Part shown: piece by piece, positions 1 to 46,651 of the stretch | Layout: each line of letters begins with the position of its first letter | Numbering within the stretch: position 1 is the stretch's first letter | Assembly: GCF_900009145.1 (NCBI RefSeq) | Contig: NZ_LN889815.1 | Location: 293,558-340,208, forward strand | Source of the DNA: Planktothrix tepida PCC 9214 | GTDB lineage: Bacteria > Cyanobacteriota > Cyanobacteriia > Cyanobacteriales > Microcoleaceae | Direction of reading: 5' to 3' | Length of the DNA stretch: 46,651 nucleotides | Program-made: the position numbers and the translations under genes | Notes under the pieces: generated by a model | Told to the model about the DNA's origin: nothing | Seen by the model: only the letters and a program-made list of their open reading frames with translations | Databases searched by the model: none

Positions 1-731
1 TTAGCTAGTTTCTTTCTAGCAACTTCCCTTCTTTTGCTACCTTTCTGTTTTCTTGATAAATTACGCTGTAATCTCCTTAAACGCTTTAGTTGTTTCTTTA
101 AGGGTTTAGGAGATTTAATTTTTTCACCGTGGCTTAATGTCGCAAAATCAGTGATTCCTAAATCAATTCCTACGGAATTTTGATTTTCAGGTAAGGGTTG
201 AGGATTAAACTCAACGACAAAACTCACAAAATACCTATCAGCACTATCTTTAATTAAGGTAGCACTAGAAGGTGTTGCGGGTAATTCTCTACTCCAAACT
301 ACTTTAATATCGCCGATTTTAGCGATGTAAATGTAATCGGAATTAGGGTAGAGTTTAAAACCATTATCCATAAATCTAGCGGATTGCTTAGATTTACGCT
401 TTTTAAACTTGGGAGGTTTAACTTTCTTGCCTTTTCTTTGTCCTTTACAGGATTTAAAAAAGTTAGAGTAAGCTTGTTCTAAATCTCTTAAAGACTGTTG
501 CAAGGGAATAGAAGAAACTTCTCCCAACCAGATTTTCTCCTCGGTTTTCTTGAGTTCTGTCAGTCTTTTAGAAAGTTCATTACTATTTGGCTTTTTGTTG
601 CCTGCACGGTATTGTTCTTGACAGTACGCTAAGGCATCGTTAAAAACTACCCGACAGCATCCGAACAATTGAGACATCAATCTCTTTTGTTGGTCTGTTG
701 GGTAGATTCTATATCGATATCTTAGCTTCAT
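1..731 (-). CDS. tnpB: TnpB-like RNA-guided nuclease of an IS200/IS605-type element, partial at window edge
   Basis: An open frame runs on the minus strand from an ATG at 731 to the window edge without a stop, giving about 243 residues. The N-terminus (MKLRYRYRIYPTDQQKRLM) and the following VVFNDALAYCQEQYR stretch are the usual OrfB/TnpB helix-turn-helix start. Further on come the FKLYP and IYIAKIGDIKV strands and then GIDLGITDFATLSHG, which holds the first RuvC aspartate. A very basic region (LKRLRRLQRNLSRKQKGSKRR) follows. TnpB proteins are usually 370-430 residues, so the zinc ribbon and the other two catalytic residues lie outside the window. It differs in sequence from the second TnpB at 1609-2835, so two separate elements are present. 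No tnpA partner is visible beside it. Family call is strong; completeness is unknown. Confidence 0.85.
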   Translation of the reverse strand, partial: MKLRYRYRIYPTDQQKRLMSQLFGCCRVVFNDALAYCQEQYRAGNKKPNSNELSKRLTELKKTEEKIWLGEVSSIPLQQSLRDLEQAYSNFFKSCKGQRKGKKVKPPKFKKRKSKQSARFMDNGFKLYPNSDYIYIAKIGDIKVVWSRELPATPSSATLIKDSADRYFVSFVVEFNPQPLPENQNSVGIDLGITDFATLSHGEKIKSPKPLKKQLKRLRRLQRNLSRKQKGSKRREVARKKLA

Positions 732-783
732 TATCTGCGCTTAAAATCTTATTCTTCAGTATACACCAAAATTGAATAAAAAG

Positions 784-800
784 CCTAAGTGGAACTTAGG
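784..800. repeat. Perfect inverted repeat upstream of tnpB, likely IS end hairpin
   Basis: CCTAAGT and ACTTAGG form a 7-bp stem around GGA. It lies 53 bases upstream of the tnpB start at 731. IS200/IS605 elements end in subterminal hairpins recognised by the Y1 transposase, so this is a candidate left-end hairpin. The cleavage site cannot be seen directly. Confidence 0.5.
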
Positions 801-993
801 GGTTTTAAACCCAGAATTTTCGATAAGGGAATGTGCCAGCAGAAGTAAATCTATTGACCTGAGCCTTAACAATTCTTAACTTGATAAAAGTTTTTATCAA
901 TTATAAGATTAGTAAGTGAAGAATTTTCTAATCAGTAACGCTGAACCTAGTTCAAATAAGCTGCTTTAGCATTCTACTTGTTTAGGGAATTTT

Positions 994-1030
994 GCCTCAC
1001 TGAGACTCTGAATAAAATTATCAGTGAGGC
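994..1030. repeat. 10-bp perfect inverted repeat with 17-nt loop
   Basis: GCCTCACTGA and TCAGTGAGGC are exact reverse complements. There is no T tract after either arm, so it is not a classical terminator. It lies in the gene-free stretch 732-1174 between two IS elements. No reading frame there looks like protein coding, and no primase 5' sequence was recognised in it. Confidence 0.6.
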
Positions 1031-1120
1031 TTGGATCAAATTTAAAGCCAACAGTTAATCAGAAAAACAACCTAAGAATCCCCATTCTGAGTTTTTCCTT
1101 TACAATAACCGTATTCAAAG

Positions 1121-1166
1121 CCCACGTCTTTCAAGCGTGGGATGTAGAATACCCGCCTTTAGGCGG
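1121..1166. repeat. Left-end double hairpin of the IS605-type element
   Basis: Two consecutive hairpins are seen: CCCACG...CGTGGG at 1121-1141 (CTT/AAG extends the stem past a bulged T) and CCGCC TTTA GGCGG at 1153-1166. They lie just downstream of the tnpA stop codon and fit a Y1 transposase recognition region. Very similar CCGCC/GGCGG stems recur at 33145-33161 and 37265-37278. Confidence 0.65.
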
Positions 1167-1174
1167 AGTGAAGG

Positions 1175-1573
1175 CTAGTGAGAGTTTTGGTTAGCAATAT
1201 ACTTTTTGATAGTTTCACTAGAAACAGAACCAGCCGTCCCACAATAATAGCTTCGACTCCACAAAGAAGGTAGTTTAAGTAAATGAGGAAATTCTTTTCT
1301 TAATATTCTTGATGATGCCCCTTTGATTCTGAACATAATTTGATGTGGAGCAATCAAAGGGTGACAACTAATAAATAAATGCACATGATCAGGCATTATC
1401 TCCAGAGCTAGGACATCACATTCTAGCTCTTTTGCTTTTTGGTAGATAATTTCCTCTAATCTTCTGCTCACTCCGTTAACCAACACCCTTTTCCTCCTTT
1501 TTGGGCAAAAGACAAAATGATAGTTGATCAGACTAACTGATGTGTTTTTTCTTCTATATTGATTTTCTGTCAT
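1175..1573 (-). CDS. tnpA: IS200/IS605 family Y1 transposase TnpA
   Basis: This 132-residue protein is the single-strand DNA transposase that excises and inserts the element through a covalent tyrosine-DNA intermediate. The HUH motif is clear in IMPDHVHLFISC (two histidines flanking a valine), and the catalytic tyrosine lies in SSETIKKYIANQ near the C-terminus. The start region (NYHFVFCPKRRKRVL) and length match the family, which is usually 130-155 residues. No frameshift is seen. It is divergent from tnpB, whose start is 35 bases away, so both share the intervening promoter region. It probably can act on any element with matching end hairpins in the genome. Confidence 0.95.
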   Translation of the reverse strand: MTENQYRRKNTSVSLINYHFVFCPKRRKRVLVNGVSRRLEEIIYQKAKELECDVLALEIMPDHVHLFISCHPLIAPHQIMFRIKGASSRILRKEFPHLLKLPSLWSRSYYCGTAGSVSSETIKKYIANQNSH

Positions 1574-1608
1574 TGTCGATACACACGATTCATCAACCTT
1601 ATGTTATC

Positions 1609-2835
1609 ATGGATGACATGACAAAAATAACTCGGACGATTAAATTGAAATTCGTGGATCTCAACCGTTGTAAAGCTCAGGTGTTTGAGCAAATGACGGC
1701 AGAAAACACACGGGTTGCCAACAAGCTGTTGTCATTGCCGATTAAAGAACGGCGTAAAATGACAACAGCTAAAATTATGTCCGAGTTAAAATCTGCCCTT
1801 GTTAACCAAGTAATCCGACATACCACATCACCCACAGGTCGTAAAACCAAACAATATAAAGTTCTTCCTGTGGAAGTTAACAACCAAAACTGGAAGTTAA
1901 CCCTAAAAGGGAATACTTATTCAATTAGTTTTCCAACCCTTAAAGGTGAAAAAAGAATTCCCATTGAAGTTGCATCTCCCCATTGGCAACCTGTTTTAGA
2001 CGGATTGTTAGAGGGAACAATTCAAGGGGGTTCTTTTAAATTAATTAAACATCGAAATAAGTGGTATGCCTATCTGTCAATTACTGAGGATGTTCCAGAA
2101 GTTAAGACGGAGAAAAGATTAGGATGTGACCGAGGACAGAATAATTTAGCGGTAGTTGCACCTAAACAGGGTTTTGGTAAGTTCTTTAATGGTCAAAGCG
2201 TTAAGCATCGGAGACGTTATTTTCAACAACGAAGAAAACAACTTCAAGAAGCTAAAAAGTTTCGAGCATTAAAGAAATGGGACAAAAAAGAACGACGATG
2301 GATGGATGCAATCAATCATACAATCAGCCGTCGAATTGTTCGTTTTGCCGAATACCATAATGCTGATGTTGTTATTGAGGATTTAGAAGGATGTCGAAGC
2401 ACAATGAAACAGAGCCAAAAATCTCGTTCTGATTCCGGTGAATCTCGACATAATTGGTCTTATTATTCTTTGGAACAGAAACTTAATTATAAGTTGGCTC
2501 TTAAAGGATTGAAATTAATTAAAAGACCTGCGCCATACACTTCCAAATCCTGTTCAACCTGTGGTTTTATTGGTAAAAGAAATCGACATGATTTCAATTG
2601 CCCTAATGGTCACTACCATAACTCTGATTTGAATGCTGCGAAAAACCTAGCTCAATGGGACGGTTTTTCTTGTCAGTTAGACCTACAGAGAGATGCTTCT
2701 GTAATGGATTCATCCGGTTTAACTGATGGGGTGCTTGGCACACCCCTGAACTCGGTGAATACAGTCAAACAAGAGTATATTCAACTGTCTCTGCTTGACT
2801 GGACTAGATACGAGAATCCCACCCCTTTAGCGTAG
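1609..2835 (+). CDS. tnpB: TnpB RNA-guided nuclease (IS605 OrfB)
   Basis: The start is placed at ATG 1609 (MDDMTKITRTIKLKF), because the upstream open frame from 1540 overlaps tnpA and has no TnpB similarity. The protein has 408 residues, normal for TnpB. All three RuvC carboxylates are visible: Asp in LGCDRGQNNLAVV, Glu in ADVVIEDLEG and Asp in HNSDLNAAKN. The zinc ribbon has CSTC and then FNCPNGHYHNSD, where the usual C-P-x-C-G is C-P-N-G-H, so one canonical cysteine is absent. The stop codon lies inside the right-end hairpin, as expected where the guide (omega) RNA overlaps the tnpB 3' end. TnpB cuts DNA next to a transposon-associated motif and favours element retention. Confidence 0.95.
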   Translation: MDDMTKITRTIKLKFVDLNRCKAQVFEQMTAENTRVANKLLSLPIKERRKMTTAKIMSELKSALVNQVIRHTTSPTGRKTKQYKVLPVEVNNQNWKLTLKGNTYSISFPTLKGEKRIPIEVASPHWQPVLDGLLEGTIQGGSFKLIKHRNKWYAYLSITEDVPEVKTEKRLGCDRGQNNLAVVAPKQGFGKFFNGQSVKHRRRYFQQRRKQLQEAKKFRALKKWDKKERRWMDAINHTISRRIVRFAEYHNADVVIEDLEGCRSTMKQSQKSRSDSGESRHNWSYYSLEQKLNYKLALKGLKLIKRPAPYTSKSCSTCGFIGKRNRHDFNCPNGHYHNSDLNAAKNLAQWDGFSCQLDLQRDASVMDSSGLTDGVLGTPLNSVNTVKQEYIQLSLLDWTRYENPTPLA

Positions 2836-2847
2836 CGCAGGGGTGGG
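2818..2847 (+). repeat. Right-end hairpin of the IS605-type element, probable omega RNA 3' stem
   Basis: CCCACCCCT (2818-2826) pairs perfectly with AGGGGTGGG (2839-2847) around a 12-base loop. It contains the tnpB stop codon. In this family the right end both binds TnpA and forms the 3' stem of the TnpB guide RNA. The following bases, which belong to the primase gene, would then serve as guide. Confidence 0.7.
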
Positions 2848-5626
2848 AGTGTCAACTCCGAGTGTTCACCCCACAACGGGAGAGTATGTTTGGGTGAGCG
2901 GTTGCGCTCCTGATGAAATTGCAATTGCCATCGCTCCTTTGTGGCTCATAGAAGCAATGCTTCAAGAGGAGACAGAACCTGCTACCGCAGCAAAGCCATA
3001 TCCCCTTCACAATGAAGTTAACATCTATTATCCCCCAACTTCAAACAACTCTCAACTGCAATGGACTGATGCAGATTGGGCTTTGTCTTATCTAGCCGCA
3101 TTATCCCCAAGTCGGGCTGATCATTACGAGGACTGGTGTAGCGTTGGTATGATACTTAAATCCATTGATGAGTCTTTACTCCCTGAGTGGGAAAGTTGGA
3201 GTCGCCAATCTTCTAAATATAAACCTGGAGAATGTGATAAGAAATGGAAATCTTTTAACAAAAGTGGAGTAGGAATTGGGACTCTAGCATTGATGGCAAA
3301 ACAAGATGGCTGGAGTTCACCATTTCGAGGGCAATCGCTGTTTAATGGGAGTCATACTTTTCATCTAAATTCACCTCAAATAATCCGTACTAAAAATGGG
3401 CATAACAACAATAATAGTATGTCCGATCTTTCTAATCGTTCAGGCGATTGCACTTTAAATAACACCCCGTCTTTATATGATCAAGTTACGACTATTTTAA
3501 CAAGTGACAATAACCCTCCTCAACAAAGTGCTGCTTTTGTTGAACTCTCATCAACGAAAGGCTATCCGCTCAGGGGCGTTAAACAGTTAGCCGTTGAAAT
3601 TGAAACTTATATTGGTAATCAAGAAAGAAGTACAGAAGATGCCCGTGAACTGAATAAACTCCTCAATTACCGTGAACAAAAACTTGATATTACCCAAATT
3701 TTACCCGCTCCTCTCGCCCAAGCCTTATTAACAAAAGCCGATTCTGACCGTCTTGATCCGGCTTATCTTTATCAATATCTCTTAACAGCTTGTGGTAGTG
3801 AAATGGGCGGACATATTGGCATTGTTGGTAAACAAGGTGCAACGGTAGCCGATAGTTGGATAGAATACCCTATTTTTTGGACAATGGTTATTGCCTTGGC
3901 ATCAGGTGGAAAAAGTCAGACGATGCGCTCTATTTTTGATCCCATTAAACATCGCTATAAGCAAAGTAAAACAGAATATAAAAAACTCAAAACCGAGTTA
4001 CAGGGGTTAGAAGAAGCATGGCAACAAAAGTCATCAGAAGAGAAGGAAGAACTCAAAAATAGTCAACTCAATCCTACGGTATTTAAAGCCACCATGCCAC
4101 CGCCACCACCCAAAAAGTTAATTGAAGCTGGAACTCCAGAAGGAGCTTTAAGACGATTGAGTGAATTAGCTTCGAGGAGTGGCTGTGTTTGGGTTTTTGA
4201 TGAATTAGTGCGATTGTTAAAATTAGATCAATATAAAGATAAAGGGGGAGATACCCGTCAAATTTTATTACAAACTTGGAATTCTCCATCAGATCTCGAA
4301 TTTGAGCGTTCTAATGAAGAAGATTCTTTTGAACTCAAAGATTTGTGTTTAAATTTAACAGGTGCAACTCAACTTTCAAAAATTAAAACCTTGTTTAGTG
4401 ATCCTGATGATGGAGATGGTCTAATTAGTCGCTTTTTAATTGCGGTTCCTGCCAGTCCAGATAACTTTGCAGTTTGGTCAGATTCAGTCGTTGCAATTAA
4501 TCAAGAATTACAAGATTTATATGAGCATCTGCGGGTATTACATCAGCGATTACGAGAATTTCGTAAAGGTAGAAATGAGGAAAATGAATTTTTAATCGGC
4601 AGGGATGAAGCAGTTGAAATGCAAGAGGATGGGGATCTGTTCTCAACTCCTTCCGATGATTCTCACGAGGAACAACTGCCTTTTTTATTATCTTTTACTC
4701 CCCAAGCACGGCGACGGTGGCAGCGATGGTGGGAGGAAGTTCGGCGCAATCAACAGGGGGTGGAATTTGAGAATCCGGCATTGTTTGCCTATTTGGGCAA
4801 AATGCTCAGTCAAACCTTGAGATTAGCACTGCTGTTGCACTGCATGGAATTAAAATATGAGCAAAAATCTGACCCTTTGCGGGTGGGTATCGAAACTTTA
4901 GAACGAGCTATTTTAGCGGCAAAGTTTAGTATCGGACAGTTCCGTATTATTCAAACGAATAACCATCAATCCGATTCTCTCCCTGGCCGATTGTCCTTAA
5001 TTCACGCCTATGCTTTAAGAAAAGGAACAGAAGTCTCGGCGGTACAAGTTCAAAATACTGTGTTTAAGCGTTGCAAACCGAAACCCACCCTTGCGGAAAT
5101 CCGACAGGATTTTGCCACCCTGACTGAGAATGGATATGCAGTTTTATCTGGGAAAGGCAAAGACTTACGAATTAGAGCAATTCCGATTTCTCAAGCAAAT
5201 GTCGGAATTCCGAATCATTCCGACGGCTATTCCGACACCCCTCAAGTGAATGAAAAACTGAATCGGAGTTCAATCCAACCGTCACTCGTCAAAAATTCCG
5301 ACAATTCCGACCCAAAAACATTTTTTTCAACCCAGCTTGAAAATAACTCTAGCCAATTGGGGGATGAGGAAACTCCTAAAGTTATTCCAGTAGCCGAAAG
5401 CAGTCTTTCCGATCCAGGGGAAAGGTTATTTGATCAGGGGGTAGATCACGTTTCGGATCAAAATTGTCGGAATTGTCGGAATTCTGATGATGAAAGCTCT
5501 CCAGATCTTTATAAGCAAGGAATTTTAGACGATGAAAGGCTGTCGGAAACTTGTCGGAACGATGTCGGAATTTCCGACAATCTGTTGGAAGAAAATTCCG
5601 ATTCATCAGGAAATTTGCAGTTTTGA
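2843..5626 (+). CDS. Primase/helicase-like protein (PriCT-2 + DUF3987), N-terminally truncated by IS insertion
   Basis: The open frame begins at a GTG inside the IS right-end hairpin. Recognisable protein begins around PSVHPTTGEYVWVSG, which in the family is the tail of the N-terminal prim-pol domain. That domain, roughly 200 residues, is missing. Residues 78-158 match a primase C-terminal 2 domain (WALSYLAALSPSRADHYEDW, WSRQSSKYKPGECDKKW). Residues 290-700 match DUF3987, a RecA/helicase-like module, with a Walker-A-like ASGGKSQ at 352-358 and a Walker-B-like VFDE at 451-454. The C-terminal 200 residues are low complexity with NCRNCRN and SDNSD runs caused by a DNA repeat cluster. Such proteins prime and unwind plasmid or phage replication origins in cyanobacteria. 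Whether the remaining part is translated is uncertain, so this may be a pseudogene. Confidence 0.8.
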   Translation: MGVSTPSVHPTTGEYVWVSGCAPDEIAIAIAPLWLIEAMLQEETEPATAAKPYPLHNEVNIYYPPTSNNSQLQWTDADWALSYLAALSPSRADHYEDWCSVGMILKSIDESLLPEWESWSRQSSKYKPGECDKKWKSFNKSGVGIGTLALMAKQDGWSSPFRGQSLFNGSHTFHLNSPQIIRTKNGHNNNNSMSDLSNRSGDCTLNNTPSLYDQVTTILTSDNNPPQQSAAFVELSSTKGYPLRGVKQLAVEIETYIGNQERSTEDARELNKLLNYREQKLDITQILPAPLAQALLTKADSDRLDPAYLYQYLLTACGSEMGGHIGIVGKQGATVADSWIEYPIFWTMVIALASGGKSQTMRSIFDPIKHRYKQSKTEYKKLKTELQGLEEAWQQKSSEEKEELKNSQLNPTVFKATMPPPPPKKLIEAGTPEGALRRLSELASRSGCVWVFDELVRLLKLDQYKDKGGDTRQILLQTWNSPSDLEFERSNEEDSFELKDLCLNLTGATQLSKIKTLFSDPDDGDGLISRFLIAVPASPDNFAVWSDSVVAINQELQDLYEHLRVLHQRLREFRKGRNEENEFLIGRDEAVEMQEDGDLFSTPSDDSHEEQLPFLLSFTPQARRRWQRWWEEVRRNQQGVEFENPALFAYLGKMLSQTLRLALLLHCMELKYEQKSDPLRVGIETLERAILAAKFSIGQFRIIQTNNHQSDSLPGRLSLIHAYALRKGTEVSAVQVQNTVFKRCKPKPTLAEIRQDFATLTENGYAVLSGKGKDLRIRAIPISQANVGIPNHSDGYSDTPQVNEKLNRSSIQPSLVKNSDNSDPKTFFSTQLENNSSQLGDEETPKVIPVAESSLSDPGERLFDQGVDHVSDQNCRNCRNSDDESSPDLYKQGILDDERLSETCRNDVGISDNLLEENSDSSGNLQF

Positions 5627-5638
5627 GGGAATTCCGAC
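5201..5638. repeat. Cluster of GTCGGAA/TTCCGAC motifs in the primase gene 3' region, iteron-like
   Basis: Nine exact copies of ATTCCGAC or its complement GTCGGAAT start at 5201, 5217, 5229, 5295, 5304, 5466, 5475, 5564 and 5631. Further 7-base cores are at 5542, 5553 and 5572, with several one-mismatch copies such as 5595. Pairs are spaced 9 bases (5295/5304, 5466/5475) and 11 bases (5542/5553/5564). The last copy lies beyond the stop codon. Both orientations occur. Iterons bound by a replication initiator are one explanation; expansion of a short codon repeat is another. Confidence 0.65.
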
Positions 5639-5848
5639 TCTGGGTTTGAACATAATTCATCTTTGAGTGAGCTAATTTCTCAGACGAATCAACCCGCAAC
5701 TGATGATTACAGCCTAAGTTCTCCCGATTTATGATTTATGAGGAAATTCAAAACTCCTCCAACTACTGCTAAGGCATATACATAAGAACTGGCAGTATAC
5801 TATCAATTACTGACTAATAAAACTCTTATTTTAATCCCAATAACAGCC

Positions 5849-8800
5849 ATGCCCGACAGCTACGACCTCACCCAGCTAGATTCAAACACATTCGAGCATC
5901 TTGTAAATCTAATTACGCTGCGCGTTCTTGGGCCTGGAAGTACAGGGTTTGCTCCTGGTTCCGATGGTGGAAGAGACGGATACTTTGAGGGTGAAGCACC
6001 TTATCCAAGCGAAACAGAGCGTTGGTCTGGATGTTGGTACATCCAATCAAAATTTCATAAGCCTCACCTGTCTAAAGATCCTCAAAAGTGGCTGCTAGAG
6101 AAAATTAAAGAAGAAATCAAAGAATTTGAAGATCCTGATTCTAAAAGACAATGGGCAGACAACTGGATTATTGCTACTAATATTGACCCCTCTGGAGTCC
6201 CTGAAACCGGGTCATTTGACCAAGCAAGAAAGTTAGTTACCGAAGCCTGCCCCAAATTAGAAAATCGCTTTCATATTTGGGGAGGCCGGAAAATCCTTGA
6301 TTTTTTGGCATTACATTCAGAAATTAGTGACTACTATCGACACTTTCTTACGCCAGGGAAAATTCTTACAGAAATTTACAATCAAATCAAAGATGCACAG
6401 GCTGAGGTAAAAACCATCCTACGCTTCTTAGTTTTATCCCCATTTGATGACCAGCAACACACTAAGTTAGAACAGGCTGCACCACCAGGGTCAACGATAG
6501 AGCGACCGGGTATCCATGACCTTTTTATTGATCTTCCTTTTAGATCAAAGGAACACGCTCTTAAGGATTTAGTCATGCAGATGCTTGTATGTACTTCGGC
6601 AAAATGTCATCGTTTTGATGAGGAACAACTCGATACAGAAGAATGGCAACTCTGGTACAGGCATCCATCACGAGCTAGAGTTTGGTTTATAAAAGGTGGC
6701 CCCGGCCAGGGAAAATCAACTATTGGTCAATATTTCTGTCAGATTCAGCGAGCTGCACTTATCTTACAAAAGGACAGTGTGCTATCTCGTCTGGCGAGCA
6801 AATACAAAAATTTAGCCAAAGAAATTCAAAAAGTGGCTGAAAAGCATGGCTTTTGGACGGGAAAGCCTCGAATTCCAATTTCTATAGAGTTAAAAGAATT
6901 TGCTCAGTGGTTTGGACAAAAAGACAAAAGCACTTCTCGCGGAGTTTTGACCTACTTGGCTGAATGGATCAGTGTTGGAGTTGAACAACAGGTTACTACA
7001 GGAACACTTAAGCGAATCCTAGCAAGCCATAGTTGGGTAATTGTATTTGATGGACTTGATGAAGTTCCTCAAGATGTTAAGGATGCAGTTGCGTTAGAAG
7101 TATGCCGTTTTGTCGATAAAATCTCTTGTGAAGCTAACGCCGATCTTCTAACTATTTGTACCTCTCGACCGCAGGGATACTCAGACCAATTTGCAGACTT
7201 GGACAATTCCACCATTGAATTAATTAATCTTTCTCCTGATCAGGCACTAGCATGTGCTAAGCCTGTTCTTGAGTTAGAACGTTCTCCCAGTGAAGCAAAA
7301 AAGTGTTTTCAAATATTGGAATCTGCCATTGATTCTCCCGCAGTTCGTCAGTTGATGACTACGCCTTTGCAAGCACATATAATGGCAGTAGTTGTTAGGG
7401 ATGGAGAAAGACCACCTGAAAGAAAGTGGAAATTATTTGCCAATTTCTACCAAGTAATAAAAAGAAGGGAAGCAAATAGGAATCTACCTGATAAGAGGTT
7501 GGCTAAACTTCTGCGTGAGCAAGATCAGCTACTCAAAACAGTTCACAACCGCCTTGGATTTGTTTTACACGCTAGGGCTGAATTGAGCAAAGGTGCTCAA
7601 ACAAAGCTGGAGCGAGATGAATTTGAAAAACTTGTCACAGGTGCAGTTAAGCAAATGGTAGAGACGGAAGTAGATGAAACTATTAAAGTTTTAATGGAGG
7701 CAACGACGGATAGATTAGTTCTTGTCAGCACTCCAGATGATGGTAATCATGTACGTTTTGATATTCGTCCATTACAAGAATTTTTTGCTGCGGAGTTTCT
7801 TTATGAATCAGTAAGTGCGGAGAAGTTACGCCAACGTATAGAGATGATTGCTGGAGATGCTCACTGGCGTGAGGTTATGCATTTTCTGCTGAGTGCTCTT
7901 GTCGAGAATAATCGTCCGACAGAATTAGCAGTTACAGTTCAGGTATTAGAAAGCTTGAATGAAGGAGATCAGGAAAGCCTTCGATTACTGGGGCGACGAT
8001 TGGGACGTGGAGCTATTCTCGCTGCGCGGCTACTTCAAGAAGGCGTTCTAGATGAAGATAAGCGCATTCGTCAACAGTTTCGGAAATGTCTCGAACCATT
8101 AGCTGGATTTACAGAGACAGATTTATTGCGAGGACTGATTCAGGTTAATCGCCCAGATTCACAGTCATGGTTATATAACTTCTTAATTTCACTATTACAA
8201 GATAATAATCCGACTGAAAGTATAGGTGCTGCGATTGTTTTGTCACAAATTTTGCCAGATGATCATACCAAGAAACAGGAAGTAGTTAACTTTCTTCTCG
8301 CATCACCATCTAATTATTTATCATATGTTATAATATCGAATTCAGCAAGAAGAGATATTATAGGAGAGAGGCAATCTTTTACTATAAAAAATTGGTTTTT
8401 AGAAATATTTATAAAAGTATTAATTAGCACAAAATGGTTGTATCTGACAGAAGACGCATTGATTTTATTGTTAAAGATTTTAGAGTTTAATGATGATAAA
8501 GCATTCAAAATTGCTGAAAAATTAGACTTTTCAAAAGTAGAGCATGAACTTTTTAAAATTTTATTGAAGCGGAATAGACAATTTTTACGATCAGATAAAA
8601 ATAATATAGTTAAAGATTATGGTCTTGTTGAAATTTTTCAAGCACAACCTGCTTGGGTAAGCGATATTAAAGAAATTGAGTTATCCCAAGACATTAATAA
8701 AATTAAGGGCGTATTACAAGTATGTTACTTAGTTGTCCGATTTTTTAAATATAAAAGCCGTTCAGAACTGATAGAAATTGCCAAGCTCTTCCAAGGAGAC

Positions 8801-9790
8801 AATGCTTACTTAAATTCAAGATTAATTTCTCAACTTGGGATGCGCCCTCCGATAAATATAGAAAGTTCAATAAATGAGCAAATTGAACAAATCAACTCTG
8901 CAACTGATGAGGAAATACAACGTCTGTGTTTCAATGAGCAACGAGTTGTTATTTCCAATAAACATTCAAGAAAGCAAAGAATTATCAGCGATTTGTGTAA
9001 AGAGTTAGTAGATGATTATTTAGATATAGCCATTTATCTTTTGGATGAAAGAATCGCTAGGCATACAGAAAATAGTGAAGATAGTAAAGAACTATTAAAT
9101 ATAATTGTTGATAGGGCTATAAAAAATCCAGAGGTATTGCGGAATTACCCCTCGCTATGGGGACATCTTTTGAAAGAATGTCGTGAACATGAAAGTGAGC
9201 TGCGAAATGCTTTGTTAAGAGCCTCTACAGGAACAGTTGCCGATCAGTTACCGCCCTTTGCTTTTTATGGATTCAAACTCAATCTACCATCAGAAGTATC
9301 TTTATTACCTCATCTAGTGAATGCCTTATTCAATAACCATAGGCGATACTATCATGACATAGAAGATCATGAAATCCTCGATTTTTTAAGTAAACAAATT
9401 GCCCTATTGGTAGACAATTCTATGTATTTGAGGGAGATGATTTATGATTTAAGCCAACCTCAAGCCATAAGATATGCTGGAGTGATAGCTTTCCTATTAC
9501 ATCCGAATGGAAGTAAAAAGCTAGAAGATCTAAAGCAACCATTAATTGAGTTATGTAATCCCAAAATGGAATATTGGTATGTAAGAAGTATCGCTATTTG
9601 TTTACGATTGTTGGCCTCAGAAGAAGATCCAGTTTCAAAATTGGTTGCGAATAGTTTATTAGAAGCTACAAGAGCAGATTATAAGACCAGACAATGTTTG
9701 CATGGGTTATTGAACCAATGGCGTGAAAGTTCACATTCACCTGTTCAAAAGGCAGGAGTTTTAGATAAGTGGTTATCTGGAGCAGAATAA
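5849..9790 (+). CDS. Mrr-type nuclease-NACHT STAND NTPase, probable anti-phage protein
   Basis: This 1313-residue protein has three parts. Residues 1-165 look like a PD-(D/E)xK (Mrr-like) nuclease: GSDGGRDGYF at 37-46 supplies the acidic residue and YIQSKFH at 64-70 the Q-x-K. Residues 275-560 are a NACHT NTPase, with Walker A GGPGQGKST at 283-291, Walker B VIVFDGLDEVP near 401 and a TSRP sensor at 438-441. FDIRPLQEFFAAEFL further on is the usual NACHT winged-helix signature. The remaining 600 residues are helical and HEAT-like, probably the ligand sensor. Bacterial NACHT proteins recognise phage components and switch on the fused effector, so DNA cleavage is the likely outcome. It is a single-gene locus, preceded by 222 bases without a gene. 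The C-terminal half is more AT-rich than the N-terminal half. Trigger unknown. Confidence 0.88.
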   Translation: MPDSYDLTQLDSNTFEHLVNLITLRVLGPGSTGFAPGSDGGRDGYFEGEAPYPSETERWSGCWYIQSKFHKPHLSKDPQKWLLEKIKEEIKEFEDPDSKRQWADNWIIATNIDPSGVPETGSFDQARKLVTEACPKLENRFHIWGGRKILDFLALHSEISDYYRHFLTPGKILTEIYNQIKDAQAEVKTILRFLVLSPFDDQQHTKLEQAAPPGSTIERPGIHDLFIDLPFRSKEHALKDLVMQMLVCTSAKCHRFDEEQLDTEEWQLWYRHPSRARVWFIKGGPGQGKSTIGQYFCQIQRAALILQKDSVLSRLASKYKNLAKEIQKVAEKHGFWTGKPRIPISIELKEFAQWFGQKDKSTSRGVLTYLAEWISVGVEQQVTTGTLKRILASHSWVIVFDGLDEVPQDVKDAVALEVCRFVDKISCEANADLLTICTSRPQGYSDQFADLDNSTIELINLSPDQALACAKPVLELERSPSEAKKCFQILESAIDSPAVRQLMTTPLQAHIMAVVVRDGERPPERKWKLFANFYQVIKRREANRNLPDKRLAKLLREQDQLLKTVHNRLGFVLHARAELSKGAQTKLERDEFEKLVTGAVKQMVETEVDETIKVLMEATTDRLVLVSTPDDGNHVRFDIRPLQEFFAAEFLYESVSAEKLRQRIEMIAGDAHWREVMHFLLSALVENNRPTELAVTVQVLESLNEGDQESLRLLGRRLGRGAILAARLLQEGVLDEDKRIRQQFRKCLEPLAGFTETDLLRGLIQVNRPDSQSWLYNFLISLLQDNNPTESIGAAIVLSQILPDDHTKKQEVVNFLLASPSNYLSYVIISNSARRDIIGERQSFTIKNWFLEIFIKVLISTKWLYLTEDALILLLKILEFNDDKAFKIAEKLDFSKVEHELFKILLKRNRQFLRSDKNNIVKDYGLVEIFQAQPAWVSDIKEIELSQDINKIKGVLQVCYLVVRFFKYKSRSELIEIAKLFQGDNAYLNSRLISQLGMRPPINIESSINEQIEQINSATDEEIQRLCFNEQRVVISNKHSRKQRIISDLCKELVDDYLDIAIYLLDERIARHTENSEDSKELLNIIVDRAIKNPEVLRNYPSLWGHLLKECREHESELRNALLRASTGTVADQLPPFAFYGFKLNLPSEVSLLPHLVNALFNNHRRYYHDIEDHEILDFLSKQIALLVDNSMYLREMIYDLSQPQAIRYAGVIAFLLHPNGSKKLEDLKQPLIELCNPKMEYWYVRSIAICLRLLASEEDPVSKLVANSLLEATRADYKTRQCLHGLLNQWRESSHSPVQKAGVLDKWLSGAE

Positions 9791-9951
9791 ATTTAAAGTG
9801 TTCTATTCAGGCTCTTAGAGTTATTTTTTATATTGAAGTGATTTTGAATTAGAGTTCAAGTTTTTTACTAATAAATAAAAATCTATTAAATTAATAAATT
9901 AATTACAGCTAACGCTGAACCGATTTAGTAGTTAACCAAAACTTAAACATT

Positions 9952-11367
9952 ATGACACAAAATTGGGTTCAACCCTCTTTTCAATTAACCTCTCAACAAG
10001 AGCAAGCCTTAAAACAAATTGAGCAATTTCTCAACAGTCGTCAACAAATCTTTGGATTATTCGGATATGCAGGTACAGGAAAATCAACAATTATTAATTT
10101 AATTGCTCAACAGCTTGTCAATGCAGGAAAACGAGTTACATTTACCGCTCCCACCAATAAAGCTGTAGGAGTTTTGCAACGCATGGCAACTGAGAAAAAA
10201 GTTAGAGGAGTAGATTTTATGACGATTCATCAACTCTTAGGATTAGCTCCTGTTAAACAAGGACAACATAAAATCCTCAAACAAGTTTTACCTTCATTAC
10301 TGCATTTATACGATACAATTTTTCTGGATGAATGCAGCATGGTGACAACCGAATTGTGGAATATTATTCAACACCGAATCCAGAATACTTTACTGATTGG
10401 TAAAAATCGCCAACTCATCGTTATGGGAGATCCCGCTCAATTATCCCCAGTTAACGAGGATAATCATGAACGAAGATCACCATCTTTTAATGTAGAAAAT
10501 AAAGTTGTTTTAACCGAAGTTGTTCGTCAAATGAAAGATAGCCCTCTCCTAGAATTTGTAACCGCTTGTCGAACTGCTGTTAAAAGTAAAACCGTTTTCA
10601 AACCCTTCTCCAAATTTGACTTAGAGCGCAAAAATGGAGCTTTCATGGTTCGAGAAGAAAGGTTTCTCAAATACGCACTGAAGAAATTCTCTGCAACTTT
10701 TCCTTCAGATCCAGATTGCTTCCGAATTCTCTGCTACACTAACAAACGAGTTGCTTACTGGAACCATAAAATTAGAGCAAAACTCTACGGAAAAAATGCA
10801 CCTAGATTTTTGGTGGGAGAAAGACTCATTAGTAAAGCTCCTGTGATTGCTCCAGATGGAAAAACCGTTATTCTTCCTACCTCAACAGAAGTAGAAGTGA
10901 TGGAAGCGGTAGAAGATCGCTATTCGGGTTATAAAGCCTGGAAACTGAAGGTTAAAATCGAGAATAATGGCAGTTTTTATGCTTCCGAGGATCTGCGACA
11001 AATCTATCTGCTTCATGAAGACGATGCTCAAAAGTTTCACAAAGATAATATCAAATTATTACGAAACGCTAAAACTAATCCTAGCCTTTGGAAAGCTTGG
11101 TATAATCATTGTGAAATCTTTGCAGATCTGCGAAATTGTTGGGCTTTAACGGTTCATAACGCTCAAGGCTCTACTTTCCGAGAAGTCGGAATTGATAGCC
11201 ATGACATCTCTAAAAAAGTTGCGACTAAGTTTTTGTATTTAGCTCAACATCTTCCTAACCAAAAACTTGACTTTTTAAGAGAATATCGCAACAGTGTCTT
11301 AGCGTGTAACCAACTTTATTATGTCAGTTGTAGCCGAGCTAAAAATCGAGTTTTCATTATTCGTTAA
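9952..11367 (+). CDS. Dda/RecD-like SF1 DNA helicase
   Basis: A 471-residue superfamily 1B 5'-3' helicase of the Dda/RecD2 type. Motif I is GYAGTGKSTII (38-48), motif Ia TAPTNKAVGVL, motif II LDECSM (125-130), motif III MGDPAQLSPV, motif IV-like LTEVVRQ, motif V ALTVHNAQGSTF and motif VI YYVSCSRAKNR. The length is close to phage T4 Dda (about 440) and shorter than RecD2. Dda proteins clear bound proteins and remodel forks during phage-type replication, which fits the clamp and polymerase genes nearby. No RecB or RecC partner is present. The start ATG at 9952 gives a normal N-terminus (LTSQQEQALKQIEQFL). The gene stops immediately before the convergent membrane protein gene. Confidence 0.93.
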   Translation: MTQNWVQPSFQLTSQQEQALKQIEQFLNSRQQIFGLFGYAGTGKSTIINLIAQQLVNAGKRVTFTAPTNKAVGVLQRMATEKKVRGVDFMTIHQLLGLAPVKQGQHKILKQVLPSLLHLYDTIFLDECSMVTTELWNIIQHRIQNTLLIGKNRQLIVMGDPAQLSPVNEDNHERRSPSFNVENKVVLTEVVRQMKDSPLLEFVTACRTAVKSKTVFKPFSKFDLERKNGAFMVREERFLKYALKKFSATFPSDPDCFRILCYTNKRVAYWNHKIRAKLYGKNAPRFLVGERLISKAPVIAPDGKTVILPTSTEVEVMEAVEDRYSGYKAWKLKVKIENNGSFYASEDLRQIYLLHEDDAQKFHKDNIKLLRNAKTNPSLWKAWYNHCEIFADLRNCWALTVHNAQGSTFREVGIDSHDISKKVATKFLYLAQHLPNQKLDFLREYRNSVLACNQLYYVSCSRAKNRVFIIR

Positions 11368-12585
11368 TTAGAAGCCACCTAACCAATAGCTCGCAACCAA
11401 CCAAGCACCAAGTCCTGAGCCAATCCAGCCCAATAAAACCATTACAATAAAGATGATAATTAATCGACCTAACCCTGCAAACGACCCCGCTTCAGGTGGG
11501 CCGGTTCGACGATCATCAAGCTCGAAGTTGTAGTTGCACCAATACATCCCAATAATCGCCATCAGCACAAACCCAACGATGCTACCGACTGGAATCAACA
11601 GTAGCCTCCAAGTCAACCCAAATCGCGCCACAGCACCCCAGAGAATCAAAAGGGTTGGACTCAGCAATATTATCAAACCCACCATCCAAGGCAATAAAGC
11701 TCTAATAAAATCGGGGAGAGAGTCAACCCATTCAGTAACCACCCACTTCCAGGGTCGATGCACAACTGGGGCTGTGTCAATCTTTGAGTTAGGACGATCT
11801 CCTATTGTTTGTAGTGTTTCGGGGCTAGAATCAAACTTACCAAACCAGCCTCCGGTGTCCCCTCCAGCCCATCCTTCAACGCCAAACGTTTTACGACATA
11901 ACGCTTTGAATTCTGACACCGCACTGATGTCTTGATTTAAGTAGCCTTCAGGATGAAAAATTCGACCGATATATCTACCCTTAAGCCGAATTTGTCCCAC
12001 CACATAAATCCCTCCCCCGACTGAATACACAGCATTAGCTGGATCTCGCGAATAAAACGCCACATATCCACCGTCTGCACCCTTGTACTGATTGACGGTC
12101 GGTAAAATTCGCGGCTCAACTTCCTGCCCCCCACCTGAAGCAATGCCAACGATGCCACTATCGCTGGTAAAGACGCGGAAATCTTCTGGGAGCCAGTAGG
12201 GAATGACATCCGATTGCGATGGTTCTTCTGGGATTAAGCTAGGAATCATCGCATCAGACTGCGGTAGGGAATTGGCGGTTTGTGAAGGTACTTCGGAGCG
12301 TGTCCCCATTTCTACAAACGGACTCCCACTCATGAACAAACTGCCATCTTCTTGTACAAGTAGGGTTTCAGTAAAGGGATCGGTTGCCCAAGCTAGTAAA
12401 ACCGAACGACCATCGGCTAAGATGGTGTACTGACCTCGGCGATCTGTGCTTAAGAGTCGATAAGAGCCATCGGGTTCAAATAAATAACAGTATTTGTCCC
12501 TGTGCAGCCAGATTGAGCGGATCAGTTTCTCCCGAAGACTGTTTTCTGGCTCTATTGTGAATAAAGGTGAGGAATTGCTAGGCAT
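11368..12585 (-). CDS. Membrane protein of unknown function with four C-terminal membrane segments
   Basis: No family was recognised. The frame is open up to an ATG at 12723, but that start would overlap the divergent gene at 12717. The ATG at 12585 (MPSNSSPLFTIEPEN) is therefore preferred, giving 405 residues. The N-terminal half is soluble and beta-rich, with FEPDGSYRLL, TILADGRSVLLAW and VQEDGSLF strands like a repeat. The C-terminal quarter has hydrophobic stretches PWMVGLIILLSPTLLILWG, RLLLIPVGSIVGFVLMAIIG, RLIIIFIVMVLLGWIG and LGAWLVASYWL. It may be an inner-membrane anchored protein with a large exposed domain. Its more GC-rich sequence contrasts with the AT-rich NACHT gene, suggesting a different origin. 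It converges on the helicase gene with no intergenic space. Confidence 0.6.
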   Translation of the reverse strand: MPSNSSPLFTIEPENSLREKLIRSIWLHRDKYCYLFEPDGSYRLLSTDRRGQYTILADGRSVLLAWATDPFTETLLVQEDGSLFMSGSPFVEMGTRSEVPSQTANSLPQSDAMIPSLIPEEPSQSDVIPYWLPEDFRVFTSDSGIVGIASGGGQEVEPRILPTVNQYKGADGGYVAFYSRDPANAVYSVGGGIYVVGQIRLKGRYIGRIFHPEGYLNQDISAVSEFKALCRKTFGVEGWAGGDTGGWFGKFDSSPETLQTIGDRPNSKIDTAPVVHRPWKWVVTEWVDSLPDFIRALLPWMVGLIILLSPTLLILWGAVARFGLTWRLLLIPVGSIVGFVLMAIIGMYWCNYNFELDDRRTGPPEAGSFAGLGRLIIIFIVMVLLGWIGSGLGAWLVASYWLGGF

Positions 12586-12716
12586 AGACGACTTGCGCTT
12601 TTTTCTTCTTAAATCTAGCTCAAACTCAATTAACGGTATTCTAAAATGTTTCTGAATCAATAACGTTTTCTCCTCTGGCAATGGTTTATTAAATTTCACT
12701 CTAACCCAGATCACTA

Positions 12717-13589
12717 ATGCCACAAATTCCTGTCTCGGTAGTTACACCTGGATACCGCTCTCAGTCAGAAGACACCAGCATTGATGCAGATGTGCTGATG
12801 TTTCAACTGCTTCGACAACTGACACCCCAACAGAGAACCCAAAGATTTCGACACTTCAATCAAGCTACTCGCAAACTAACGATAATAGCCATTAAAAATC
12901 ATTATCCTAATGCTTCTTCATCCCAGATTTATCAAGAATTCATCAGAAGGCATTTAGGATCAGAATGGCTAACAATTTTAAAATTAAAAGCAACAGAATT
13001 TGAAGAAAAATTTAGGATTGAAGATCCTTTGGAACTAGCTATTCAAATGGCAACCTTATTTGAAACTTTAAATATTCCCTATTTAGTGGGTGGGTCTGTA
13101 GCCAGTTCCCTTCTAGGAGAAAGCCGCTCAACCCAAGATTTAGATTTAGTTATCAGCATTTCGCTATCAAAAGCACAGCAACTCATTCGAGTAATGGAAC
13201 AGGAGTTTTATATTAGTGAATCGGCAGTTGTCGAAGCGGTGACTGAAAAACGCTCTTTCAATGTTATTCATTTAACCTCATTGGAAAAAATAGATATTTT
13301 TGTGATTGGAGATGATGCTTTTTCTCGTTCTAAAATGAATCGTCGCCAACTTTATAAAATTGATGAATCAGAAAAAGGTATTTACATTTATTCAGCCGAA
13401 GATATAATTCTACAAAAGTTATATTGGTATTTACTGTCTGCTACAGAATCTCAAAAGCAGTGGAGAGATGTCTTGGGAGTTTTAAAAGTGCAAGGAGAAC
13501 GTCTGGACTTCAACTATCTTAATCAATGGGCAGAAATTCTCCAAGTCCAATCTCTTTTAGAGTTAGCTTTACAACAAGCAGGGTTATAA
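12717..13589 (+). CDS. Nucleotidyltransferase-fold protein, paralogue 1 (next to dnaN)
   Basis: The 290-residue protein has an N-terminal helical domain beginning PQIPVSVVTPGYRSQSEDT and a nucleotidyltransferase fold. The nucleotidyltransferase signature is GGSVAS (125-130), then RSTQDLDLVI with Asp141 and Asp143, and a third acidic position in KIDIFV (Asp193). The end, QWRDVLGVLKVQGERLD, is shared almost word for word with the paralogue at 40006-40872. Proteins of this general fold include AbiEii/MNT-type toxins and antitoxins, but no partner antitoxin or toxin lies beside either copy. It is directly upstream of dnaN, dnaX and holA on the same strand. Substrate is unknown; a role linked to replication is inferred only from position. 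The start is supported by alignment with the paralogue. Confidence 0.75.
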   Translation: MPQIPVSVVTPGYRSQSEDTSIDADVLMFQLLRQLTPQQRTQRFRHFNQATRKLTIIAIKNHYPNASSSQIYQEFIRRHLGSEWLTILKLKATEFEEKFRIEDPLELAIQMATLFETLNIPYLVGGSVASSLLGESRSTQDLDLVISISLSKAQQLIRVMEQEFYISESAVVEAVTEKRSFNVIHLTSLEKIDIFVIGDDAFSRSKMNRRQLYKIDESEKGIYIYSAEDIILQKLYWYLLSATESQKQWRDVLGVLKVQGERLDFNYLNQWAEILQVQSLLELALQQAGL

Positions 13590-13626
13590 AAAAAAATAAT
13601 ACTAATTTCATAATTTCCCAGTTTTT

Positions 13627-13644
13627 TAGCAGCTATCGCTGCTA
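13627..13644 (+). repeat. 7-bp hairpin in the dnaN leader
   Basis: TAGCAGC TATC GCTGCTA is a perfect stem-loop located 29 bases before the dnaN ATG at 13673, after the upstream gene stop at 13589. It could be a weak terminator or a leader structure that tunes dnaN expression. It is followed by TTTT-containing but not T-rich sequence. Confidence 0.5.
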
Positions 13645-13672
13645 GGTTTTGATCTATATATTAGTGGGAAAA

Positions 13673-15067
13673 ATGCCAACTAAAACCCGACGTTCGGCAA
13701 CTCAAAACCGAATTAAAAAGAACAAACCTTCTGACCTTCAAACTGTTCCTTCTCAAACCCCTAAAATTTTAACAGAAGAAAAAAGCCAAGTTGTTAACAC
13801 CTCTAAAACTTCCCCCTCTTCCTCAACTTCAGATGTTACTCTGCAACTGCTTTGCACACAAAATGATTTAGCAACTCACCTCGAACTGGTTAGCCATGCT
13901 GTTCCTGCTAAACCAACCCATCCCATATTAGGTAATGTTCTGTTAGTAGCTTGCGCTAAAACTCAGCGTGTTTACTTAAGCGTATTTAATCTAAGTTTAG
14001 CCATTCAAACTTCCTTTGAAGCTAAGGTTAACACTCCAGGGGAAACGACAATTCCCGCCGAACTTTTAAGTGAAATTGTTCGTAAATTTTCTTCGGGTGA
14101 TCTCCAATTAAGTAACTCAATCTCTTTGAATACTGAAGATAACCAAGATTACCATTTAAGTACAACTAAACCCGAACAAAATCCGATTTTAACTTTAGTT
14201 TCCGCCAGTGGACGCTACCAAGTTCGAGGTTTATCAAGTGATGAATTCCCCTCAATTCCTGAAGTCAATTCTTGCCAAAATCTGGCTATGGCTGCGGAAG
14301 CTCTAAAAAGTGGTATTAAAGGAGCATTATTTGCAACAGCGACCGATGAAACGAAGCAAATCTTAACCGGAGTGCATCTAAAAATTAACTCTAATACCTT
14401 AGAATTGGTGGCAACGGACGGTCATCGATTAGCTGTGGTAGAAACCTCTATTCAAGGGTTCAAGAAAAAGAAAGAAACGGAGAATACAGAACCTTTGCAA
14501 TTTACTCTTCCCGCTAAATCTCTATTGGAACTAGAGCGGATTTTATCGAGTCGGACTTCTGCGGAATCTGTACAACTGTCTTATAATCTGACCACGGGTT
14601 ATGTAGAATTTTCTTGGGGCGTACAACGGCTGATCACTCGTTGTTTAGAAGGGGAATATCCCGCCTACCAAGATCTATTAAACCACGACTTCAAACATCA
14701 AGTTTACCTAGAAAAATTGCCTTTTGTGAAAGCACTGGAACGGCTATCGGTCTTGGCGGATAAAAAGGAAAAAATCATCAACATTGACTTTAGCCCTGAA
14801 AACCAGCAAGTTTCCTTATCCTTATTAAGGGAGTTTGGAAATGGAAGGGAAGAAATGACAGCAATTCTCAACTTTAGTCATTCTTTTTCCATTTCTTTCA
14901 ATATTAAGTATTTGTTGGAAGGGATTAAAGCGATCGCTAGTTCTGAAATTTCAATCCACCTCATTGATAGTGATCATCCAGCTATCTTAAAACCTTTTGG
15001 TAATCGAGAACAACCCCATCTTTTAATCGATAGCCAATACTTGTTAATGCCTGTTGTCAAATCTTAA
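13673..15067 (+). CDS. dnaN: DNA polymerase III beta subunit (sliding clamp), accessory copy
   Basis: This is a beta-clamp homologue of 464 residues from ATG 13673 (MPTKTRRSATQN), which follows GTGGGAAAA; an upstream ATG at 13649 is less likely. Residues from about 60 onward are clamp sequence: LELVSHAVPAKPTHPILGNVLL, then SGRYQVRGLSSDEFPSIPE, LVATDGHRLAVVE and the C-terminal LLMPVVKS, close to the usual MPM(R/K) end. The first 58 residues are a basic, Ser/Thr/Lys-rich extension not found in ordinary clamps of about 370-380 residues. The clamp tethers polymerase to DNA. dnaX follows after 14 bases and holA overlaps dnaX, so the three are one operon. Chromosomal cyanobacterial genomes do not group these genes, so this is an accessory replisome copy. 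Confidence 0.93.
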   Translation: MPTKTRRSATQNRIKKNKPSDLQTVPSQTPKILTEEKSQVVNTSKTSPSSSTSDVTLQLLCTQNDLATHLELVSHAVPAKPTHPILGNVLLVACAKTQRVYLSVFNLSLAIQTSFEAKVNTPGETTIPAELLSEIVRKFSSGDLQLSNSISLNTEDNQDYHLSTTKPEQNPILTLVSASGRYQVRGLSSDEFPSIPEVNSCQNLAMAAEALKSGIKGALFATATDETKQILTGVHLKINSNTLELVATDGHRLAVVETSIQGFKKKKETENTEPLQFTLPAKSLLELERILSSRTSAESVQLSYNLTTGYVEFSWGVQRLITRCLEGEYPAYQDLLNHDFKHQVYLEKLPFVKALERLSVLADKKEKIINIDFSPENQQVSLSLLREFGNGREEMTAILNFSHSFSISFNIKYLLEGIKAIASSEISIHLIDSDHPAILKPFGNREQPHLLIDSQYLLMPVVKS

Positions 15068-15081
15068 CTCTTCTTGTCATT

Positions 15082-16464
15082 ATGTATACTCCATTTCCTC
15101 AAAAATATCGTCCCCGTATCCTATCCCAATTAACCGGACAGGAGTACATTCAAAGAACCCTTTCTAACGCAATTCAAGGGAATAAAATTGCTCCTGCTTA
15201 TTTGTTTACAGGAGAACGAGGGACTGGAAAAACCTCAACAGCACGAATTTTAGCGAAGTCCTTAAATTGCACCGCTACCGACCAACCCACTGTTACTCCT
15301 TGCGGTCAATGTCAGTCCTGTCGTTCTATTGAAAAAGGAAGCAGTTTAGACGTCATGGAAATTGATGCAGCTTCCCACAATGGAGTTGAAGATGCTCGGA
15401 ATTTGATTGAACGAGTCCATTTTGCTCCCGCTATCGGTCGTTACCGAATTTTTGTTTTAGACGAAGTTCATTGTCTCAGTTCCCAAGCTTTTAATGCTCT
15501 GCTCAAATGTCTTGAAGAACCACCCGCTCATGTTGTCTTCATTCTCTGCACAACAGAAGCACATAAAGTGCTACCTACTATTGTCAGCCGATGTCAAGTA
15601 TTTCGGTTTCAGCCGCTTTCTGTTGATGCTATAGTTCAGCACTTAACCATGATTGCTGAAAAAGAAGCTATCCCTATCACCTCCTCGGCTAAAATTGCGA
15701 TCGCTCGCGCCTGTGGGGGTGGACTGCGCGACGCCTTGCAATTACTGGGTCAGTTAAGCTTATTGGGAGAAGAAATTACCCATTCTCAAGTTCTAGCACT
15801 ATCGGGTCGCGTTTCAGAGTCCGACTTGGTAACAATACTGCACCGCATTAACACTGGAGACACCCTGAAGCTGCTACAACTGTCTCGTGAACTTCTTGAT
15901 AGTGGAAAAACACCCCTGACTCTGCTAACTTCCTTGCTGAGTTGTTATCGAGATTTGCTGCTAGTCGCCAACGTCCCTGACTGTTCATCCTTACTCACCA
16001 GTGGGGTTTCTTATCCCAAACTCAAGGCGATCGCAAAAACTTGGAGTCAATCTTCAATTCATCAAGGTTTTGAACAGTTAAGTGCTTCAGAATGGCAGCT
16101 TAATAAAAGTGTACAACCGAGTTTATGGCTAGAAGTTTGTTTACTGGGATTAATTCCTAAATCTCCTAAAACTAAACCCCGTAATCATCAAACTCACAAG
16201 CGAAATTCAACCTCTGTTTCCTCCTCAAAACCCCTTGATCTAAAAAACACCATTTGGGAAACCGTGCTATCAAAAGCATCTGAAAAGAATCGAGTTTTCC
16301 TGTCGGTTGCTTTCCTGGCGGAACTAACCGAGCAAAAAGCCATCTTAGCTGTACCTCCCCCATATCTTAACAAATTTAACCGCAATATTCGGAAGGTACA
16401 AAAACTATTTTTGGCAGCAACAGGAATTAACTATCAAGTCTTAATTCAGGAGGGAAATCAATGA
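15082..16464 (+). CDS. dnaX: DNA polymerase III gamma/tau subunit (clamp loader ATPase), accessory copy
   Basis: A 460-residue clamp-loader ATPase. The start is PFPQKYRPRILSQLTGQ. Walker A is GERGTGKTST (44-53), the four zinc cysteines are C63, C74, C77 and C80 (CGQCQSC), Walker B is VLDEVH (125-130), and the SRC arginine finger motif is in TIVSRCQVFRF. A lid helical domain and a collar domain follow, ending with a short tau-like tail. It loads the clamp together with delta. At 460 residues it is clearly shorter than the chromosomal cyanobacterial DnaX proteins, which often exceed 600. The stop overlaps the holA start by four bases (ATGA), which suggests translational coupling. No inteins or frameshift site were seen. 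Confidence 0.95.
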   Translation: MYTPFPQKYRPRILSQLTGQEYIQRTLSNAIQGNKIAPAYLFTGERGTGKTSTARILAKSLNCTATDQPTVTPCGQCQSCRSIEKGSSLDVMEIDAASHNGVEDARNLIERVHFAPAIGRYRIFVLDEVHCLSSQAFNALLKCLEEPPAHVVFILCTTEAHKVLPTIVSRCQVFRFQPLSVDAIVQHLTMIAEKEAIPITSSAKIAIARACGGGLRDALQLLGQLSLLGEEITHSQVLALSGRVSESDLVTILHRINTGDTLKLLQLSRELLDSGKTPLTLLTSLLSCYRDLLLVANVPDCSSLLTSGVSYPKLKAIAKTWSQSSIHQGFEQLSASEWQLNKSVQPSLWLEVCLLGLIPKSPKTKPRNHQTHKRNSTSVSSSKPLDLKNTIWETVLSKASEKNRVFLSVAFLAELTEQKAILAVPPPYLNKFNRNIRKVQKLFLAATGINYQVLIQEGNQ

Positions 16465-17441
16465 TTAGCTTGTTAGTCGGTGATGATCGGTATGCAATTT
16501 CCAAAAAACTCTCGGCTTTCAAAAAAAGCCTTGACCCTGCTTGGCTTAGTTTCAACTATCATCGCTTTCATGCTTCTGCTGTAGATGAAGCCATTTATTG
16601 TGCTTTAACTCCGGCTTTGGGTTCAGTTAAAGCTAAATTAGTCATCGTGGAGGACTGCAACTTTAAACAGTTTGATGAAGCGGTGATGGATACTCTTCAA
16701 TTTCTCCCAAGAGTCCCTCAATCAACTCATTTGATTTTTGTAGCTTCCAGCCTTGACAAACGATTAAAAGTCTCAAAATTTCTGCTCTCCCAAAGCCAAC
16801 TGTTTGAATTCAATTTGATTGTGCCTTGGCGAAGTGATCTCATCGCCCAATATATCCGTACCCAAAGCCTTCGCATTGGTTTATCATTGGATCAAAATAG
16901 TAGAGAATATTTAGCTGACGCTATTGGCAATGATTCAGCCCGAATTGAATCTGAACTGCAACTTCTAGCTCTCTACAGTAACGGTGCAAAGCTGAGTTTA
17001 AAACAAGTTCGTTCTCTTATCCCTTCCATTACCCAAAATAGCCTCCAATTAGCTAAAGCGATTCGAGAAAATAATGCCAAAAAAGCGGTTGATTTACTCC
17101 AAAAACTCTTGACAAAAGAAACGTTTCCTGCTGCGATTTGTGCCACCCTCATTACCCAATTTAGAACTTGGCTTTGGGTTAAAGCAACAATTGTTAAGGG
17201 AGTTAAATCTGATGCTGAAATTGCCAAGATTTGCCAAATTTCTAATTTCAAACGAGTCTATTTTCTTAAACAAGAGGTACAAACGATTCCTTTGCAATCT
17301 TTAGTAAAAGCTGTATCTTTGTTACTGGATTTGGAAATAGCTTTAAAACAGGGAAAACGAAACTCGCTGCTGTCTTCTATTCTGGCAATTACCCAACTGT
17401 TTGCAAGCCAACCTGTTAAAACAGCAGCTAAATTGTTTTAA
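16461..17441 (+). CDS. holA: DNA polymerase III delta subunit (clamp loader), accessory copy
   Basis: This 326-residue protein has the HolA layout: an N-terminal domain without a Walker A motif (MISLLVGDDRYAISKKLSAF), then LVIVEDC, FLPRVPQSTHLIFVASSLDKRLK, and a helical middle (YLADAIGNDSARIESELQLL). The C-terminal collar part is QNSLQLAKAIRENNAKKAVDLL. Delta opens the clamp ring during loading. It overlaps dnaX by four bases, so stoichiometry of delta to gamma is probably set by coupled translation. No holB (delta prime) gene is visible in the window, so the accessory loader may use the host subunit or several DnaX copies. Confidence 0.88.
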   Translation: MISLLVGDDRYAISKKLSAFKKSLDPAWLSFNYHRFHASAVDEAIYCALTPALGSVKAKLVIVEDCNFKQFDEAVMDTLQFLPRVPQSTHLIFVASSLDKRLKVSKFLLSQSQLFEFNLIVPWRSDLIAQYIRTQSLRIGLSLDQNSREYLADAIGNDSARIESELQLLALYSNGAKLSLKQVRSLIPSITQNSLQLAKAIRENNAKKAVDLLQKLLTKETFPAAICATLITQFRTWLWVKATIVKGVKSDAEIAKICQISNFKRVYFLKQEVQTIPLQSLVKAVSLLLDLEIALKQGKRNSLLSSILAITQLFASQPVKTAAKLF

Positions 17442-17505
17442 TCGTTTCGGTGTTTGACTGATATACGGTTCCAAGTATTTTCATTGTGTCATATATCCAA
17501 CATAA

Positions 17506-17559
17506 GCTTTCTGTAGTTATTGAGTTGAAATTTTGAATAACAAATCTACTACAGAAAGC
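17506..17559. repeat. Long inverted repeat between convergent holA and zwf
   Basis: GCTTTCTGTAG (17506-17516) is the exact complement of CTACAGAAAGC (17549-17559). Inside it GTTATT (17516-17521) pairs with AATAAC (17536-17541). The two genes converge here, so a bidirectional terminator is possible, but neither arm is followed by a strong T tract. A small mobile repeat is the other reading. Confidence 0.5.
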
Positions 17560-17624
17560 CTTATCTTGTTGTGGTAAAGTCTGGGTAAAAAAACGACTTT
17601 CTACCTAGATTGTGCGTCAAAAAT

Positions 17625-19127
17625 CTATAGCGATCGCCACTTATGATTCGGCTCTAAAATCTGATTGGCGGCTGTTGGCCCATCACTTCCTACTGGGTAA
17701 GTATGCACAATATCGCTTTCGGAGAGATGACCATTATTAATGGTTAAAGTCTCCCAGTGATTTAAAATTGGCATCACGACAGCCCATTGTGCCTCAACTT
17801 CGTCCGCGCGGACAAATAAAGTGCGATCGCCCTCTATCATACTCTCAATTAAAGTCTGATAAGCTTCGGGAATTGTTTCTTCAAATCCTCCTTTGCTATT
17901 ATACAAGAAATCGAGAGATTTTTGACGGTTATTTGGTTCACCTGGAACCTTGACATTCCACGTTAGAGAAATTGCTTCATCTGGTTGTAATCGCAAAACC
18001 AAAGTATTAGGAATTGCTGTGAACAACGTGGAAGGAACTCCTTTGAAATGAGCAGAAATTTCTGTCTCTTTATTTTTTGCTCCTTTCCATGGCCGCACAT
18101 AAATTGGGATGCCTTGCCACCGATAGTTATCAACCATCAGCTTGAGAGCAATGTAGGTTTCTTCCGTGCGATCATACCCTTCATAATAACCGCGAATAGT
18201 AAATTTTGGATCGGCTTTTAACACTCGTAAAAGCTTTACTTTTTCATCACGGATATCATCAGCACTTAAAGAGTTTGGTGGCTCCATTAATAACAGGCAT
18301 ATCAATTGAAACAGGTGGTTAACCACCATATCTTTCAATGCCCCAACATACCCCCGGCCATCGGGAACAAGAACAGTTTCAGCCGCCGTAATTTCGATGT
18401 AATCGATAAATTGGCGACTCCAGAGATGTTCAAAAATTCCATTAGCAAACCGGAAGTTTAAAAGGTTCTGAACTGTTTCCTTGCCCAGCCAATGATCCAT
18501 GCGGTAAATCTGAGACTCTTGGCAATATTGCAAGATGATAGCGTTTAATTTCTGGGCAGATTCTAGTGAACTGCCAAAGGGCTTTTCTACAGCTAACCGG
18601 GCATTTTCATCGGCTAATAAACCCGCTTGACCTAATCCTTGAATTGTTGGCTCAAATAAATTCGGCAACAAACTCAAAAAATAGATAATCTTTCGGTTAG
18701 GCGATACTTTTCGTTCAGTTTCTAAGCCAGAAATTTTATCTTTGAGCGATTGATAATTTCCCGTTAGAACATTAAAGGGGAAATAGACAATATGCTCAAG
18801 AAACGCTGCCATTTCTTCTGATTCTGGCCCTTTATCCAGTAGATCTTGTCGCACCCACCCCCGAAAAGAACCAGACGTCATTTCTGGGTTCAAATCTACC
18901 GCTAAGATGGTAAAGTTAGCAGGTAACTTTTCCTCTTTGAACGATTGGAAAAGTGCCAGGAAGAGTTTCAAGCTGGCTAAGTTTCCACCTGCGCCAAATA
19001 GGACAAAAATCAAGTCTTTTTGACGGACACTGATTTTAGCTTCAAGCGCTTTGGCAGATGCCAAATCCATAGCAACTTTCTCACTGGCGCTTGTGTTGAA
19101 TCCTTTGACCGTGCTTTGTTCTGACAT
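17625..19127 (-). CDS. zwf: Glucose-6-phosphate dehydrogenase, divergent accessory copy
   Basis: The 500-residue protein belongs to the G6PDH family, which oxidises glucose 6-phosphate to 6-phosphogluconolactone and makes NADPH. The active-site motif is RMDHWLGKETVQN (catalytic His212 and Lys216 in DHWLGKE), with EKPFG at 181-185. The nucleotide-binding loop reads GAGGNLASLKL (45-55) instead of the usual GASGDLAxRKL, and DHYLGKE has Trp for Tyr, so it is distant from housekeeping cyanobacterial Zwf. No opcA or gnd neighbour is seen. The N-terminus carries about 30 extra residues before KDLIFVLFG. Cyanophages carry zwf as an auxiliary metabolic gene, so a phage or plasmid role in redirecting carbon to NADPH and nucleotide precursors is plausible. 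Activity is not certain given the altered motif. Confidence 0.85.
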   Translation of the reverse strand: MSEQSTVKGFNTSASEKVAMDLASAKALEAKISVRQKDLIFVLFGAGGNLASLKLFLALFQSFKEEKLPANFTILAVDLNPEMTSGSFRGWVRQDLLDKGPESEEMAAFLEHIVYFPFNVLTGNYQSLKDKISGLETERKVSPNRKIIYFLSLLPNLFEPTIQGLGQAGLLADENARLAVEKPFGSSLESAQKLNAIILQYCQESQIYRMDHWLGKETVQNLLNFRFANGIFEHLWSRQFIDYIEITAAETVLVPDGRGYVGALKDMVVNHLFQLICLLLMEPPNSLSADDIRDEKVKLLRVLKADPKFTIRGYYEGYDRTEETYIALKLMVDNYRWQGIPIYVRPWKGAKNKETEISAHFKGVPSTLFTAIPNTLVLRLQPDEAISLTWNVKVPGEPNNRQKSLDFLYNSKGGFEETIPEAYQTLIESMIEGDRTLFVRADEVEAQWAVVMPILNHWETLTINNGHLSESDIVHTYPVGSDGPTAANQILEPNHKWRSL

Positions 19128-19307
19128 ATAATGGCTTAAGGTAAATTGAACGTTCGCCTTGAGTCAGTCAAGGTAACAAAGCTGGTCGAGGCGGACTTTT
19201 CTACTTTTGTTGTAGTAGATTAGGTAATAGTCCACTATTAGACCACCCTCAAGGAGTTTATTTCCTTGCTCGTTACCTCAACTTTTTCTATTTATTTTTC
19301 AAGGTTC

Positions 19308-19330
19308 GTGGGTATGTTTTCTATACCCAC
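19308..19330. promoter_or_regulatory. 8-bp inverted repeat upstream of XRE regulator
   Basis: GTGGGTAT (19308-19315) and ATACCCAC (19323-19330) are perfect complements around 7 bases. It lies 111 bases before the XRE start in a 313-base gene-free region (19128-19440) that also holds the promoter region of the divergent zwf. Candidate operator or leader hairpin. Confidence 0.45.
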
Positions 19331-19387
19331 TAATAAGCTAACAAATTCAAAAATATGTGTAAAGGAGTTGCGAGCATTGTTGTATAT

Positions 19388-19402
19388 TTACAACGGTTGT
19401 AA
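19388..19402. promoter_or_regulatory. 15-bp palindromic operator candidate for the XRE regulator
   Basis: TTACAAC G GTTGTAA is a perfect odd palindrome centred at 19395, 46 bases before the ATG at 19441. Related GTTGT/ACAAC half sites flank it (19379-19383, and GGTTG/CAACC overlapping at 19395-19407). The GGAG ribosome site sits at 19431-19434. A homodimeric helix-turn-helix regulator commonly binds such sites near its own promoter, so autoregulation is likely. Confidence 0.6.
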
Positions 19403-19440
19403 GCAACCTTTTAACAACCCCTATCTAAATGGAGTAAGCT

Positions 19441-20391
19441 ATGAAAACCCAGATAAAAATTAAAGACATGATTAAAGCTAAATATGAAGAACTACGTTCT
19501 GAAAAGAAACTTACACTTTGCTCTTTGGCTAAAAAAGCAGGGATGGAGAAAGGACAGCTTAGCAGAATAGTCAATGGTGAAACCCGCAATCCGGGTGTAG
19601 ATATTCTGAGTAAAATAGCTAAGGGTTTCGGAATCACACTAGATGAATTAAACCAAAAAATATATGCCAATTTAGAAGAAGTTGTAGATCTCTCAGTTTA
19701 TGTTAATGATGACAATAGCTGCGATCTCAATGGAAAGGTAGTTCAAAATGAAGAATACGAAATTACAGCTTTGATTAGAAACATAGATGGTCAAGTTACT
19801 GTAGAATATCAATTTAGATTAGGAGGCAATCTTAACGAATTAACTCCAGAAAAAATAGAAGAATTTCAGTCAAGAGTTTTTCAACTGGCTCAAAGTAATA
19901 ATCATAAGTATGTCTACACTACTGAAGGCTCTATAATTATCGGTTTTGAAGGAGATTTAGAAGGATTTAAACGGATAGAAGCCCTGTTCAAATCAGGAGA
20001 AATGAAGGAATTAGCTGGATTTCCTGTATTAGATGTTAAGTTGATAGCTATTGATAGTTATGAAGAAATAGTTGCTTCTGCTTCCAATAATGACCCCATA
20101 ACAGCATTAACTACATTTTTAGATAGTGACGATCCAGTTGCAGTGCGAGTACGAGAAAGACTGGAAAATAGCCCAATATCAGAAATTGTCGAACAATTTA
20201 ATACAGCTTATCAAAACAATCCTGCAACAACATTGCCCTATGAATTGGCAGATATTTTAGCAGGAAGTACGCCAACGGCACAGAACAAGAATTTTCGTTC
20301 TGCAAATGGGGGTTCGGAATATAGCCAATTATTGAGTTTGGCAAGAGAGTTAGCGAAAAAATTAGCTGAAATTTGGGGTAATGCTGAATAA
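19441..20391 (+). CDS. XRE-family transcriptional regulator with long C-terminal domain
   Basis: Residues 8-74 form a Cro/CI-type helix-turn-helix (LTLCSLAKKAGMEKGQLSRI, GVDILSKIAKGFGITLDEL). The rest, about 240 residues, is unusual for a simple repressor. Residues 100-202 look like an alpha-beta domain with EYQFRLGG, YTTEGSIIIGFEGDLEGF and ELAGFPVLDVKLI. That pattern resembles TRADD-N-like adaptor domains described in cyanobacterial conflict systems; this is a resemblance seen by eye, not a confirmed match. The C-terminus may bind the partner protein. The TPR-CHAT gene starts 70 bases downstream on the same strand, so the two are probably co-transcribed and the regulator may both repress the operon and sense a signal. 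A palindromic operator lies upstream. GGAG precedes the ATG. Confidence 0.82.
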   Translation: MKTQIKIKDMIKAKYEELRSEKKLTLCSLAKKAGMEKGQLSRIVNGETRNPGVDILSKIAKGFGITLDELNQKIYANLEEVVDLSVYVNDDNSCDLNGKVVQNEEYEITALIRNIDGQVTVEYQFRLGGNLNELTPEKIEEFQSRVFQLAQSNNHKYVYTTEGSIIIGFEGDLEGFKRIEALFKSGEMKELAGFPVLDVKLIAIDSYEEIVASASNNDPITALTTFLDSDDPVAVRVRERLENSPISEIVEQFNTAYQNNPATTLPYELADILAGSTPTAQNKNFRSANGGSEYSQLLSLARELAKKLAEIWGNAE

Positions 20392-20461
20392 GATTTAGTA
20401 AAAACAAAATATTACAGTGAAGATCAACTTAAAAAAAGCCAATTTGTACAGGAGATCAGTT

Positions 20462-23400
20462 ATGAATTCAAAGAGGCAAAAAGCCTATTTCGATTTCATC
20501 CAAACCTTATTAAACTCTCCTACTAACAAAACAATGGAGATTGTGAGTGTCAACCGAGATTTAATTGACTCTGGCTTAGTACAAATGATGGAACAAATCG
20601 CAACCGAACTGCTAGATAGGGGAAAAGTATCAAACGAAGCCTTAGTAAATTGGGCAAAAATTCAAAATTATTTGGCTTCATTTTATGTAAATTTTCTCCC
20701 AGGTGATCGCTCTAATAATATTGAAAAATCCTTAATTTACTGTGAGAAAGCTTTGCCGATTATTCATCGTGAAAAATTTCCTAGAGAATGGGCTAGTCTT
20801 AAAAAAAGTTTAGGTTTTGTTTACTTTAACCGCATTAGAGGAGACCGATCCGAAAATTTGGAATTAGCAATACATCATTGTTCTGAGGCTTTGGAGGTAT
20901 GCACCAGTGAAAATTTTCCAGATGTATGGGCAGCGACTCAATTAGGTCTAGGTAAAGCCTATCGTCAGCGCATCAGAGGAGAACAACTGGACAACCAAGA
21001 GCAAGCCATAAGATGCTTCACTGCCACTCTCAAAGTGTACACACCTGAAGAATTTCCTTTGCTTTGGATGTCTAGTCAAGGTTTTTTGGCAGAGTTGTAC
21101 TCTATTAGACTTAAGGGGAACAAAGCTGAAAATATCGAGCAAGCTATCCACTATTATGAAAACTGTTTATCAGTTCTTACTCCTGAAGCTTTTTCGGAAC
21201 AATGGGCTTTAACACAAGCCACTTTAGGAGAGGCTTACTTCTATCGTAATCACGGAAATAAAGCAAAAAATATTAAGCAAGCAATTACCCATTATAAAAA
21301 TGCTTTGCAAGTTTATACTTATGAAGCATTTCCCGAACAGTGGGCTATGACTCAATATGGTCTAGGTATTGCCTACAGACACCGTATTTTAAGGAAGTCT
21401 TCAGAGAAAACTGAACTAGCGATCTCTTGTTTCCAAAACGCTTTGCGAGTCTATACCCGGGAAGAGTTTCCGGAAGACTGGGCAGGGGTTCAACTTAGAT
21501 TAGGAAATGAAATTAGCAATCGCATTAGCGAAGATCGACCTAATCATATCGAGCAAGCGATTGTTTGTTATAAAAATGCTTTGCAAATTTATACTGATGA
21601 ACTATTTCCTGAAGAATGGGCAACAACTCAACATGATCTAGCTCTTGCTTATTTAGAACGTTTGCAAGGTGATCGGGCTGAAAATCAAGAAAAAGCTATT
21701 ATCTGCGTCAAAAAATCCTTACAGGTGTGTAATCATGAAGTCCTTCAAAAATTGTGGATTTTGAGTCAAAATACTTTGGCAGCAATTTATCAGCAACGCC
21801 TTCATGGTATTCGCTCTAAAAATTTAGAATTTGCCATTGCCTGCTGTCATCAAGTCTTACAGATTGATACTCAGACAAAATTTCCGGATCTTTGGGCACG
21901 CACTCAAAATATTCTAGGAAATGTCTATCTAAAGAAACTCGATGGACAACGGGATGAAAACATAGAGCAATCAATTATCTGTTTTGAAAATGCTTTACAG
22001 GTTATTACTCGTGAAGAATTTCCCCAAGATTGGGCTAATATTCAACATAATTTAGGCTGTGCTTACATAGACCGTATTTTAGGAAAACGTATTGAAAATT
22101 TAGAACGAGCTATTACCTACTGTGAAAGTGCCTTGCACGTTCATACCAGAAAAATATCCCCACAAAGTTGGGCGATAACTCAAATAACCTTGGGAGATGC
22201 CTACAATTATCGTATCTGCGGGGATCGATCACAGAATTTAGAACAGGCAATTACCTGCTATAAAAGTGCTTTGCTTATACTTACTTCCGAAGCGTTTCCT
22301 GAAGATTGGGTAAACGCCCAAAACGGTTTAGCAGTTGCTTACTATGAGCGCATCTGTGGAGATCGACTGAAAAATCTGGAACAGGCCATTGTACATCACA
22401 AAAATGCTTTGCAGATTGCTTCCCGTGAAGCTTTTCCAGAACAATGGGCAATAATTCAACATAACTTGGGGAATGTTTATCAAAAGCGGGTTCTTGCAGG
22501 TCAAGTGGAAGAGTTAGAACAAGCTATCGCCTGCTACGAAAATGCCCTACAAATTTTTAACCGCAAATCTTACCCAGAGCGATGGGCAGAAACCCAAATA
22601 AGCTTGGCAAGTGCCTGCCAATTTCCCTCTCCCAATAACTCAGCCAAAACCAGAGAAAAATCTATCATTTACTACGAAAATGCTTTGCAGGTTTTTACTC
22701 GTAAAGCCTTCCCAGAACAATGGGCTGTCACCCAAATTAATCTTGGAAGACTTTACTCTCAGCATAAATCAGGAGAGCAGTCTGAAAACCAAGCTCAAGA
22801 TATCACTTGCTATGAAAATGCTGCACAAGTTTTTACTCGCGAAGCTTTTCCAGAACGATGGGCAATTACACAAATGAACATAGGAAGTGCTTACAAAGAG
22901 CGCATTCTTGGCGAACGAAGAGAAAATCTGAAACAAGCACTTTTATTTTATGACAATGCTTCTCAGGTTTTTACCCGCAAAGCTTTTCCACACCAATGGC
23001 TTACGCTTCAAGGTAATTTAGGACAAGTTTACGAACAGAACGGACAAGTTGCGAAAGCCATAAAAACTTTCCAAGATGCCTTAGAGAATATTAATTCTAC
23101 TGCTTTTCCCTGGGAAAACTTAAAAATTGGGCGAGACTTGGGCAATACGGCTTTTAATGCTAGATTATGGCCAGAAGCAATTCAAGGTTATGCTGCTGCT
23201 ATTGATGGTCTTGAACAGGTTCGTACTTACATAAGTTCCGAATTACAACGTCAAGAACTGGTGGCTAGTTTCACCACTGAAGGCATATACGAAAAAATGG
23301 TGCAAGCTTGTATCAATGATAGACAACTTGGTAAAGCGCTGCAATACGCCGAGCGTTCCCGAGCAAAACAGCTTGTAGATTTAATGGCAAGTAATGATTT

Positions 23401-24862
23401 TGATTCTGGTGAAGAAATTCTTTGGGAAATTCATCAGTATTTAGAGGAATATGAATCTCTACAACAACAACTTGAATATATCTACATACGTCATAGAAAC
23501 AATTTAAGCAACACTGAGGAAATGCTTGAACTGGGAACTAAATCAAGCAATCCTGCTGTTATAGAAGCAGAAAAAGAAACCATAGCGGCTTTGGAAACTG
23601 AGAAACAAAAGGTCTGGCAAAAACTCCGAAAACTAGACCCAGTGCTGGCTGGACAGATTCAAGTCAGTCCTCTTAACCTGACTGATATGCGACGACTGAT
23701 CGATAATCCTAAAACTGCTCTCCTCAGTTTCTACACAACTAGCAGCGACACCCATATTTTTGTGCTACGACAAAACGAGATTAACTTACACACCTGTACC
23801 GGACAAAGCATACAAAACTTGCAAAAATGGATTGTCGAACACTGGTTATCTGTTTATAAAAATGACAATCTAACTTGGGAAAATAATATTAGAAATTTTT
23901 TAACAGAACTCGCTCAACACCTACAACTCACTAAACTAATTAATGATCATTTAAAGGGAATTGAAGAACTGATATTAGTCCCCCATATCTACCTACACAT
24001 GATGCCTTTTTCTGCTTTCCCCATTGGAGAAAATAAATATTTAGGTGATAAATTTCTTATTCGCTATGCTCCTAGTTGTCAAGTTTTAGACTTTTGCAAA
24101 AAACGTCCTTCTGTAGAAACTTCTCTAAAGTATGGTACAGTAGAAGATGCGACTGATGACTTACCCTGTGCTAGTTTTGAATGTGAAGAAATTGCAAAAT
24201 TGTATGACATTCCCCCTCAGTTGCGCTTAAAAGGAAGTCGCCAAGCTACGAAAGATAACTATCGTCAATTAGTGAAACAGGAGCAAGTTCAAGTTTTGCA
24301 TTCCAGCCATCATGCTGCATCCAACCTGGAACAACCGTTAGGCTCAATCTTGCTCTTAGCAAATGGTGAGACACTAACATTAGGGGAATTATTAACCCCA
24401 AGCTGGCGAGTTCCCGACCTTTTAGAAGTGTTTCTCTCTTGCTGCGAAACGAATTTAGGAAATCCAGAGATTACGGATGATATCTTAACTATTGGGTTTG
24501 GGTTTTTATGTGCGGGTGCTAGAAGTGTTGTTAGTACCCTTTGGTCAGTAGATGAATTAGCAACCGCGATATTTTGCATTCTTTATTATCAATATCGAAA
24601 ACAAGGAATGAGTCGCCCTGCTGCTTTACAAATAGCACAACAAGAACTGCGGACTCTTACTGGAGAAAAATTCAAGACTCGCTACAAACAAAATCTATCA
24701 GAAATGCTGAATCTGAAATTTAACCAAGAAAACGGAAAGCGTGATGAAATTGCGATGAAAATCTACAGGGCGATAAAAAGGCTCAACTCTCTTTGTTCTG
24801 AAGAATACCCTTTTTCTCATCCGATGTATTGGGCTGGTTTTACTTGTTCTGGTTTGCGGTGA
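20462..24862 (+). CDS. TPR-CHAT protein: 46-residue repeat array with C-terminal caspase-like peptidase
   Basis: The start is placed at ATG 20462 after AGGAG, not at the GTG 45 bases upstream, giving 1466 residues. Residues from about 100 to 930 are roughly 16 tandem units of 46 residues. A typical unit is FPEQWAxTQxNLGxAYxxR, then G-D/E-R, then an ENLEQAIxCYxNALQVxTRE helix pair, so these are TPR-like superhelices. A coiled segment follows. The last 400 residues are a CHAT peptidase with HSSHHAAS (His1283/His1284) and LSCCETN (Cys1327/Cys1328), the expected His-Cys dyad region, and GFGFLCAGARSVVSTLWSVDE. CHAT proteases are caspase/separase relatives. In bacteria some are switched on by partner sensors to cut a host protein. 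The substrate is unknown. Confidence 0.9.
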   Translation: MNSKRQKAYFDFIQTLLNSPTNKTMEIVSVNRDLIDSGLVQMMEQIATELLDRGKVSNEALVNWAKIQNYLASFYVNFLPGDRSNNIEKSLIYCEKALPIIHREKFPREWASLKKSLGFVYFNRIRGDRSENLELAIHHCSEALEVCTSENFPDVWAATQLGLGKAYRQRIRGEQLDNQEQAIRCFTATLKVYTPEEFPLLWMSSQGFLAELYSIRLKGNKAENIEQAIHYYENCLSVLTPEAFSEQWALTQATLGEAYFYRNHGNKAKNIKQAITHYKNALQVYTYEAFPEQWAMTQYGLGIAYRHRILRKSSEKTELAISCFQNALRVYTREEFPEDWAGVQLRLGNEISNRISEDRPNHIEQAIVCYKNALQIYTDELFPEEWATTQHDLALAYLERLQGDRAENQEKAIICVKKSLQVCNHEVLQKLWILSQNTLAAIYQQRLHGIRSKNLEFAIACCHQVLQIDTQTKFPDLWARTQNILGNVYLKKLDGQRDENIEQSIICFENALQVITREEFPQDWANIQHNLGCAYIDRILGKRIENLERAITYCESALHVHTRKISPQSWAITQITLGDAYNYRICGDRSQNLEQAITCYKSALLILTSEAFPEDWVNAQNGLAVAYYERICGDRLKNLEQAIVHHKNALQIASREAFPEQWAIIQHNLGNVYQKRVLAGQVEELEQAIACYENALQIFNRKSYPERWAETQISLASACQFPSPNNSAKTREKSIIYYENALQVFTRKAFPEQWAVTQINLGRLYSQHKSGEQSENQAQDITCYENAAQVFTREAFPERWAITQMNIGSAYKERILGERRENLKQALLFYDNASQVFTRKAFPHQWLTLQGNLGQVYEQNGQVAKAIKTFQDALENINSTAFPWENLKIGRDLGNTAFNARLWPEAIQGYAAAIDGLEQVRTYISSELQRQELVASFTTEGIYEKMVQACINDRQLGKALQYAERSRAKQLVDLMASNDFDSGEEILWEIHQYLEEYESLQQQLEYIYIRHRNNLSNTEEMLELGTKSSNPAVIEAEKETIAALETEKQKVWQKLRKLDPVLAGQIQVSPLNLTDMRRLIDNPKTALLSFYTTSSDTHIFVLRQNEINLHTCTGQSIQNLQKWIVEHWLSVYKNDNLTWENNIRNFLTELAQHLQLTKLINDHLKGIEELILVPHIYLHMMPFSAFPIGENKYLGDKFLIRYAPSCQVLDFCKKRPSVETSLKYGTVEDATDDLPCASFECEEIAKLYDIPPQLRLKGSRQATKDNYRQLVKQEQVQVLHSSHHAASNLEQPLGSILLLANGETLTLGELLTPSWRVPDLLEVFLSCCETNLGNPEITDDILTIGFGFLCAGARSVVSTLWSVDELATAIFCILYYQYRKQGMSRPAALQIAQQELRTLTGEKFKTRYKQNLSEMLNLKFNQENGKRDEIAMKIYRAIKRLNSLCSEEYPFSHPMYWAGFTCSGLR

Positions 24863-25086
24863 TGACAAACTTACTCAGGAATCTGATTCTAAAATTGCTC
24901 TCTGGGACAACAATATTATACAAAATTCAGTTCTCTTATCCCCTTGATTTGTGGTACTTAAATTATTGATAAGAGAACCCCATTTAGTCAATATTACCCC
25001 CAGAATGGGAAAGCTTTGTTTTTTATTAATATCGAATTGTTATTACTATCAAATTTCATATTACTTTTTAGTTAATTGGCTGGTGA

Positions 25087-25248
25087 TTAACTGGTAACGG
25101 ATTGAGCAAAATTCTGCTCTGGGGGATAGTGCTTGATTAAGATTCTCTCCACCTCATTACTGATTTTGCGGTCATCTTTTTGCGCCGCTTGTTTGATTCG
25201 TTCCAGCAAATCTTCATCTAAAGATAAGGTAATTCGTTTTCTTGCCAT
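25087..25248 (-). CDS. Ribbon-helix-helix protein (CopG/Arc type), orphan antitoxin-like
   Basis: The 53-residue protein starts at ATG 25248 after GGAGG; the longer frame to 25320 runs into the group II intron. MARKRITLSLDEDLLERIKQ followed by RKISNEVERILIKHY is a classic ribbon-helix-helix DNA-binding fold: one beta strand and two helices. Such proteins are antitoxins or plasmid copy and partition regulators. No toxin gene is seen downstream (24863-25086 has no convincing frame), so the partner is absent or the protein is a stand-alone regulator. The 3' end of a group II intron is 19 bases upstream of the ATG, inside the leader. Confidence 0.78.
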   Translation of the reverse strand: MARKRITLSLDEDLLERIKQAAQKDDRKISNEVERILIKHYPPEQNFAQSVTS

Positions 25249-25309
25249 TGCATCCTCCTTGCGAATCGTTAGAGTCGATAGGAGCGTTACCACTCCTACC
25301 TCTCCTTCA

Positions 25310-25343
25310 GAACCGTGCATGAAACTTTCGCCTCACACGGCTC
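25310..25343 (-). ncRNA. Group II intron domain V (catalytic helix)
   Basis: The 34-base segment read on the minus strand starts GAGCCGTGTGAGGCGAAAGT and ends CACGGTTC. The GAGCCGT/ACGGTTC stem with a GAAA loop is the signature of domain V, the most conserved part of group II introns. It follows the maturase gene and precedes a domain VI stem (GGTAGGAG / CTCCTATC). The conserved core looks intact, so ribozyme activity with maturase supplied in trans is possible. Confidence 0.88.
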
Positions 25344-25375
25344 CTTGATATTTCCACTTTTGTTATTGGTACGAT

Positions 25376-27121
25376 TCAAAACGGATTGATGTCGTAATTC
25401 TCAACTTGTTCTAAGGGATTAACCTTGTTTTTAGTTAAGGAGCCATCTTGAGCCGTTTTTGTGTCGTGACAATGTTTGTGTAGAAGTTGTAAATTATCAT
25501 AGGTGTCTTTTCCACCTAATGATGTTGGTTTAATTGTGTCCCAACTTCTACAATGTCTGTACTTGTGAAATACAAACCACAGTGAGTACAAATACCCTTT
25601 TGTTTTTTGATTAATTTGGAGACTCTGTTAGGAGTCTCAGGATATTCGCCTCTACGTTTGCTCCAGTAAGTCCAATCTCCATTAAACGGACTAGCTTCAC
25701 CCTTAATCTTTGTATGCCTGACGATTGGCGTATTGTTATGGGTGAGTAATTTTAATCCATCTTCTGTACTGAAACACCAATTTTTGTCATCTACTGTTCT
25801 CCAGTATTTGTCTTTATTGATGCTCCCTTTTCCCCTCCTTCTTGCCCAGGCTCTTAGCTTATCATAGGTTAGATGGTCAACCTTTGAGAAGGTTTCTTTA
25901 CTAACCACTGTTGAATAATAATTTGACCACCCTCTAATCATTGGATTCAGCTTACTAATTAAAGCAGCTTGTGGGGCGTTCTTATGAGTTTTTATTACTT
26001 CAGCTATTTTGACAAGATGAGTCTTGATTTTGGCTTTTGAGGGTGTAATTAATGTTTTAACACCCAGTATTTTTCCCTGGGGATTCTTGGCACTTAAGTA
26101 GTTACCTACTTTGTGTTGTTGTATATGAAATCCTAGGAACTCAAACCCAACATTTCCATCAATTTCATTGAAGGTATGGGTTAATTTTGTCTTACTTGGT
26201 TTTAATTCCAATCCCATGTCACTTAACCATTTAACGATTATCTCTTGACATTTCTTGACAACTTTTAAATCCTCATGGATTATTACAAAGTCGTCAGCGT
26301 AACGGATTAAACTAAGAGATTGACGGTTAGCCAATTTTTTCCCTTTTAGAGTTTCTGCATATTGCATGACTCTTTCTTCCATACCATGTAGGGCAATATT
26401 TGCAAGTAAGGGTGAAATTACCCCGCCTTGTGGTGTACCCTCATTAGTAGGAAAAAGTTCTTTTCCGTCCATATATCCTGCTTTGAGCCATCTTTTGAGT
26501 AGGCGGTTTAATGTAGGGTATGTGTTTATTTTGGAGATTAACGCTTTGTGGTTTATGCGGTCGAAGCATTTAGTAATATCAGCATCTAGCACGTATTTGG
26601 CTTTTTGCTTGATATTGGCAAATATTGCTCCGATTGCATCGTGGCAGGAACGTCCTGGTCTGAAACCATAACTGTTTGGCTCAAATTTAGCCTCCCATTC
26701 TGGTTCTAACGCTAGTTTTACTAACGCTTGTAATGCGCGGTCGTTAATTGTGGGTATCCCTAATGGACGGGTTTCGGTTGTACCAGGTTTGGGAATGTTA
26801 ACTCTGCGAGTTGGTTTTACCTTATTGGTTAACTTTAATCGTCCTACAAGGTTCATACGTTGCTTCGGGGTCAGAGATTTAATTCCATCCACTCCAGCCG
26901 TATTTTTGCCTTGGTTATCTTGTGTTACCCGACGAACCGCAATACATTTTGCCGACCAAGAATTAATCAGGGTATGAATGAAGTTTACGAACTGCTTTAA
27001 CATCACCTCGTTCACTCGCTCGAAATATGCGCTTTTGCAACTTGAACGTCAATCTTTCAGCTTTACGCCAATTGATTTCGTTCCATTCCACCGTCTGATT
27101 TTTATTCAGCGTTTTAGACAT
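25376..27121 (-). pseudogene. ltrA: Group II intron reverse transcriptase/maturase, broken by two frameshifts
   Basis: Three frames carry one protein. From ATG 27121 the expected N-terminus is read (VEWNEINWRKAER, RASERGDVKAVRKLH), then a stop. The RT continues in another frame from about 26970 with SWSAKCIAVRRVTQDNQ, GIPTINDRALQALV, EPNSYGFRPGRSC, the catalytic LIRYADDFVI and maturase domain X (LNPMIRGWSNYYS). At about 25530 the frame shifts again into the HNH part (LQLLHKHCHDTK). The first break is a duplicated TTCA/TCAT (ATGAATGA at 26974-26981 on the plus strand). At the second, DHIKP is replaced by WDTIKP, so the HNH active histidine is also lost. All other RT motifs appear intact. The original was about 570-580 residues. 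Confidence 0.85.
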
Positions 27122-27796
27122 ATATATTGCTACTTGTTCTATTTCTTTGGAATTACCGAGCGTCTGTCAGCATATCCCTTGCATTACCAAGGGCATTCGC
27201 TTTTGACACCATCCCTTCCCTATATATCGTTCGTTAGCTACTTACTGGACGCACGACCTCTCCAGAGATATATGGGGATTACTTCGTTCCGATTACACAT
27301 TTGTTTGAAGTCTTTAGCGTGATGCTATCCACCGGGTTTATTGGGCTGTGCTTATAAGTCGGACAGAAAACCGCTTATGCCCGCGTCCCTTGCCTTTTGG
27401 CTTGGTGCTAATCAGTCTTTTACCGTATTTTTCAACGGGTTATTTTGATTTAGCCATTACACCATTTATAGTAACGATGGTTCGGACACATCTTTGCTTT
27501 CGCTACGCATTGACTTCTTGCTCGATAGTTACCGGATTTGGCTTCCAGCAGTTCTACCTTTTAACCCCGCTTTAGCCTGATGGTTGCTACCCAGTCAAAC
27601 TAGGGGTTATGCTTTCACCTCAGCACTTGAGGGATGGGACTTACTGCACGGCAGTTCACCCATAAATGTAATCAGTTATCACCAGTCTTTATAACTGGGT
27701 TAACCTCCCCATAAGCTTTTCAGCTTATTTTAGGTTAAACGAATCGCACCTCTGTTACTATATTGCACTTTCTGAGGCATTTTCGCGACATCTCCT

Positions 27797-27849
27797 GTAC
27801 AGACGCGCCAATAGCCTATCGGCATGGCTCCGCCCAGGCGCGTCTCTAC
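27797..27849. repeat. GC-rich hairpin repeat with 13-bp arms
   Basis: GTACAGACGCGCC (27797-27809) and GGCGCGTCTCTAC (27837-27849) pair with a single mismatch. The pattern GTAGAGACG...CGTCTCTAC is a common small dispersed hairpin in filamentous cyanobacteria. It lies between the group II intron 5' exon and the ParB-like gene. It may be a MITE-like element; it contains no reading frame. Confidence 0.6.
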
Positions 27850-27969
27850 CCGTAACGATCACCCTAATTCGCCTAAAAGTATGATCTTTATGAAACGTAT
27901 GATTATTATGCTATCTTAAGGAGAGACTGGCAGCAAGCTCAATCCCCAAATAAACGTCAGGGCGATATC

Positions 27970-29247
27970 ATGAATACAAGCCAAACGCAGTCGCTGAAAA
28001 GCTTTGATGTGATTGAGTACGTTCCGCTTAATCACCTCAAACCCCATCCCCGCAATGAGGCGATTTACGGTCGCAACGAGAATCTGACGGATTTGATGGA
28101 GGCGATCGCCCTTAAAGGTTATGTTCGTCCTTTGCTGATCAAAACCGATGGAACGATTATTAGCGGTCATCGGCGTTGGCGAACCTTGCTGGCGTTGGGG
28201 TGGGAAAAAGCTCCGGTTCAAGTCTGTCACTTTGAAAGCGAAGACGAGGAATTATTTATCTTGATTGCAGAAAACCGTCAGCGCCAACAGACAACGGTGC
28301 AGAAAATTCGAGAAGGTATGATTGTAGAACCCCTCGCCCGCAAACTCAGAAATTGTTACGCTTTTCAAACTACGCCACGCACTTCCGACTCAGAAATTAC
28401 AGTTTCATCCCAAAACCCTCAACATTCTTCAATGGAAAATTTTCCATTGGCGAGGTTTAATTTGAATTTGAATGGAAAACAAATGCAACTGACTGAGAAT
28501 ATTGTGGCAGCGATTGTGGGGTTAGGCTGTGGCAGAACTTACAGAAAAGGGCGTGTAGCGATTCAAGCGGCGGATCTCCTCCACATCGATGAACCTAAAC
28601 TGGCAGAGGTTTGGCTGGAGATGATGAATCAGCAAAGTATTGATGCGGGGTATCAGTTGGCGAAGATACCAGAGGAGAAACGGAAAATGATTCTTGATGC
28701 GATCGCCACCGGTGCAGCAAAAACCCCCAAACAAGCTAAAATTTTGCTCAAAGCGCAGACAATTTTTAACTTCATTGATATGAAAGCAGAACCCGATTCA
28801 CAATCCCCAACTTCCGCAGAAAATCAATCCCTAACCGACAAACCAGATGATATTAAAACAACTCAACAAGAATGCACTCCCGCCATTGGAACTTGGGTGA
28901 TCATTAAAATTCCTTTAGTACCGAAAGAGAGAATTCCTCAACGGAAATGGAATGGATTTTGGGGTCGAATTACAGCCGTAGGAATGACCGTCAAGGTTGA
29001 TATGGGAAGCGAGATTTTATCGCTGCTTTTATCTGATGTTGAAGTGATTGAAAATCCTCAACCAGATTTTTGCCAAGTTGCAGAGCGAATTCTCAGATTG
29101 CAACGCTTTGATACTGTGCATGAGTTTGGAAAAATGATCTTAAACCGAATGCAAAAACGGTTGTCTTGGGATGCAGCCACTTTAACTTATCTTGATGCAG
29201 TCGAACAAATTGAATTAGCACATCGAGCTATTGAACAAGCGTTTTAG
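27970..29247 (+). CDS. ParB-like DNA-binding protein, paralogue 1
   Basis: 425 residues with a ParB/Srx N-terminal domain: VPLNHLKPHPRNEAIYGR, then ALKGYVRPLLIKTDGTIISGHRRWRTLLALGW, where GHRRW is the CTPase/ligand box. A helical HTH-like part follows (LGCGRTYRKGRVAIQAADLL). LDAIATGAAKTPKQAKILLKAQ and a C-terminal segment with RKWNGFWGRITAVG are shared with the paralogue at 43696-44802. Two such proteins in one replicon are unusual. There is no parA gene next to it, so it may act in replication control or gene regulation and not classical partition. A 20-bp palindrome (28430-28449) lies within the gene, at MENFPL. The DNA-binding site is unknown. Confidence 0.8.
   Translation: MNTSQTQSLKSFDVIEYVPLNHLKPHPRNEAIYGRNENLTDLMEAIALKGYVRPLLIKTDGTIISGHRRWRTLLALGWEKAPVQVCHFESEDEELFILIAENRQRQQTTVQKIREGMIVEPLARKLRNCYAFQTTPRTSDSEITVSSQNPQHSSMENFPLARFNLNLNGKQMQLTENIVAAIVGLGCGRTYRKGRVAIQAADLLHIDEPKLAEVWLEMMNQQSIDAGYQLAKIPEEKRKMILDAIATGAAKTPKQAKILLKAQTIFNFIDMKAEPDSQSPTSAENQSLTDKPDDIKTTQQECTPAIGTWVIIKIPLVPKERIPQRKWNGFWGRITAVGMTVKVDMGSEILSLLLSDVEVIENPQPDFCQVAERILRLQRFDTVHEFGKMILNRMQKRLSWDAATLTYLDAVEQIELAHRAIEQAF
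28430..28449. repeat. 20-bp perfect palindrome, copy 1 (inside ParB-like gene)
   Basis: CAATGGAAAATTTTCCATTG is fully self-complementary. Shorter copies with the same 14-base core (TGGAAAATTTTCCA) occur at 31018-31035 and 39961-39976. All three lie within 12 kb. A random 14-base palindrome in triplicate is very unlikely in 46 kb, so a binding site or small mobile repeat is probable. Confidence 0.7.
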
Positions 29248-29263
29248 ATATAGTTGTGTTTTC

Positions 29264-29281
29264 CAGGTAAAAAATTACCTG
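29264..29281. repeat. 7-bp hairpin with A loop after ParB-like gene
   Basis: CAGGTAA AAAA TTACCTG is a perfect stem-loop 17 bases after the ParB-like stop. It lacks a T tract on the plus strand, so termination is uncertain. AGGTAA is repeated once more just downstream (29285-29290). Confidence 0.4.
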
Positions 29282-29370
29282 ATTAGGTAAGTTGGCAAAC
29301 ATCAGCAATTTTCGCTTAATATAGGTTTGTTTAAAGTTACTTAGAGATCTAGGCAAAAATTTTAAAATTT

Positions 29371-30513
29371 ATGAAGATTATTTCATTGCAAGTAAAGAAT
29401 AACTTTTTGGGTTGGGATTTTAATGAAATCAAGTTTTCATCAAATTTAATCCTTTTAGTAGGTATATCAGGTGCAGGCAAAACCCAAATTCTACGTGCCA
29501 TTATCGATTTAAGACATATTGCAAATGGAAAAGCTATAAATGGGTTTGAATGGGAAATCATATTTTCTACCGTAGATGGGACTGAATTTGTTTGGGAAGG
29601 TAGCTTTGCTACTGTTGAAAAAAATCAACTCAATTTTGATGATGCTGAAAAAGAAAACCAAGATGATAAAGAAAAGCCATCATTAATTTATGAGAAACTA
29701 AGTTCAAAAGATGAGATTTTAAGTGAGCGAAACCAAGAAGAAATAAAGTTTAGAAATAGCCCCATGCCCAAACTTTCTTCCCATCAATCAATAATATATA
29801 TTTTTAAAGAAGAACCTATTATTAAGAAAGCCTTTGATGCCTTAAATAAAATAGAATATCGTGACCACACAAGACACGGTGGTTTCCCCCTTAGAATTCA
29901 GGAAAAATCTTTGCATTCTCTTAAAAGCAAGTATAAAACTTTAGAGAGTATAGTAAATAGTGATGAAGATATTAGGACTAAACTGTATCTGACTTATGAA
30001 AATAAATTAGATATTTTTGATAAGATTAAATTGACATTTATTGAAATTTTTCCACAAGTGGAAAATATAAAGATTGAACCACTTGAAACAGATGATGTAC
30101 TAAAAAAAATCTCTGACAATGTTCCTGTTATTTATATCAAACAAAAAGCTGTCCACAAATGGATTAGAGAAGATAGGATGTCTTCTGGTATGTTACGCAC
30201 AATTATTCATATTAGTGAAATTTTTCTTGCCAATGAAGGGTCGGTAATATTGATTGATGAATTTGAGAATAGTTTAGGGATAAATTGTATTGACATATTG
30301 ACTGATGACCTTATCCACGAAAATAAAACCTTACAATTTATTGCCACCAGTCATCACCCTTACATTATCAATAATATTCCGTATGAATATTGGAAAATAG
30401 TGACCCGGCAGGGCGGACACATTAGCATTTGTAATGCTTCAGATTATCATCTGGGTAAATCTAAACAAGACGCATTTATTCAATTAACTAGAATTCTCGA
30501 ACAACAGTCGTAA
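29371..30513 (+). CDS. ABC-type ATPase of an OLD/AbiL-like defence pair
   Basis: The 380-residue AAA (ABC-class) ATPase has Walker A VGISGAGKTQILRAI (30-44), an ABC signature-like MSSGMLRT and Walker B SVILIDEFENSLG followed by ATSHHPYII. This is the SMC/OLD ATPase layout, with a short coiled middle (EKENQDDKEKPS, LKSKYKTLESIV). Such ATPases pair with a TOPRIM-type nuclease partner to abort phage infection. The next gene begins 2 bases after the stop and has the E-G-K-T-E TOPRIM N-terminus, but appears shortened. The codon use is AT-rich like other defence genes in the window. The system may therefore be non-functional or altered. Start at ATG 29371 is preceded by no strong ribosome site. Confidence 0.8.
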   Translation: MKIISLQVKNNFLGWDFNEIKFSSNLILLVGISGAGKTQILRAIIDLRHIANGKAINGFEWEIIFSTVDGTEFVWEGSFATVEKNQLNFDDAEKENQDDKEKPSLIYEKLSSKDEILSERNQEEIKFRNSPMPKLSSHQSIIYIFKEEPIIKKAFDALNKIEYRDHTRHGGFPLRIQEKSLHSLKSKYKTLESIVNSDEDIRTKLYLTYENKLDIFDKIKLTFIEIFPQVENIKIEPLETDDVLKKISDNVPVIYIKQKAVHKWIREDRMSSGMLRTIIHISEIFLANEGSVILIDEFENSLGINCIDILTDDLIHENKTLQFIATSHHPYIINNIPYEYWKIVTRQGGHISICNASDYHLGKSKQDAFIQLTRILEQQS

Positions 30514-30514
30514 T

Positions 30515-30820
30515 ATGAACCTCTATTTTGTATTTGAAGGGAAGACAGAACCGATTGTTTATAAGAAGTGGTTATCTGTACTTCTTCCCGATTTGACAGA
30601 AGTAAATAGTTTTGATGCGGTAATCCAGAATAACTATTATTATGAAAGTGATATGGGCGTTCCTAATCTGTCTTATAAGAAATATAGACCCAAGGAAGTA
30701 CAAGAAGAATATTACCTTAAACAACTCAGAGCGAGAATTGAGACCAATTCAGATCACTTACTTAGTTTTCAAGAATTTATAAATTTCTGTTTAAAAATAA
30801 ATAGGCAACAAAATAAATAA
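30515..30820 (+). CDS. TOPRIM-like partner of the ATPase, apparently internally deleted
   Basis: This 101-residue product begins with FVFEGKTEPIVYKKWLSVLLP, the first TOPRIM strand with its E-G motif, and YYESDMGVPNL. It then jumps directly to SYKKYRPKEVQEEYYLKQLR and ARIETNSDHLLSFQEFINF, which in related partners is the C-terminus of a protein of about 200 residues. The D-x-D metal-binding motif that should lie in between is absent. The frame is kept across the join near 30670, so the deletion is in phase. Without D-x-D it should not cut nucleic acid. The judgement of full length rests on remembered relatives and is less certain than the TOPRIM start itself. Confidence 0.65.
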   Translation: MNLYFVFEGKTEPIVYKKWLSVLLPDLTEVNSFDAVIQNNYYYESDMGVPNLSYKKYRPKEVQEEYYLKQLRARIETNSDHLLSFQEFINFCLKINRQQNK

Positions 30821-30823
30821 GAC

Positions 30824-30844
30824 ATAGCAAAAAAAACTTGCTAT
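30824..30844. terminator. A/T-rich hairpin after the ATPase/TOPRIM pair
   Basis: ATAGCAA (30824-30830) pairs with TTGCTAT (30838-30844) around AAAAAAC. It follows the stop at 30820 by three bases. There is no run of T on the plus strand after it, so it would be a weak terminator at best. Confidence 0.4.
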
Positions 30845-30874
30845 GGCTTATTTTCAACTGGGGGAAGTTTTACC

Positions 30875-31006
30875 TTGATTAAATTAGTTAAAGAGGACAA
30901 CTGGAAATACGCAAATTCTAAAGTTTTTGAACTCCGCAATCCGGGTAATGATTTGCACCAGGTTCTTCAGATTCTCAAACAACTTAGTCAACTTGCTCTT
31001 AACTAA
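30875..31006 (+). CDS. Small hypothetical protein, 43 residues
   Basis: A TTG-started frame after GGGGA (30861-30865) encodes 43 residues, including VKEDNWKYANSKVFELRNPG and LHQVLQILKQLSQLALN. It looks like a short globular protein with one amphipathic C-terminal helix. An 11-codon leader frame from ATG 30843 (MAYFQLGEVLP) ends with a TGA that overlaps the TTG region, which could give translational coupling. No family was recognised. It could also be a remnant of a longer gene. Composition is like real coding sequence (no rare stop-avoidance oddities), but evidence is limited. Confidence 0.35.
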   Translation: MIKLVKEDNWKYANSKVFELRNPGNDLHQVLQILKQLSQLALN

Positions 31007-31017
31007 TCCCCAACCTT

Positions 31018-31035
31018 AATGGAAAATTTTCCATT
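31018..31035. repeat. 18-bp perfect palindrome, copy 2
   Basis: AATGGAAAATTTTCCATT lies in the gap between the small frame ending at 31006 and the convergent coupling-protein gene ending at 31045. It shares its whole length with copy 1, and is followed by GGTGAAG where copy 1 is followed by GGCGAGG. Confidence 0.7.
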
Positions 31036-31044
31036 GGTGAAGGA

Positions 31045-32946
31045 TCACTCTTCGCGTTTCCCAATCCCCCCAGCGGAAAACACTCGTTTAGAACGTCCTG
31101 TCTGATGAGCGATCGCATCTAAAGGATCTGAGCCGTAATTGCGGTTTACCTCCAATGTGTCTGGCGATTGCGGGGGAACATTTCCCCCCGGATCAGGTAA
31201 CGGTAACATCCGTTCAGCCTCCTCAATGCGCTCGTATAATGCGGCGGTAAGTCCCTCCAGATCAGTCAATTTAACCCGGCTTTCCAAACGAGGTCTAACT
31301 TGTTCATCCCACAACGCCTCACTTTCATCTTTGCGCTTCAAATCCGCTTTAGGAATAGGAATAGTCAGTGCGTAAGGAATCGACCCTTCGCCACCGGAAC
31401 TGTAACCGGGATTAGTAATCACACATCGTCCTTGGGGAAATCGCAAAATTTCGTCAATGGAAAATAAAGGCATTTTTTGTAGAGATTCGTTCCAACTAAT
31501 TGAGCGATTACTGGCAGATTGACCGCCAAAAGAACGACTGGTAGACTTACTTTTGATCAAAACTTCTTGATCACCATAACGCTCTGAATATTTTTTTGCC
31601 GTGTCCGTATTCCCAGGGTTAAATAGAATGTGGGTACTGCAAGCAGAGGCGATCGCTGCTCCCATTTTCTCCCCATATCCTTCATAAAGTTGTTCCAAAC
31701 TTTGAATTCCTAACAGAAAACAAGCTCCATTAGAACGATATTCATTAATCCATTGTGGCATCCGTTCTAATCGAATCGATGGAAATTCATCCAATGAAAT
31801 AATCAACGGATCTTTTCGGGGACGACTTAAATTAGAAACTACTAACAAGTGAATAGCCGCCGCCAACAAAGGCCCAACAACAGAGCGTCGCTCATCATCA
31901 AGTTTAAAAATGATCATTTGACGACCTTCAAGCCGAGTCGGAATATCCGATTTCCCCAAAAAAGCTCGCAGTAAATCAGCTTGAATAAAATTACTAAACG
32001 TTCCGGCGGCGGTTGTTAGAATTCCTGAGATGGTTTTTTCCGCATCTTTCGCACTCAAAAACTGATTAAAACTCGTGGCTACCCACTCATCAATTTGCCG
32101 AGATTGAATCGCATAATCAAGCCTTTTGACTAAATTCGGCAACCTCAAAATTGCATACAGCATTGCCATATCAGGATACTTTGAACCTTTCACTAATTGT
32201 AGTAAAGCTTTCGCTAATAAATCTCCCGCTTTTGAGAAAAATTCATCACTTTTTCCTTGATTAGAACTTGCATTACGATTAATAACTTGACCAATTTCTC
32301 CCGCCATTACAGAATCTTGAGGAGATTTCATAAAATCGAGGGGATTAATTACACCGGAATAAGCTTCCCCAGGTGCAAACACCCAAACTTTATAACCGTA
32401 ACGCGCGGCTAAAGGAGCATGAAGTTTAAGTTGATCTCCTTTTTTATCATAAAGAAGAATCGGAAATCCTTGCACCATTGCACTTTCAATTGCTCGATCA
32501 ATCGTTGAAAATGTTTTACCAGATCCCGGCGCTCCTATCACTAAAATTGAGCGTTCTGCATGGGGTAACCAAACCGTTGGACTAGCTCCTAAAGCAGTTT
32601 GAAAAGTTGCTACAAAACCTCTTAATTTTAATCCCCGCCACCAATAGCGAGGACTCCCACACCACAACGTTACTTTATTATGTTTATTCTCTTTAATTTG
32701 TTGAAGTGCTAACCGAGTTGCACCTACTTTTTCCAGGGTTCCACATTGTTTTCCGGTGGTGATTTTTCCTCGACTTCCGCCTATAAATCGAGAGGCTACC
32801 AGTAGAACAATAAACATCCCTAGGGTTAAATATCCTTCTGGGTTATTATACTCTTGAAACAATCCTTTAAAATCTAGTGAAAATAAAGGAAGGGGTTGTT
32901 CTGTTTTTTGAGAAGTCTGAGCCAAAATCGGATTAAAATTATTCAT
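31045..32946 (-). CDS. Type IV secretion coupling protein (VirD4/TraD-like)
   Basis: The 633-residue ATPase has one N-terminal membrane segment (YLTLGMFIVLLVASRFIGG) and Walker A IGAPGSGKTFSTID (137-150). LLYDKKGDQLKLHAPLAARYGY and VWVFAPGEAYSGVINPLDF follow, with Walker B LIISLDEFPSIRLERMPQW (Asp386, Glu387). The T4CP fingerprint SNGACFLLGIQSLEQLYEGYG is present. It recruits the relaxase-DNA complex to the transfer channel, so the replicon is likely conjugative or mobilisable. No relaxase is seen in the window. It converges with the genes to its left, and the acidic-tailed protein gene is divergent from it, 236 bases away. Starts at ATG 32946. Confidence 0.92.
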   Translation of the reverse strand: MNNFNPILAQTSQKTEQPLPLFSLDFKGLFQEYNNPEGYLTLGMFIVLLVASRFIGGSRGKITTGKQCGTLEKVGATRLALQQIKENKHNKVTLWCGSPRYWWRGLKLRGFVATFQTALGASPTVWLPHAERSILVIGAPGSGKTFSTIDRAIESAMVQGFPILLYDKKGDQLKLHAPLAARYGYKVWVFAPGEAYSGVINPLDFMKSPQDSVMAGEIGQVINRNASSNQGKSDEFFSKAGDLLAKALLQLVKGSKYPDMAMLYAILRLPNLVKRLDYAIQSRQIDEWVATSFNQFLSAKDAEKTISGILTTAAGTFSNFIQADLLRAFLGKSDIPTRLEGRQMIIFKLDDERRSVVGPLLAAAIHLLVVSNLSRPRKDPLIISLDEFPSIRLERMPQWINEYRSNGACFLLGIQSLEQLYEGYGEKMGAAIASACSTHILFNPGNTDTAKKYSERYGDQEVLIKSKSTSRSFGGQSASNRSISWNESLQKMPLFSIDEILRFPQGRCVITNPGYSSGGEGSIPYALTIPIPKADLKRKDESEALWDEQVRPRLESRVKLTDLEGLTAALYERIEEAERMLPLPDPGGNVPPQSPDTLEVNRNYGSDPLDAIAHQTGRSKRVFSAGGIGKREE

Positions 32947-33064
32947 AGTGCAACTTAAATAAATTATCTTTAATCTACCGAATGAAGATCAATTCACCAT
33001 TCAAACCCAGGACAGATTAAATTGGAATTAGAATTACACCTCAAGAATGAATTAAAATAATCGC

Positions 33065-33134
33065 TTGATAACTCCCAACTGTTAACTGTTAACTGATAAC
33101 TGTTAACAGATAACTGATAACTGATAACTGTTAA
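33065..33134. repeat. Short tandem repeat of TAACTG units
   Basis: TAACTGTTAACTGATAACTG-type units repeat about nine times in 70 bases. Runs of this kind are common as short tandemly repeated repetitive sequences in cyanobacteria. A CCGCC/GGCGG hairpin (33145-33161) follows before the next gene. Both lie in the divergent promoter region of the coupling protein and the acidic-tailed protein. Confidence 0.65.
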
Positions 33135-33182
33135 GGGGAGGCTACCGCCTTGTAAGGGCGGAAAATTTATCTCTGTTTTTAA

Positions 33183-34205
33183 ATGGTTAAGACGAATGGT
33201 AAAGTTAGAGCTAAAAGCTCTACGAATCTAAAAATGGCTGAAGATCAAACTTCTTTACAGCCCGAAAACCTTAATTTTGAAATTGACTCAGAACTTTTAG
33301 AATCCCGTTACAATTTTGTTAGACGACCCATTCTTCCCTATGGGATTGTTGTTAATGAACAAGTTGCGGGTATTTTGATTCCCGAAGATCAATTAGAAAA
33401 AGCGAATTGGTTAGTTTTCCCAACCGATGAGGAAATGACAACCATTAGTTTAACAGAAGACGTAACGGGTTTATTACTGTCTAAATGTCGCTTTTGTGTA
33501 TTAGCATTTATTCCTGAATACATTCGTTATAAAAACGATATTCCTGATTTAGGAGGTAGTGTTGTTGGCTTGTATGAAGAATACAAAAGTCAACTGAACA
33601 AAAAGACAATGGATGTTGTGAGTGAACACGCGCTCGTCTTTTTAGATGAAATGAACCGTCCTTTACACAATAATCCGATTGTTGTTAGGTTTAAGAATGT
33701 TGCATTGTGGAGTTTTAAGGCGGTTCGAGAAGAATTTTATCGCTTACTGGAGAAAGCCTTTTCTGACTACTTGCATATTCCGTTTAGTAGCAAAAACGAT
33801 AAATGGCGCAGTCTGGGTATTCTTGATGTACAATTCAAGGGAGTTAAGGAAGGTGAAGGTTCTAATAAAAGCTACTGCTGTAAAACTGTTAGCTATATTA
33901 AGCCAACCGTTAACAATTTTCCTTCCCTCTATTTAGGAAAAACTCAGCAGAAAAAGTCAATTTGGGGGCTGCATGATACCATTTTAGGGTTTACAGAAAC
34001 ACCTGCATTACCTGGAACATCTGAACCTCAAATTCAAGTTCTTCCTCCCTCTTTTGCTGAAGAAGAACTTGGGAAAAAAGCAATCGCTTCCTCTAAACCT
34101 CCTCGTAAGATTATTGCATCTGTTGTTGAAGAAGATGATGAGTTTGATGAAGATTTAGATTTGGATGAATTTGATGAAGATCTTGATCTAGATCAGGATG
34201 AATAA
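33183..34205 (+). CDS. Hypothetical plasmid protein with acidic C-terminal tail
   Basis: The 340-residue protein resembles a family of cyanobacterial plasmid proteins (possibly DUF5895; named from memory). The core runs from RYNFVRRPILPYGIVVNEQ to LPGTSEPQIQVLP. The features are LLLSKCRFCVLAFIPEYIRYK, EEYKSQLNKKTMDVVSEHALV and SLGILDVQFKGVKEG. The last 30 residues are highly acidic, with FDEDLDLDEFDEDLDLDQDE made of a repeated motif. Acidic C-terminal tails are typical of bacterial and phage single-strand DNA-binding proteins, where they recruit partners. The lysine-rich N-terminus (MVKTNGKVRAKSS) fits a nucleic acid binder. SSB function is an inference only; it would fill a gap in the replisome. 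Confidence 0.6.
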   Translation: MVKTNGKVRAKSSTNLKMAEDQTSLQPENLNFEIDSELLESRYNFVRRPILPYGIVVNEQVAGILIPEDQLEKANWLVFPTDEEMTTISLTEDVTGLLLSKCRFCVLAFIPEYIRYKNDIPDLGGSVVGLYEEYKSQLNKKTMDVVSEHALVFLDEMNRPLHNNPIVVRFKNVALWSFKAVREEFYRLLEKAFSDYLHIPFSSKNDKWRSLGILDVQFKGVKEGEGSNKSYCCKTVSYIKPTVNNFPSLYLGKTQQKKSIWGLHDTILGFTETPALPGTSEPQIQVLPPSFAEEELGKKAIASSKPPRKIIASVVEEDDEFDEDLDLDEFDEDLDLDQDE

Positions 34206-34229
34206 AGCTAACTTCAATTATCTAATATA

Positions 34230-34266
34230 AAATTCCCTTTCTCCATTAGGACGAGGGAATTTTTTT
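34230..34266 (+). terminator. Rho-independent terminator between convergent genes
   Basis: AAATTCCCT (34230-34238) pairs with AGGGAATTT (34254-34262), and the T run continues after the stem (TTTTTTT from 34260). It follows the acidic-tail gene stop at 34205 by 24 bases and precedes the convergent gene stop at 34269. Confidence 0.85.
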
Positions 34267-34268
34267 CT

Positions 34269-34931
34269 TTACTTTTGTTGAGCCGTAGATTCAATCACAG
34301 AAGTTTGTACAATTTGGTATTGATGATTATTAAAACACCATTTACTCTGTCGCATACTCTTTCCCATCGATTGCTGTATCTGTAAGCAAGGTAAATCCGA
34401 GGAGAGGGAAGGATCTCGCATGATCTTAAATAATGGAGTTTGGGGAGGTAAGTTAGGGTTAAGATAGGTTGCTAATACAGGAACAGGGGTAGTATTTTTA
34501 GAAATTAAATAACCAACATATAAACACTTGGCTTTTCCACATACTCCTTGATGATTGAAGCTAAAAACAATTAACTGACCTGCTTTTCCTTTTACCGTAA
34601 AAGCGTTTACACTGGATAAAACTTCTTCAGGATTGAGTTGAGAATTTTCAGTAATCACTCTTTTGACTAAATCAACTGGAACAATTTCAGTGGCTTTTAA
34701 CCAAGATGCTGATGTCGAGTTTGAACTACAACCGCTTGTTCCTAATAGCATTGATAAAAACAGAAATAACGCCACTCCAAACCGAAACCATCTTCCTACC
34801 CATAAAAAAGAACGAGGCGGTTTAGGTTCTATATTTTGAGGTCGATACACAAGCTTTAATGCTCGATATCGAGAATTAATCGAATGATTAGAAACAATAA
34901 TTTTGGGTTTTTGTCTGTTTTTCAGTAACAT
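34269..34931 (-). CDS. Putative lipoprotein or membrane-anchored secreted protein
   Basis: The 220-residue protein has a basic N-terminal stretch of about 48 residues, then a hydrophobic segment FGVALFLFLSMLLGTSGCSS whose cysteine could be a lipidation site, although the lipobox (TSGC) is imperfect. The mature part contains two cysteine pairs and strands such as GQLIVFSFNHQGVCGKAKCLYVGYLI. No family was recognised. It is the last gene of a minus-strand group with the lysozyme-like protein, whose stop is 25 bases upstream. That placement suggests a component of the conjugation apparatus in the envelope. The upstream part may be cytoplasmic. Confidence 0.6.
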   Translation of the reverse strand: MLLKNRQKPKIIVSNHSINSRYRALKLVYRPQNIEPKPPRSFLWVGRWFRFGVALFLFLSMLLGTSGCSSNSTSASWLKATEIVPVDLVKRVITENSQLNPEEVLSSVNAFTVKGKAGQLIVFSFNHQGVCGKAKCLYVGYLISKNTTPVPVLATYLNPNLPPQTPLFKIMRDPSLSSDLPCLQIQQSMGKSMRQSKWCFNNHQYQIVQTSVIESTAQQK

Positions 34932-34956
34932 TTCTTTAGCCTCCTTAACGAATTAA

Positions 34957-36852
34957 TCACTGGCTATTCAAGCGGGTATTAGTGCTAATAACGGTTCCAC
35001 CATTAACTCGATAACGTCCTAAGACATCAAGACCATAACTTTTTAAGGTCAACCGACCAAAAGCATCTGTGGCTTGACCATCAACCTGAGAAGAATCACC
35101 ACCAAAGTGTTTTTGAGCAACTCGTTCAATTAAGCGTTCACCCTCAAACAATTGCCCTGTTGTTGGGTCAATTTCTGCAACGGTGGTGTTAAGTTTATCA
35201 ATGAGACTTTGGACAAATGCCGCCTCTTGATCCGCAGGAGGAAAATATTGAAATAGTTCTGTTTCTGTCGGTTGATATCCCTTAGCAAGTTGGGCTAAAA
35301 ATATTTCTCCTCCAGGTTTTGAAGCAATCACACCGCTTGCGTATTCGTTGTAACTCATGAATTGATATTTGCCTAAAGCCATACCGCAATTGCGATTGTT
35401 ATCTGCACAAACATAAGGGCCAATGGCTAAGTCTAAATTGCTGCTTTCTAAACTTGTGATCGCTTCAGATAAAACTTCAATATTAACGCCTTGCACCTGC
35501 CCATAAGTTAACTTTGATTGAGTCTGACGAGAAGGTGGAGAAAGCGAATTCTTTTGGGACATAACAGAAGATTCTGTTGAAACATCTGCTTGTGTTGGGA
35601 TTGAGGAAAATCCAGACGGTGAGGGTTCTAACACTCCAACAAAAATGGGAGAATTGACTCGATAGGTGAAGAAGGGAACAGGGCCAATAAAATAGGGAGA
35701 ACAACCACAGGGAGAACAGAACCGAAAGAATAAAGCAGTTGATACGGTGTCGGTTTGTTCGTCGGGTTCCATCACAACAACTTTAAAAGCACTACCAAAA
35801 GGTAATCTACCTGTGGGTTCCTTACCTCCGTTGATTCCCTGAAGACAACCCCAACCGCCTTCAACTTCTTGGTATTTCCCACTAATCCATTGTTTCCCTT
35901 CCAAAGAACCCCGCGCACTGCGACCGATATTTTCTAAATCATCCAGTTCGATGTAAGCGCATTGACTCCCTTGACAATTAACAGAAAACCCTTGAACATC
36001 AGAACCCGAAATGGTGTTGGTTCTTCGTCCTTCTGCGGGGCCATAAATAGTATCAATTCGCAGGACTAAATCACCAAATTCAGTCACAGAATTGGGAAAA
36101 TCAGACAGGGGTAAGGTGTTCAGTCCTGGTACATCTTGAATGGGAGTGGTTTGCCATCCTGACAACGCACCGAGTTGGGTACTTTCTAAGTTAGGAAGAG
36201 AAGACATTGAATAGGAAGACAAATCAATTTGTCCGAGTTTCAATTCTCCAAGTTGGGGGTTGCTACTGAGTACCTGAGTTAACGTTTGATTCCTCCAATT
36301 AAGATTAGCAGCTTGGGTGGTGAATAGGTCTGCTACTGGTGCAATTTCTTCAACTTTGAATTGAGCTAAAAGGGGAATTGCTTCAATGAGTTGGTTTAAA
36401 GTTTGTTGACCGATTAGGGGGAAAGCGCTTAAAGCAACCTGCTCTAAATTTAGTCCTGTTTGCTGTGCAATAAAACCCACTGACAAAAGCTCTGGTTTTA
36501 ATGCTAGGCTGATATCTCCTAATGTTAGAAATTGATCGGGTGTTTGTCCTGTTGTCCAGGTTCGATTAAGTTCAGTTTCTTGCCCTTTGGTTTGATTAGA
36601 ACCGGATTGACTAATAGGGGGCATTTGGGAAAAAGAAATTTGTGTCCAATCAGGGACAAGAGCATGAGTGGAAGTGGAGTTTCCTTGTTGATCAACACTA
36701 GGGATTTCTAAAATTCGAGTCGGTAGTTCGGCTGCATCAATATTAATTTGGGTTGCAGTTAATTCGGATTGATTAAAACCCGTTGAAAGGAATAACGTTA
36801 AACTGAAAGTTGCCAAGAATAGCCCCGATTTTAATAATAATCTTCTGCTCAT
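34957..36852 (-). CDS. Secreted protein with C-terminal lysozyme/transglycosylase-like region, conjugation-associated
   Basis: The 631-residue protein starts with a signal peptide (SGLFLATFSLTLFLSTGF). Residues 60-260 are Gln/Ser/Leu-rich, repetitive helices (LGALSGW, LGELKLGQIDLSSYS). A middle domain contains CSPCGCSPYFIGPVPFFTYRV. The C-terminal 190 residues hold LESSNLDLAIGPYVCADNNR and MALGKYQFMS, the G-K-Y-Q-F signature of goose-type/VirB1-like muramidases with Glu in LESS as possible catalytic acid. Such proteins open the peptidoglycan for a transfer channel. Position beside the coupling-protein gene supports a conjugation role. Whether the enzyme is active cannot be told from sequence. 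Confidence 0.65.
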   Translation of the reverse strand: MSRRLLLKSGLFLATFSLTLFLSTGFNQSELTATQINIDAAELPTRILEIPSVDQQGNSTSTHALVPDWTQISFSQMPPISQSGSNQTKGQETELNRTWTTGQTPDQFLTLGDISLALKPELLSVGFIAQQTGLNLEQVALSAFPLIGQQTLNQLIEAIPLLAQFKVEEIAPVADLFTTQAANLNWRNQTLTQVLSSNPQLGELKLGQIDLSSYSMSSLPNLESTQLGALSGWQTTPIQDVPGLNTLPLSDFPNSVTEFGDLVLRIDTIYGPAEGRRTNTISGSDVQGFSVNCQGSQCAYIELDDLENIGRSARGSLEGKQWISGKYQEVEGGWGCLQGINGGKEPTGRLPFGSAFKVVVMEPDEQTDTVSTALFFRFCSPCGCSPYFIGPVPFFTYRVNSPIFVGVLEPSPSGFSSIPTQADVSTESSVMSQKNSLSPPSRQTQSKLTYGQVQGVNIEVLSEAITSLESSNLDLAIGPYVCADNNRNCGMALGKYQFMSYNEYASGVIASKPGGEIFLAQLAKGYQPTETELFQYFPPADQEAAFVQSLIDKLNTTVAEIDPTTGQLFEGERLIERVAQKHFGGDSSQVDGQATDAFGRLTLKSYGLDVLGRYRVNGGTVISTNTRLNSQ

Positions 36853-36904
36853 TGATAGATCGGATTATTTTGATGTGATTAGTCACTCTTGATATTGTTT
36901 TGCT

Positions 36905-37174
36905 TTACAATTCCAGGTCATTTCCCTCAAAATTTGATGAATAACCCAAGGAATTTTTGCTCCCGCTATTAAATTGAGGGTTAGGATTAGATGCTGTTTC
37001 TGTCCAAGGGGTATCTGCTAAGTTCAAATCTCCCTCAAAAACGTTTTCTTGATAGCCATCTGCAAACTGATCAGGTACACCATAAGGCTTTGATTGCTGA
37101 TTATTGTTATAGCCGCCGTAGCCTGAATTGCTATAACCCAATTCATTTGGATCGGTATTGTTGGAGTTGTTCAT
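36905..37174 (-). CDS. Small Asn/Gly/Tyr-rich hypothetical protein
   Basis: 89 residues, rich in Asn, Ser, Gly and Tyr (YSNSGYGGYNNNQQSKP, FNSGSKNSLGYSSN), without a predicted membrane segment. It lies 52 bases upstream of the lysozyme-like gene on the same strand, and 232 bases upstream of the next gene boundary. The disordered composition suggests a linker or surface protein. No family was recognised. No clear ribosome site is visible before the ATG at 37174. It is probably real because the frame has little stop pressure, but the low complexity makes it uncertain. Confidence 0.5.
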   Translation of the reverse strand: MNNSNNTDPNELGYSNSGYGGYNNNQQSKPYGVPDQFADGYQENVFEGDLNLADTPWTETASNPNPQFNSGSKNSLGYSSNFEGNDLEL

Positions 37175-37264
37175 AACAGGAATCGATAGGGTGAATGAAA
37201 TTTATAACTTACTTTAACGACCCATATTGATCAGATCTTTCAGCCAATAGGAGGAATTAAAATC

Positions 37265-37278
37265 CCGCCTATCGGCGG
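37265..37278. repeat. CCGCC/GGCGG hairpin, IS-end-like
   Basis: CCGCC TATC GGCGG resembles the second hairpin of the IS605-type left end at 1153-1166. It sits 34 bases before a small gene, in a 378-base interval (37175-37553) otherwise without a long gene. Either a remnant of an IS end or a leader hairpin. Confidence 0.45.
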
Positions 37279-37312
37279 ATTCACAACGTAAAACCATATT
37301 AGGAGTTGACTT

Positions 37313-37480
37313 GTGAATTATTACCATCTTGTTTTAGCTGTAGATAAAGAAGTTAATCGTTGGCGACAACGGATATTTCGCCAGATTCATCAGTGTCGCA
37401 AAGAAACAACAAAATTTAAGTTATTACGAAATTGGCATAAAAGTCAGGATTTATCGAGTCTTGAATTTCAAAATTGGTAA
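37313..37480 (+). CDS. Small basic hypothetical protein, 55 residues
   Basis: A GTG-started frame preceded by AGGAG (37301-37305) encodes 55 residues. It reads LVLAVDKEVNRWRQRIFRQI in the middle and ends LSSLEFQNW. It is strongly basic with two short helices. The upstream spacing from AGGAG to the GTG is good. No family was recognised. It precedes the methyltransferase gene by 73 bases and may be co-transcribed. It may be a regulator or a small nucleic-acid-binding protein; nothing more can be supported. Confidence 0.45.
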   Translation: MNYYHLVLAVDKEVNRWRQRIFRQIHQCRKETTKFKLLRNWHKSQDLSSLEFQNW

Positions 37481-37553
37481 TAACAGATATTGCTGAAATT
37501 GAAATTTAATAGTTTCAATAAAATTTTGCATAGCTTGTTTAAATCATTGAACA

Positions 37554-38147
37554 ATGGAAAATATATCTTTAGTGGAGACAATTCTGTATCAGAAAGTTAA
37601 AGAAACTCCGCCTTACTCTTGGTTCCCATCTTCCCCTCAACTGATTGAAATCATGCTGAAAGAAGCACAGATTACCCCAGGATTATATGGTTTAGAACCG
37701 ACGGCGGGAGATGGGGTTTTAGCTGAAGCAATGGTTCAAGCGGGTGCAATTGTAGATGTGATTGAAATTGACTTTCTATTGCGTCAGATTCTTTTTCAAA
37801 AAGGATTTAATTTAGTGGGGTGTGATTTCTTAACATCTCAACCTCAACGCCAATACAATCGGATTCTAATGAATCCTCCCTTTTCTACTAATAAAGTTCG
37901 GGGAATTGATTTAGCGATGATTCAACGCGCTTATCACCTGTTTTTAGCATCTTCTGGTCGGTTGGTTAGCGTTGTCAGTAATTCAATGAATATCAAAAAC
38001 GATGAACGAGCGCAAACTTTCCGAGGATTTCTTAAACAAACGAAAGCCAACGTAATCAAACTCCCTTTAGAAATTTTTTGGGGTACTCTTCGTCCGGTTA
38101 CAGTTGAGACTTACCTCATTGTAATTGATAAAGCTTCTGAATTCTAA
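37554..38147 (+). CDS. SAM-dependent methyltransferase, N6-adenine DNA type, compact
   Basis: The 197-residue protein has motif I LEPTAGDGVLAEAM (47-60), an acidic ligand residue in VIEIDF (69-74), and motif IV NPPF (107-110) inside NRILMNPPFSTNK. NPPF is the catalytic motif of N6-adenine and related methylases. Target-recognition sequence is lacking, as in plasmid-borne orphan methylases. It has no restriction gene next to it, so protection of the replicon from host enzymes or regulation is more likely than a restriction-modification pair. It lies upstream of polA by 33 bases on the same strand and is likely in one operon with it. Confidence 0.8.
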   Translation: MENISLVETILYQKVKETPPYSWFPSSPQLIEIMLKEAQITPGLYGLEPTAGDGVLAEAMVQAGAIVDVIEIDFLLRQILFQKGFNLVGCDFLTSQPQRQYNRILMNPPFSTNKVRGIDLAMIQRAYHLFLASSGRLVSVVSNSMNIKNDERAQTFRGFLKQTKANVIKLPLEIFWGTLRPVTVETYLIVIDKASEF

Positions 38148-38180
38148 TTTTTTTACCCTTTTCTTATCCACCTCCTGCTT

Positions 38181-39938
38181 ATGAAATACAATTTTATTAC
38201 TAATCATGATCAGCTTAAAAAGACTCTATTTCCTTTAATGAACGCTTCTGTTCTGGCTATTGATACTGAAACAACCGGACTAGATCCCTTCATAGATCGG
38301 ATTTGTTTGATTCAAATTGCTGTCCCTCAATATCCTATTGTAATTATTGATTTAACTGCTATGGGAACGAGGGGATGTCAACTTTTAAAAAAACTCCTCA
38401 ATAGCCGTGCGCTGAAAATTTTCCAAAATGCTAAGTTTGATTGGCAAATGCTAGAAATGGCAAATCTCCGTCCGTCAGGGCCTTTTTTTGATGTAATGTT
38501 AGCCAGTCAAGTGTTACGTTCAGGACTTAAGAAAGACCATGATCTTCAATCTTTAGCTTGGGAATTTTTAAAGATTAAACTTGATAAAAGTTTACAGTTT
38601 AGTAATTTTGCAGGTAAACTTTCAACGGCTCAGTTAGAATATGCAGCATTAGATGCGGCTGTCTTACTGAAACTGAAAACTCGACTGCATTCTAAACTTG
38701 AAAAAGCAGGATTATTAGAAACGGCTCAAATCGAGTTTGATGCGTTGCCCGCCGTTGCCCAAATGGAACTGAATGGAATGCGGCTTGATGCAATAGCATG
38801 GCAGCAAGTAGGTTCTGAGTTAAAAGCTCAAGAACAGAGAGTATTAACTCAATTAATCAATGCGGGTTTAAAGCCACCCCCTAGCCCCCAATTGTCTCTA
38901 TTCCCCGAATTAACAGAAACGCTGAATCCTCGTTCTACTTCCCAAGTTTTACAAGCTCTTCGCGCGCTTAATATTCCGGTTCAATCAACTCGTAAAAATG
39001 AATTAATTCCTAAAGCTCGTGAATATCCAATTCTGCAATTTCTCCTCAACTATCGAAAGTTAGCATCTTTATGTTCTAACTTTGTAGAAGCTTTGCCTAA
39101 ACATATTCACCCCAAAACCGGGAGAATTCACCCCAGTTATCGGCAGTGCGGAGCGCGTTCAGGTCGCTTTAGTTGTCAACAACCGAATCTACAAAACATT
39201 CCCAGAAATTGTACTGCTCAAGGAATGCGAACCTGCTTTATTTCAGAACCAGGCTATCAAATTATTAAAGCAGATTATAGCCAAATTGAACTCAGAATTG
39301 TGGCTGAAATATCGAGCGATCGCCGGATGTTAAATGCTTATTCTAAAGGGGAGGATTTACACGCTTTAACGGCTTCTTTAATTACAGGGAAATTGTTAGA
39401 ACAGATTACGCCTGAAGATCGGCAAATTGCTAAATCTGTGAATTTTGGCTTAATTTATGGCATGGGGGCGGCTAAATTGCAAGCTTATGCTGAGGAAAAA
39501 TATGATGTTTTGTTGACGTTGGAGGAAGCTAAACTGTTTAGGAAAAGGTTTTTTACAGCGTATCAAGGGGTTAAGCATTGGCATGAACAAGTGAGGAAAA
39601 CGGTGTATGCTCAAGGACGAAGAGAGATTCGCACCATTGGCGGACGTCGAAGACGATGGGCTTCTAAACCCCGTCTGTGTGAGTTGCTCAATCATCCGGT
39701 TCAAGGTACTTCAGCCGATTTATTGAAAGTGGCGATCGCTCGTTTGTTTGAAGTTTTACCGAATACAGAAGCTAAGTTAATTGGTGTAGTCCATGATGAA
39801 ATTCTCTTAGAATGTCCTCAACAAACTCTTAAAAAAACAACTCGCCTTCTTAAAACCGTAATGATTGAGGCAGGACAACAATATTTGCAGCAAGTTCCGA
39901 TTGAAGTGGACGTGAAAACTGCCTTGAGTTGGGGTTAA
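38181..39938 (+). CDS. polA: Family A DNA polymerase without 5'-3' exonuclease, phage/plasmid type
   Basis: The 585-residue protein has a 3'-5' exonuclease domain with IDTETTGLDPF (exo I, Asp28 and Glu30), NAKFDWQM (exo II, Asp87) and YAALDAAVL (exo III). The polymerase domain has motif A DYSQIELR (365-372), motif B RQIAKSVNFGLIYGMG (414-429) with Phe422, and motif C VVHDEILL (536-543). No 5'-3' exonuclease domain is present at the N-terminus; chromosomal PolA has about 900 residues with that domain. All catalytic residues are intact, so it is probably an active replicative or repair polymerase of the replicon. It lies between a methyltransferase and an NTase gene. It can be the polymerase served by the clamp encoded at 13673. 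Confidence 0.95.
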   Translation: MKYNFITNHDQLKKTLFPLMNASVLAIDTETTGLDPFIDRICLIQIAVPQYPIVIIDLTAMGTRGCQLLKKLLNSRALKIFQNAKFDWQMLEMANLRPSGPFFDVMLASQVLRSGLKKDHDLQSLAWEFLKIKLDKSLQFSNFAGKLSTAQLEYAALDAAVLLKLKTRLHSKLEKAGLLETAQIEFDALPAVAQMELNGMRLDAIAWQQVGSELKAQEQRVLTQLINAGLKPPPSPQLSLFPELTETLNPRSTSQVLQALRALNIPVQSTRKNELIPKAREYPILQFLLNYRKLASLCSNFVEALPKHIHPKTGRIHPSYRQCGARSGRFSCQQPNLQNIPRNCTAQGMRTCFISEPGYQIIKADYSQIELRIVAEISSDRRMLNAYSKGEDLHALTASLITGKLLEQITPEDRQIAKSVNFGLIYGMGAAKLQAYAEEKYDVLLTLEEAKLFRKRFFTAYQGVKHWHEQVRKTVYAQGRREIRTIGGRRRRWASKPRLCELLNHPVQGTSADLLKVAIARLFEVLPNTEAKLIGVVHDEILLECPQQTLKKTTRLLKTVMIEAGQQYLQQVPIEVDVKTALSWG

Positions 39939-39960
39939 GAATAGTACAGATCGGAACATG

Positions 39961-39976
39961 GTGGAAAATTTTCCAC
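39961..39976. repeat. 16-bp perfect palindrome, copy 3
   Basis: GTGGAAAATTTTCCAC shares the core TGGAAAATTTTCCA with copies 1 and 2. It lies in the short gap between polA and the NTase gene, 30 bases upstream of the NTase start at 40006. An in-frame start upstream of the palindrome (39958) is less likely. Confidence 0.7.
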
Positions 39977-40005
39977 TATGTTTCCCACCCACAAAATTTA
40001 ATCTT

Positions 40006-40872
40006 ATGGCTCAAATTCTTCCTAAATTTACAGTCAAACCGGGCTATCGACCTCAATCTTCTGATACAACACCCGAAGCCGATTTATTAGAATTCTGGCT
40101 TTTAAAACAACGAACGCCCGAACAGCGACTGTTGATGGGAAGCTTGATGAACCAAAATGCTCGTCGCTTTGCTATTAACTGCTTCCGCCAACGCTTTTTT
40201 GATTTAAAAGAACCAGAATTTGCTCAAAAACTCGCCCAAGCTTGGTTAGGTGAAGATTGTCCACAACATTATATTCCCACCGGAGATGAAATGACTTGGG
40301 TTCAAGATTCTATTAGTCTGGCTGAAATTCTCCACCCAATTTTTGAATCCCTTAATATTCCCTATTATATTACAGGCGGAGTTGCTGCCATTGCTTACGG
40401 GGAAGTCAGAACAACACGAGATTTAGATATTGTCATCTCAATTATTCCTCAATATTTAAGTTCATTAATTTTAGAATTAGAACAAGCGGGCTTTTATGTT
40501 TCCGGTGTAGATGATGTGGTTTCTGGTCAAATGCAAACCTTGTCAATTACTCATATTGAAACCATTTCTAGGGCTGATTTAATCATAGCCTCAGATTCAG
40601 AATTTGAGCGTCTGAAGTTGGAACGACGACAACAATATCAAATTCCTACTGGAGCAACAGTTTTTCTCACCTCACCTGAAGATCTAATCCTTAATAAGTT
40701 GCAGTGGCGAAAGTCTAACTCTTCCGAAAAGCAATGGCGAGATGTATTGGGTATATTAAAAGTACAAGGAGACTCTTTAGATAAAGTTTACCTCAATAAT
40801 CAGGGTGAATCTCTAGGGTTAATTGAGGATTTAAACCGAGCTTTAATTGAAGCCGGACTTGAAGAAATTTAG
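40006..40872 (+). CDS. Nucleotidyltransferase-fold protein, paralogue 2 (next to polA)
   Basis: From ATG 40006 the protein has 288 residues (AQILPKFTVKPGYRPQSSDT), which aligns with the start of the paralogue at 12717. The fold signature is TGGVAAIAYGEVRTTRDLDIVI, with two Asp in DLD, and RADLIIAS supplies a third carboxylate. The end KQWRDVLGILKVQGDSLD is almost identical to the paralogue. Overall the two are clearly diverged. It is downstream of polA on the same strand. The paralogue sits upstream of dnaN, so both copies accompany a replication gene. No antitoxin-like neighbour is seen, and an HNH protein follows on the other strand. Confidence 0.75.
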   Translation: MAQILPKFTVKPGYRPQSSDTTPEADLLEFWLLKQRTPEQRLLMGSLMNQNARRFAINCFRQRFFDLKEPEFAQKLAQAWLGEDCPQHYIPTGDEMTWVQDSISLAEILHPIFESLNIPYYITGGVAAIAYGEVRTTRDLDIVISIIPQYLSSLILELEQAGFYVSGVDDVVSGQMQTLSITHIETISRADLIIASDSEFERLKLERRQQYQIPTGATVFLTSPEDLILNKLQWRKSNSSEKQWRDVLGILKVQGDSLDKVYLNNQGESLGLIEDLNRALIEAGLEEI

Positions 40873-40898
40873 CCAAAACTTCAGTGTTCAATTCGGAA

Positions 40899-41201
40899 TT
40901 AGGATAATTTTAAGTTAAGGGATAACTGCCCTGGAGAAATATTTCCTCGACTGCGACGATGGCACGCCAAATGGCAACTTGTACATAACGGAACCAAATT
41001 TTCTAAACGATTATCAGCCGGGTTATGATTCCAGTGATGGACTTGCAGTGTATAAGCTCGGCGTCGAGATTTCATAGCATCTGATAACGGTTCTCCCGGC
41101 TTAATACAGAATAAACCACATTTTTGACATTGCCAATTCGCTGCTTCTTTAACTGCCAATGCCAGTTCCTTCCAATTTTCAGGATAACGATTTGAAGCCA
41201 T
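40899..41201 (-). CDS. Small HNH endonuclease-like protein
   Basis: 100 residues with CQKCGLF and, further on, LQVHHWNHNPADNRLENLVPLC, then CTSCHLACHRR. Two CxxC pairs bind zinc and HH-N-H residues form the HNH active site, so it is a single-domain HNH nuclease of a kind often encoded on cyanobacterial plasmids and phages. The N-terminus RYPENWKELALAVKEAANW is typical. It converges with the NTase gene with 26 bases between. The role could be DNA cleavage in packaging, mobility or defence. Target unknown. Confidence 0.85.
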   Translation of the reverse strand: MASNRYPENWKELALAVKEAANWQCQKCGLFCIKPGEPLSDAMKSRRRAYTLQVHHWNHNPADNRLENLVPLCTSCHLACHRRSRGNISPGQLSLNLKLS

Positions 41202-41375
41202 GAACAGATTGGGTGATTTTCCTTATTTGCTCTTTCTCTATTATTAAATTATCATAACTAGCTTAGAAGAACCGATTATTTTAACCATTTTTCTATTAAT
41301 TTATGGGAAAGCGTTTCCACTCTCTGAAAAATATCTGCTAGCCTTGGGGTAAGAGAAGATGCGATCGCCACAATC

Positions 41376-41465
41376 TTACTCTTTTTTTATACCAATATCT
41401 TCCCGCATTGATGCAGAACTTAAACCATCAAAAATTAATCCGTTTTGAATTAGTAAACCTAACAT
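41376..41465 (-). pseudogene. Remnant of an amidohydrolase N-terminus
   Basis: A frame on the minus strand starts at ATG 41465 and stops after 29 codons at 41376. It reads MLGLLIQNGLIFDGLSSASM, then REDIGIKKE. The pattern (L-L-I-x-N-G-L-I-F-D-G, then D-I-G-I) is the start of N-acyl-D-amino-acid deacylase/amidohydrolase proteins. Everything after is missing, and no continuation appears in the other two frames. So this is a truncated fragment, probably carried from a chromosome. Confidence is moderate because the match is only 25 residues. Confidence 0.4.
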
Positions 41466-41581
41466 GATTCTTGGTTCTTTTGATTGTTAGCTGTAATTAA
41501 TCTTGGTGCAATAAAATTCAAACTATAACTGTTCGATTCTTGATCGTAATTCCATAATATCGGGATATTGCGTAATGTCAA
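41459..41581 (-). pseudogene. Short frame overlapping the amidohydrolase remnant, possibly a gene tail
   Basis: A TTG-started frame of 40 codons (TLRNIPILWNYDQESNSYSL, then FIAPRLITANNQKNQESC) ends with a TAG that overlaps the ATG of the amidohydrolase remnant (ATGTTAG). This stop-start overlap looks like an operon junction: the last residues of one gene and the first of the next. No family was recognised. It follows the TOPRIM gene stop by 10 bases on the same strand. Together the two make a relic of roughly 200 bases in the 390-base interval 41202-41591, which holds no other gene. Confidence 0.35.
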
Positions 41582-41591
41582 AATTATTAGT

Positions 41592-42416
41592 TCACCAATG
41601 AAAAAAATCGGTTAGAGAAATATAGTGATGTTTTTGTTGCTGCAATTGCTTCTGCATTTCCATTCGCTTTTGAATATCTTTTCCATGAAACCATATTAAA
41701 TACTGTTTCTGTGTCCAGAAATTCTCTTGTTCAAACTGATTTTGATACATGGCAAGGCTCTCTTCAAATTTTTCTGTTGTCGCTGTTTCAACAGCTTGTC
41801 TAAATTCGTTAATTAACCCTAAAGCTTCATTTTGACAATCTTGTAAATCCAATGAAGCGGGTAGTATACCACTATTGCCTGTCCATGTCGTTTTGAGTTG
41901 TTGTCGTGCTGCACTCATGTTAACCAAGTCACCCAATGCCCAGCGTACAGCTTGGTAAGCTTGCAGGTTCTTGGCGCTACTTTCAATCCATTCGGAAATG
42001 AGATCAATTCCTGGTGAATCTCGATGTCCCCACTTAGAAAGTTTAGGATTTTCCTGCTTCTCCTTGTACTTTTCTACCCAATAGGTGTGAATTAAATTAG
42101 GATCTAAAAGATAGTTTTCTACACAAGCGCGATAAGTTAAATTAATAGATCTATTACCGAGTTGGAGTAATTGACAGTTAAGAGTTGGTTGAACATCAAA
42201 ATCGCGATCACGAAAAACAATGTATTTCTGATTTACTGCTTGATTTCTAGAGAAATAGCCTTCAGCAAAACTTGAAAAAGAAAATTTACTACCCGCAGGA
42301 ATAATCGTGCATTTTTCACCCGGGATACCATCAACGACTTTGTTAAGTAACTGATAGTCTAAGCTGGTCGCCTTCCCTTCACAAAAAATTATTTTTCCGC
42401 CGCTAACAACACTCAC
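41592..42416 (-). CDS. TOPRIM-domain (DUF4435-like) nuclease partner of a defence ATPase
   Basis: The 274-residue protein has the TOPRIM signature: Glu13 in IIFCEGKATSLD and the D-x-D in VFRDRDFD (Asp70, Asp72). The helical middle contains YRACVENYLLDPNLI, as in DUF4435/AriB-like proteins. It lies two bases after the ATPase gene on the same strand, so they are one operon. ATPase plus TOPRIM pairs such as OLD and PARIS (AriA/AriB) act against phages: the ATPase senses and the TOPRIM protein cuts nucleic acid, often tRNA or DNA. The pair here is closest to that arrangement but a specific named system is not proven. It appears complete. Confidence 0.75.
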   Translation of the reverse strand: MSVVSGGKIIFCEGKATSLDYQLLNKVVDGIPGEKCTIIPAGSKFSFSSFAEGYFSRNQAVNQKYIVFRDRDFDVQPTLNCQLLQLGNRSINLTYRACVENYLLDPNLIHTYWVEKYKEKQENPKLSKWGHRDSPGIDLISEWIESSAKNLQAYQAVRWALGDLVNMSAARQQLKTTWTGNSGILPASLDLQDCQNEALGLINEFRQAVETATTEKFEESLAMYQNQFEQENFWTQKQYLIWFHGKDIQKRMEMQKQLQQQKHHYISLTDFFHW

Positions 42417-42418
42417 AA

Positions 42419-43477
42419 TTACACCTCAATGCGGACAATGGATGCTTCAGGTATTAACTGCTCTACATAATCAGAGTGAGTGGTAATAATAAATTGATTA
42501 TTTTTCCCTAATTTAGGTAAAGCTCTTAACAATGCTTGCTGCATTGGTGGATGTAAATGTAACTCAATTTCATCAATCAAAATAACCGAATTATGAATAT
42601 TCCAATTGGCAAAGTCCATTAAGATGGGAAAGGTAGCACGCTCACCCCCAGACATCTCAGAAATTTCATACTGATTTTTACCATCGTAGAGATAAAACCA
42701 AGGTTCGCTGAGAATATCATCGATACCCTCTCGTGGAATTGAACCTTCAAAGCTACGTTCTGGAAAAACGGCTTTATAAGCTCGTTCAATTTCTGCATAT
42801 AAGTCTTTCTGCCCAGGACGCAATTGCAGATTTTTATCTTTCACATCTTGATGAAATATCCGCCACTTTGATAGGCGATCGCGTAAAATATCATCTGTGA
42901 TTTCAATTTTTCCATCCAGGTTTTCAGTAGTTAGGCTAGTTGAAGTTCTTTGCTCTGTGTACCAAAAAACTGTGCCAACTCGTTCAAACACCTGAAAGCC
43001 TTCTGAACGAAGTAATTGCTTTGCATATTCTCGCCCTTTGAATTGAAACAATTCAGCCGCCGTGTTTGCTTGAACTCGCTCACCTTGCCATCTTAGAAAT
43101 ATAAGATTTTCGTTAGCAGGAGAAACTGGTAAATTCCGCCCTATCTTTTGTAATTCATGGTGAAACTCTCGCACTGCTTCGATTTCTGGGCTAGGAAATT
43201 GTACTTTTAGAGTTACTTCTGGTTCAAACCTTCCCCAATTATGCCCAAGCAATTCATAGTTAAATCCTGGCCATTCTAAATCGGGAAGTTTCTGTAATCG
43301 CCCAGTGGCTACTCCCAGAGTAGCAGCAATTGCTTGTAAAAGACTTGTTTTTCCAGCACCATTCATCCCTATTATAACTATAATATCTCGTGCTAATCCA
43401 GTTTCTGGATCGGTGAAATCGAATGACCGCTCCCGAAATTTTTTGAAATATTTTAACTGGACAGATTGAACTTTCAT
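42419..43477 (-). CDS. AAA/ABC-type ATPase of a defence pair (OLD/PARIS-like)
   Basis: The 352-residue ATPase has Walker A IGMNGAGKTSLLQAI (36-50), an ABC signature EMSGGERATFPIL (274-286), Walker B SVILIDEIELHLHPP (Asp302, Glu303) and the H-loop TTHSDYV. The N-terminus MKVQSVQLKYFKKFRERSFD is the RecF/AAA-type beta start. Like its shorter cousin at 29371 it belongs to the SMC/OLD superfamily. The TOPRIM gene follows after two bases. No promoter is visible within the gene; the 218-base interval to the divergent ParB-like gene probably contains promoters for both. Expression may therefore be co-ordinated with replicon partition. Confidence 0.82.
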   Translation of the reverse strand: MKVQSVQLKYFKKFRERSFDFTDPETGLARDIIVIIGMNGAGKTSLLQAIAATLGVATGRLQKLPDLEWPGFNYELLGHNWGRFEPEVTLKVQFPSPEIEAVREFHHELQKIGRNLPVSPANENLIFLRWQGERVQANTAAELFQFKGREYAKQLLRSEGFQVFERVGTVFWYTEQRTSTSLTTENLDGKIEITDDILRDRLSKWRIFHQDVKDKNLQLRPGQKDLYAEIERAYKAVFPERSFEGSIPREGIDDILSEPWFYLYDGKNQYEISEMSGGERATFPILMDFANWNIHNSVILIDEIELHLHPPMQQALLRALPKLGKNNQFIITTHSDYVEQLIPEASIVRIEV

Positions 43478-43695
43478 GTCAGAAGTTTATTGAAAAGGAT
43501 AGACACTATTTGTATACAGTTACTTGATGATTATTTTAATCGAATTGGAAAACTGCTGATTCCAGTAGGTCTCAAATTCTTGCACCTTATGAAACACCAG
43601 GTTCGGTTTGATTCATTTCGTTCAGTGAAGCGATCGCTTAAAATGGCGAGTATACTTAATATCAAAATCATTAAACTGTCAACGAACTACCCCGC

Positions 43696-44802
43696 TTGCC
43701 CGCTCTACCCGATACCCACTCCACTGTCACAACCGTAGACCCCAAAACCCTCAAACCCCATGCCCGCTACCTGAAAATTTATGGTCGGATGAACATCGAG
43801 GAATTGGTCGAACAAATTCAATTGTCCAATTGGATTAACCCCATTCTCATCACCCCCAAACACATAATTGTCAGTGGTCATCGACGCTGGCAAGCTGCCC
43901 TACAATTAAAGTGGAACACCATTCCCGTTGAAATTCGGGCTTTTCCCAACCGACTGTCAGAACTCGAAGCCCTCCTGAGTGAAAATCTCGCCCGACCCAA
44001 AACCCGAGAACAAAAAGTTCGAGAAGCCAACTCCTGGAAAGAAATCGAATCGGCTCGCGCCAAACAACGCCAGGAAGCCGGAATCAAGATTGAAGAACCC
44101 GGAGACCTTATGGATATATTTTCAGAAGGTCGCAAGGGAACCACCCGTGATTTAGTTGCCGCTAAGGTTGGTTTGGGTTCCGGTGTCACTTACACTAAAG
44201 CCGCTAAAGTTGTCGCTCAAATTGATACAGAAACAAAAGCCGGAAACGAAGAATGGGCAGAAGTTTGGCGTTCAATTCTCAACACCGTCAGTATTCAAGC
44301 GGCTTATTCCTTACTGAAACTGCCTCGAAAACAACAAAAACAAATCTTAGATTTAATTGCCACAGGTGCGGCTCGGACTCCCAAAGAAGCTGCCTTACTG
44401 CTCGCCGAAGAAGCCAGTCTCGACGACCCCCGCTTATTTGTTGCCGGGGACTACGCCGTTGTTAACATTGACCCGAACTTAACCTTTGCTCCCTCTGACC
44501 AGCGCTGGAATGGATATTGGGGAAGAGTGGAAGGCACAGGAACCTCTGGGTTGATTGTGCTGAACTTGGGGAGTGAAATGCTGCAATTTTACAGCCGAGA
44601 TTTAGTAGAAATTGATCAGCCTAGTGATGAATTATTACAGGTCGCTTCAAAGGTATTACAACTCCGAAGTTTGGACTTAGATGAACTGGAAATTGCGTTG
44701 CTGGATGTGTTACAACAGCGTTTAGAATTTACGCCTCGACAACTGCTGTATCTGGAATATTTGGAAAAAGTTTTAACGTTACCTCGGCTTTCTGGCTCTT
44801 AA
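43696..44802 (+). CDS. ParB-like DNA-binding protein, paralogue 2
   Basis: 368 residues; the only start codon in this frame is TTG 43696, because the frame is closed by a stop at 43672. The ParB N-terminal domain is complete: VDPKTLKPHARYLKIYGRM, then NPILITPKHIIVSGHRRWQA (box GHRRW) and ENLARPKTREQKVREANSW. A helical middle region and LDLIATGAARTPKEAALLLAEE follow, then RWNGYWGRVEGTGTSGLIVL, all shared in order with the paralogue at 27970. Protein function in partition or regulation is likely. No parA gene is next to it. The divergent defence ATPase lies upstream. The TTG start lowers confidence in the exact 5' end. Confidence 0.8.
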   Translation: MPALPDTHSTVTTVDPKTLKPHARYLKIYGRMNIEELVEQIQLSNWINPILITPKHIIVSGHRRWQAALQLKWNTIPVEIRAFPNRLSELEALLSENLARPKTREQKVREANSWKEIESARAKQRQEAGIKIEEPGDLMDIFSEGRKGTTRDLVAAKVGLGSGVTYTKAAKVVAQIDTETKAGNEEWAEVWRSILNTVSIQAAYSLLKLPRKQQKQILDLIATGAARTPKEAALLLAEEASLDDPRLFVAGDYAVVNIDPNLTFAPSDQRWNGYWGRVEGTGTSGLIVLNLGSEMLQFYSRDLVEIDQPSDELLQVASKVLQLRSLDLDELEIALLDVLQQRLEFTPRQLLYLEYLEKVLTLPRLSGS

Positions 44803-44829
44803 TTTCTCAAAGAGTGTGAAAACAGCCTT

Positions 44830-44856
44830 AAGCAACAGAGGAAAGCTGTGTTGCTT
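44830..44856. repeat. 8-bp inverted repeat after ParB-like gene
   Basis: AAGCAACA (44830-44837) and TGTTGCTT (44849-44856) are exact complements around 11 bases. It lies 28 bases after the ParB-like stop and could contribute to termination, but lacks a T tract. Confidence 0.35.
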
Positions 44857-44883
44857 GTGGCGTAATCTTTTAATGAAGTTAGG

Positions 44884-44907
44884 TTAAGATAATACACTTT
44901 ATCTTAA
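44884..44907. repeat. 9-bp hairpin, possible terminator of ParB-like gene
   Basis: TTAAGATAA (44884-44892) pairs with TTATCTTAA (44899-44907) around TACACT. A short TTTTT run follows at 44914-44918. Termination of the ParB-like gene is possible. Confidence 0.45.
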
Positions 44908-44970
44908 GCCGAGTTTTTCATCTACAAAGAGTACGTCAAGAGTGCGAGGTGCGGAGTGTGGAGTGATGGT

Positions 44971-45006
44971 GCAGAAGGCAGAAGGCGGAAGGCAGAGGGC
45001 AGAAGT
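44971..45006. repeat. GCAGAAGGC heptamer-type short tandem repeats, forward copy
   Basis: The stretch GCAGAAGGCAGAAGGCGGAA is followed by more AGGCAG/AGGGCAG units. An inverted copy (CTTCTGCCCTCTGCC, CTGCCTTCTGCC) lies at 46163-46199. Heptamer repeats of this kind are widely dispersed in cyanobacteria. The two inverted copies bracket the four-helix-bundle gene and the transposase fragment. Confidence 0.7.
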
Positions 45007-45064
45007 TGGAAAGAGTATAGGAGTATAATCAAGAGACTTCAAACTTCGACCTTCAAACTTCATC

Positions 45065-45454
45065 ATGAGTTATAGAGAGCAATTTATTTGGAAAAGAGCA
45101 GTTCAGCTAGCAATTCACTGCTACAAATTTACTGACTTATTTCCTCAATCAGAATTGTATGGCTTAACTAGCCAAATCAGACGTTCTTCCGTATCTGTTG
45201 CATCCAATATAGCTGAAGGCTATGGAAGACGCTCAAAGCAAGAATACATACAGTTTTTACACATTGCATTAGGTTCTTTACGAGAACTCGATACGCAATT
45301 AATTATTGCTAAAGAGGTAGATTTAGCTGACAAAAACCTTTTTACTCCCCTATTAAATGAAGTTGAGGAAATGCAAAGTATATTAGTTGCTTCCTTAAAT
45401 AAACTTAAAGTTCCAGATTCCCCTCAAGAAAAACTAGGGAACCGAAGGAATTAA
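45065..45454 (+). CDS. Four-helix-bundle protein of the S23 (23S rRNA intervening sequence) family
   Basis: 129 residues with REQFIWKRAVQLAIHCYKFT, QSELYGLTSQIRRSSVSVASN (the conserved SQIRRSSVS core) and IAEGYGRRSKQEYIQFLHIAL. Four helices in order match the S23/Avd-like family. These proteins are frequently next to short repeats; function is unclear, though relatives act as accessory factors in diversity-generating retroelements. There is no retroelement reverse transcriptase of that type here. Upstream are the heptamer repeat and a second short repeat (ACTTCAAACTTCGACCTTCA) ending 10 bases from the ATG. It is transcribed divergently to the transposase fragment? No: the fragment converges on it from the right. 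Confidence 0.88.
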   Translation: MSYREQFIWKRAVQLAIHCYKFTDLFPQSELYGLTSQIRRSSVSVASNIAEGYGRRSKQEYIQFLHIALGSLRELDTQLIIAKEVDLADKNLFTPLLNEVEEMQSILVASLNKLKVPDSPQEKLGNRRN

Positions 45455-45482
45455 AACAGCAGAGAAATAGACAACCTGAGTT

Positions 45483-46124
45483 TTAAACTGCATAGAGCAT
45501 ACGAGCTTTTAGTAAATCTAAGTTGGCTCGACCATACATTTGGCGTTTAATTAGCTTCAACTTATTAATTTGTCCCTCAACTTGACCATTACTCCATTCG
45601 TACTTGAGAGCAGCAGAGACTGCCGAGTAATCTTGCTGAATACCAACTGCAAAGTTTTTCATTTCCATAATCTGACTCCCAAGAGCTTGTGCTAGCCACT
45701 CATCTAAAACATTTGCTGGTTGGCGTTGTTTAATCAATTCTTGGAATGATTTGGCTAGGTTTTGTAGTGTGCGGCATTCTGGACACTCATCACACACATA
45801 CTTGATAAACGTTTGCTGTTCTAGATTTAATTGTTCTAATGGTTTTAATAACCACTGTGCTACAAGTCGAGCATTGGGGAGTTTAAAAGTTGTTTTGGCT
45901 TGGAGAAATTTTCGTTGCTGTTGAAGTGTCAAATTCTTCCTTTGTTTACGTAATCGTCTTAGACGCAGCGTATCGTTAAGTCGAATTGTTTGTCTAGCAT
46001 AAGCAGCCACTACTCTGCCAATACGTTCACAGAATATTCTTTGTGGGCAATTTGATTCTAGACAAAAGAACTTACGGGTGATTAGTTGCATCCGCACCCT
46101 GGTTCCTTGCTTAACATCGCACAT
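45483..46124 (-). pseudogene. ISL3-family transposase, internally deleted and truncated
   Basis: The 213-residue frame has the ISL3 N-terminal part TRKFFCLESNCPQRIFCERI and AAYARQTIRLNDTLRLRRLR. It then goes straight to C-terminal ISL3 sequence (LKYEWSNGQVEGQINKLKLI, KRQMYGRANLDLLKARMLYA). The central DDE catalytic part with its first aspartates is missing; intact ISL3 transposases have about 400-440 residues. The last acidic residue in GQVEGQ remains. It cannot transpose by itself. The upstream zinc-finger half is also lost. The frame kept open by the internal deletion makes it look like a gene. Confidence 0.75.
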
Positions 46125-46429
46125 CCCTTGATTACAATTTTCTTTCTTAGCTTCTTTATCCTTTTTACTTCTGCCCTCTGCCTCCTGCCTTCTGCCTTAA
46201 CACCCATCACCAAAATTGCGTGAGAACCCAAAATTTTTCGCTCTCCGGGTAAGGTGATTATGTCCGATGATTTTGATGAGCCATTGGCAGGTTTTGAGGA
46301 ATATGCTCCCTGAAAATCTTGCTTGATACTCATAAAACTTTTTGCCAAGTCATCATAAGTCCACATCGAATCTAAACAGTGAACTTTGAGCAAGATGACA
46401 ATATCTTGAGGTTTTTGAGCCGATTTCAT
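46082..46429 (-). pseudogene. Decayed HTH-regulator-like fragment fused to repeat sequence
   Basis: From ATG 46429 the first 33 residues (MKSAQKPQDIVILLKVHCLD, WTYDDLAKSF) resemble the start of a cyanobacterial winged-helix regulator family (KPQDIVILLKL, W-T-Y-x-D-L-A). After that the similarity stops and the frame runs into the inverted heptamer repeat (AEGRRQRAEVKR) and then the transposase fragment region. It is likely a truncated or rearranged gene. The family name is not certain. The overlap with the transposase frame at 46082-46124 supports decay. Confidence 0.35.
46163..46199. repeat. Heptamer-type short repeat, inverted copy
   Basis: CTTCTGCCCTCTGCCTCCTG followed by CCTTCTGCC is the reverse-strand form of the repeat at 44971-45006. 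Distance between the copies is 1.15 kb. A GCAGAAGGC/GCCTTCTGC pair could recombine or fold. Confidence 0.65.
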
Positions 46430-46585
46430 TCGGGAGCTAGTCAGCAATATTCTTTATTCATGAATTACGAATAAAACTATTATAACTTAAATTATTTGAC
46501 TTGAAATTGACGTTTGAATGGGGGATGAAAACCAATCATAATATCTGAAGTGGGTACACTTATCTCAACATGATCTCATTCATGA

Positions 46586-46651
46586 TTAATCGTTTTGAGT
46601 CTGCAAATAGGCACTTAGATCTTCCAAAGAGTTAAAATTGAGGACAGCTAT
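46586..46651 (-). CDS. C-terminus of a Rpn/DUF4351-type protein, partial
   Basis: A minus-strand frame enters from the window edge and ends at 46586 with 21 residues, AVLNFNSLEDLSAYLQTQND at the end. The pattern A-L-L-D-F-x-S-L-x-D-L-x-x-W-L is the usual end of cyanobacterial DUF4351/Rpn-type PD-(D/E)xK nuclease-like proteins. Only the tail is seen, so the call is tentative. The interval between it and the decayed fragment has nothing recognisable. Confidence 0.45.
   Translation of the reverse strand: MAVLNFNSLEDLSAYLQTQND

Follow-up and report, generated by a model that had tools for sequence, protein, structure and literature searches.

In the usual view, a plasmid supplies an initiator and relies on the host for its replicase. 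The stretch of Planktothrix tepida PCC 9214 DNA analysed here (46,651 nt, referred to as the window) carries adjacent genes for a sliding clamp and its loader. As detailed below, they appear to serve a plasmid-coded polymerase of a family other than that of the host chromosome's replicase.

The clamp and clamp-loader operon

The following genes form the operon:

13673..15067, + strand: dnaN, encoding the plasmid beta clamp (listed ORF start TTG 13649; ATG 13673 preferred)
15082..16464, + strand: dnaX, clamp-loader ATPase, 460 aa (TIGR02397)
16461..17441, + strand: holA, delta subunit, the clamp opener (TIGR01128; ATGA overlap with dnaX)

The original prediction of the gene order dnaN-dnaX-holA, with a 14-base gap and a 4-base ATGA overlap, was borne out at these positions. 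The dnaN/dnaX spacer occupies 15068-15081, and the holA ATG at 16461 shares 4 bases with the dnaX TGA and is closely preceded by GGAGG. The TTG at 13649 is probably too early a start for dnaN; ATG 13673 was preferred because the resulting protein of 464 aa is as long as the annotated Planktothrix copy. The dnaN product scored 279 bits with TIGR00663 (curated cut-off 138) and contained the three clamp domains PF00712, PF02767 and PF02768 above their curated cut-offs, which identifies it as a beta clamp. The dnaX product fell in the DnaX N-terminal family (TIGR02397, 394 bits, curated cut-off 250) and the holA product in the HolA family (TIGR01128, 176 bits, curated cut-off 80). DnaX contains GERGTGKT and SRC, which we take to be the P-loop and the SRC motif of DnaX clamp-loader ATPases. 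The host chromosomal dnaX frame spans 810 aa with an intein and a long tail, whereas the plasmid DnaX has neither.

The operon lies on a 351-kb contig on which no tRNA genes were found. The host's own dnaN, dnaX, holA and holB-like genes are located on four other contigs (C46, C26, C57, C40), so the claim that cyanobacterial chromosomes scatter these genes holds for this host, which is the scope of the result. The window DnaN, DnaX and HolA shared 94-95% identity with a Planktothrix plasmid and 38-62% with the host copies. As predicted, clamp and loader are plasmid-specific: they sit on an accessory replicon, differ from the host copies and recur on other plasmids; the proteins neither cluster tightly with the host chromosomal genes nor represent a sole chromosomal copy. 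A search of the rest of the replicon for dnaE or holB had also been suggested. No dnaE match, and hence no alpha subunit, was detected on the operon's contig, the genome's only PF07733 match being on C57; holB was absent from the window module and present in a second module on the same contig.

Modules of the window's lineage (type I) accounted for 64 of the 80 loci examined, a count of sequences that, like the others given here, includes near-identical entries and shared ancestry. Most of these came from 66 genome loci, which bore cyanobacterial titles. In quick trees, a branch with SH-aLRT 100 set apart 26 type I rows of HolA, and type I DnaX and DnaN were also separated from chromosomal copies at SH-aLRT 100. 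The three proteins appear from these trees to belong to a plasmid lineage split from the chromosomal copies. ATGA was present at the inferred holA start in 56 of the 61 type I loci having both dnaX and holA, indicating that the dnaX-holA arrangement is beyond chance. A K/S/T-rich N-terminal extension on the window DnaN is common to type I clamps. Delta' was undetected in this lineage (0/15 type I plasmids); holB-like matches in type I loci fell within dnaX.

A close counterpart was plasmid p1 of Planktothrix agardhii NIVA-CYA126/8 (NZ_LR882935.1), which carries the same operon and the same polA block (see below) at 94-97% identity. It differs from the window in having shortened helicase and NTase genes with an IS701 element between them and in lacking the G6PD gene after holA. 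Three neighbouring genes of the window had been proposed to take part in the system:

9952..11367, + strand: Dda-like helicase, frequently found ahead of dnaN in type I loci
12717..13589, + strand: NTase-like gene, not a conserved part (PF01743 below cut-off)
2843..5626, + strand: PriCT-2/DUF3987 gene immediately following a TnpB gene of IS200/IS605 type; not conserved in type I

The Dda-like identity of the helicase stood, and its membership of the module was partly upheld, since it was found upstream of dnaN in 26 of the 38 loci whose sequence reached far enough. The NTase-like gene (PF01743, 17.6 bits against a cut-off of 23) had been placed in the operon, but it was present in only 5 of the 64 type I loci. 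The gene at 2843, predicted as a primase/helicase, encodes PriCT-2 and DUF3987, with no primase catalytic domain recognised by Pfam. It was rejected as the module primase: among 40 of the 41 matching records listed, it occurred in 0/15 type I plasmids and in 19/25 of a second set (type II, see below). The ORFs just upstream of the insertion had no Pfam match, and type I loci yielded no conserved primase.

The linked polymerase and the clamp pocket

A polymerase gene lies downstream in the window, together with three further genes:

31045..32946, − strand: type IV coupling protein, in a block syntenic with polA
33183..34205, + strand: DUF5895 protein, of a family that also adjoins type II clamps
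37554..38147, + strand: methyltransferase-like gene just upstream of polA
38181..39938, + strand: family A DNA polymerase that includes a 3'-5' exonuclease, the proposed plasmid replicase (PF00476, PF01612)
38889..38903, + strand: QLSLF codons (residues 237-241), proposed clamp-binding peptide

The PolA-type polymerase at 38181 was present as predicted, a family A polymerase with an exonuclease domain (PF00476, 293 bits; PF01612, 103 bits), and it is a linked partner of the clamp and loader. Plasmid p1 and the window share the same T4CP-DUF5895-M23-methyltransferase-polA order. Besides the coupling protein, ten other ORFs of the contig were scanned, and none of these ten showed a transfer domain. 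Of 15 type I plasmids, 11 had PolA on the record that holds the module and 4 had none listed, as against 2 of 25 type II plasmids with PolA. Across 10 replicons, PolA distances tracked those of DnaN, DnaX and HolA (r 0.955-0.968, with 0 of 5000 permutations as high), a co-inheritance that is expected of linked genes.

A QLSLF-like motif was present in 50 of 60 plasmid-type PolA proteins, absent from the remaining 10, and found in none of 21 chromosomal-type PolA proteins. Taken alone the motif is weak, as QL[SD]LF was expected 0.375 times in the shuffled proteome of 263 ORFs and seen 3 times. QLSLF was placed in the least confident stretch of the AlphaFold model, between two helices, and we propose that it is a clamp-binding peptide in a flexible, accessible loop. 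According to PMC3716654, the clamp-binding consensus is QL[S/D]LF and the Pol II peptide is QLGLF. The best PDB sequence match of PolA was the apicoplast DNA polymerase apPOL (301 bits; Klenow, 234), which was also the best fold match of the model (Foldseek, TM 0.89); no QLSLF occurs in the apPOL stretch aligned with PolA.

Alignment to E. coli DnaN showed that the window clamp pocket is identical at T172, G174, L177, P242 and M362, while V247 and V360 are replaced by L in window and host clamps alike. Replicons whose PolA peptide ends in F kept L177 and M362 of the clamp in 7/7 cases; those with a final L had V177 and L or A at 362, and both residues were kept in 0/6. The pocket residues thus seem to covary with the last residue of the peptide over these 13 replicons, a pattern confounded by ancestry. 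Permutation and Fisher values overstate it because of near-identical entries, shared ancestry and the F-type pocket also being the chromosomal state. A TDGHRL-like pocket pattern was found in 14 of 44 type I clamps versus 28 of 28 chromosomal clamps. In Stanieria, a type I module occurs with a PolA without the motif, and the clamp pocket is altered too.

The second set of plasmid modules

Type II modules were found in 25 PLSDB records, with delta' in 24 and a family-B-like polymerase in 18. Among 13 cyanobacterial type II polymerase C-termini examined, 12 had QL[ST]L[FL] at or no more than 2 residues from the end. Plasmid C of Trichormus variabilis ATCC 29413 and a plasmid of Tolypothrix PCC 7712 carry the order dnaN-dnaX-polymerase-holA and a clamp-type polymerase peptide, in which they resemble type I. 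They differ from the window in their family-B-like polymerase, the C-terminal position of the peptide, the delta' gene adjoining holA and a HolA of another clade.

Type II could not be retained as a single clade. The HolA tree grouped it partially (7 of 8 type II rows and M2, the second module on the window's contig, SH-aLRT 96; Allocoleopsis outside), the DnaN tree grouped it with support 83 but without M2, and in the DnaX tree it did not form one group. A clear clamp peptide in the polymerase of the second module was also rejected, as only a weak QYTLF near the N-terminus was seen. Deinococcus plasmids carry a distant family-B-like gene and were set aside; in the one examined, no clamp gene is annotated within 8 kb and the polymerase-like product lacks a C-terminal peptide.

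Role of the modules and relation to phage replisomes

The combined evidence makes it probable that type I is a hybrid replisome carried by the plasmid, with a clamp and loader of Pol III type working for a non-Pol III polymerase. DnaX (ATPase) and HolA (clamp opener) would load the plasmid DnaN ring onto primed plasmid DNA, and the ring would tether the family A polymerase through QLSLF in a flexible loop, allowing processive synthesis. Since delta' is missing from the module, the loader may borrow one, either the host's or, in P. tepida PCC 9214, that of the second module, or may work as DnaX plus delta. We infer from the sequence patterns that PolA binds the clamp physically, synthesizes DNA processively and is used in vegetative replication. 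The plasmid beta, DnaX and delta belong to families of the Pol III holoenzyme, from which the system differs in having no alpha match on the contig, no delta' in the module and a linked polymerase of family A.

That polA shares its block with genes for a type IV coupling protein and DUF5895 would also suit a role at conjugation, with clamp, loader and PolA making the second strand or re-establishing the plasmid in the recipient while host Pol III carries out vegetative replication. We consider this unlikely: 28 of 41 HolA-bearing plasmids were typed conjugative, but 11 were typed non-mobilizable, and cyanobacterial plasmids of 12-17 kb, likewise typed non-mobilizable, carry a related PolA beside a DnaB-like helicase. 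Window-clade clamps keep chromosomal pocket residues, as they might if plasmid clamp and loader served host DnaE, or if PolA were a clamp-guided repair polymerase rather than a replicase; clamp peptides are also known from repair polymerases, Pol II and Pol V among them (PMC3716654). The shift of pocket residues in replicons with a PolA peptide ending in L, the pairing of type II clamps with a different, peptide-bearing polymerase and the lack of a dnaE match on the contig make this quite improbable.

Duplicated genes are common on large plasmids, and among the related loci some are disrupted or incomplete. That the operon merely duplicates host genes without a role of its own is nevertheless very hard to reconcile with the deep plasmid-only clade, the conserved overlap and motif and the linkage.

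The hybrid replisome reading may extend further. We suggest tentatively that undescribed hybrid replisomes are widespread on large cyanobacterial plasmids, their Pol III-type clamps and loaders serving a replicase of family A in type I and of family B in type II. Their peptides would have arisen separately at different places in the proteins, with coevolved pockets, a type I loader without delta' and elongation independent of the host replicase. No description of a hybrid plasmid replisome was found in a literature search. These large plasmids seem to supply their own clamp, loader and polymerase, the last of a family different from the host's. If so, the Pol III-type clamp is re-usable by family A and family B replicases, and the plasmids offer a natural test of a clamp loader working without delta' and a clamp-polymerase pair possibly independent of that of the host. 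Many plasmid genes now labelled as subunits of DNA polymerase III, as DNA polymerase I or as 3'-5' exonuclease would then belong to one machine.

T7 DNA polymerase, a family A enzyme, owes its processivity to bound thioredoxin; here the proposed partner is a sliding clamp bound through a short peptide. Phage T4 (PMC7544198, PMC7824862) is likewise a mobile element encoding clamp, loader and polymerase, but its clamp is PCNA-like, its loader RFC-like and its polymerase of family B, unlike those of the window. The suggestion of a phage-plasmid was not supported. A pattern scan of IMG/VR confirmed no HolA relative, and 50,697 phage records gave 3 weak HolA matches; close module homologues were therefore not found in these HolA-based scans, and a phage origin of the module was rejected. 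PolA alone had distant relatives in at least 5000 phage records and at 30 IMG/VR loci (22-45% identity in the best segment). Given these many distant phage relatives, the ancestry of PolA may be on the phage side.

The clamp operon and its lineage

In the window, dnaN is separated by a 14-base gap from dnaX, which overlaps holA by ATGA, and DnaN, DnaX and HolA each scored above curated family cut-offs. The contig, C59, comprises 350,838 bases of a draft genome of 6.78 Mb in 191 contigs; ARAGORN found no tRNA genes in 18 stretches spanning it. The window and a second clamp-loader module, M2, are located as follows.

C59:293558-340208, window
C59:148987-156076 (L013:8987-16076), minus strand, M2: DUF5895, dnaN, dnaX, PolA-like, holA and holB genes, then an SSB gene

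Host copies are scattered, with dnaN on C46, dnaX on C26, holA on C57 and a holB-like gene on C40. Window and host proteins shared 42% identity for DnaN, 38% for HolA, and 62% and 46% for two pieces of DnaX. The window DnaX is 460 aa long, whereas the host chromosomal frame is 810 aa with a long tail and an insert whose sequence appears intein-like. Short DnaX also occurs outside plasmids, in a 454-460-aa copy of one relative on a 6.7-Mb contig. Directly 3' of holA is a glucose-6-phosphate dehydrogenase gene (window 17625-19127), which is not at that place in Planktothrix p1.

HolA matched 41 PLSDB records, divided into type I, the window lineage (15 records at HolA identity of at least 42%), and type II (25 records at 30-35% across most of the protein), with 1 further partial record. 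Planktothrix agardhii plasmid p1 showed identities to the window of 94.5% (DnaN), 95.2% (DnaX), 94.2% (HolA) and 96.9% (PolA). DnaX was present on all 40 full HolA-bearing records, and DnaN, among the matches listed, on 14 of 15 type I and 18 of 25 type II records. Mobility typing assigned the 41 records as conjugative (28), non-mobilizable (11) and mobilizable (2). Scanning one genome per species yielded 66 loci, every one under a cyanobacterial title. Type I accounted for 64 of the 80 loci compared, some being the same plasmid from two sources, and ATGA stood at the inferred holA start in 56 of 61 type I loci having both dnaX and holA. In a sample of 60 genomes, 4 showed additional dnaN matches, this genome among them.

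In quick trees, in which several long branches were flagged, a branch with SH-aLRT 100 set 26 type I rows on one side for HolA (61 rows), and branches with support 100 parted type I from the other copies, chromosomal and type II alike, for DnaX (63 rows) and DnaN (49 rows). Type II grouped with M2 in the HolA tree (96), with Allocoleopsis outside, and was not a single group in the DnaX tree. The private clamp system of the original prediction was borne out as a lineage of its own with separate host copies, split off from chromosomal genes in all three trees, and its operon recurs on other plasmids. No paper on such plasmid modules was found in searches of the open-licence literature.

PolA and its putative clamp-binding peptide

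The family A polymerase gene polA (38181-39938) is located 21 kb downstream of the clamp operon in a block ordered coupling protein, DUF5895, M23 protein, methyltransferase and polA. Block and operon also occur together in Planktothrix p1 and in Gloeocapsa; in Stanieria the operon is accompanied by a reduced block. PolA was among the matches listed for 11 of the 15 type I records and for 2 of the 25 in type II (Fisher p 3e-5). PolA distances tracked those of DnaN, DnaX and HolA in 10 replicons (r 0.955-0.968; 0 of 5000 permutations as high). The predicted membership of PolA in the system was supported; the NTase and the primase had been included wrongly. Among solved structures, PolA was closest to those of the apicoplast polymerase and of Aquifex Pol I, with Klenow behind them. 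Earlier work had already connected family A polymerases from viruses, from Aquificales and from Apicomplexa.

Alignment with host chromosomal PolA placed QLSLFPEL in an insert of the plasmid protein. In PMC3716654, the clamp peptide consensus is QL[S/D]LF, and the peptide of Pol II is QLGLF. Q[LMIV][SDTP][LI][FLV] occurred at the insert position in 50 of 60 plasmid-type PolA, a sequence class that includes the window and near-identical entries and whose members are presumed to lie on plasmids. It occurred in none of 21 chromosomal-type PolA (the host copy and 20 hand-picked from weaker matches), all of which are without the insert. The 10 motif-less plasmid-type proteins include that of Stanieria and those encoded by small plasmids from Cyanobacterium aponinum (12 kb) and from a close relative. 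On these small plasmids the PolA gene adjoins one for a DnaB-like helicase, and the stretch seen contains no annotated clamp gene. In an AlphaFold model of PolA (16 sequences, mean pLDDT 90.6), QLSLF fell where confidence is lowest (residues 231-250, pLDDT 65-67), between helices 204-227 and 253-262. Since QL[SD]LF was seen 3 times in C59 ORFs against 0.375 expected after shuffling, the five-letter motif alone is weak proof. Canonical clamp motifs were also observed in a 231-aa protein (L019:274-969, QLSLF at its end) and a PD-(D/E)XK nuclease-like protein (L013:19288-19971, QLDLF), both on C59.

Clamp pocket positions were numbered by alignment with E. coli DnaN. With F as the last residue of the peptide (3 type I and 4 type II replicons), the clamp keeps L177 and M362, which is the chromosomal state as well; with L in that place (6 replicons), position 177 of the clamp is V and position 362 is L or A. 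Pocket and peptide end were associated (Fisher 6e-4, ancestry ignored and few independent events). In Stanieria, whose PolA has no peptide, clamp positions 174 and 175 are both S and position 362 is A.

Type II modules and their polymerase

In type II plasmids, the annotation of a gene between dnaX and holA varies among hypothetical protein, 3'-5' exonuclease and DNA polymerase I. Pfam assigned family B exonuclease domains to the 3 proteins scanned, and the polymerase family B domain was above cut-off in 2 and just below in 1. This family-B-like polymerase was found on 18 of the 25 type II records and on none of the 15 of type I; among 388 sampled genomes, 7 had it. The type II proteins show DTDG, a motif other than that of PolB_SITDG, a cyanobacterial family B group mentioned in PMC7544198. 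QLSLF, QLTLF or QLTLL stood at the C-terminus or two residues short of it in 12 of 13 cyanobacterial sequences with a visible end, a set that contains fragments and near-identical entries. The one sequence without it, L258, is only distantly related, and another copy, L254, is truncated. Three examples with QLSLF at the end, whose annotations read exonuclease, DNA polymerase domain protein or similar, are as follows.

L217:6183-8000, type II family-B-like polymerase
L218:5247-7052, type II family-B-like polymerase
L045:3991-5778, type II family-B-like polymerase

Distant relatives of the type II polymerase were observed on nine Deinococcus plasmid records; in the one record examined, no annotated clamp gene was near the polymerase (L262:7572-9869).

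Proposed mechanism and other features of the window

On the most economical reading, the plasmid clamp would be loaded by DnaX and HolA and would then tether the plasmid PolA. Delta' was found on 24 of 25 type II records and on none of the 15 of type I (Fisher 4e-10), and the window loader would have to borrow a delta' or manage without one. The original observation was confirmed, and the prediction built on it was right in its core but had not anticipated the clamp peptide, a second family or the absence of delta'. Its proposed search for holB or dnaE on the replicon gave holB, in M2, whereas the single dnaE-type match of the genome is on C57. M2, whose polymerase is divergent and PolA-like, could supply delta' to the window loader in this strain; type I plasmids elsewhere are without such a source. 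C59 contains 14 single Ns and one 882-base gap, and the window is flanked by single Ns, so the placement of both modules on one replicon depends on the draft assembly.

Other genes were observed in the window. An HTH gene bearing a TRADD-like N domain precedes a 1481-aa TPR-CHAT protease gene (19441-24862), the two being possibly a defence pair, and a DUF4435-like gene (just below cut-off) adjoining an AAA_15 ATPase gene (41592-43477) looks like a defence system. The minus strand carries, at 25268-27015, the end of a group II intron (RF00029) together with an ORF for a reverse transcriptase/maturase. IS200/IS605-type TnpA and TnpB genes (1175-2835) adjoin the PriCT-2/DUF3987 gene, and a second TnpB is at the window edge (3-731). 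A 1313-aa NTPase-like gene occupies 5849-9790, and the ORF at C59:28684-32625 is equally long.
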